Source: a virus. From it: a stretch of 30,940 nt of DNA. Location of the stretch: positions 1 through 30,940 of the IMG/VR virus record IMGVR_UViG_3300047380_000289; one strand, written 5' to 3'. Of the stretch, positions 1-30,940 are shown one piece after another; within the stretch, counting starts at the first letter, position 1, and each line of letters opens with the position of its first letter. The notes under the pieces were generated by a model that was given only the letters and a program-made list of their open reading frames with translations, searched no databases and was not told where the DNA came from. The translations under genes were made by a program, and so were the position numbers.

Positions 1-2160
1 GATGCACCTACTGCACCTTCATCACCTACTCCACCTTGAACACCTTTAGGGCCTTGAACGCCTTTAGGACCTTGAACACCTTTAGGACCTTGACCGCCAG
101 TTTCACCTTTTTGACCTTTAGGTGATAGTCCAATTATACCTTTTATACCTTTAGGACCTTGAACACCTTTAGAACCTTGAATACCCTTATCACCATCAGC
201 GCCAGAAGCACCCGATGGTCCTTGAGCGCCCGTTTGACCTTTTTGACCTTTAGGTGATGCACCTACTGCACCTTCATCACCTTGTGGGCCTTGAACACCT
301 TTAGGACCTTGTATACCTTTAGGACCTTGGGGGCCAGTATCTCCTTTAGGACCAGTAGCACCTTTTTGACCAGGAGCAGATGAACCTTGTGGGCCAGTTA
401 TACCTTTAGGACCTTGGTCACCAAGTGGGCCTTGAGGGCCAGTATCTCCTTTAGGACCAGTAGCACCTTTTTGACCTGCTGGTGATGGGCCATTTACACC
501 TTTAGGACCTTGAACACCTTTAGGGCCTTGAACACCATCTTCACCTTGACCACCAACAGGACCTTGAAGGCCAGTAGCTCCTTTTTGGCCAGCAGCACCT
601 TTAGGTGATGCGCCTACGGCACCTTCATCACCTACTCCACCTTGAACACCTTTAGGGCCCTGAACACCTTTATCACCATTGTCACCAGATGGTCCTTGAG
701 CACCTTGTGGGCCAGTTTCACCTTTTTGACCTGCAGGTGATGGACCAACTGCACCTTGTGGACCTTGAACACCTTTAGGACCTTGATTTCCTGAATTACC
801 TTGAGCCCCCTTGGAGCCAGTAGCTCCTTTTTGACCAGCAGCACCTTTAGGTGATGCACCTACTGCACCTTCATCACCTTGTGGGCCTTGAACACCTTTA
901 GGACCTTGTATACCTTTAGGACCTTGGGGGCCAGTAGCACCTTGAGGGCCAGTAGCTCCTTTTTGACCAGGAGCAGATGAACCTTGTGGGCCAGTTATAC
1001 CTTTAGGACCTTGGTCACCAATTGGACCTTGGGGGCCAGTAGCACCTTTAGGTCCAGTAGCTCCCTTTTGACCCGCTGGCGATGGGCCAGTTGCACCGGT
1101 GGGGCCTTGAACACCTTTAGGACCTTGAACACCTTTAGAACCTTGAACGCCCTTAGGGCCTTGTGGACCAGTTGCACCAGTTTCACCTTTTTGACCTTTA
1201 GGTGATGCACCTACTGCGCCTTCATCACCTTGTGGGCCTTGAACACCTTTAGGACCTTGAACACCCTTATCCCCATTAGCACCAGATGGTCCTTGAGCAC
1301 CTTGTGGGCCAGTTTCACCTTTTTGGCCTGCAGGTGATGGACCAACTGCACCTTGTGGACCTTGAACACCTTTAGGACCTTGATTTCCTGAATTACCTTG
1401 TGGGCCAGTAGTACCTTTAGAGCCAGTTGCACCAGTTTCACCTTTTTGACCTTTAGGTGATGCACCTACTGCACCTTCATCACCTTGTGGGCCTTGAACA
1501 CCTTTAGGACCTTGTATACCTTTAGGACCTTGGGGGCCAGTAGGACCTTGAGAGCCAGTAGCTCCTTTTTGACCAGCAGGTGATGGGCCAGTTGCACCTT
1601 GTGGACCTTGAACACCTTTAGGGCCTTGAACGCCTTTAGGACCTTGAACACCTTTAGGGCCGGTTGAGCCAGTAGCTCCCTTTTGACCAGCAGCACCTTT
1701 TGGTGATGCACCTACTGCACCTTCATCACCTTGTGGGCCTTGAACACCTTTAGAACCAGCAGCACCAACGTCTCCGACACCACCAGATGGTCCTTGAGCA
1801 CCTTGTGGGCCAGTTGCACCTTTTTGACCTGCTGGTGATGGTCCAGTTGCACCTTGTGGTCCTTGAACACCTTTAGGACCTTGGTTTCCGGAATTACCTT
1901 GAGGACCGGTGGGGCCAGTTGCACCTTGGTCACCACCAGGAGATGGGCCGGCTGAACCTTTTGGCCCTTGAGGTCCCGTTGAACCCGATGCACCTTGGGG
2001 ACCAGTAGGACCTTGTCCACCAGTAGGACCTTGTGCGCCAGTTGAACCTTTTGCTCCTTCTAATCCATTAGGACCTTGACCACCAGTACTACCCTTATAC
2101 CCCTTATTATCATTACCTTTTTGACCCTTTTGTCCTGCTAGACCGGCAGGACCTGGTGAA
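1..2160 (-). repeat. Collagen-coding repeat with periodic four-residue interruptions
   Basis: This is a Gly-X-Y coding repeat. Breaks of the G-xxxx-G type recur every 102-132 bases, near 1, 125, 256, 375, 485, 607, 737, 853, 973, 1079, 1204, 1336, 1459, 1583, 1705, 1837 and 1939. The GASPKG-type break near 1, 607 and 1204, and near 256, 853 and 1459, reveals a larger unit of about 600 bases. Confidence 0.85.
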
Positions 2161-2873
2161 GTATCCGAATCTCCACCTGGAGAAATACCACATTGTTCTG
2201 CAAGAACGATACCATGGAACGCATCTGTGTCTTCTCCTGTAAATACACAATTGTCGGGAGCTCTATCTGGTATTGTTCCGTCTTCATCGAATACGGAGTC
2301 GTAACAAAGGGTAGAGTTTGGGCCAGGATCTACATCAAGCATATATCTAGCACCATAGTACTGATAGCCGGTAGCTGGGTCACAACTGAAAATATCATAT
2401 CCAGGTGGGTTGTGAACTATGTACCCATCTGCTAAGTAAACATCAATGTCTTCAATAGCAATGGTATGTATGGATTGGTTTTGTATTTCGTATGCTGAAG
2501 TGATTAGTTCTTCGACTATACCACTATCGGTGTACTTTACTAAATAATCAGAATTTAAATTAACAGTATTAGCAGGTGTAAAGTAATACGAACCACTCGA
2601 ATCTTTAATTAAGATTTTTTGATGTTGTGATACTGTAAGGTCACCACTATTGAATTCGATGACACTACCACTATGGGTTGCTTCAAATACAACACTGGCT
2701 ACGCCAAGTGAGGTTGAAGATATATCAGTAGAAGACCAATTTCTAAAGTCTTGTTCATTTAAACCTAAACCTGGTAATACAACACCACTTACTGATGACC
2801 CACTTTGTAGAGTGTTAATCGTAACTGATGAACTATTTGGTAATCTTACGAGTTGTGTATTTAATCCTGCCAT
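1..2873 (-). CDS. Collagen-like fibre protein with N-terminal Hint-like domain (3' end outside window)
   Basis: The frame opens at the ATG at 2873 and stays open to the window edge, so the C-terminus is missing. Residues 1-155 look like a Hint fold: a block A-like start (TQLV, then SVTINTLQSG), a block B-like stretch with a retained His (TVSQHQKILI), and a block F/G ending in DVYLADGYIVHN at 154-155. The residue after that Asn is Pro and the Cys1 position is the initiator Met, so protein splicing is not expected. Residues 156-237 contain several cysteines. From about residue 238 the protein is Gly-X-Y collagen repeat rich in GQKG, GPKG and GPQG. Regular breaks of the type GPSPAG, GASPKG and GSSAPG leave four residues between glycines. 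The start lies 18 bases beyond the stop of the upstream collagen gene. The likely role is a trimeric tail or head fibre. The Hint call is by eye. Confidence 0.8.
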   Translation of the reverse strand, partial: MAGLNTQLVRLPNSSSVTINTLQSGSSVSGVVLPGLGLNEQDFRNWSSTDISSTSLGVASVVFEATHSGSVIEFNSGDLTVSQHQKILIKDSSGSYYFTPANTVNLNSDYLVKYTDSGIVEELITSAYEIQNQSIHTIAIEDIDVYLADGYIVHNPPGYDIFSCDPATGYQYYGARYMLDVDPGPNSTLCYDSVFDEDGTIPDRAPDNCVFTGEDTDAFHGIVLAEQCGISPGGDSDTSPGPAGLAGQKGQKGNDNKGYKGSTGGQGPNGLEGAKGSTGAQGPTGGQGPTGPQGASGSTGPQGPKGSAGPSPGGDQGATGPTGPQGNSGNQGPKGVQGPQGATGPSPAGQKGATGPQGAQGPSGGVGDVGAAGSKGVQGPQGDEGAVGASPKGAAGQKGATGSTGPKGVQGPKGVQGPKGVQGPQGATGPSPAGQKGATGSQGPTGPQGPKGIQGPKGVQGPQGDEGAVGASPKGQKGETGATGSKGTTGPQGNSGNQGPKGVQGPQGAVGPSPAGQKGETGPQGAQGPSGANGDKGVQGPKGVQGPQGDEGAVGASPKGQKGETGATGPQGPKGVQGSKGVQGPKGVQGPTGATGPSPAGQKGATGPKGATGPQGPIGDQGPKGITGPQGSSAPGQKGATGPQGATGPQGPKGIQGPKGVQGPQGDEGAVGASPKGAAGQKGATGSKGAQGNSGNQGPKGVQGPQGAVGPSPAGQKGETGPQGAQGPSGDNGDKGVQGPKGVQGGVGDEGAVGASPKGAAGQKGATGLQGPVGGQGEDGVQGPKGVQGPKGVNGPSPAGQKGATGPKGDTGPQGPLGDQGPKGITGPQGSSAPGQKGATGPKGDTGPQGPKGIQGPKGVQGPQGDEGAVGASPKGQKGQTGAQGPSGASGADGDKGIQGSKGVQGPKGIKGIIGLSPKGQKGETGGQGPKGVQGPKGVQGPKGVQGGVGDEGAVGA
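2409..2873 (-). other. Hint-like domain, degenerate, of the left collagen protein
   Basis: This encodes residues 1-155. The block order and size resemble a mini Hint domain, and it ends in VHN before Pro-Pro. The block B His is present (SQHQK). Met occupies the nucleophile position, and Pro follows the terminal Asn. It is weaker than the domain in the neighbouring gene and may be a purely structural relic. Confidence 0.55.
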
Positions 2874-2891
2874 ATTACTTGTTTATCTATA

Positions 2892-5800
2892 TTAGTATGA
2901 ACCACTTACGTACATATGAAGTACATAAGTACTACCACCATTATTAAATTTAAGTACACCTCTCGTAGTATCCCACGTCAATCCGGGAGATACATTTTCA
3001 ATTGTAGTACCAAGAGCAGAAATACCTTTTTGACCTTTAGCGCCTTGTAGGCCGGTTTGACCTTTTTGACCTTTAGCACCTTCAAATCCAGTTTGACCTT
3101 TTTGACCTTTATCACCTTGAGGACCCACATTACCTTGGGAACCAATATCACCTTGAGGGCCAGCAACACCTTGAGGGCCAATTATACCTTTTTGACCTTT
3201 ATCACCTTGAGGGCCGGTATCACCTTGAGCACCTTGGTCACCTTGTGGGCCTGTTCCACCAGTTGGACCAGTTGCACCTTGGTCACCTTTTTGACCCTTT
3301 TCACCATCTGGACCTGTTCCACCTTTTTGACCTTTATCACCTTGTGGGCCAGTTACACCTTGAGGACCTTTATCACCTTGTGGGCCAGTAGCACCTTGAG
3401 GGCCATCAGCACCTTGAGGGCCATCAGCACCTTGAGGACCAGTTTGACCTTTTTGACCTTTATCACCTTGAGGGCCAGTTACACCTTGAGCACCTTGGTC
3501 ACCTTGTGGGCCTGTTCCACCAGTTGGACCAGTTGCACCTTGGTCACCTTTTTGACCCTTTTCACCATCTGGGCCTGTTCCACCTTTTTGACCTTTATCA
3601 CCTTGTGGGCCAGTTACACCTTGAGGACCTTTATCACCTTGTGGGCCAGTAGCACCTTGTGGACCAGCAACACCTTGGGGGCCATCAGCACCTTGAGGAC
3701 CAGTTTGACCTTTTTGACCTTTATCACCTTGTGGGCCGGTATCACCTTGAGCACCTTGGTCACCTTGTGGGCCAGTTCCACCTGTTAAACCTTGAGCACC
3801 TTGGTCACCTTTTTGACCCTTTTCACCATCTGGTCCTGTTCCACCTTTTTGACCTTTATCACCTTGTGGGCCAGTTACACCTTGAGGACCTTTATCACCT
3901 TGTGGGCCAGTAGCACCTTGAGGGCCATCAGCACCTTGAGGACCATCAGCACCTTGAGGGCCAGTTTGACCTTTTTGACCTTTATCACCTTGTGGGCCGG
4001 TATCACCTTGAGCACCCTGGTCACCTTGTGGGCCTGCAACACCTTGAGGTCCATCAGCACCAGTTTCACCTTGAATACCCTGTGGGCCTTGTGCACCTTG
4101 AGCACCTTTTTGACCTTTTCCACCTTGTGGGCCAGTTACACCTTGAGGACCTTTATCACCTTGTGGGCCAGTAGCACCTTGTGGACCAGCAACACCTTGG
4201 GGGCCATCAGCACCTTGAGGACCAGTTTGACCTTTTTGACCTTTATCACCTTGTGGGCCAGTTACACCTTGAGCACCTTGTGCACCTTGTGGGCCAGTTC
4301 CACCTGTTAAACCTTGAGCACCTTGGTCGCCCTTTTGACCTTTATCACCATCTGCGCCTGTTCCACCTTTTTGACCTTTATCACCTTGTGGGCCAGTTAC
4401 ACCTTGAGGACCTTTATCACCTTGTGGGCCAGTAGCACCTTGAGGGCCATCAGCACCTTGAGGGCCTGTTGCGCCAGTTCCACCTTGTGAGCCGGTAGCT
4501 CCCTTTTGACCTTTTGGTTGAGTTGGACCGGTTGGGCCTACCGCACCTTGTGGGCCGGTATCACCTTGAGGACCTGTTGCGCCAGTTCCACCTTGTGAGC
4601 CAGTAGCTCCCTTTTGACCTTTAGGGCCTGTTGGGCCAGTAGCACCTTGTGGGCCTGTCCCACCTTGAGGACCTGTTTGACCTTGCGGACCTACTACACC
4701 TTGAGGACCTGTTGAACCAGTTCCACCTTTTTGACCTTTTCCACCTTGTGGGCCAGTAGCACCTTGAGGGCCTTTAGCACCTTGTGGGCCAGTAGCACCT
4801 TGAGGGCCAGTTGAGCCAGTAGAACCTTTTCCACCTTGAGCACCAGTTCCACCTTGTGAGCCAGTAGCTCCTTTTTGACCTTTAGGGCCAGGATTTCCTT
4901 GAGCACCTTGAGGGCCAGTTAAACCAGTAGGTCCGTTTATACCCTTATCACCTTGTCCACCTTGAGCACCAGTTCCACCTTTTTGACCTTTATCACCTTG
5001 TGGGCCAGTAGCACCTTGTGGGCCTTTAGCACCTTGCGGGCCAGTAGCACCTTGAGGTCCATCTGCGCCAGTAGGACCTGTTGCGCCAGTTCCACCTTGT
5101 GAGCCAGTAGCTCCTTTTTGACCTTTTGGTTGTGTAGGGCCCGTTGGACCAGTAGCACCTTGGGGACCGGTTACACCTTGAGGACCTGTTGCGCCAGTTC
5201 CACCTTGTGAGCCGGTAGCTCCTTTTTGACCTTTAGGACCGGTTGGGCCAGTAGCACCTTGTGGGCCAGTAGCACCTTGTGGGCCTGCTCCACCTTGAGG
5301 ACCTACCCCACCTTGAGGACCGGTTGAACCAGTTCCACCTTTTTGACCTTTTCCACCTTGTGGGCCAGTAGCACCTTGAGGGCCTTTAGCACCTTGTGGG
5401 CCAGTAGCACCTTGAGGGCCAGTTGAGCCAGTAGAACCTTTTCCACCTGTTGCACCAGTTGGGCCTGTTGAACCAGTAGCTCCTTTTTGACCTTTAGGGC
5501 CAGGATTTCCTTGAGCACCTTGAGGGCCAGTTAAACCAGTAGGTCCGTTTACACCTTTAGCACCTTGTGAACCTGTTCCACCTTGTGAGCCGGTAGCTCC
5601 TTTTTGACCCTTTCCACCTTGTGGGCCAGTAGCACCTTGAGGACCCGTAGAACCTTTTGGACCATCAGCACCTTGGGGACCGGTTGCACCAGTAGGACCT
5701 GTTGCGCCAGTTGGGCCTGTTGAACCAGTAGCTCCTTTTTGACCTTTAGGGCCTGTTGGGCCAGTTCCACCTTGTGGGCCAGTAGCACCTTGTGGGCCTG

Positions 5801-6734
5801 CTCCACCCTGTGGACCTACTCCACCTTGAGGGCCTGTTGAGCCAGTTCCACCTTTTTGACCTTTATCACCCTGTGGGCCAGTAGCACCTTGTGGGCCTTT
5901 AGCACCTTGAGGACCATCAGCACCTTGTGGTCCTTTTGAACCAGTGGAACCCTTTCCACCTGTTGCACCAGTTGGGCCTGTTGAGCCAGTAGCTCCTTTT
6001 TGACCTTTAGGGCCAGGATTTCCTTGAGCACCTTGAGGGCCAGTTAAACCAGTAGGTCCGTTTACACCTTTAGCACCTTGAGGGCCTGTTCCACCTTGAG
6101 GGCCTGTTGAACCTTTGGGGCCGGTTGGGCCAGTTGCACCTTTAGGACCAGTTGCACCATTGTTACCAGTTGGGCCTTGAGGTCCGGTTGGGCCGGTAGA
6201 ACCACCAGGTCCTTGTGAACCAGTAGCTCCCTTTTGACCCTGTGCACCTTGAGGTCCTTGAGATCCAGTAACACCTTTATTACCAGCCGTACCCTTTTGA
6301 CCTTTAGCACCAGTTGGACCAGTTGGGCCGGTATTATGGAAGAGTAATTGACCTACATAATAATTGTGGTCAGGTTCTACTTCTATACTTACTATATCTA
6401 ACGATTCTTCTACATATTCTAATGATGTGATGTGTAGGTCGTTGTGTAATTCTTTTTGTTTGTTGAATGCATTTATTGGTGAAACCCACTCACCCATTAG
6501 GGTTAAGATTTTAGCATCAACTGATGATTTTAGTTTAGACCCATCTGAAAGAGTGAATTCTAAATAGGAATCTATGGACCGCGTTCTTACCGAAACAACT
6601 TTGTTATCCCTAACACCTACTCCATGTATATCAAAACCTTTTACTACATCACCAACTTTAATGTCACCAAGTGTTTGGAAACTCCCATTGATGTCTATTA
6701 AGGTATCTTTATGTAAACCGTGTATTAATTCCAT
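2892..6734 (-). CDS. 1280-aa collagen-like fibre protein with N-terminal Hint domain
   Basis: Three parts are visible. Residues 6-134 read as a Hint (intein/Hedgehog-type) domain: block A with TLIDINGS and [12 protein letters not shown], block B-like [14 protein letters not shown] with GEWV, and block F/G with [13 protein letters not shown] and LLFHN. His133-Asn134 is followed by Thr135, as at a C-terminal splice junction. The expected Cys1 is Gly6 and the block B His is Ala, so splicing should be dead, while Asn-dependent C-terminal cleavage could remain. Residues 136 to about 1237 are Gly-X-Y repeats, roughly 365 triplets, with two PTQPKG breaks. The last 43 residues form a short non-collagen tip ([14 protein letters not shown]). 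Higher-order repeats of 87 and about 170-204 residues are present. The gene starts 13 bases after the upstream fibre gene. The function is inferred to be a long fibre shaft. Confidence 0.88.
3186..4470 (-). repeat. 261-bp tandem repeat within collagen coding sequence
   Basis: The plus-strand string AGTTACACCTTGAG or its start occurs at 3351, 3612, 3873, 4134 and 4395, exactly 261 bases (87 codons) apart. Flanking sequence such as the TCACCATCTG and ACCTTGGTCACC stretches follows the same spacing in several copies. Outer limits are approximate. The copies differ at scattered bases, mostly keeping Gly codons. Confidence 0.85.
4730..6066 (-). repeat. Long-period repeat (612 and 513 bp) in collagen coding sequence
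   Basis: A distinctive non-Gln block ([16 protein letters not shown]) is encoded three times. The plus-strand string GGATTTCCTTGAG begins at 4891, 5503 and 6016, giving spacings of 612 and 513 bases, both multiples of three. Between these anchors the modules vary by whole Gly-X-Y triplets. Limits are approximate. Confidence 0.75.
6333..6719 (-). other. Hint (intein-like) domain of the 1280-aa collagen protein
   Basis: This encodes residues 6-134. The signatures are block A ([17 protein letters not shown]), a block B-like region ([10 protein letters not shown]) and blocks F/G ([21 protein letters not shown] followed by Thr). Its size of about 129 residues suits a Hint domain without a homing endonuclease. 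Cys1 and the block B His are replaced, but the terminal His-Asn is intact. Confidence 0.72.
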
Positions 6735-6747
6735 ATCACTTTATCCC

Positions 6748-7527
6748 TTAACTTGTTAACCTAAGTACAATCATCATATTGTACAATTCAGAAGTATTAG
6801 TTTTTTTATCAAATTCAAGACTCAATCTATCTCCGCTACTAAATGAGTAATTTGAAGCCCCAAAGTTAAAGGTTATATTAGTACCTGCACTTTGTAAAGT
6901 TTCCGTATTTGTAGTGGATTGTTGCGCACCACCATTATATAGTGAAATATCACAATCGTCCGGAACTGAATTAGTTTGTTCGGGTGATACAATTATATCT
7001 TCGATGTAACCAGTACATGGTGCTATAAAGGTAGTGAATGCTCTATTAGGGAGTGATTGTATATCAGATAATCCTGAAAATGCGACATAACCAAAAGGTG
7101 AATTTTTCGTATCTATTGTCAATTGTATTGGGTGGATTTCATTACCAATAGCTACAGCACCTATATCAGAACGAACTTCAGTACCAGTTCTAAAATCTAC
7201 ATTACTATTTGAGTCTAATACTAAGAACTTATCAGTATCAGTACCTGCATTACTTAATCCAGTTAATTTTATATCCGGTGTAGTAATTTGTTGAGTTACA
7301 TCCATTGACCCGGTAAATCCATGGGTATCATTAGAAGTATCACCAAATTGGGTTGACCCACTACTAAATGTGGTAGTCTTATGTGTTACCGATGAACTTA
7401 CTATATAAGACTCAGCCGTTAGTGTTCCAGTTACTACTAATGAACCTGTAATAGATAAATCACCAGTGGTGTTTATACCACCTGATTGTACCTGAAGTCC
7501 ATTCTTTATTACAAATTTATTTGACAT
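6748..7527 (-). CDS. Fibre-type structural protein, 259 aa
   Basis: The N-terminal half is a low-complexity beta-rich chain of Ser, Thr and Gly with alternating hydrophobics (GDLSITGSLVVTGTLTAES), typical of phage fibre or beta-helix shafts. It contains TTTFSSGSTQFGD. It then carries the module TDKFLVLDSNSNVDFRTGTE, also found in the next upstream fibre gene. Residues from about 130 to the end form a different, probably globular domain (TGYIEDIIVSPEQ, GDRLSLEFDKK). A good Shine-Dalgarno (GAGGA) lies before the ATG. It sits between two fibre genes and is followed after 13 bases by the Hint-collagen gene. It is probably a tail-fibre or baseplate-attached component; the precise role is unknown. 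Confidence 0.75.
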   Translation of the reverse strand: MSNKFVIKNGLQVQSGGINTTGDLSITGSLVVTGTLTAESYIVSSSVTHKTTTFSSGSTQFGDTSNDTHGFTGSMDVTQQITTPDIKLTGLSNAGTDTDKFLVLDSNSNVDFRTGTEVRSDIGAVAIGNEIHPIQLTIDTKNSPFGYVAFSGLSDIQSLPNRAFTTFIAPCTGYIEDIIVSPEQTNSVPDDCDISLYNGGAQQSTTNTETLQSAGTNITFNFGASNYSFSSGDRLSLEFDKKTNTSELYNMMIVLRLTS

Positions 7528-7575
7528 TTTATTTCCTCGTGTTTTTCACTTTCCAAACTTAGGATTTAATTTATT

Positions 7576-9483
7576 TTATATACTATACATACGTTCTACG
7601 TTAAACAAAATAGTCCCACCACCGGCGGATGTTATCGATAATGTTAACACACCGCTAGATGCTGTTGCTGAGAATTGAGCTGGACTTGTACTTCCAGTTC
7701 CAATATCAGTTGTACTATATTCGGTCATCGCTACCTCGTTACCACTAACAACAATAGTTAATTGTCCAGAACGTATTGCACTACCCTCTGAAATATTGTA
7801 ATGTATATGGAAAGACGAACCCACTTTTTGATAAATTACATGAGTGCCTACTCCATACTGATGACCTTCAGCTGTTTTTTCTACTGAGTTTGATGTAGTT
7901 CCGTGATTTGTATGAATTGTGAGAGACGCTGTAAATGGTGCTGGAGTTCCAGGGATATTATCTCCAAGTTCCAAACCATTCCCTTTGAAGGCTGGTGATT
8001 TAAGTGTATCAACTTGGTTACCACCCCATTGGTCAAATTGAAAACCTTGACCATATTTATTTTCGAGGATTTTAAAAGCAGAATCACCTTTAATTCGGGC
8101 AGTATTAGACCAAATAGCTAATCTATTAGATGATGCTCCAGTATCATTTATAACGTAATTACCACTAGCAGCATCAAGCCCAGCAATATCACTTGCAATT
8201 GATGATGATAGTGAAGTAACACCTATATCATCATATAATTGCGTACCACTTCTATATTTAAGTTGGTCACCATCCAATACAACAAACTTGTCAGTATCAC
8301 TTGTTGCTTGTACTTGCGTATCTGTTTTAATATTAACCGAACCACTAAATTGTGCTGGTCCGATATTTTTTAATGTATTAGAACCTGATATAGTTAATGA
8401 TCCAGTTATAGAAAGACCACCTTCAGCAATAATAGCTGGTTTTATTCTAAGAGTATTTGCACCATATGGGTTTGTTAGTCTACCAATCGAATAAGCATCA
8501 CTAACATCAGTTCTCATTTTAATTTGAGCTGATGTTGGTGTTGTACCATGTGCTCTAAGACCTACTATGGTAGCACTTTCTTGTTCCATTGATAGGAACG
8601 AATCATATTGTGGATTTGAAACATCACCACTTGAACCAGAACCCACAATAATTTGCATTGCAGCTGTTCCCGAAACACTTGGGTCATTGATTACATTAAA
8701 CTGACCATGGTGTACTAACACATCACCGGTAGTTATATTTTTATTTAACTTTAACCGAACTGAACTCGTTATAGCACTTGTTGAACTAAAGAATGGAATC
8801 TCAGTTGCTGCACCACTAAGGTTAGAAGCGCCACTACCACCAATATCTGAAAGAACCTCAGTGCCGGTACGATAGTCTACGTCACCATTAGAGTCTAATA
8901 CCAAAAACTTGTCAGTATCAGTTGTTGCGTGGTTTACGTTACCAATGTTAAGAGTTGCGGATGTATGTAGGTCATCGTCAAATTGAAATCTACCATTGGT
9001 ACTAGACCACTGTAAAGACACATCAGCCCCATCAATATAAATACCTGAACCATTAGCGGCCGTAGGATTAGCTGACCCACTTGCTATTTTTATAAGTTTA
9101 TCTTGAACATTAAGCTCAGCTACTTGTAGGTCTACTTTACTACCTAATACTGTAAGGTCACCTGTTAATGTTAAACTATCAAATGTAGGTGAATCTGCGG
9201 ATTGTAAGCCAGTATCTACATCAGAATTAACACCATTTATGGTAGCTCTAACAGTACCTTGAGATGGTGATGAGAATGTAGACCCACTAAGTACACCTTC
9301 AGTATTTAATTTGAGTTTGACATCAGAATCACCATAGGTTAATGTATCCAATGATGCTAATGAAGCTGATACGCTTCCCCAATCATTGATTGTAATATCG
9401 GTGGAGTTTATTCCACCTGATGATGTAATTTGATTTAAAATTGCATCACTACCGGAGGTGATGACTTTTTTCCAATTCGGCAT
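7576..9483 (-). CDS. Fibre-type structural protein, 635 aa
   Basis: It starts MPNWKKVITSGSDA, nearly the same as the start of the gene at 10093-11169 (MATWKKVIVSGSNI), which suggests a common attachment or trimer-forming head. It then has the shared block LTGDLTVLGSKVDLQVAELN followed by VQDKLIKIASGSA. Two copies of the TDKF-VLD module follow, near residues 190 and 400. The C-terminal third (from about residue 470) looks globular and ends FNVERMYSI. The Ser/Thr/Gly-rich beta content and lack of enzyme motifs support a virion fibre. AGGA precedes the ATG, and a promoter-like element lies 87 bases upstream. It is likely the first gene of the fibre unit running to the window edge. The exact fibre type cannot be assigned. 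Confidence 0.78.
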   Translation of the reverse strand: MPNWKKVITSGSDAILNQITSSGGINSTDITINDWGSVSASLASLDTLTYGDSDVKLKLNTEGVLSGSTFSSPSQGTVRATINGVNSDVDTGLQSADSPTFDSLTLTGDLTVLGSKVDLQVAELNVQDKLIKIASGSANPTAANGSGIYIDGADVSLQWSSTNGRFQFDDDLHTSATLNIGNVNHATTDTDKFLVLDSNGDVDYRTGTEVLSDIGGSGASNLSGAATEIPFFSSTSAITSSVRLKLNKNITTGDVLVHHGQFNVINDPSVSGTAAMQIIVGSGSSGDVSNPQYDSFLSMEQESATIVGLRAHGTTPTSAQIKMRTDVSDAYSIGRLTNPYGANTLRIKPAIIAEGGLSITGSLTISGSNTLKNIGPAQFSGSVNIKTDTQVQATSDTDKFVVLDGDQLKYRSGTQLYDDIGVTSLSSSIASDIAGLDAASGNYVINDTGASSNRLAIWSNTARIKGDSAFKILENKYGQGFQFDQWGGNQVDTLKSPAFKGNGLELGDNIPGTPAPFTASLTIHTNHGTTSNSVEKTAEGHQYGVGTHVIYQKVGSSFHIHYNISEGSAIRSGQLTIVVSGNEVAMTEYSTTDIGTGSTSPAQFSATASSGVLTLSITSAGGGTILFNVERMYSI

Positions 9484-9569
9484 ATCCTTTTCCTAATTTG
9501 CGGTTGGTAACATTTTCATGCCCACTTCTCTTTCGAGCCAACAACCAGGTTTATGTTTGATTAATCTCT

Positions 9570-9577
9570 TATAAATA
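9570..9577 (-). promoter_or_regulatory. Putative promoter element TATTTATA
   Basis: The coding-strand core TATTTATA lies 87 bases upstream of the 635-aa fibre gene and just downstream (in transcription order) of an intrinsic terminator, as expected for the start of a new unit. It matches the TA(C/T)TTATA element seen upstream of other genes here. The 190-base gap holding it contains no other gene-sized frame. Confidence 0.45.
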
Positions 9578-9639
9578 GTTTACTATAAAATAAAAACCAC
9601 ATAGATAATTCAGATTTGATAGTAGATTGGTTTATAATA

Positions 9640-9665
9640 AAAAAATCCCCTACTTTTGTAGAGGA
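9640..9665 (-). terminator. Intrinsic terminator after the two small genes
   Basis: On the minus strand, TCCTCTAC and GTAGGGGA form an 8-bp stem (one G-U pair) around an AAAA loop, followed by a run of T. It lies directly beyond the stop of the 63-aa gene at 9674. Confidence 0.85.
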
Positions 9666-9673
9666 TTCTTAGA

Positions 9674-9865
9674 TTATTCTTTTGTAATGATGTCACCCTT
9701 TTTAGGGCGTTCACTTATGGGTAGTTCTAATAAGTCAAGTTCCATTTGAACTTTTGCCATTATACCTGTGATTACAGGCGCTTCCTTACCACGAATTTCC
9801 ATTTTGTTTAATGCAATTTGGACTATCTTCCAATCACTTGCATTTAATCCTTCGTAACTTTTCAT
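9674..9865 (-). CDS. Small unrecognised protein, 63 aa
   Basis: This is a compact, soluble-looking protein with alternating charged and hydrophobic residues: a helix-like start (SDWKIVQIALNKMEIRGKEA), a second helix (MAKVQMELDLLELPI) and a short basic/acidic tail. No signal peptide, membrane segment or known motif is seen. It lies 7 bases after the stop of another small gene and ends just before a strong terminator, so it is the last gene of a unit that begins with the 358-aa fibre protein or earlier. It could be a fibre chaperone or assembly factor by position, but nothing in the sequence proves that. Confidence 0.65.
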   Translation of the reverse strand: MKSYEGLNASDWKIVQIALNKMEIRGKEAPVITGIMAKVQMELDLLELPISERPKKGDIITKE

Positions 9866-9872
9866 AATTAAA

Positions 9873-10085
9873 TTAACTTAATTTTTTAATTTCGTTTTGA
9901 ATCTTCATAGCTAGTTTGAATACTGACTCAACTTGCTTACCTTTAAATGAAGCTTCACCCAATCCGATAAGAAGGGCCTCAAGCTCACCCTTAGTGAGCT
10001 TGAGGTTTGCCTCTTCATCATTTTGAGTTTTCTTGTTGGACAATCCCAACTTTTTATGTAAACTCATATATAACCATTTCAACAT
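9873..10085 (-). CDS. Small unrecognised charged protein, 70 aa
   Basis: The frame is open from an ATG at 10124, but that start overlaps the end of the upstream fibre gene by 32 bases and adds a poor N-terminus. The ATG at 10085 follows the upstream stop by 7 bases and is preferred; an ATG at 10067 (MSLHKKLGL) is also possible. None has a clear Shine-Dalgarno site. The product is mostly Lys/Glu-rich helix (LTKGELEALLIGLGEASFKG, VFKLAMKIQNEIKKL). It has no recognisable family, and its place at the end of the fibre unit could fit an assembly helper, but this is speculation. Confidence 0.6.
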   Translation of the reverse strand: MLKWLYMSLHKKLGLSNKKTQNDEEANLKLTKGELEALLIGLGEASFKGKQVESVFKLAMKIQNEIKKLS

Positions 10086-10092
10086 TAATAAA

Positions 10093-11169
10093 TTACGCTG
10101 TTTGAATCCAAATACACTCACCATTATCTACAGCGATAGTACCCACACCTTGGAATGTTGCTGCGGCCATATTATGAGAACCAGCACCAGCCATTACTTG
10201 GATGTTACCTAATTTAGATGCAGCTGTTGCTGTAACGTCACCCGCTTCAACATCTGCAGCGTAAGAAAATACTGAATCACTATCATCATAGAATATAGCT
10301 GAACCAGTATTGATATCAGTAGTGTTAGCACCACCGAAAATGATACCGGTATCACCACTAGCTGAACCAGAATTCAATAAAATGAATGCGTCTTCTACGT
10401 TCAAGTTTGCTACGTTCAATTCAGTTCTTGTACCTTCAACTGTAAGATTACCCGTAAGTCTTAAATCGGCGAATACAGGCGAATCGGTTACTTCAACACC
10501 TAAACCGATGTTAGCATTTGAACCAACACTTACTTTACCTTGACCCGTTGAAGATGCAGCTACAGTTGTCGCTGTATCAGCATTACCAGTCAAATCACCA
10601 GTTACATCACCAGTTACATCACCAGTTAGGTCACCAATTATTTCAACAGATGCAGATATGATAGAAGCGGTTACTTCGGTTAGATTGATTTTACTGTCTA
10701 AGTTTACAGTTATCTCATTACCTGAACCAGCAGTAGTAATGTTAGTACCACCTGCAATGTCAAGTGTTTCTGCATTAGTAATACTTAATACACCACCACT
10801 ATCACCTTGGATATCTAAATCATAAGTTGCAGCGGTTAGGTTAGCGATATCTACAGCGATAGATGCTGATGTTTCAGTAAGATTTTCTACGTCACCAAAT
10901 GCTACGTAAGATGCAGTATCAGCAGTACCATTTACATCACCTTGGAATGATGCAGTTACAGAGTTAAATTGAACATCATCACCTGATGTCAATCCTAAGT
11001 CAAGTTCAGTTAGTACACCATTGAATGATGCAGTAAACTCACCTTGAGCAGTAGAGCTTACAGATGATGCTGATATAATTCCCTCACCTGCGCTTGATAA
11101 ATAATTTGAGTCATTTTTTAAATCCGAGATATTACTACCGGATACAATGACCTTTTTCCATGTTGCCAT
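10093..11169 (-). CDS. Fibre-type structural protein, 358 aa
   Basis: It begins MATWKKVIVSGSNI, matching the start of the 635-aa fibre protein, and shares the later block LTGNLTVEGTRTELNVANLN with VEDAFILLNSGSA. Internal short repeats GDLTGDVTGDVTGDLTG and many ITGS/ASF-type beta strands are typical of phage fibre shafts. No catalytic motif is present. The C-terminus (QVMAGAGSHNMAAATFQGVG, ending ECIWIQTA) may be a small tip domain. AAGGA lies before the ATG, and a promoter-like element lies 79 bases upstream. It is a virion fibre or fibre-associated protein; which structure it belongs to cannot be told from sequence. Confidence 0.75.
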   Translation of the reverse strand: MATWKKVIVSGSNISDLKNDSNYLSSAGEGIISASSVSSTAQGEFTASFNGVLTELDLGLTSGDDVQFNSVTASFQGDVNGTADTASYVAFGDVENLTETSASIAVDIANLTAATYDLDIQGDSGGVLSITNAETLDIAGGTNITTAGSGNEITVNLDSKINLTEVTASIISASVEIIGDLTGDVTGDVTGDLTGNADTATTVAASSTGQGKVSVGSNANIGLGVEVTDSPVFADLRLTGNLTVEGTRTELNVANLNVEDAFILLNSGSASGDTGIIFGGANTTDINTGSAIFYDDSDSVFSYAADVEAGDVTATAASKLGNIQVMAGAGSHNMAAATFQGVGTIAVDNGECIWIQTA

Positions 11170-11247
11170 AATTAATTTTCCTTTGTTTTTGTATTAATAC
11201 AATTAATTGATATATCGATGTAACTTTTTTAAAATTTATTTTCTTAT

Positions 11248-11255
11248 TATAAGTA
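11248..11255 (-). promoter_or_regulatory. Putative promoter element TACTTATA
   Basis: The coding strand reads CATACTTATAATAA, 79 bases upstream of the 358-aa fibre gene, in an AT-rich 99-base gap. It has the same CATACTTAT core as the elements near 17840, 20693 and 28845. Confidence 0.5.
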
Positions 11256-11268
11256 TGTTTTTATTATT

Positions 11269-11868
11269 TTAAACATCACCAATACCAAAGTAAAAATTAG
11301 ATGCTGAATATGCCATTGCACCTTCTTCTACATTTGGTAGTGTTGTGAACTCCGTTAATTTAAATAACCCATTATTTACAGTTACAGATCCAGTAATTTG
11401 AAGATTATTAGTTGTTGTATAATCGGAACCTACTTGTGTGAATATTCCACTACCACCACTACCACCAGAACCAAACCCACTTCTTGCAGCAGATGCTGAT
11501 ATGAATGAATCTGAAATAAATGATGCCGTAGCTACTGACATTGATGAGGTTTGTGATGCTAGAATAAACGAACCCGTATCATCTGCGGTAAGTGCTCCAC
11601 TTGCTCCGAGTGTTACTTCATTCCAAGTAAAGGTATCAGTAAATGTAACTGGTGGATTTGCCGCAGTGATTGTTAACGAATAAAATTTTGATACATCTTG
11701 GACAAACATCAACTGCCCATCTTCAACATAGTTAGAGTGAATGTTTCCCAAATCGCTAAAAGTACTTACACCATATAACGCACCTTTTATCAAATCAATA
11801 TCAGCTAATACAGTATTTGCTGATTGGGCGGCTGATGATAAGACTAATTTACTTGTAATTGCTGGCAT
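11269..11868 (-). CDS. Fibre-type structural protein, 199 aa
   Basis: The N-terminal part (ITSKLVLSSAAQSANTVLAD, then GALYGVSTFSDLGNI) looks globular. It includes VEDGQLMFVQDVSKFYSL, a pattern that recurs in phage fibre proteins as a small beta domain. The middle has SASAARSGFGSGGSGGSG, the same Gly-rich linker that occurs three times in the 1731-aa neighbour. The C-terminus has ITGSVTVNNGLF strands. AGGAG precedes the ATG, and the start lies 14 bases beyond the upstream stop. The linker suggests it works in the same fibre or adhesin complex as the large neighbour. No enzyme motif is seen. Confidence 0.72.
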   Translation of the reverse strand: MPAITSKLVLSSAAQSANTVLADIDLIKGALYGVSTFSDLGNIHSNYVEDGQLMFVQDVSKFYSLTITAANPPVTFTDTFTWNEVTLGASGALTADDTGSFILASQTSSMSVATASFISDSFISASAARSGFGSGGSGGSGIFTQVGSDYTTTNNLQITGSVTVNNGLFKLTEFTTLPNVEEGAMAYSASNFYFGIGDV

Positions 11869-11882
11869 TTAATTATCTCCTA

Positions 11883-14800
11883 TTATGGTGTAGAATTATC
11901 AGGTCTAATGTCTAATAATATATTTGATGAACCGGCTACTGGATTTACTGTTGATATTATAATATAATCATCAAATCCATTTACTGCTGAATCTAAGGTT
12001 ATCTTGTGTATATAACTTTGTTCAGTAGTACCTAATCCACTACCTATATCTGCGTTGTCAACAGCTACCTCTAAGTTAGAATAACCATTTGAATTGTAAC
12101 CATCACCCATAATTGTAGGTACATTACTCATCGAAGACCCACTTGGGATAATTATAGCGACACGGTGTCCTGAATTCTTATTCATTCTACCAAAGGATTC
12201 GCTAATATCATATAAGTCACTCATTGATTTGGAATTCAACAAAGTTGCTGTATAAGAACTACCAAAACTATAAGATAGACTTGTTCCACCCAAACTTGAT
12301 TGTATTATATCAGCAAATCCGAATCCACTATATACAGTAGCGGTTGATAGTGTTGAAGGAACTGCGTTTGTTGCGGCTGAATATCCAAGGGTATTATTGT
12401 AGTTTGTAGAAGACAACCCAATATCATAAATATAAACAATTGGGGATGCTGCTGGAACTGCTCCAATTGATGATGTTCTTGGGGTGTTTACAAAATCCTC
12501 ACCATATGCATCGTTAACTGAGACCATGTAATGTAAATCAGCTTGACTTGTAACTGAATTGTCAGCGGCGTTAATAAAGTATGAAGATGAGTTTACATTT
12601 TGTGAGTCCAATGCTACCTTAGATGCGTCTCTACCACTAATAGAAGCGCTAAATGGTGTATCGTTTTCAGTATCACTTATAGTAAATGACCCCAACTTAG
12701 TACCGGCTGAAACAGGTGCGTTTACAGTTTCATTACTAGCAAATGTTACACTTGGGTTTACATTATTTCTAACTTCAATTGTTATAGTCTCTGCCCCTGC
12801 GTTTCCATATTGGTCAACCCATGTTATAGGTGCTGTGAAGTTTGCTCCATTTACGTATGAACCACTTACATTATCTTCAATAGTTAATATACCAGTTGAA
12901 GTTACGTGTACAAGCGAACTAACAGTTGCAAAATTTTGCTCGGATTGACCCCCATAATCTGGAGAATAATTTACAGATAGTTGTGCGGCTGAACCTATCC
13001 CATCGGTATCAGTTGTGATGTTAGAACCACTTAGTGCGGATTCTATTATGTTAAATGAACTTACAGTTAAACTACCACCACCTGCTTGTGATATGGTAAT
13101 TGCATCAGAGTATACTCCTTGGTTAAATCCATGTACATCTTTAACATTTGCGTTATAATTGTATGTTCCTGCTGCTAATGTTCCGTTTGCACGAATCTCA
13201 AATGAGTTACCACCAATATAAGATGACGAAAGACTCGATGCGTTAGTACCACTTAAATTAAATGTGTTGATATTTAAAGAATCACTCTCAATATCACCCC
13301 ATGTTAATGTGGTTAGCAATGCATCATCAATCGCTAAGTTTGTATTTAAATTAGCAGTGGTTTGTGTATCACTTGTTACACTTGGTGCGTTATTCGGAGT
13401 AACACTTATTGTGATTGGTTGTGAATTTGGATTACCATATTGGTCTGACCATCCGATGGTCGATGTAATAGTGGAACCATCTACATTACTACTACCACTA
13501 ATATTATTTCCAACTGTCAGTACACCAGTCGATGAACCAACTGAGATAAATGGGTTGTCTGAAGTAAAGTTTTGTGCAACCGGCGACCCATAACTCGGTG
13601 AATACGTTACACTCAAAGTTTTAGCAGTACCAATACCAGTTGTGGTATTTGTAATACCATCGCCATTTGTAGCAGATTCAATAATAAACAAATTACCAGG
13701 AGATGTTAGAGTACCATTGTCAGCTTGTGCGATTGTGATGTCATCTTTATAAACACCAGTTCTAAATCCATGTTCATCTTTGATACTTGCTGTGAATGAA
13801 ATATCTCCCGCCGATTGGTTACCATCTGCATATAATCCAAAATTATTAGAACCATCGTATGAACTTGATAAGTTAGAAGCGCCAGTGCCTGTTAAAGTGA
13901 ATGAAGATACATTCAATGCATCACCTTCAGTATCAGTCCACTTTATAGTGGATAATAGATTACCATTAGTTGCCTGATTGGTATTTCTATTTGTAGAAGT
14001 AAGTTCTGCGGCTGTAGGGGCGTTATTGATTGTTAGAGTAATACTAACTGAACCACTACCTATGTTATCAAATTGGTCTCTATAAGTAATATTTGAACTA
14101 ATTGTTCCTGGATAGTCATCACCACTACCACTAATGTTAGTCCCAACACTCACATTACCATTACTCGCGACACTAAGTTGTGCGTTCGATGATGTGAATG
14201 ATGCAACTGCTGCTGAATTATATTGTGGTGAGTATGTTACTGACAACTTAGCCTGAGTTCCAGTTCTACCATTTGAGTTAGTAACAACATTATCACCAGT
14301 TTCAGCCGATTCGATTACATAAAATACACCATTTGCACCAGGAGTACCAAGTCCCGCTTCAACGATTGTAAATGAAGAACCCGATGTTGAGATATTACCA
14401 TAACTATCAGCGATACTTGCAGTAAACTCGTAAGTAGTAGACCCACTCAAATTGGTTAAAGCACTTACTTCATAAGCATCACTATTTCGTGATGCAGTTA
14501 ATTGACCACTTGGGTCAGTAAATGAGAATTCACTATGGTCAATAGTATCACCAATACCAAATTGAGGTTCCGTGAATGAAATTACACTTAATATATTTGA
14601 TGGTCTAGCACCATTTGTGTTTAGATTAGCAGATGTATCAGTAAATACGATTGAGTATGGCTGATTATCAGTAATCGTTAGAGTATGGTCTCTATATTGT
14701 TTTGTAGTTTCAAATGAAGTTTCAGATGCAGTGATTTGTATAGCCACAGTGTCACTATCTGCGAAGTGTAAGTTACCACTAATAGCAGTATCCACTTCAA

Positions 14801-17078
14801 GAGTTACACTTGAACCCGTATAACTTGTTGCGCTATTTTGTTGGAATCTAACATATCCACTTGGTACACTATTAACTTCCCACATTTGAGATACAGCTGA
14901 AGTAAATGTTATATCACCTGAAGCGTATCCATTTGAATTGGTTGTTAAATTTTTTCCAGTCAATGCACCTTCGTGGACATAGTAAGTACCACCATTTACA
15001 CCAATACTTGAAGCAGCATCGTCTGCGATTGGAATTGTAATCAATGCACTTGCAGAATCTATGTTATAAGCATCTCCGACATTTACTCTATACACATACC
15101 TATTTGCGATATCTGAGTTTAAGAGTACTGAAGACTTACGAGAAACAGCCCCTGCGATGTTCATTTCGAATGGGTCTGAGTTAGGGTCGGTTAGTGATGT
15201 ACCCCCAAGAGATGACGTGATATTTGGATTTGAAATGTCACTTCCAGAATGGGCCGATACCAATGTAAAGTCCTTATACAATATTGTATTAGCAGGATTA
15301 CTATTATCAGTAGCAGTAATACTACCAACAGAAGTACCATCCGATGAGTTTTCGTTTAAACCTGATAACGATTGATTTTGTATTCCTGGACCTAAGTTAT
15401 CAACTACCTCTACTCTGAATGGTAGGTGTGTTATATTTGCGACATCGTAACCTAATTCGTAATTTGCATCTGATGCAGTGATTATAAATGAGTATGACGT
15501 TAAACTCTCGTAATCTAAAGAACTTGTTACTTGAACAAGGTCTATATATTTTGATACTCCAGTCGTACCAATTGTAAATGAGAAGTGGTCAGTTCCTAAA
15601 CTACCTGTTCTAATTGTTAGTGTATCACTATCGGTATCAGTAACATAGACTCTATATTGAGACTTAGTTTCAGCAGATGATGATTCATCTAAAGATGCGG
15701 TAAATGCCGTAATTGTATTTCCACTTACACCATCAATTCTAAAAGATGGTGCTGAGTTTGGGGTTACACGAATGTATATAGTTTTTTCAACTACATTATT
15801 TTGACCATCGGTTACTTTAATTAAGAATGGGTGTGAACCTGATCCTGGAGTATTATCAGTATTCATAGCTCTACTCGAAGAAACCGTAGCTCTAACTACA
15901 CCAGTAGTAGATACCTCAAAGAAGTTATCACTATACGAGTCTTGAACTGCCCACGTTTGTGTATCACCCGGAGTAACATCGGTTGCTATAAGTTGACCAA
16001 TAAATGCACTACTGCCAGTAAATTCAGGAATTGTAAATCCATGTGACGTAATTACAGGTGGGTCACCAAATGAACCACCACCGCCACCACCACTACCAAA
16101 GCCACTCGATGCAGCGGATGCTGATACAGCAGTTCTAAAGAACACAGATGCTGTGTCTAAGAATACAGTAGCGTCACCAGTATTAGCACCACCACCAATT
16201 CCATCACCTGCAATAACTGATGTGATATCACCAGAACCACCACCGGCTCCAAATCCACTTGCAGCAGCAGATGCTGAAATGTATGTATCGTCTATGATTG
16301 CTTGTACTTGTGCGGATGAGGATATATTACCACTTGCGTTAGCTAACTCTACCCAATTACCACCATGAGCGAAATATGCTTTACCAGTTGCATGAACGTG
16401 AGCAAACATACCATGGTAACTTGCAGCATTTGGTAAGTCAGATAATTGAGAATAAACATTCCCAAAGAGGACTTTATTACCACCCATGTCTAAATCAGCT
16501 GATGTGATTTGAGTTGAACTACTAATTAATCCACTTGGTACATTTGTTAGTTGTGTAAAATCAGATGTGCCACCACCAGCACCAAACCCACTTTCAACAG
16601 CAGAACGAGATACTTCGGTATCAAAGTTTGTGATACTTGATGTATCAATCGAACCTGTAAATGAAGTTGCGGTAATAGAGCCAGTTACATCTAAATCTGC
16701 ACTTACTTTGTATTTACCACCCACAGTAGTCCATATGGATGAACCACCTCCACCACCTCCACCGGAAAGTGAGGATAAGTCAACTGTATTACCTTCGGTA
16801 ATTGTTAACTCATTACTTGCTTGATTAAACGAAAGAGTTTGAGAATCAGAACCAGTATCATCGGTTAAATTTTCCAATGTATTAATTCTGCTATCGAATG
16901 ATGCCGAATCATTTGGATATGTTACTTCTCTAAACCTATTATTAGCGGTTATAGCATTTTTTTGAAATGCTGAAATAGTAGTAGGTTTATTAGTTATTTG
17001 TGTATAGCTAACCTGGCTGGATGCTGAAATAACTCCATAAAATGAACCACTAAATGAACCTGTGTAGTCAAATGACAT
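11883..17078 (-). CDS. 1731-aa cadherin-like repeat adhesin / fibre protein
   Basis: Residues 1-340 are fibre-like, with a Gly run at 106-112, three SGFGxGGG linkers (near 165, 275 and 327) and a small domain with QLSDLPNAASYHGMFAHVHA and GNWVELAN. From about 340 to 1540 the protein is a chain of cadherin/Ig-like beta domains, with strand-linker signs such as NSAPSF, NNAPT, NNAPSV and DTDSDTL. Four related modules of about 212-220 residues start near 697, 917, 1129 and 1341, each with an ESA-type start and a YSPxY strand. Residues 1540-1731 are unlike the rest and probably form the tip. There is no enzyme motif. GGAG precedes the ATG, and a promoter-like element lies 34 bases upstream. The likely job is host binding or surface adhesion; whether it decorates tail or head is unknown. 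Confidence 0.8.
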   Translation of the reverse strand: MSFDYTGSFSGSFYGVISASSQVSYTQITNKPTTISAFQKNAITANNRFREVTYPNDSASFDSRINTLENLTDDTGSDSQTLSFNQASNELTITEGNTVDLSSLSGGGGGGGSSIWTTVGGKYKVSADLDVTGSITATSFTGSIDTSSITNFDTEVSRSAVESGFGAGGGTSDFTQLTNVPSGLISSSTQITSADLDMGGNKVLFGNVYSQLSDLPNAASYHGMFAHVHATGKAYFAHGGNWVELANASGNISSSAQVQAIIDDTYISASAAASGFGAGGGSGDITSVIAGDGIGGGANTGDATVFLDTASVFFRTAVSASAASSGFGSGGGGGGSFGDPPVITSHGFTIPEFTGSSAFIGQLIATDVTPGDTQTWAVQDSYSDNFFEVSTTGVVRATVSSSRAMNTDNTPGSGSHPFLIKVTDGQNNVVEKTIYIRVTPNSAPSFRIDGVSGNTITAFTASLDESSSAETKSQYRVYVTDTDSDTLTIRTGSLGTDHFSFTIGTTGVSKYIDLVQVTSSLDYESLTSYSFIITASDANYELGYDVANITHLPFRVEVVDNLGPGIQNQSLSGLNENSSDGTSVGSITATDNSNPANTILYKDFTLVSAHSGSDISNPNITSSLGGTSLTDPNSDPFEMNIAGAVSRKSSVLLNSDIANRYVYRVNVGDAYNIDSASALITIPIADDAASSIGVNGGTYYVHEGALTGKNLTTNSNGYASGDITFTSAVSQMWEVNSVPSGYVRFQQNSATSYTGSSVTLEVDTAISGNLHFADSDTVAIQITASETSFETTKQYRDHTLTITDNQPYSIVFTDTSANLNTNGARPSNILSVISFTEPQFGIGDTIDHSEFSFTDPSGQLTASRNSDAYEVSALTNLSGSTTYEFTASIADSYGNISTSGSSFTIVEAGLGTPGANGVFYVIESAETGDNVVTNSNGRTGTQAKLSVTYSPQYNSAAVASFTSSNAQLSVASNGNVSVGTNISGSGDDYPGTISSNITYRDQFDNIGSGSVSITLTINNAPTAAELTSTNRNTNQATNGNLLSTIKWTDTEGDALNVSSFTLTGTGASNLSSSYDGSNNFGLYADGNQSAGDISFTASIKDEHGFRTGVYKDDITIAQADNGTLTSPGNLFIIESATNGDGITNTTTGIGTAKTLSVTYSPSYGSPVAQNFTSDNPFISVGSSTGVLTVGNNISGSSNVDGSTITSTIGWSDQYGNPNSQPITISVTPNNAPSVTSDTQTTANLNTNLAIDDALLTTLTWGDIESDSLNINTFNLSGTNASSLSSSYIGGNSFEIRANGTLAAGTYNYNANVKDVHGFNQGVYSDAITISQAGGGSLTVSSFNIIESALSGSNITTDTDGIGSAAQLSVNYSPDYGGQSEQNFATVSSLVHVTSTGILTIEDNVSGSYVNGANFTAPITWVDQYGNAGAETITIEVRNNVNPSVTFASNETVNAPVSAGTKLGSFTISDTENDTPFSASISGRDASKVALDSQNVNSSSYFINAADNSVTSQADLHYMVSVNDAYGEDFVNTPRTSSIGAVPAASPIVYIYDIGLSSTNYNNTLGYSAATNAVPSTLSTATVYSGFGFADIIQSSLGGTSLSYSFGSSYTATLLNSKSMSDLYDISESFGRMNKNSGHRVAIIIPSGSSMSNVPTIMGDGYNSNGYSNLEVAVDNADIGSGLGTTEQSYIHKITLDSAVNGFDDYIIISTVNPVAGSSNILLDIRPDNSTP
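12453..14990 (-). repeat. Four diverged ~212-220-codon cadherin-like modules
   Basis: These are protein-level repeats of the adhesin, with module starts near residues 697, 917, 1129 and 1341. The conserved pieces are a hydrophobic strand before ESA/EGA, a Gly-rich turn, LSVTYSP, a Gly-Asn turn before NISGS, WxDQYGN and NNAPS. Modules two to four are the most alike. Confidence 0.7.
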
Positions 17079-17111
17079 ATAAATCTCCGATAATTATCCG
17101 TTTCCTCAATA

Positions 17112-17119
17112 TATAAATA
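17112..17119 (-). promoter_or_regulatory. Putative promoter element TATTTATA
   Basis: The coding strand reads CTATTTATATATTG, 34 bases upstream of the adhesin start, in the 59-base gap after the PhoH-like gene. It belongs to the shared element set. Confidence 0.5.
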
Positions 17120-17137
17120 GTAACAAATTGATTAGAA

Positions 17138-17800
17138 CTATTGAATAGAGTATAATAATCTTAAAACCTCATCTAACGATTCGTGTCTATGATTATCTTT
17201 CAAGGTAACAGTGTGTACAAATGTAGATTCTTTTAGTTTTGGTACATCATGAATAGCAGAGTCGTTATTGAATTTTAAATCAATTTGCTGACCATCTCCA
17301 CATAATATCATTCGAGAGTTTTTACCCAATCTACCTAATACCATACCAAGTTGTTGTTTGGTTAAGTTTTGAAACTCATCTACTATAACAATTGAGTTGT
17401 CAAATGTTCTACCTCTAAAGTGTGATAGTGATACCAACTCAATACTCTCATCCTTTTCCATCTTTTCTAAAATGGCTGGTTTGTTATACACCTTTCTCAT
17501 ATTGGAACGAATTGGTACTAACCAAGGTTCCATCTTTTCTTCGAGTGAACCTGGTAGAAATCCATTATCCTCGTTAGAAACAGTTGGTCGTGTTATTACT
17601 ATCTTATTTACTTCCCGTTTAAAGAACGAATCTAAAGCTATTTGAACTGCGACTAATGTTTTACCACTACCAGCCTTTCCTAAAACAAAACTAAATGGGT
17701 GTTTTCTAATCTCAGATTTTGTTAACTTTTGTTCGTCTGATAACGTTATTGAAAATTTTATATTCCCCTTCGGAACTCTCTTTTCTGTATTCTCTGGCAT
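17138..17800 (-). CDS. phoH: PhoH-like P-loop ATPase, 220 aa
   Basis: It has a Walker A GKAGSGKT (41-48), ITRPTV (69-74), a GFLPGSLEEKM loop (80-90), a Walker B IVIVDEFQN (137-145) and GDGQQID (168-174), in the order usual for PhoH/RNA helicase-like ATPases. The length fits the phage PhoH form, with only the ATPase core and no PIN domain. PhoH homologues are common in marine phages; a link to phosphate stress is often proposed, but the role during infection is unproven. A promoter-like element lies 37 bases upstream, and a strong terminator separates it from the capsid gene, so it is a separate unit between head and fibre genes. Confidence 0.93.
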   Translation of the reverse strand: MPENTEKRVPKGNIKFSITLSDEQKLTKSEIRKHPFSFVLGKAGSGKTLVAVQIALDSFFKREVNKIVITRPTVSNEDNGFLPGSLEEKMEPWLVPIRSNMRKVYNKPAILEKMEKDESIELVSLSHFRGRTFDNSIVIVDEFQNLTKQQLGMVLGRLGKNSRMILCGDGQQIDLKFNNDSAIHDVPKLKESTFVHTVTLKDNHRHESLDEVLRLLYSIQ

Positions 17801-17836
17801 ACTCGATGTCCTTTACTAATATAACAATTACTTTAG

Positions 17837-17844
17837 TATAAGTA
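17837..17844 (-). promoter_or_regulatory. Putative promoter element TACTTATA upstream of phoH
   Basis: The coding strand reads TCATACTTATACTAAAG, 37 bases before the phoH start codon and just downstream of the capsid-gene terminator. Confidence 0.55.
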
Positions 17845-17857
17845 TGACTTGGGCAAT

Positions 17858-17881
17858 AAAAAAGGGGGACCGAAGTCCCCC
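17858..17881 (-). terminator. Strong intrinsic terminator after the major capsid gene
   Basis: On the minus strand, GGGGGAC, a TTCG tetraloop and GTCCCCC form a perfect 7-bp GC-rich stem followed by six T. It lies 31 bases past the capsid stop codon. The GC-rich stem stands out in this AT-rich sequence. Confidence 0.95.
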
Positions 17882-17911
17882 TTAATTTGGTTTTAATTTA
17901 AAAACGTACTA

Positions 17912-19510
17912 CTATGCGAGTGTTTCTAAACCATTAACGTATACCTTACCGTAGAACTCACCTCTTACCATTTGCTTAGCGTAACGTGTCATTACACCTT
18001 TTCTTGGAGTGAAGTTTGTTGGGTCATATACCAACGGAGTCATGATTAATGGAATGTATGGAGCGTAAACTGCGCCAGTTTCCAAGAATTGAGCACCCTT
18101 GAAGCCCATCAATACGACATTAGATGTCAAATATGGGTTTTTGTATACTTGGTAACGATTCGCGAATGAACCTACTTGAGATACACCCATTGCGAATTGC
18201 ATATCAGCACCAGTACCATTAGCAGCAAATCCTGGGATTGATTCCAAGATAGTTGCAACGTCAGGAGAAACTACCATAAAGTTAGCTCCACCTCTCATGG
18301 TCTTAGCATGAATTTGGTTAGATACTCTCTGAAGAACAGTACCAAGAGTTTGGAACCATTGTTGTTGAGTGTAACGTTGTACGTCATTTGCTGCAGGTGC
18401 AGTAAATGCTGAACCATTCCATGAAGAACCTACTTTAGCAGACCAGTGACCTTCAGTCAATGCGTTTTCCATCAACATATCTAAGATTTCGAGGTCGATT
18501 TCTTGAGATACGTATTCAGACAACATTGAAGTCAATTCAGCTTCAGCATCAATACTATGGTAAGCGTTCAAATCTTGAGCGAATTCCGGCGTCCATTGTG
18601 CTTTCAACTTACGAGTCTTAGCAACGATTGGCACAGAGCGTAGCTCTACGTTCAATTCTGGAATACCTATGTCAGCACCAGTTGTGTCTTCGAAGTCACC
18701 ACGAGTGATGTCAGTTGGTTGTTTCTGATATTTAACAGTTACATTACCAAAGTCAGTATCACGAGCAACGAATACGATGTTTTCACCAGCTAAACGAGTG
18801 TACTCAGCGTAGTACTCGTCAACACCTTCAAGTGAGAATGCACGTGCACCTTCACTATCGAAGTTTGCGATAGACGCAGTTTGAATAGCAACAGTTACGA
18901 GGTCAGCATCGTGAACAGCCCATACTGATTGAGAGAATGCTGAATCATAGTTGATATCAGACATACCCAAAGATGCAGTAGCGTAAGCGTTTGCACCAAC
19001 TGAAGTAGCTAATGCTTGAGCAGCAGACTCATCTTCATTGATAGAGTATCCGAAACGACCTGCACCATAAAGACCTTCAGAAACATCACCAGCAACTTCG
19101 GTAACACCGAATACTGAGTCAGTTTGTGAATTTTTACCAGCACCAGTTTCGAAACCTGGCTGAGCAGTACCATACTTGAAGTCAAGATAGAATACAAGAC
19201 CTGAAGGTAGGTTCATTGGTTGTACTGAGACGAATTCTTTTGCAGCGATTTCGCTGAAGATACGTCTTACTAATGGAAGAGCGACACCGGCCCACTCTTC
19301 AGAGTTTGCAGCAGTACCTGTGCTTGATGCTTCAGATACTAATTGCTTTGCTTGGTTTTCCAACAATGTAGCAATACTTGCTCTTTCGAAGTCAGCGTCA
19401 ACGCCTTCCAAAAGACCAGTTTTTTCCCACTTGGCTACAAGGCCTTTAGCCTCTTCGCTCATTTTTTTGTTGAAACCAGCAGATTCGTTTAATAGAGAAT
19501 TTGTGTTCAT
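17912..19510 (-). CDS. gp23-like: Major capsid protein, T4 gp23-like
   Basis: The match to the T4 gp23 family is clear. VRRIFSEIAAKEFVSVQPMN with PSGLVF corresponds to the gp23 VRR...QPMN...G-VF segment. RKLKAQWTPEFAQDLNAYHS with DAEAELTSMLS corresponds to its RQLKA...ELAQDL...H-DAEAEL segment. The C-terminal part (VYAPYIPL, DPTNFTPRKGVMTRY, GKVYVNG) also fits. The length of 532 aa is close to the T4 precursor. The N-terminus should be removed by the prohead protease: LVSE-A at 57-61 lies at the place of the known T4 cut after Glu65, and LLNE-S at 6-10 is a second candidate. AGGA precedes the ATG. It follows the scaffold gene by 30 bases and is closed by a strong terminator. It forms the hexamers of the capsid shell. 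Confidence 0.95.
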   Translation of the reverse strand: MNTNSLLNESAGFNKKMSEEAKGLVAKWEKTGLLEGVDADFERASIATLLENQAKQLVSEASSTGTAANSEEWAGVALPLVRRIFSEIAAKEFVSVQPMNLPSGLVFYLDFKYGTAQPGFETGAGKNSQTDSVFGVTEVAGDVSEGLYGAGRFGYSINEDESAAQALATSVGANAYATASLGMSDINYDSAFSQSVWAVHDADLVTVAIQTASIANFDSEGARAFSLEGVDEYYAEYTRLAGENIVFVARDTDFGNVTVKYQKQPTDITRGDFEDTTGADIGIPELNVELRSVPIVAKTRKLKAQWTPEFAQDLNAYHSIDAEAELTSMLSEYVSQEIDLEILDMLMENALTEGHWSAKVGSSWNGSAFTAPAANDVQRYTQQQWFQTLGTVLQRVSNQIHAKTMRGGANFMVVSPDVATILESIPGFAANGTGADMQFAMGVSQVGSFANRYQVYKNPYLTSNVVLMGFKGAQFLETGAVYAPYIPLIMTPLVYDPTNFTPRKGVMTRYAKQMVRGEFYGKVYVNGLETLA

Positions 19511-19540
19511 CTTATTAATCCTTTTCTTTTAGTTTTTTAA

Positions 19541-20581
19541 TTATTTAATTAAACCAGCAAGCTTCTTAAATCTATCAGCAACAGCATTACCTTCAGAAAT
19601 GATTTCTTTCTTAGGTGCAGTCGATGCCATAGGCTTAGACGCTAGTGATTCTTTTACAACTGTTTTTGGTTTTCTTGCAACATTCAAGTTTTCACCCAAT
19701 GTAGCGAATACCAATTTTACTTCTCTCAAAGATTCAGCTCTATCGAAGTTTTCGATGACTTTCATCTTCTGACCTTCGTTCAAGTCGAATGTTCTGAACA
19801 ACTTGTTAGTGTAAAGAAGTTTAGCATTCAATAAGTTTACCTCATTGATAGTACCTCTCAACGACTCGATAGTAGCATATGCTTCTTCCAATTCCGTTGA
19901 TTCTTCTACTTCTTCAACTTCTTCCGATTCGTAAGTTTCTTCAACTTCTTCTTCTTCAGACATTTCTTTCAAAGTAGAAATGATTTCTTCCAAAGAAAGT
20001 TCTTCGTCAAGTTCTTCCGACTCTTCAACTTCTTCTTCTGATTCCATTACTTCTTCAACTTTTTCAGTTTCTTCAACTTCTTCTTCGTCTAAATCTTCAC
20101 CTTCCATAGCAGCTTCAAGTTCAGCGATTACTGATTCAAGGTCGAGTTCATCTTCTTCCTCTTCATCCATCATCTCTTCTACTTCATCTTCTACTTCAGC
20201 TTCGTCTTCAGCTTCTTCGTCAGCTTCTTCTTCAGCTTCTTCTTCAGAATGCATTTCCTCTTCGTGAGAATCGATTTCGTCAGAAGCGATATCAGCTACC
20301 TCTTCTTCTTCATCTGATTCTAACTCTTCTTCCATTTCTTCCTCTTCAGAAACTTCATCTTCCATTTCAGAAACTTCGTCATCCGTTTCGGATTTCATCA
20401 TTTCTTCCATTTCTTCTTCAACTTCTTCTTCTTCATCTAACTCTTCAGCTAGTTTATGAGAAAGCATAGATTGGAGTTTTGGAGTAAACGCCTCTTCGAG
20501 AGCCATTTTTGCGTTTGCTAATGCAGTTTCTTTTACGGCTTTAGCATCGGCGATTGCTTCTTTTAACAAATCTGATTTCAT
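19541..20581 (-). CDS. gp22-like: Prohead core scaffold, T4 gp22-like, 346 aa
   Basis: The position between the protease region and the capsid gene matches T4 gene 22. The N-terminal helix (LLKEAIADAKAVKETALANA, FTPKLQSMLSHKLAEEL) is followed by an extremely acidic Glu/Asp run (about residues 48-225) and a more ordinary C-terminal third (AYATIESLRGTINEVNLLNA, FATLGENLNVARKP). The core scaffold is assembled inside the prohead and then degraded by the gp21-type protease. Candidate cut sites are INE, DLNE-G and IISE-G near the C-terminus. A perfect AGGAGG lies 6 bases before the ATG, suggesting high translation. A promoter-like element lies 109 bases upstream. Confidence 0.9.
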   Translation of the reverse strand: MKSDLLKEAIADAKAVKETALANAKMALEEAFTPKLQSMLSHKLAEELDEEEEVEEEMEEMMKSETDDEVSEMEDEVSEEEEMEEELESDEEEEVADIASDEIDSHEEEMHSEEEAEEEADEEAEDEAEVEDEVEEMMDEEEEDELDLESVIAELEAAMEGEDLDEEEVEETEKVEEVMESEEEVEESEELDEELSLEEIISTLKEMSEEEEVEETYESEEVEEVEESTELEEAYATIESLRGTINEVNLLNAKLLYTNKLFRTFDLNEGQKMKVIENFDRAESLREVKLVFATLGENLNVARKPKTVVKESLASKPMASTAPKKEIISEGNAVADRFKKLAGLIK

Positions 20582-20587
20582 TTGTTA

Positions 20588-20593
20588 CCTCCT
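20588..20593 (-). promoter_or_regulatory. Strong Shine-Dalgarno site AGGAGG of the scaffold gene
   Basis: AGGAGG on the minus strand lies 6 bases before the ATG at 20581. It is the best ribosome binding site seen here and confirms that start. Confidence 0.85.
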
Positions 20594-20689
20594 AAATTAA
20601 ACTTTTGGATAATAAGATTATTTTAAATCTTAATAGAATATAATAATATAATATGAATCACTCATTAGATTGGAGTGATATTAATTTAC

Positions 20690-20697
20690 AATAAGTA
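20690..20697 (-). promoter_or_regulatory. Putative promoter element TACTTATT
   Basis: The coding strand reads ACATACTTATTGTAAATTA, 109 bases upstream of the scaffold gene in an AT-rich 151-base gap with no gene. It is a one-base variant of the shared element, with the CATACTTAT part intact. Confidence 0.45.
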
Positions 20698-20732
20698 TGT
20701 AAATTTTACAATAAACGATAAAGTGTTTACTA

Positions 20733-20990
20733 TTATCTTGCTTCTTGTTGTCTACGGACCCAATCAGCTCGTCTAGCATCATTCATTTGTTTACGTTTAC
20801 GTGTAGTCGGTTTAGTGTATTCCCTATTTTGCTTGATAAGGTCAATTACACCATTATCTTTCATAATACGTTTCCACTTTCTAAGTGCTGCTTCAATGTT
20901 ATTATTAATAACCTTTACACCATTAGCATGACCATATAGGAATAACTCCTCACGTTCTTTTCTTACTTTTTTTTCTCGTTTGTATGACAT
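20733..20990 (-). CDS. rpsU-like: Ribosomal protein bS21 homologue, 85 aa
   Basis: Residues about 26-80 match the bS21 pattern: NNIEAALRKWKRIMKDNGVI corresponds to the N-terminal helix pattern ALRxxKR...K.G, then REYTKPTTRKRKQMNDARR corresponds to the family's EYxKPTxxRKR...A basic helix. It is very basic, as expected for a 30S protein near the mRNA exit. The first 25 residues (MSYKREKKVRKEREELFLYG) extend beyond usual bS21. bS21 is among the ribosomal proteins reported in tailed phage genomes; a role in biasing host ribosomes toward phage mRNA is a hypothesis. No clear Shine-Dalgarno lies before the ATG. It sits alone between a terminator/promoter and the scaffold unit. An unrelated basic DNA- or RNA-binding protein is the alternative. 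Confidence 0.82.
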   Translation of the reverse strand: MSYKREKKVRKEREELFLYGHANGVKVINNNIEAALRKWKRIMKDNGVIDLIKQNREYTKPTTRKRKQMNDARRADWVRRQQEAR

Positions 20991-21007
20991 ATATTTTATT
21001 TAATAAA

Positions 21008-21039
21008 CAAAAAACACCCATCGAACTAACGATAGGTGT
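21008..21039 (-). terminator. Intrinsic terminator after the 52-aa gene
   Basis: On the minus strand, ACACCTATCG, a six-base loop and CGATGGGTGT form a 10-bp stem with one G-U pair, followed by a run of T. It ends the head-gene unit coming from the right. Confidence 0.9.
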
Positions 21040-21040
21040 C

Positions 21041-21048
21041 TATAAATA
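21041..21048 (-). promoter_or_regulatory. Putative promoter element TATTTATA upstream of bS21 gene
   Basis: The coding strand reads CACTATTTATAGACACC, 51 bases upstream of the bS21-like start. It abuts the terminator stem, so a transcript starting a few bases downstream would begin inside the hairpin and lack its 5' arm. Confidence 0.45.
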
Positions 21049-21064
21049 GTGTTTGTAAAGTTAA

Positions 21065-21223
21065 TTAAGACATTTTATCTAAACCATCTTTAAAATCAGA
21101 TATAAGATTTCCAAATTCTTTTTGTTTATCGGCTGGTAACCTCTTAATCTTTTTAAGGTTCTTTTTGATAAATGATGAAAAATCAACACTTATTTCTTGA
21201 AGTCGTTCTAAATCACGATTCAT
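21065..21223 (-). CDS. Small unrecognised protein, 52 aa
   Basis: The ATG at 21223 overlaps the upstream stop as TAATG, which is typical of translational coupling. The product starts MNRDLERLQEISVDFSSFIK and is a Lys-rich helical protein ending DFKDGLDKMS. The stop lies 26 bases before a strong terminator stem, so this is the last gene of the packaging/head unit. No family is recognised. By place it could be a small prohead core component like the small core proteins of T4, but the sequence alone does not show this. Confidence 0.72.
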   Translation of the reverse strand: MNRDLERLQEISVDFSSFIKKNLKKIKRLPADKQKEFGNLISDFKDGLDKMS

Positions 21224-22200
21224 TATTTCTTAACCTTACCTTTTTTGATATCTCTTTCAAGTTCTTCTGCAGCTCTTAATACATCTACAACTGATATATT
21301 AATTGGTACTTGACGATATTTTGATATTTTACGAACTGCCAACATCACAATTCTTTTTTCTTCGCTAGAAGCACCTTCTCCAATAATATCTTCGGTTACT
21401 GATTCAAAGTAAAGGTCAGACATCTTATCTTGAAGTTTAGGGTTTTTAAAATCAAACTGATACTTTTCCATTGCTCTTCTGGCTTTCAATGCCGATTTAG
21501 CAGCAACTACAAAGTATCCTTTTTTAGAACCACCTAATTTCTTTTGTAGTTTATTTGCTTGGTCTTTAGTACCAATACCCTTTTGGTTTCCCTTTGGGTC
21601 TATTATTGAGTATTTGTTTTCACTTAGTATATCAGTTAGTTTCATTGACGATTCTTCATTTACAGATTCTTTAGCGAATTCTTTAGCGTTTTCCTTGTCG
21701 TCCTTATCAACGTCTTTTACTGGAAATTCTTTACCATCTACTTCGAACTCATCATCACCATTAGCAATTGCTTTCGCTCTTGCAGCGCCGAATTCGTTAC
21801 CTTCTTTGATTTCGTAATACTTACCAAGAACTTCGCCCATCTCATCGTAACAAGACTCAAGTCTTTGTTGTAGGGTATTTACTTCTTTGATTGTATTAGT
21901 AAATACTTTGAATGACTCATTCATAGACTTCATGTGTCTACCAACAGTTACCTTGTCAAACCAATCTCCAGTTTCCTCAAGAGTTACCTTGTGTGCAGTC
22001 TCTACAATACCTTTAATAGATTCGTATACTTCTGCCAAATTACCTGAACGGTAGATTGACTCACCGAATTTCTTGTATTCAGAAACAGCTTTAAGGAATT
22101 CACGCTTTTCTTCGTTAGTCATTCCCTTTTGGGTTTCTTCATCGTTTATCTTCATACGTTTGTATGTAGATTCGTTTAGTAGTTCTTTTAAATTTTTCAT
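21223..22200 (-). CDS. Putative virion-internal / prohead core protein, 325 aa
   Basis: It starts MKNLKELLNE-S. This 10-residue peptide ending in Glu resembles the capsid-targeting leader of T4 internal proteins, which the gp21 protease removes. Residues 10-150 are mainly helical and charged. AKESVNE-E at 177-183 and ILSE-N at 191-195 are further candidate cleavage sites. Residues 197-270 (GYFVVAAKSALKARRAMEKY, NPKLQDKMSDLYFESVTE) are related to a segment of the protein at 28871-29740. The last 50 residues are helical and end in Lys-rich GKVKK. Its start overlaps the protease stop as TAATG, so the two are coupled. The location between protease and scaffold supports a prohead role. No named family is recognised; the internal-protein role is inference. 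Confidence 0.8.
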   Translation of the reverse strand: MKNLKELLNESTYKRMKINDEETQKGMTNEEKREFLKAVSEYKKFGESIYRSGNLAEVYESIKGIVETAHKVTLEETGDWFDKVTVGRHMKSMNESFKVFTNTIKEVNTLQQRLESCYDEMGEVLGKYYEIKEGNEFGAARAKAIANGDDEFEVDGKEFPVKDVDKDDKENAKEFAKESVNEESSMKLTDILSENKYSIIDPKGNQKGIGTKDQANKLQKKLGGSKKGYFVVAAKSALKARRAMEKYQFDFKNPKLQDKMSDLYFESVTEDIIGEGASSEEKRIVMLAVRKISKYRQVPINISVVDVLRAAEELERDIKKGKVKK

Positions 22201-22838
22201 TATACTCCAAAATCACATTCACAATATCCACCAACCTCACACATGATGTCTCTCATCATATTGTTAGCTTTATTGTATTTATAAGTATTCTTTTTAACAG
22301 TAACCGATTCGTTTATCGTACCCTCGTTTGTTGGTGAAAGAAATGCTCCATGAGTTGATGGGTTAGAAACAAAGTCCCAACATATCAAATCAAAGTCTTG
22401 TTCTACTGCGACGGTGTCTTCACCAATTTGTTTTACGGAACCCATACCTCTTGACGAGATACCAACAGTACACCCAGCTTTTACTAATTCTTGTAAAATC
22501 TTTCCAGCTGGTGTATTTAGTATTTCAACTGTTCCAACAACATCATCACCATTCCATGATACTTCACGGATAATGTGTGATGTGTTCTTTAATTCGACTA
22601 CACCACTTTCAGGATGGTCCAATTCACCATAAGCACGATTCTCTTTGATTTCACGTCCTTGGTATTTCTTTACTTCACGTTCTAAGATGTTACGTGGATA
22701 CACTCTACCATTTTGGTTTTTAGCATCAGCACGTTGTAACACACCATTTACTAAGAAACGACCAGTCTGGTCCTTTGCTTCTTGTAACATAGTAGGTGTT
22801 ACTTCAAATATCATTGTATCTACAAGTAGTTGTTTCAT
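22200..22838 (-). CDS. gp21-like: Prohead core protease, T4 gp21-like (peptidase S77 type), 212 aa
   Basis: The preferred start MKQLLVDTMIFEVT (22838) lies one base after the stop of a 46-aa gene; an ATG at 22892 would add 18 residues that overlap that gene. The resulting 212 aa equals the T4 gp21 length as remembered. Motifs: NGRVYPRNIL (43-52), GELDHPESG with likely catalytic His75, GCTVGISSRGMGSV with likely Ser128 or Ser129, and FDLICWDFVSNPSTHGAFL. It cleaves scaffold and capsid precursors at short sites ending in Glu and is itself removed. TINE-S at 174-178 could be a self-cleavage site freeing the 34-residue tail. Its place between portal and scaffold matches T4. Confidence 0.93.
   Translation of the reverse strand: MKQLLVDTMIFEVTPTMLQEAKDQTGRFLVNGVLQRADAKNQNGRVYPRNILEREVKKYQGREIKENRAYGELDHPESGVVELKNTSHIIREVSWNGDDVVGTVEILNTPAGKILQELVKAGCTVGISSRGMGSVKQIGEDTVAVEQDFDLICWDFVSNPSTHGAFLSPTNEGTINESVTVKKNTYKYNKANNMMRDIMCEVGGYCECDFGV
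22280..22287 (-). promoter_or_regulatory. Putative promoter element TACTTATA inside the protease gene
   Basis: The coding strand reads AATACTTATAAATACAAT, 80 bases upstream of the 325-aa gene and within the 3' part of the protease gene. It also contains TATAAATA, the T4 late-promoter consensus, in the sense direction. Confidence 0.35.
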
Positions 22839-22839
22839 C

Positions 22840-22980
22840 TTAGTTTTCCCACACCTTTTTCTTACGATATAAATCAAAGAACACTCTTGCAAGTTCTCTA
22901 CGTATCAATAGTCTGATATCTTCGAGGTCTTGTACTTCGAGGTCTTCGTTTAATTTATTTTTATTACACCCACACGACAT
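22840..22980 (-). CDS. Small unrecognised protein, 46 aa
   Basis: The ATG at 22980 follows the upstream stop by one base, and the stop precedes the protease ATG by one base, so the frame exactly fills the space between two genes. The product starts MSCGCNKNKL with two Cys, continues with an acidic stretch (NEDLEVQDLE) and ends in an amphipathic basic helix (LLIRRELARVFFDLYRKKKV). T4 has two small core proteins, gp67 and gp68, between portal and protease; this gene has a matching place but no obvious sequence match. The packing and codon-like reading support it strongly. Confidence 0.78.
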   Translation of the reverse strand: MSCGCNKNKLNEDLEVQDLEDIRLLIRRELARVFFDLYRKKKVWEN

Positions 22981-22981
22981 A

Positions 22982-23512
22982 CTATGCGCTCAATTCTTTT
23001 AGATTACGAGCAACTTTCAACATTCTTTCTGAAATCTTACCGAATCTTTTTTGTGTAGACTTCCAATATTGTTCATTAGATACACCCATTTCGTTTTTCA
23101 ACTTAGTGTTCTGATTTACAATCTTTTCAACTTCGTACATCATTCGATTAATCTCTTTGATAGATTTATTTACTTTTTGATGTGCTTTCATAGAGTCATC
23201 TTTTTTGTAATCTCTATAAGTAGCTTCGATTATACGTTCTAGCTTATCTTCTAATTTCTTCATAGTTTTAGACTCCGTATTTATCTTTTTAGTTTTCTTT
23301 GGCTTCTTGTAACCAAGTACTTCTATGTGGTCAGTATCTAAATCATCCTCATCTTCACTTTTAGAAAAAGCGTTTGGAGTTTTAGGTGGGCCTGCTCCCC
23401 CATCCATATTAGATGTTACATTAGCCTCATCTACCTCTTCCTCTTTAAGAGTTTCGATTGACTCCAGCTCTTCAAACTTACCTTCCAATTGTTCTAGTAA
23501 GAATTTAGACAT
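22982..23512 (-). CDS. Putative prohead core protein, 176 aa
   Basis: The start at 23512 (MSKFLLEQLEGKFEEL) is chosen because GGAGGG lies 6 bases upstream; a longer frame from 23545 lacks this. Its ATG overlaps the stop of the upstream gene by 8 bases. The N-terminal 40 residues are acidic, with EEEVDEANVTS. The middle is disordered and charged (GGAGPPKTPNAFSKSEDEDD). Residues about 80-176 form a long helical, likely coiled-coil region (MKKLEDKLERIIEATYRDYK, IKEINRMMYEVEKIVNQ). The place between portal and protease equals that of T4 core genes 67 and 68. A core role is therefore likely but not shown by sequence. Confidence 0.78.
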   Translation of the reverse strand: MSKFLLEQLEGKFEELESIETLKEEEVDEANVTSNMDGGAGPPKTPNAFSKSEDEDDLDTDHIEVLGYKKPKKTKKINTESKTMKKLEDKLERIIEATYRDYKKDDSMKAHQKVNKSIKEINRMMYEVEKIVNQNTKLKNEMGVSNEQYWKSTQKRFGKISERMLKVARNLKELSA

Positions 23513-24350
23513 TCGAAACCCTCCGTAACTCTTGTAAAAGTTCATGATATCTTAGAAGAGATAAAATCTGATTCTCATTGATTATTTTAGAATTTGTAAT
23601 GTTATCAATAAGATTTACAGTTTCATTTAGTTTTATTTGTGCTACTTTATCCGATACATCTACTGCTTTGAAACTTTTCTTTAGTTTCTTAACTTCAGTT
23701 ATAACAAATGACTTTAATTTAGTTGAATTATCAACGTTGTTGATATAATTCTTTAAAATCATTTTTTGTTCTTCTGATAAAGTTGTGTACTTTGAGTTAA
23801 ATGATTCGACCAAGAACTTATAAGCCAACAACCTAACTTCTTTAGATTGGTTGTTATACTCAGTATTATCAGATTCAGTTACAATCTCAACATTTGATTT
23901 AGTGATTACTTCGAGTATTGTATTTTTACAAGTAACGTACTCTTTTGGAGATGCCAAACTTGTATTTTCAAACATTTTGTAAACCGATGCCATTTCACGA
24001 TAATTAGTAACACGATATTTAAAGAAGTCCTCCATAACAAATGACTCTTTGATTGATTTAATCAAATTATACTTTTGTCTACGAAGAATACCCTCATTTA
24101 AACTACCACGTTCTTCCAATACAATATTTAAAAACTCCTGAGCCTGATATTGGTTATCAAAGTTTTCTTTAGTTAAAGATTGATACAATTTTAACTCTTT
24201 GTTTAATTCAGTACCTCGTTTGAAATGTTTCTTTATTATTTCCAAGGCAAGAGAATCTTTGTTCGCAAGTGTATCGGATGCGATTTGCTTTACGAGTAAT
24301 TCAAATAGAATACCCGTATTTTTAAACTTGCTGTGTTTTAATTTGGCCAT
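23505..24350 (-). CDS. Unrecognised head-cluster protein, 281 aa
   Basis: It starts MAKLKHSKFKNTGILFELLV. The product is almost entirely helical and rich in Lys, Glu, Asn and Leu, with no membrane segment or enzyme motif. Possible processing sites RGSLNE-G (near residue 86), KLNE-T and IINE-N are visible. It lies directly after the portal gene, with its own promoter-like element 30 bases upstream, and overlaps the next core gene by 8 bases. This position suggests a structural or assembly role in the prohead, for example a portal-associated or internal protein. No family name can be given from the sequence. Confidence 0.8.
   Translation of the reverse strand: MAKLKHSKFKNTGILFELLVKQIASDTLANKDSLALEIIKKHFKRGTELNKELKLYQSLTKENFDNQYQAQEFLNIVLEERGSLNEGILRRQKYNLIKSIKESFVMEDFFKYRVTNYREMASVYKMFENTSLASPKEYVTCKNTILEVITKSNVEIVTESDNTEYNNQSKEVRLLAYKFLVESFNSKYTTLSEEQKMILKNYINNVDNSTKLKSFVITEVKKLKKSFKAVDVSDKVAQIKLNETVNLIDNITNSKIINENQILSLLRYHELLQELRRVSNV
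23519..23524 (-). promoter_or_regulatory. Shine-Dalgarno GGAGGG deciding the start at 23512
   Basis: GGAGGG on the minus strand lies 6 bases before the ATG at 23512, inside the end of the upstream gene. It favours this start over the ATG at 23545. Confidence 0.7.
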
Positions 24351-24379
24351 TGTAAACCTTATCTATTACTATTCCAATT

Positions 24380-24387
24380 TATAAATA
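24380..24387 (-). promoter_or_regulatory. Putative promoter element TATTTATA
   Basis: The coding strand reads ACATATTTATAAATTGG, 30 bases before the start of the 281-aa gene, in the 49-base gap after the portal gene. Confidence 0.5.
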
Positions 24388-24399
24388 TGTAAAAACTCA

Positions 24400-26250
24400 T
24401 CAAATCGTGTCATCGATAAGATTTCTCTCATCTAATAAACCCGATTCAGCCTTTTCATCTTCTAATAAAGATTCATTTAGAATCTTAGTTGTTTTGCGTT
24501 TAACGTTTTTCAAAGATGATTTCAAAGCTTGTGTTTGCTCGTAAGCAAGTGGTGAATTTTTATACTTATGATATGTTGCGGCTGGTTTAATATCGGTCTT
24601 TTGACCAAGTGGGTCTCTACCAAATGCACTATCATCCGTTTTATAGTTACCTGATGTTGATGGTCTACCAGCACCATCAAACCCACCTTCAGGAGAACCA
24701 CCATCATCGTTAGGTGTTTGATGCATTTGTGCCAAATCGTGTGGTGTACCAAATGACTCGCCAGTTTTAACTGGATCATTACCTTCATCTTCAATTTGAG
24801 CTTGTCTAAATCCGAGTTTTAAATCTCCAATAACTTTACCTTGTTCAAGAGCCCACTCATCATCACTCATATTGAATATGTTCTTATACATCCATTCTTG
24901 AGAAACCATTTTGAGGTCTTTCATATCAGATACCAATGATACCTTCTCAGACCACAATGCAGCTTTCTCTTGTTCGTATATGATAGATGGGTTTGTAAGT
25001 TCCAACTCAAAGTTAACAAGGTCTTCGTTTTCGTAACCTTGTGAGTATAAGTGAACGATTGCAATCTTAGTTAATTCAGAAAGAACAATCTTTTGGATTC
25101 TCTCAACTGAACGTGCGAATCTGATATCCTCTTGTGCTAATGTTGCTTTACCTTCAACTGACTCATCGTACCCAATAAATGCTTTTGGTACTTTTAGTGC
25201 AGCCATCATTCTATTTCTTAGGTATTCGATATCATCAATACCACCGAATTCCATACCACTTAATGTATCTATCTCAGTACCACTCTGACCACCACGAACT
25301 GGTAGGTAGTAATCATCTAACATATTCATTAGATTAAACTTGAGATTGTAGTCACCAGTATTTTGGTCAAGATATGGTACTTTCTTCATTTGGTCAATGA
25401 TACCTCTCATGTGGTTATCAACTTCACCAGGTGGAATGTTACCTACATCAATTTTAAATGTACGTCTTTCAGGTGCTCTCATAATTCTATGAATCATCAT
25501 AGCATCTTCCATAAGAGTCAACTGCTTCCAAGTCTTTCTTGCACCTTCTAATAACGAACGACCATATGGAAGGAAGTTTGTATCTGCTAATAAACGGAAA
25601 TGTGCGATTTGATAGAACTCAAAGTAATCAGCGTTCTTGTTTACACTTGCACCATGAGCAGCACCCATTGAACCTAATTTAAATCTTACTTCGTATGGGT
25701 TTTCGGGATTAAACCCTTCTTCTCTTTCTACTTCGTATGCTGACATTGGTGATACGTTTACAATACCAACACCTTCTTCAATATCAAGATGTAGGAAGTA
25801 GTCACCATATTTATTCATACCACGAATCCAAGCCCAAAGATTGAACTCAATATTCATTACATCGTAAAATAGGTTGTGAAGAATCTTTTTTACGTTCTCG
25901 TCATCAGTTTTAATTCTAAGAACATCACCCATGTCATTTTTTAGAGTACACTCATCGGCGTATATATCTAATACTGAGTTTAGAATGGAATCTTTATCCA
26001 TTGCTTCGTAATCAGTATATAGTTCTAATTTATTTGAATGATAATTAAATTGATTGTTATACGTTTCCCAATTTCTACGAGAGGTATGCATTCTACCAAA
26101 CCTATCGTAATAAGATGAACCACGGAGGTTACCCTGAGATTGTAGTCTTTGAGTATCGATAGTTTGGGTACGGCCCTTACCAATCCTACGGACAACAACT
26201 TGAGTGTTGAATAATTTTCCTAACCTATTAAATAGTGATTTATCTGCCAT
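24400..26250 (-). CDS. gp20-like: Portal vertex protein, T4 gp20-like, 616 aa
   Basis: Family signs include YTDYEAMDKDSILNSVLDIY with ADECT near the N-terminus, RAPERRTFKIDVGNIP, YYLPVRGGQSGTEIDTLSG, and LRNRMMAALKVPKAFIGYDE with GKATLAQEDIRFARSVERIQ, in the order expected for T4-type portals. The last 110 residues are low-complexity (HQTPNDDGGSPEGGFDGAGR) and end in a helix with ILNE-S, a candidate site for trimming by the prohead protease. The portal forms the dodecameric DNA channel at one vertex, docks the terminase and starts prohead assembly. The terminase gene lies 73 bases upstream. A promoter-like element is 39 bases before the ATG. Confidence 0.95.
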   Translation of the reverse strand: MADKSLFNRLGKLFNTQVVVRRIGKGRTQTIDTQRLQSQGNLRGSSYYDRFGRMHTSRRNWETYNNQFNYHSNKLELYTDYEAMDKDSILNSVLDIYADECTLKNDMGDVLRIKTDDENVKKILHNLFYDVMNIEFNLWAWIRGMNKYGDYFLHLDIEEGVGIVNVSPMSAYEVEREEGFNPENPYEVRFKLGSMGAAHGASVNKNADYFEFYQIAHFRLLADTNFLPYGRSLLEGARKTWKQLTLMEDAMMIHRIMRAPERRTFKIDVGNIPPGEVDNHMRGIIDQMKKVPYLDQNTGDYNLKFNLMNMLDDYYLPVRGGQSGTEIDTLSGMEFGGIDDIEYLRNRMMAALKVPKAFIGYDESVEGKATLAQEDIRFARSVERIQKIVLSELTKIAIVHLYSQGYENEDLVNFELELTNPSIIYEQEKAALWSEKVSLVSDMKDLKMVSQEWMYKNIFNMSDDEWALEQGKVIGDLKLGFRQAQIEDEGNDPVKTGESFGTPHDLAQMHQTPNDDGGSPEGGFDGAGRPSTSGNYKTDDSAFGRDPLGQKTDIKPAATYHKYKNSPLAYEQTQALKSSLKNVKRKTTKILNESLLEDEKAESGLLDERNLIDDTI

Positions 26251-26288
26251 AATTTCGTCTCTAACTAAAAGTATATACTTCTACAAGT

Positions 26289-26296
26289 TATAAATA
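26289..26296 (-). promoter_or_regulatory. Putative promoter element TATTTATA upstream of portal gene
   Basis: The coding strand reads GTATATTTATAACTTG, 39 bases before the portal ATG. A perfect 12-base palindrome AAGTATATACTT (26269-26280) lies between it and the start codon. Confidence 0.5.
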
Positions 26297-26323
26297 TACA
26301 AAAAATAAATTAAAGTACCAAAT

Positions 26324-27898
26324 TTAAAGTAACCAAGTTAAATCTTGGTCCTTTCCATGTTGGTCTTTTTGTTTCCATGGGTCTTGGCCGAGGTTACGGT
26401 TAGAATAAACACCGGTACTTGACTTACCCATATGCCCTAATGTAGTTCTCGTTAAATCCATACCCTGTTGTCTTAATTTTAATGCCGTATCACGTACCCA
26501 AAGACCGGTGGAGAATGATATCACCAAGTCATCATTATAACCACGTTGTGCTTCAGCTCTACTACCATTCCATATGAATACAAACAATTCGTCTATAAGT
26601 CTCTTAGAATGGATTATAGGGGTTCTCTCTCTCATATACATATCTAACTTAGATATTACTAATGGTCGAGTTCTACTTGTCATAGAAAATCCAGGAACCA
26701 TATCCTCTTTACGTTTTAAGTCAAAACCTTTTCTGAGATGTATATCATCATCTATGTAACCTACATCTCTATATGAATAATATAGATTATCATAGTTTCT
26801 ATCAATTACTTCTTGTATCACTGCCCAACCAATATTTGCGTTTTCAATCACCAACATTGCGTTGTTCCATTCTGCCGCTACCGAAGTTAACATTGCACCA
26901 TATTGTTTAGTATCAATCTTACCTTTGTATTCTGCTACTTGTTCAACAGTCTCTACATCGAATACATGGAATGCTGAATAATCGGATGAGTCACCTCTTG
27001 CGACATCGGCAACTACTACATAATCACGAGAATAATTTGGATAGTCCCATAACCAATAGTTACCATCAAACCCACGTTTTTCAATTGGGTCTTTTACATA
27101 AGTTTCTTCGTACCATTGTAATGTAGCACCTTCAACTACCGTATGGCCAGAACTGATAAAGTCACAATCACACTCTTGTGCTGCGCCCTTAGTTCCTAAT
27201 AATTTCTCCTGTTCATCTCTCCACGATTGATTTCTCTCAGGATGTACCGTCCAATGTAATTCGGTTGGATTCCACTGGTCTCCTTGTTGACCTTGAACCC
27301 AAATCTTGTGAAACCAATTACCCACACCATTTGGGGTAGATAATACAATAGCACCACCACCGGTAGAAAGTGTAGATTGTGCCGAAGTCCAAATCTCTTC
27401 TACATTGTTAATGAATGCAGCCTCATCAATAATCAACATCGACAATGCCTCAGAACGACCAGCATCACCTGCAGCAGATGTTGCTTTAATTTGAGAACCA
27501 TTACGTAATCTTAGAGATAACTTGTTATCCTCTTCAGTTTGACCTTTTAACCACGTTGGTAAGTTATCGTGCATGAATCTTACCTTAGTAACAAGGTTCT
27601 TAGCAACCTCTTGTTTGGTTGCAATTACAAGAATGTTTTTGTCTTCGTGAAATAACATCAACCATAGTGAATATCCGGCTGATAGTGTTGAGATACCCAA
27701 CTGGCGTGACTTGAGGATTACGTTGAATCGTTCCTCATTTACACTTGTCATTAAGTCTTCTTGAAATGGGTAAAGATTAAATAAAATCTTGCCACGGTGG
27801 GGGTGTTGGATATAACAATACTTCTTGAAGAAATATACTGGATCCTTAGCACACTTAACCCACTCTTCTCTGATTAGTGTTTTTATATCTTTTGGCAT
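26324..27898 (-). CDS. gp17-like: Terminase large subunit, T4 gp17-like, 524 aa
   Basis: This is the ATPase and nuclease motor that cuts and packages DNA through the portal. The ATPase part has YPFQ (43-46), a deviant Walker A KSRQLGIST (63-71) where the usual GK(T/S) Lys is Ile, a Walker B MLIIDEAAF (154-162) and the coupling motif STPNG (187-191). The RNase H-like nuclease has VADVARGDSSDYS with Asp298, VIENANIG with Glu352 and YNDDLVIS with Asp456/457. Lys63 may take the place of the missing P-loop Lys, as proposed for deviant Walker A motifs in other terminases such as lambda gpA. Length is shorter than T4 gp17 (about 610 aa). No sheath or tube gene lies between it and the portal gene, unlike T4. 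Confidence 0.95.
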   Translation of the reverse strand: MPKDIKTLIREEWVKCAKDPVYFFKKYCYIQHPHRGKILFNLYPFQEDLMTSVNEERFNVILKSRQLGISTLSAGYSLWLMLFHEDKNILVIATKQEVAKNLVTKVRFMHDNLPTWLKGQTEEDNKLSLRLRNGSQIKATSAAGDAGRSEALSMLIIDEAAFINNVEEIWTSAQSTLSTGGGAIVLSTPNGVGNWFHKIWVQGQQGDQWNPTELHWTVHPERNQSWRDEQEKLLGTKGAAQECDCDFISSGHTVVEGATLQWYEETYVKDPIEKRGFDGNYWLWDYPNYSRDYVVVADVARGDSSDYSAFHVFDVETVEQVAEYKGKIDTKQYGAMLTSVAAEWNNAMLVIENANIGWAVIQEVIDRNYDNLYYSYRDVGYIDDDIHLRKGFDLKRKEDMVPGFSMTSRTRPLVISKLDMYMRERTPIIHSKRLIDELFVFIWNGSRAEAQRGYNDDLVISFSTGLWVRDTALKLRQQGMDLTRTTLGHMGKSSTGVYSNRNLGQDPWKQKDQHGKDQDLTWLL

Positions 27899-27906
27899 AT
27901 CACATA

Positions 27907-28488
27907 TTATTTACCAAACTTCCAATACATACCGATTGTGTAAACGGGCTTGAAGTCACTATCTACACCTACCCCAATATTATATACATTACGTTTTTTT
28001 GTTTTGTATAAAAGATTACCACTCAAGTTATTTAGTTGAGTTCGGTCACCATTTAACGTAGTACCCACATAGAGTTCACGTTTGTTGATGTAAACAGTAT
28101 TAGTAATTGTAGTTGTTGGGATGAGTATTTCGGATTGAACATCTCTAAATGAAATTAGATTACGTGTTATCGTATCGTTAATAGTAACATAACCCAGCGA
28201 ATCTATCATAATAGTATCAGTATAAAAGTATTTTGCGTAATAATCTTTTAATACTGATAATGTATCAATTGGTGTAGTAAATGTATCAATATTAACTACT
28301 ACCTTCTCCACTACCGTTGGGATGTACTTGGTTTTTTCAATTTGTACAGTATCCCATTTTGTGACTACTTCAGTAATAACTTGCGGTTCGGTAATATCAG
28401 ACCCGTTCTGACAACCACGTGTCAGAAATATAATAACTCCCAATACTACTATCAGAAGGGTCTTGATATCTCCGAAATAATTTCTCAC
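27907..28488 (-). CDS. Membrane-anchored protein, 193 aa, possibly spanin-like
   Basis: An N-terminal hydrophobic segment (residues about 10-23, TLLIVVLGVIIFL) is followed by TRGCQNGS. The Cys fits a lipobox poorly, so a signal anchor is more likely than a lipoprotein. The outside part is Thr/Val-rich (VVTKWDTVQIEKTKYIP, INDTITRN) and ends in beta-strand-like segments (YNIGVGVDSDFKPVYTIGMY) with an aromatic end WKFGK. This design is consistent with a one-pass envelope protein, and a spanin or other lysis/entry role is possible, but no homologue is recognised. It lies 8 bases upstream of the terminase gene and 3 bases after the 105-aa gene's stop. Confidence 0.72.
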   Translation of the reverse strand: MRNYFGDIKTLLIVVLGVIIFLTRGCQNGSDITEPQVITEVVTKWDTVQIEKTKYIPTVVEKVVVNIDTFTTPIDTLSVLKDYYAKYFYTDTIMIDSLGYVTINDTITRNLISFRDVQSEILIPTTTITNTVYINKRELYVGTTLNGDRTQLNNLSGNLLYKTKKRNVYNIGVGVDSDFKPVYTIGMYWKFGK

Positions 28489-28491
28489 AAA

Positions 28492-28809
28492 TTACTTGTT
28501 GTAAAGTTCGTAAACTTTATTAATTAGATTCGTCTTGTTTAATTTAGAATCCAAATCAACATTGTGGTCTTTTTTAGCAGCCTCAAGCATTTGTACTTTT
28601 GTCATCGAACGAAGTTTACTTTTAGTAACCTTCCCTTTGATAGCCGACATTACGTCTTTAAGTTCGTCTGCTACATCAGCAAACTCTTCTTTAACTGATT
28701 GTAGCTTTTCCTTTGCATCTGATACTGTTTCCATGATTTGTTCATCAATGGTAGTTTTGTTCAATAATCTATTCCATAGACCGATGAACCAATTTTTAAG
28801 TTTTGTCAT
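28492..28809 (-). CDS. Small protein with C-terminal SAP/HeH-like motif, 105 aa
   Basis: The N-terminus has an amphipathic aromatic helix (KLKNWFIGLWNRLL). The middle is a charged helix, possibly coiled coil (VSDAKEKLQSVKEEFADVAD). The C-terminal 45 residues (SKLRSMTKVQMLEAAKKDH, LNKTNLINKVYELY) fit a helix-extension-helix/SAP-type fold, often a nucleic-acid contact, where a MTK-Leu helix is followed by a KTxLINK helix. It could bind membrane at one end and DNA at the other; this is inference. A promoter-like element lies 33 bases before the start codon, and the membrane protein gene follows at once. Confidence 0.75.
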   Translation of the reverse strand: MTKLKNWFIGLWNRLLNKTTIDEQIMETVSDAKEKLQSVKEEFADVADELKDVMSAIKGKVTKSKLRSMTKVQMLEAAKKDHNVDLDSKLNKTNLINKVYELYNK

Positions 28810-28841
28810 GATTTTCTTTTTTTGTTAAACTTATTGTATTA

Positions 28842-28849
28842 TATAAGTA
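28842..28849 (-). promoter_or_regulatory. Putative promoter element TACTTATA
   Basis: The coding strand reads ACATACTTATATAATAC, 33 bases before the start of the 105-aa gene, in the 61-base gap after the stop at 28871. Confidence 0.55.
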
Positions 28850-28870
28850 TGTAACTCAAAGTTAATTAAG

Positions 28871-29740
28871 TTACCACTTACGGCAAGACCAATATCTAGC
28901 TTTATGTCTTGGTCCTGGATTATCACAATTGTGTCTTGCTCTAAATGCCTTACGTCTCGCAGGGTCATTCTTTTTGATAGACATAGTTTTACCCTTTGCT
29001 GAAGAGCCACCATGTCCAAAGTTTACCTTTACAACATTTCCTTTTGGATTCTTTACATACACTTTAAACTTTTTAACATCACCTTGCATTGGCTTACCAA
29101 GTTTTACATCACGACCTTGATACTCTGCTTCATCAAGTGTTGGGTTTAGTGCGTAGATGTCACTATTCTGCTCTTTATGTAGATTTAACATCTGAGAATA
29201 TTCTTTCATAAAGTTTATGAAGTCATGTGTTTCTTCAATACTTTCTACATCATATTCTTCAATCACCTCATCACCTTCGTTTCTTCTCTTCTTAGAGTAG
29301 AGGTAGTCTTTATATAGTTCTTCATAATCAACACCATCTTTCTCATAATCTGATAACGCTTCAGTTGATACTGATTCCTTGTACAATTTAAACATCGAAT
29401 CTCTGAACTTAGTATTACTAAGGTCTGACTGATATTTTTTGATAAGTGATTGTGCTTTACTTAGGTTTTTCTTTGATACGATGTAGTGTGTTCCTTTACC
29501 TCTATATTTCTCAAAGGAATACCACATATTACTTTCAAGACCCTTATCAACGACTTTACCATCTTTGTCAAGTATCATATATAATCCACTTGAATATGTA
29601 GCTTCATTTTTAAATGATGATACATATGGGTTGTCAATTACCTTACCCAGCTCAGTAGTAAAACCATACTTATCTTCCATAAAGCCTTTTACGTTATGGT
29701 ATTCTTCTCTGATTAATTCCTTGAGTTGTGTTTTAGTCAT
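28871..29740 (-). CDS. Putative virion-internal protein with C-terminal Cys domain, 289 aa
   Basis: It starts MTKTQLKELIREE, similar to the leader of the 325-aa protein at 21223-22200 (MKNLKELLNE), so an N-terminal cut after Glu is possible. Residues 54-127 (GTHYIVSKKNLSKAQSLIKK, NTKFRDSMFKLYKESV) align with residues 197-270 of that protein. The middle is acidic and helical. The last 60 residues form a distinct conserved-looking domain: KVNFGHGG, KTMSIKKNDPARRKAFRARH, NCDNPGP and YWSCRKW, with two Cys and two His that could bind metal. I recognise it only as a C-terminal domain seen in phage proteins and cannot name it. It starts 1 base after the stop of the gene to its right. Confidence 0.78.
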   Translation of the reverse strand: MTKTQLKELIREEYHNVKGFMEDKYGFTTELGKVIDNPYVSSFKNEATYSSGLYMILDKDGKVVDKGLESNMWYSFEKYRGKGTHYIVSKKNLSKAQSLIKKYQSDLSNTKFRDSMFKLYKESVSTEALSDYEKDGVDYEELYKDYLYSKKRRNEGDEVIEEYDVESIEETHDFINFMKEYSQMLNLHKEQNSDIYALNPTLDEAEYQGRDVKLGKPMQGDVKKFKVYVKNPKGNVVKVNFGHGGSSAKGKTMSIKKNDPARRKAFRARHNCDNPGPRHKARYWSCRKW

Positions 29741-29741
29741 C

Positions 29742-30940
29742 TTACTTTACCTTTTTAGCCAATGAGTAAAAGTCAATGTTGAATCTAAAACCAGCACCAT
29801 CGTAATCTCTATCCACTTCAACTGGAACTTTAAGTTGTTTCTCAAGTGTCTTTCTCAATTCTTCTTTCACATCGACATCATTTTCAACTGCACCTTGGAG
29901 ACCATCTAAGTCATTACCACTTGCAGCGATTAGGGTCAATCCCTTTGAGTCACCCATAACTTTAAAGTTTACTGAGTCTTTACCCAATCTCACTTTTGCT
30001 TCTTTGATGATACCTTCACCGAATTGTTTAACCATTTTCTTTTGAACTGGGTTATTAGGTTTACCTGCGATTGCAGATACTAACTTCATTCTATCAGCAA
30101 GTTTACCTTTCTTAACGAATTGGTATACTTTCTCAATGTCTAATTTGTTATCATCAACAAACTTTTGGATAGCATCTTTATTCATGCCAGTCAAACCACC
30201 AATTTCCATTGCAGTTCTTGTTGTAGACTCATTTACCTTTACACCAACGGGTTTGTTAGATTTTACAATCATACCCTTAGCACCATCTTTCTCAACCGAT
30301 TTTAAGAATTTCTTAGCATCAGCTTCTTTTGCATATACAGCTGATGATGGTTTTATATTTTTGTTAGGTAAATCTTTTTTGTCCTTAAACATCACTACAA
30401 ATACTTTATCCTTAGCTTCGTTTACTGATTCGTCTACTTTATACTTGTAGATTACATCACTTCTATCTCTTAACTTAGTTTTGTTATTTTGTAAATCATA
30501 GCTAGGGTTTGCAGTAGTTGCTTTAGCAAACTTACCATTCTTTAAATAAAATGCACCAATACGAGAATTGTTATCATCAGTTACATAGAATGTTGCGTTT
30601 TTCTTTTGCTTTGATAATTTAATGATATCAGTAAGATTTTTAGCTTTAATGAATTCACCATAACCTTCATTTACTGATTCGTATGCCTTTTTATTGGTTT
30701 GAAGATTTTTAAACAATATATTTTGCTTATCATCAATTGTTTTATACTTCGTTGGTTTTTCATTAAAATCCTCAAGAGCATAATTTAACATCTTTATCCA
30801 TTCAGTATCACTATGCTTTTTACGAAAATCAGATAACATCTTAAAAAATTTATTCTTATCTTTGTTAGCTTTTTTGTAAAAATACCAAACATTTACTCCA
30901 GCTTCATTTACTGATTCTGAAAATAATCGTTTACCTGTAC
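29742..30940 (-). CDS. Multi-site precursor-like protein, 5' end outside window
   Basis: The frame has an ATG at 30839 but stays open upstream to the window edge (RLFSESVNEAGVNVWYFY precedes that Met), so the true start is outside. Counting from the first visible residue, candidate protease sites end at Glu12 (SVNE-A), Glu91 (SVNE-G), Glu174 (SVNE-A) and Glu237 (KVNE-S). These divide the protein into blocks of about 79, 83 and 63 residues plus a C-terminal part of about 160 (GLTGMNKDAIQKFVDDNKLD, AKVRLGKDSVNFKVMG, DRDYDGAGFRFNIDFYSLAK). Each block looks like a small alpha/beta or helical unit with a Lys-rich surface. It is probably packaged with, or forms part of, the prohead core and is cut during maturation. 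No family is recognised. Confidence 0.78.
   Translation of the reverse strand, partial: TGKRLFSESVNEAGVNVWYFYKKANKDKNKFFKMLSDFRKKHSDTEWIKMLNYALEDFNEKPTKYKTIDDKQNILFKNLQTNKKAYESVNEGYGEFIKAKNLTDIIKLSKQKKNATFYVTDDNNSRIGAFYLKNGKFAKATTANPSYDLQNNKTKLRDRSDVIYKYKVDESVNEAKDKVFVVMFKDKKDLPNKNIKPSSAVYAKEADAKKFLKSVEKDGAKGMIVKSNKPVGVKVNESTTRTAMEIGGLTGMNKDAIQKFVDDNKLDIEKVYQFVKKGKLADRMKLVSAIAGKPNNPVQKKMVKQFGEGIIKEAKVRLGKDSVNFKVMGDSKGLTLIAASGNDLDGLQGAVENDVDVKEELRKTLEKQLKVPVEVDRDYDGAGFRFNIDFYSLAKKVK

What the first reader, a model, noticed from the sequence alone, without database searches (positions are those of the whole stretch)
6333..6734. Hint (intein-like) domain fused directly to a collagen fibre
The first 134 residues of the 1280-aa collagen protein carry Hint blocks in order: [34 protein letters not shown] and LLFHN before Thr. 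The domain ends exactly where Gly-X-Y begins. Cys1 is Gly6 and the block B His is Ala, while the C-terminal His-Asn-Thr is intact. In inteins, Asn cyclisation alone can cut the C-terminal junction. I infer a self-removing N-terminal cap that frees the collagen chain, perhaps after trimerisation or attachment, rather than splicing. I do not know of a described phage fibre with this design.
Basis: partly seen in the sequence, partly recalled or inferred. Interest (0 to 1): 0.88.

Follow-up and report, generated by a model that had tools for sequence, protein, structure and literature searches.

The report
Intein-like cap on phage collagen fibre
A family of uncultured, T4-like, probably marine phages makes a long collagen-like fibre whose first 134-148 residues are an intein-type (Hint) domain that has lost the parts needed to cut in front of itself but keeps every residue needed to cut behind itself, so it looks like a natural self-removing protein tag, although no cleavage has been shown.

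Summary
Residues 1-134 of the 1280-aa ORF (2892-6734, minus strand) are a Hint domain, shown by profile search (PDB BIL2 E 1.8e-9, gp41-1 intein 1.5e-7), a confident AlphaFold2 model (pLDDT 89) and Foldseek (top 50 hits are inteins, BIL or Vint domains). It is not a one-off: 20 distinct domains from environmental phage contigs (relatives 40-84% identical) all sit at the protein's N-terminus and all run straight into Gly-X-Y. Position 1 is Gly, Ala or Ser, never Cys. The block B His is never His. The C-terminal cleavage set (F-block His, penultimate His, Asn, +1 Thr) is invariant, 20/20, and conservation is concentrated at the two ends that build the Hint active site. The next gene is a second collagen fibre with a more decayed Hint ending VHN (+1 Pro). 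About 50 records of cultured Erwinia, Dickeya and Yersinia jumbo phages carry the opposite layout: collagen fibre with a C-terminal Hint that keeps Cys1. So Hint plus collagen is not unique; the N-terminal, C-cleavage-only form appears undescribed. Best reading: an N-terminal cap removed by Asn cyclisation at Asn134/Thr135 (about 0.6). Main rival: a non-cleaving adaptor or structural domain.

The parts
6333..6734 (-). F1 Hint domain, residues 1-134 (position 1 = Gly6; block B = [10 protein letters not shown]; block F = [13 protein letters not shown]; block G = LLFHN)
   Evidence: profile search, AF2 + Foldseek, alignment of 20 domains
6330..6335 (-). predicted cleavage site Asn134 | Thr135
   Evidence: HN|TGP in 20/20 distinct domains, although Thr is 7-44% of Y positions in the same collagens
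3024..6332 (-). approximate Gly-X-Y (collagen-like) region, residues about 135-1237, two short TQP breaks
   Evidence: translation
2892..3023 (-). short conserved C-terminal segment ([43 protein letters not shown]), candidate tip or trimerisation segment (role inferred)
   Evidence: similar ending in every relative with a complete C-terminus
3..2873 (-). second collagen gene (open at window edge): F2 Hint-like domain residues 1-155 (about 2409-2873) ending VHN|P, a Cys-containing linker, then Gly-X-Y
   Evidence: hhalign of F2 profile to the cultured-phage Hint profile 97.3%, E 2e-11, and to F1 91.5%, E 9e-7

Best explanation
The domain is a Hint (intein/BIL-type) module specialised for C-terminal cleavage only. 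Shown: the fold; the N-terminal position with at most 3-7 residues before position 1; loss of Cys1 and of block B His in all relatives; invariance of F-block His123, His133, Asn134 and Thr135; direct junction to Gly-X-Y. Inferred: after folding, Asn134 cyclises to a succinimide, cuts the Asn134-Thr135 bond and releases a roughly 15-kDa cap, leaving a collagen chain that starts with Thr-Gly-Pro. Also inferred, more weakly: the cap keeps the N-terminal end of the chain apart or inert until the fibre trimerises or is mounted. Three Hint domains joined to a thin triple helix without a linker would be crowded, and in the Hint fold the C-terminal residue lies in the middle of the domain.
For: Catalytic set: the review PMC4031507 names His F:13, His G:6 and Asn G:7 for Asn cyclisation and Thr B:7, His B:10, Asp F:4 plus residue 1 for the N-terminal site. 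Here the first set is 20/20 invariant; of the second, residue 1 is G/A/S, B:10 is A/I/S/V/L, F:4 is Ser, and only B:7 stays Ser/Thr. In one intein Asp F:4 holds back Asn cyclisation (same review), so its loss fits an uncoupled C-terminal reaction. Conservation sits at both active-site ends: mean column entropy 0.65 (residues 1-12) and 0.55 (114-134) against 1.50 (13-113); 10/21 against 8/101 invariant columns, Fisher p 5e-5, relatedness not corrected. +1 Thr 20/20. Engineered precedent: Ssp DnaB C1A with a 3-residue native N-extein border releases its C-extein (PMC4339811).
Against: No biochemical or virion mass-spectrometry evidence. In the neighbouring F2 family VHN is also invariant although +1 is often Pro, which from general intein knowledge disfavours Asn-cyclisation cleavage; so HN conservation alone does not prove cleavage. 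A C1A change slows Asn cyclisation in Ssp DnaB (PMC4339811). In the class 2 KlbA intein, mutation of His B:10 and Asp F:4 also lowers C-terminal cleavage (PMC4031507). Removing the cap would leave the fibre without an obvious N-terminal attachment domain. Ile4-His5, ahead of position 1, are invariant, which cleavage at Asn134 alone does not need. Four of the 20 domains, including the most distant ones, were found only with a DNA pattern that required HNTGP.
Confidence: 0.6

Rival explanations
1. Non-cleaving Hint used as a structural N-terminal domain: it attaches the fibre to the baseplate or nucleates the collagen trimer, and the HN ending is kept for folding or binding.
For: Phage fibres usually attach through their N-terminal domain (general knowledge); the F2 neighbour keeps VHN with +1 Pro and loses the F-block His; Cys1 and block B His are already lost, so decay to a structural role is plausible.
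Against: The joint invariance of F-block His, His-Asn and +1 Thr and the active-site-centred conservation are more than a scaffold needs; there is no linker between the domain and the triple helix.
Confidence: 0.27
2. A residual splicing reaction: Thr135 (or Ser116 at F:4) attacks the bond before position 1 and joins the short N-terminal peptide (MELIH) to the collagen chain.
For: Ile4-His5 before position 1 are invariant; +1 Thr is invariant; class 2 inteins splice without Cys1 (PMC4031507); position 1 is Ser in four of the domains.
Against: His B:10 and Asp F:4, needed for N-site activation in class 1 and class 2 (PMC4031507), are absent in all; class 2 uses Cys+1 and Ser G:6, class 3 uses Cys F:4; in L008 the likely start codon leaves only Met-Ile-His as N-extein.
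Confidence: 0.08
3. Dead remnant with no function, kept by hitch-hiking.
For: Loss of N-terminal catalytic residues.
Against: Conserved as an intact, confidently folding domain down to about 40% identity with invariant active-site residues.
Confidence: 0.05

Closest known systems
Type A bacterial intein-like (BIL) domains, e.g. C. thermocellum BIL 2lwy; BIL2 of the T. thermophila BUBL1 locus (6y75, 6tmm)
   Same: Hint fold, His-Asn end, best profile and Foldseek matches; cleavage products dominate in type A BILs (PMC4031507)
   Different: Type A BILs start with a nucleophile at position 1 and have a flanking N-terminal protein; here position 1 is G/A/S, the domain starts the protein, and +1 is Thr
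C-terminal Hint of collagen-containing virion proteins in cultured jumbo phages (Erwinia Alexandra, Yoloswag, Y3; Dickeya AD1; Yersinia fHe-Yen9-02; PHROG 38766) and of an Alcaligenes phage tail protein
   Same: Same superfamily (hhalign 98.4%, E 6e-15), collagen in the same polypeptide, HN end, phage tail or virion protein
   Different: Hint lies at the C-terminus after an intervening domain, keeps Cys1 and, in the collagen-containing members read, block B His, and is followed by only about 10 residues
Engineered C-cleaving inteins (Ssp DnaB C1A)
   Same: Position 1 replaced, short N-extein border, only the C-terminal bond cut by Asn cyclisation (PMC4339811)
   Different: Man-made; block B His not reported as changed
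Pretoxin Hint (PF07591)
   Same: Hint placed directly before a C-terminal payload (general knowledge); 12 of 15 relatives match the profile at E<=1
   Different: Matches of single sequences are weak; the payload here is a collagen fibre
Intramolecular chaperone auto-cleavage (ICA / Peptidase S74) domains of phage tailspikes
   Same: Self-cleaving assembly domain on a trimeric phage fibre (works alike, from general knowledge)
   Different: Other fold, at the C-terminus, other chemistry

Membership tests
Hint superfamily | Hint (horseshoe) fold and blocks A, B, F, G in order | tested here: met
Canonical class 1 intein | Cys or Ser at position 1 | tested here: not met
   Gly 13, Ala 3, Ser 4 of 20; the window has Gly
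Canonical class 1 intein | Block B T-x-x-H | tested here: not met
   B:7 Ser 19/20 (Thr once), B:10 never His
Canonical class 1 intein | His-Asn end and C/S/T at +1 | tested here: met
   HN|T 20/20
Class 2 intein | Ala1 with Cys+1, Ser G:6, His B:10, Asp F:4 | tested here: not met
   Thr+1, His G:6, no His B:10, Ser F:4
Class 3 intein | Cys at F:4 (the class 3 nucleophile) | tested here: not met
   F:4 is Ser in 20/20; the window domain has no Cys
Type A BIL domain | Hint with His-Asn end | tested here: met
Type A BIL domain | nucleophile at position 1 and no nucleophile at +1 | tested here: not met
   position 1 G/A/S, +1 Thr
C-terminally self-cleaving Hint | cleavage at Asn134-Thr135 | not testable with these tools
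   needs expression or mass spectrometry
Collagen-like phage fibre | long Gly-X-Y repeat in a phage structural module | tested here: met
   (gp23, portal, terminase in the window)

The most novel reading that the evidence does not exclude
The Hint cap is an assembly switch: cleavage is coupled to trimerisation or mounting, and the conserved Thr135 and the residues before position 1 take part in joining the fibre covalently to the short N-terminal peptide or to another virion protein, a natural protein-ligation step in phage assembly.
Probability: 0.08. Interest if true: 0.85.

Novelty: new variant of a known kind. Interest (0 to 1): 0.62.

Why it matters
It would be a natural counterpart of the engineered C-cleaving intein tag, used on a virus fibre, and a self-processing step at the N-terminal end of a phage fibre. 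It shows that Hint domains and collagen fibres have been combined in at least three layouts in phages, most of them annotated only as hypothetical or structural proteins, and it gives one directly testable bond (Asn134-Thr135).

Tried and rejected
Single-sequence Pfam and PHROG searches were too weak alone. tblastn of F1 against 50,697 phage records found no F1 homologue, only weak partial matches including inteins; genome contigs gave none. AlphaFold2 of the F2 domain with 5 sequences failed (pLDDT 33) and is not used; its first hhalign with few sequences was not significant (0.4%) and became so with a deeper alignment (91.5%). Search for a Cys1-bearing Hint partner elsewhere in the phage records: only the collagen-fibre Hint loci were found, no separate one, though the records may be partial. 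A longer N-extein or missed start was made unlikely by in-frame stops 1-4 codons upstream in most relatives. Class 2 and class 3 splicing were considered and disfavoured. The ten paper searches found no description of such a fibre (among them).

Full report
What is there. The ORF at 2892-6734 on the minus strand encodes 1280 residues. Residues 1-134 (6333-6734) are followed without any linker by Gly-X-Y repeats and a short conserved end. The window carries T4-type portal, terminase, prohead protease, gp23 and PhoH genes; its gp23 is 55-57% identical to those of Flavobacterium phages immuto and Microcystis phage Mel-JY01. The host is unknown; Bacteroidota is a guess from gp23 only, and a marine origin is likewise a guess.

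Is it a Hint domain. Yes. A profile of 20 sequences matches the solved BIL2 domain of the Tetrahymena BUBL1 locus (E 1.8e-9), gp41-1 intein (1.5e-7) and a Clostridium BIL domain (1.9e-7) (an earlier profile of 15 gave the same picture). AlphaFold2 gives pLDDT 89 and all 50 Foldseek matches listed are inteins, BIL or Vint domains. All 15 members scanned match Pfam Intein_splicing at E<=1.

Is it conserved. Searches of viral contigs and a DNA pattern for His-Asn-Thr-Gly-Pro-x-Gly-x-x-Gly give 20 distinct domains, all at the N-terminus, all fused to collagen. The pattern search required HNTGP and so cannot be used to argue for Thr in the four sequences it alone supplied; the other 16 did not depend on it. 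Position 1 is Gly (13), Ala (3) or Ser (4). Block B His is Ala, Ile, Ser, Val or Leu. Ser116 (F:4), His123 (the F-block His), His133, Asn134 and Thr135 are invariant. Mean column entropy is low at the two ends that form the Hint active site (0.65 and 0.55) and high between (1.50). Thr is only 7-44% of Y positions in the same collagens, but 20/20 at +1.

Neighbour. The next gene (3-2873, open at the window edge) is a second collagen fibre. Its first 155 residues are a more diverged Hint ending VHN, with +1 Pro, Ala, Phe or Val in collagen fibres and Val or Asp in about 2000-2170-residue non-collagen proteins. The tandem order holds in G004-G008. Profile comparison links it to the cultured-phage Hints (97.3%, E 2e-11) and to F1 (91.5%, E 9e-7), and a search with the cultured-phage profile finds both F1 and F2 loci.

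Cultured relatives. Fifty-five phage records, mostly Erwinia jumbo phages, hold a related Hint. In the ones read, Erwinia, Yersinia and Alcaligenes phages have a collagen-containing protein of about 480 residues with a Hint at the C-terminus, Cys1, block B His and HN intact, then about 10 residues. An uncultured phage (LR756508) and phage NCTB have a C-terminal Hint on non-collagen proteins. None has the N-terminal layout.

Mechanism. By the roles reviewed in PMC4031507, the residues for Asn cyclisation are kept and those for N-terminal activation are mostly lost, as in the engineered C-cleaving Ssp DnaB C1A intein (PMC4339811). I therefore favour C-terminal self-cleavage that frees a collagen chain starting Thr-Gly-Pro (0.6). 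Cleavage itself, its timing and its purpose are inferred. The main weakness is that the F2 family keeps VHN with +1 Pro, so the motif can be conserved where cleavage is unlikely; a structural, non-cleaving role (0.27) remains open.

Known or new. It is a Hint domain of BIL-like kind but fits none of the intein classes or type A BIL strictly (membership table). Hint plus collagen is present, though seemingly undiscussed, in cultured phages; the N-terminal C-cleavage-only form was not found in the phage records or papers searched.

Noticed in passing
window 3-2873 (-): Second collagen fibre with its own N-terminal Hint-like domain (VHN|Pro), conserved in tandem with the first; the +1 residue varies (P, A, F, V).
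   Followed up: yes
L132:2813-4255, L133:2825-4258, L134:2861-4303, L137:2032-3462: Collagen-containing virion proteins of cultured phages (mostly jumbo) end in a Hint domain with Cys1, block B His and HN intact plus about 10 residues; such a domain could cut, splice off or conjugate the fibre end.
   Followed up: partly
L125, L126, L131 (match from 6001): About 2000-2170-residue non-collagen, Cys-containing proteins start with the F2-type Hint domain, so the module is not tied to collagen.
   Followed up: partly
L010, L011, L012, L015, L017, L094 (insert between blocks B and F): One group of F1 domains carries a Cys-rich insert (e.g. SCGCGDCKCG), possibly a metal site.
   Followed up: no
window 11883-17078 (-): 1731-aa protein with cadherin-like repeats (Pfam Cadherin E 1.2e-7), probably another adhesin or fibre.
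   Followed up: no

Follow-up and report, generated by a model that had tools for sequence, protein, structure and literature searches.

Head-internal cargo proteins of an uncultured T4-like phage appear to be made as cleavable polyproteins, whose junctions would be cut by the phage's own S77 prohead protease; we assign this sequence-based reading a probability of about 0.8. The window (the whole stretch of 30,940 nucleotides that was analysed, positions 1-30,940 of IMG/VR virus record IMGVR_UViG_3300047380_000289) had been proposed in a first-pass annotation to encode a prohead protease cleavage code, seen as recurring (V/I/L)-(N/S)-E sites in head proteins. All motif sites named there were found on the - strand of the window, to which all coordinates below refer. 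Motif counts covered eight relatives, as genomes or large contigs; expectations came from within-protein shuffles, and module junctions were analysed again in a replication set of 67 other contigs. Cultured relatives of the group are Flavobacterium phage immuto and Microcystis phage Mel-JY01.

Predicted cleavage sites in the head proteins

The order of genes is that of T4 (portal-protease-scaffold-capsid), including the gp21-gp22-gp23 block. Among the head genes lies a gene for a prohead protease of the Peptidase_S77 (gp21-like) family (22200..22892; phrog_207, 3.2e-52), whose match to Pfam PF03420 (2.9e-31) exceeds the family cut-off and whose start is probably an internal Met at residue 19. 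The His and Ser motifs of the gp21 active site are kept, with GELDHP and GISSRG aligning with GELNHP and GVSSRG of T4 in the printed orthologues. A C-terminal self-cut is predicted at TNE190↓G or INE195↓S (arrows mark predicted cuts), the latter being the TINE-S site listed previously, and a site of the x-E-[S/G] type follows STHGAF in 42 of 43 protease orthologues.

The major capsid protein of the Gp23 family (532 aa, 17912..19510; Pfam PF07068, 1.5e-77) contains a predicted maturation site, KQLVSE↓ASSTGT, whose P1 residue E60 (codon at 19331..19333) was located by conservation and by alignment with T4. E60 aligns with Glu65 of T4 gp23, which is cleaved, and the Glu is present in 66/66 relatives, in agreement with the earlier statement that LVSE-A lies where gp23 is cut. 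All 66 have V or I rather than L at P3, and the middle residue is most often K (25), T (18) or S (16). The other listed capsid site, LLNE-S (E9), has Glu in only 26/66 relatives and was dropped as a cut site. The acidic scaffold (346 aa, 19541..20581), assigned from a conserved site and the T4-like gene order, has a predicted cut after E330 (KEIISE↓GNAVAD, codon at 19592..19594, located by conservation), 16 aa from the C terminus. This IISE-G site, of the I/L-x-E type, has Glu in 66/66 relatives and Gly next to it in 60/66. Scaffold DLNE-G (E269) is conserved in 61/66, within a conserved LNE-x-QK helix-start context; it resembles a helix cap and is probably to be dropped as a cut site.

In the portal protein (24400..26250; Pfam PF07230, 2.2e-71), ILNE-S ends at E593 of 616 residues; Glu is found in 27/34 relatives and Ser or Thr at the next position in 29/34, and ILNE593↓S is a possible C-terminal site judging from these alignments. 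A motif-rich 281-aa protein (23505..24350), singled out by position and motif count, is encoded between portal and protease, at the position of T4 gp67/gp68, and is possibly a prohead core protein; its SLNE↓G site is kept in only 19/38 relatives. A caution had been raised over an SVNE in the terminase, which should not be cut; this copy (SVNE-E, E55) is conserved in just 7/29. Conservation thus led us to reject equal weight for every listed site.

The head versus non-head count proposed earlier was run on the eight relatives, and the listed sites proved to be both present and above chance. The ratio of observed to expected [VIL][NS]E[AGSDENT] motifs was 4.5 for the capsid protein, 4.2 for the scaffold and 6.2 for the protease (these ratios are non-independent, orthologues being counted several times), 5.8 for the 281-aa protein and 4.3 for the remaining genes upstream of the capsid gene. 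It was near chance for portal (0.95) and terminase (0.7), and for the remaining proteins (1.02 at lengths of at least 600 aa, 1.23 below 600 aa). The motif therefore separates head from non-head proteins, being 4-6 times over expectation in capsid, scaffold, protease and cargo-like proteins and close to expectation in portal, terminase and all others. Control motifs in the cargo-like set stayed near 1 (1.18 for [VIL][NS]D, 1.36 for [VIL][NS]K), and composition as the source of the excess was rejected by shuffles and decoy motifs.

The cargo-like genes hold a longer motif, which the first reading had missed and which from the sequences is E-S-[VIL]-N-E↓[G/A/S]. S[VIL][NST]E occurs there 33 times against 3.2 expected (10.4-fold). 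The eight genomes contain 29 copies of ES[VI][NT]E, with 1.9 expected by shuffling, and seven proteins with at least two copies, with none expected; cargo-like proteins of the 67 other contigs contain 55 (0.28 expected). Asn at the middle position of module junctions is 6.7-fold over background across the whole clade. The middle Asn/Ser, previously taken for a preference specific to this phage, is thus clade-wide and also not strict, with K, T or S at the capsid site and D, E and K seen as well. What stands of the proposed cleavage code is the S77 protease, the gp23-aligned site and the enrichment in head proteins; the N/S rule and some of the listed sites do not.

Putative cargo chains with exchangeable modules

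Among the cargo-like proteins of the window, the sequences of two, the 325-aa and right-edge proteins, are those of modular chains, in which swapped modules are bounded by cut-type sites; this too had been overlooked in the first reading. The 325-aa protein (21223..22200), recognised by tail variation in relatives and a dip in AF2 confidence, begins with a leader, MKNLKELLNE↓S (E10, codon at 22171..22173; compare T4 ipII/ipIII and gp24), followed by a conserved acidic core (11-182) that ends in ESVNE↓E (E182, 21655..21657). A relic start and leader, SSMKLTDILSE↓N (184-194; leader-like junction DILSE↓N at E194, 21619..21621), and two basic modules (195-275 and 276-325) make up the rest, the second module, EEKRIV, being preceded by the junction IIGE↓G (E275, 21376..21378), for which relatives have ILKE↓G, VVSE↓G or LVGE↓G. 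The core is common to relatives, and their tails of 11 to 638 aa start at the ESVNE site or at an internal MKLxxLLxE, which places the junctions at E182 and E194. AF2 confidence drops over residues 178-194, with better-predicted parts on either side. ESVTE at E270 falls inside a predicted helix, which counts against the polyprotein reading.

The right-edge polyprotein (29742..30938), whose 5' end is lost at the contig edge, was recognised by its repeated junction motif and basic modules. Junctions ESVNE12↓A, ESVNE91↓G, ESVNE174↓A, KVNE237↓S and IIKE313↓A delimit basic modules at 13-91, 92-174, 175-237 and 238-313, followed by 314-398; the predicted fragments are of 9.6, 9.5, 6.9 and 8.4 kDa with pI of 9.5-9.8. 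By DNA comparison, homology between the window and its closest relatives begins at the ESVNE junction of E91 (30666..30680): identity is 95.6% from 30680 and there is no homology before. Against the closest one, G002, the break is the first base of the ESVNE codons. The 289-aa cargo-like protein (28871..29740) has an LDE204↓AEYQGR junction followed by a C-terminal module of 85 aa (pI 10.6, phrog_7595), which recurs behind different sequences in two other genomes (G007 and G006).

Modules were found in different settings elsewhere as well. GKYDSILDK stands behind ESITE, ESVNE or EKVNE; ASRTAMEIGG follows either an internal SINE or KVNE or a leader at the N terminus (MKMISLLKE↓N); and GMVSPSKGH has a site at each end in both G002 and G010. 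In the G010 chain, the match to phrog_5268 starts at residue 332, which is its ESVNE junction. An example from Flavobacterium phage vB_FspM_immuto is the predicted ESVNE↓G junction of an 841-aa protein (L152:7111-9636). At most 6 aa separated an alignment border from [VIL][NST]E in 93 cases against 41.3 expected (0 of 2000 shifts as high), and in 145 against 78.2 in the 67 other contigs (0 of 1000 shifts), a test that is partly non-independent, since contigs have common ancestry and alignment ends are fuzzy. In both border tests, no enrichment was seen for the controls [VIL][NST]D/K/Q, [NST][VIL]E and [VIL]E[NST]. In the replication set, [KR][NST]E, another control, exceeded expectation (29 against 14.2), so that either the P3 rule is looser or N-E alone gives part of the signal. 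The decoy E[NST][VIL] seemed enriched (z 4.2), an effect of its overlap with the beginning of ESVNE; with this overlap masked, z fell to -0.3. An apparent enrichment of T at P3 was attributed to one conserved MTNEEK stretch at the start of many alignments of the 325-aa family.

By their sequences, leaders of the T4 capsid-targeting type, such as MKNLKELLNE↓S, are present; these had gone unnoticed before. The leader-type pattern was found 28 times at start offsets 5-8 (P=4e-7), 27 of these having their Glu as residue 9 or 10, and in 18 of 270 genes near the capsid gene against 13 of 1276 elsewhere. As in T4 internal proteins, the N-terminal leader is of about 10 residues and ends in the Glu of the predicted cut, and the predicted fragments are small and basic: those between sites have a median of 76.5 aa and a pI of 9.1, against 5.6 for control segments. 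Some modules are acidic. Pfam, PHROGs and NCBIfam assigned no function to the modules, and a scan of nine cargo chains and the window's cargo proteins found no Pfam family above cut-off. AlphaFold models were poor (mean pLDDT 48.7 and 60.4).

Weighing the explanations

We infer from the motif, module borders, swapping, leaders and charge the following course of events. The S77 protease would recognise [V/I/L]-x-E↓, with cargo junctions favouring E-S-[V/I/L]-N-E↓[G/A/S] clade-wide; the capsid protein, the scaffold and the protease itself would be its usual substrates. In a cargo polyprotein, modules that are small and in most cases basic (~60-110 aa) would be strung together, each junction bearing a protease site, and a short N-terminal leader similar to the T4 capsid-targeting sequence would bring the chain into the prohead. 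There, the protease would split the chain into proteins like the T4 internal proteins (IPs), which would remain with the DNA in the virion and probably be ejected into the host. Because modules join at one common short sequence, phages could gain, lose and swap cargo at junctions. The function of the modules is most likely counter-defence, by analogy with T4 IPI.

ESVNE-like stretches might instead be ordinary flexible, charged linkers at recombination points that are left uncut. The low AF2 confidence at the 325-aa junction is what any linker would give, but border enrichment is lacking in same-composition controls in which Glu is replaced by Asp, Lys or Gln. The pattern is that of sites in capsid, scaffold and protease whose T4 counterparts are substrates of the homologous enzyme (PMC9026906), and one module can follow either a T4-type leader or a junction within a chain, the Glu being the same in both settings; we regard such linkers as unlikely. 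It is very improbable that a short repeat, GAATCAGTAAAYGAAGG, acts as a recombination site at the DNA level with the peptide as a mere by-product. The junction DNA of the window and G002 is indeed nearly identical, with homology breaking at the junction's first base, and microhomology may aid shuffling, but this leaves the conservation of the peptide unexplained. Across genomes, the junction codons vary synonymously (TCA/TCT/TCG/TCC, GTA/GTT/ATT/ATA, AAC/AAT, GAA/GAG) and the peptide is kept; it is therefore under selection, and a DNA recombination element was rejected as the sole cause.

Cleavage might also be confined to capsid, scaffold and protease, with cargo chains packaged whole as multidomain polyvalent proteins. 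There are precedents, since phage N4 packages its virion RNA polymerase without processing it and many polyvalent proteins are long (PMC5512222). Against this, junction motifs are stronger in cargo (the 10.4-fold excess) than in the classical substrates, and the predicted products are like T4 IPs in size and charge, which makes packaging of whole chains quite unlikely.

Relation to known systems and meaning for the phage group

The predicted scheme shares with T4 gp21 maturation (PMC9026906) the protease family, the order of head genes, the [LI]-x-E cut, a capsid propeptide of ~60 residues and a C-terminal protease site. Unlike in T4, Val would be accepted at P3, cargo junctions read E-S-[VIL]-N-E↓G/A/S, and most of the predicted cuts lie between cargo modules instead of removing leaders. 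The leader of T4 IPI, IPII and IPIII is similar, with 10 residues of which the last is Glu (MKTYQEFIAE↓A in ipII/ipIII); processing in T4 is blocked when position 10 is Asp (PMC9026906). The gp24 leader MAKINELLRE↓S is comparable to that of the 325-aa protein. Mature T4 IPs are likewise small and basic, with strong diversity behind a constant leader, and IPI* has 76 residues (PMC3012670). T4 has one gene per IP, whereas here several would be strung per chain, and relic internal starts with leaders mark the points of fusion.

Polyvalent proteins of phages and conjugative elements are also multidomain and shuffled, and are proposed to enter the host with DNA (PMC5512222). A shuffled multidomain architecture was found here too; several recognisable, disparate enzymatic domains per chain, another of their traits, were not found in the Pfam scan. 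Polyvalent proteins contain recognisable enzymes and can carry their own metallopeptidase, whereas here the modules are unannotated, of small size and in most cases basic, and we assign their separation to the prohead protease. In giant phages (phiKZ gp175, SPN3US gp245), an S77-related protease cleaves behind a three-residue motif whose last residue is Glu, AXE in SPN3US, and its many head substrates include the portal; in the parts of that account considered here, multiple cuts mainly take off long propeptides and no string of mature cargo is described (PMC10052503). No description of a polyprotein combined with a prohead protease was found in the literature, as covered by open papers.

It seems rather probable that a large T4-like clade delivers its injected cargo as cut polyproteins, the cut site serving as a standard joint at which modules, probably for counter-defence, are swapped between near-identical phages while packaging is undisturbed. 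If so, many different cargo proteins would be loaded compactly and in linked amounts. The protease site would then be a marker, and in silico cuts at [VIL]-N-E would list predicted injected proteins that are otherwise invisible, being small and unlike anything annotated; with such a marker, phage-injected proteins and their counter-defence roles would become directly testable.

Cleavage-type sites in the head genes

The window, a 30.9-kb fragment of a T4-like phage, carries on its minus strand head genes for terminase, portal, two proteins in the gp67/gp68 positions of T4, a prohead protease of the S77 type, a 325-aa protein (21223-22200), a ribosomal S21-like protein, scaffold and capsid protein. 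By capsid-protein identity, its cultured relatives are Microcystis phage Mel-JY01 (57%), Flavobacterium phage immuto (55%) and the more distant Rhodothermus phage RM378 (37%), and the host may therefore be a member of Bacteroidota. Three near-complete relatives have a 98% identical capsid protein. One of them, G002, was read over its whole length alongside four more large genomes and three partial ones (eight in all), using our own longest-ORF calls; the start position of the protease is uncertain.

The first-pass annotation had proposed that recurring [VIL][NS]E sites in head proteins reflect the protease specificity. Each of the sites it listed was found in the window proteins. In the eight related genomes, the motif followed by a small or polar residue was 4.2-6.2-fold over-represented in capsid protein, scaffold, protease and nearby head-region genes without an assignment, and occurred at chance level in portal, terminase and the long proteins of other genome regions, so that the comparison of head with non-head proteins came out in favour of the proposal. 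Since orthologues and contigs share ancestry, P values are used only as guides.

The capsid LVSE-A site aligned with Glu65 of gp23, the T4 cleavage position, as had been claimed; the Glu (P1) and a V/I at P3 were present in 66 of 66 relatives, with K, T or S as the middle residue. Scaffold IISE-G was equally invariant, and scaffold DLNE lies in a conserved helix-like context. An E-[S/G] site is found just behind the conserved domain of the protease in 42 of 43 orthologues; T4 gp21 has ITE-S at the matching position. Capsid LVSE-A, scaffold IISE-G and this protease site are probably cut. The N-terminal LLNE of the capsid protein (26/66 relatives) is not conserved, and neither is the terminase SVNE (7/29), which bears out the earlier caution about it. 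Portal ILNE-S, present in 27 of 34 relatives, is a possible cut site.

Several other features were observed. The ribosomal protein S21 homologue (20733-20990, minus strand; PF01165, 4.5e-13) lies between the 325-aa protein and scaffold genes, and the Mel-JY01 annotation includes a similar gene; S21 genes are already known from phages (PMC9723584). Two very long collagen-like proteins (3-2873 and 2892-6734, minus strand) contain G-x-y repeats with GQKG, and their non-collagen N-terminal parts resemble, by eye, Hint/intein-type domains ending in H-N. In G009 (L098, 6938-9732), an intein apparently interrupts the terminase gene; it would be divided between two ORFs that flank a free-standing, endonuclease-like ORF (7809-8552).

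Modular chains of putative cargo

The main result of the analysis is in the cargo proteins, i.e., putative head-internal proteins built as modular chains. The right-edge protein of the window (29742-30938, minus strand, 5' end cut by the contig edge) is 598 aa long in G002, with ESVNE between its small modules. Chains with repeated ES[VI][NT]E were also found in G007 (467 and 825 aa), G009 (716), G006 (736) and G010 (633). In the eight genomes, 29 such sites were observed (1.9 expected). At least two were present in seven proteins, where chance predicted no such protein; six of these are encoded in the head region, the remaining one on an incomplete contig. On 67 fresh contigs, 55 sites were observed versus 0.28 expected.

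Predicted fragments between strict sites had a median length of 76.5 aa and a median pI of 9.1, compared with 5.6 for random segments. For the right-edge chain of the window, the predicted fragments are 9.6, 9.5, 6.9 and 8.4 kDa (pI 9.5-9.8), and the last piece is near-neutral. Mature T4 IPI*, which blocks a restriction enzyme, has 76 residues (PMC3012670).

The leader of the 325-aa protein, MKNLKELLNE-S, resembles both the T4 capsid-targeting sequence MKTYQEFIAE-A and the gp24 N terminus MAKINELLRE-S, with Glu at position 10 in all three. A leader-like stretch, MKLKxLILE-GMYDKLTGEINK, opens a conserved protein of ~250 aa whose gene is distant from the head genes (G002 contig position 78463, about 18463 in L092; G007 104668; G008 92291; G011 85035), which may be head cargo encoded elsewhere. 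Near the cargo genes, a phrog_395 nucleotidyltransferase-like protein (L096:6260-8548 in G002; G007 27911-30910) has a second domain behind ILNE-GG-type sites and is possibly a packaged enzyme.

Module borders and exchange

We selected 133 cargo-like proteins by their position, without regard to the motif, aligned them to all proteins and recorded the points at which local homology begins or ends within both partners (410 in all). [VIL][NST]E was located within 6 residues of 93 borders versus 41.3 expected (0 of 2000 circular shifts). Decoy motifs in which Asp, Lys or Gln replaced Glu, or in which the residues were reordered, gave no excess at these 410 borders, one overlapping decoy having been masked. 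On the same 67 previously unused contigs as above, 145 were observed versus 78.2 expected (0 of 1000). There, an excess was also seen for the decoy [KR][NST]E (29 versus 14.2), which the rule of a hydrophobic P3 does not explain; N-E may thus weigh more than a hydrophobic P3 at some junctions. Among junction residues left free by the search, enrichment was 6.7-fold for Asn at P2, 4.0 for Ser at P4, 3.1 for Glu at P5 and 3.7 for Gly at P1'.

Individual modules occur in different surroundings. The GMVSPSKGH module is flanked by sites on either side in G002 and G010, where its neighbours differ. GKYDSILDK is preceded by ESITE, ESVNE or EKVNE, and ASRTAMEIGG comes after a short leader at the N terminus in one phage and, in others, after an internal site. 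In G010, the separate family phrog_5268 starts at residue 332, at a junction. Identity between the window and G002 is 95.6% over 2,181 bp; it sets in at window base 30680, exactly where the ESVNE codons begin, with no homology before it. In the 325-aa family, the tails behind a conserved core vary in length, from 11 to 638 aa among the 32 distinct ones examined. Many of them open with ES..E or an internal MKLxxLLxE; the latter looks like the start codon plus leader of a once-separate gene. Structure models were of poor quality and contributed little; in that of the 325-aa protein, confidence falls at residues 178-194, where the junction region lies.

In Synechococcus phage S-BM3 (L154:11509-12522), the T4-GC_119 hypothetical protein between gp16 and gp17 contains the same VYPSAYANGW module. 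It adjoins further short, basic stretches there, and ESVNE junctions are absent from this cyanophage protein. The modules may be widespread among marine T4-like phages.

Proposed fate of the chains

The open literature searched contained no description of a protease-cut cargo polyprotein, which does not prove that the arrangement is unreported. Most likely, the chains would enter the prohead via leaders and scaffold, and the activated S77 protease would cut capsid protein, scaffold, itself and the cargo chains. The freed basic modules would then stay with the packaged DNA and leave with it at ejection.
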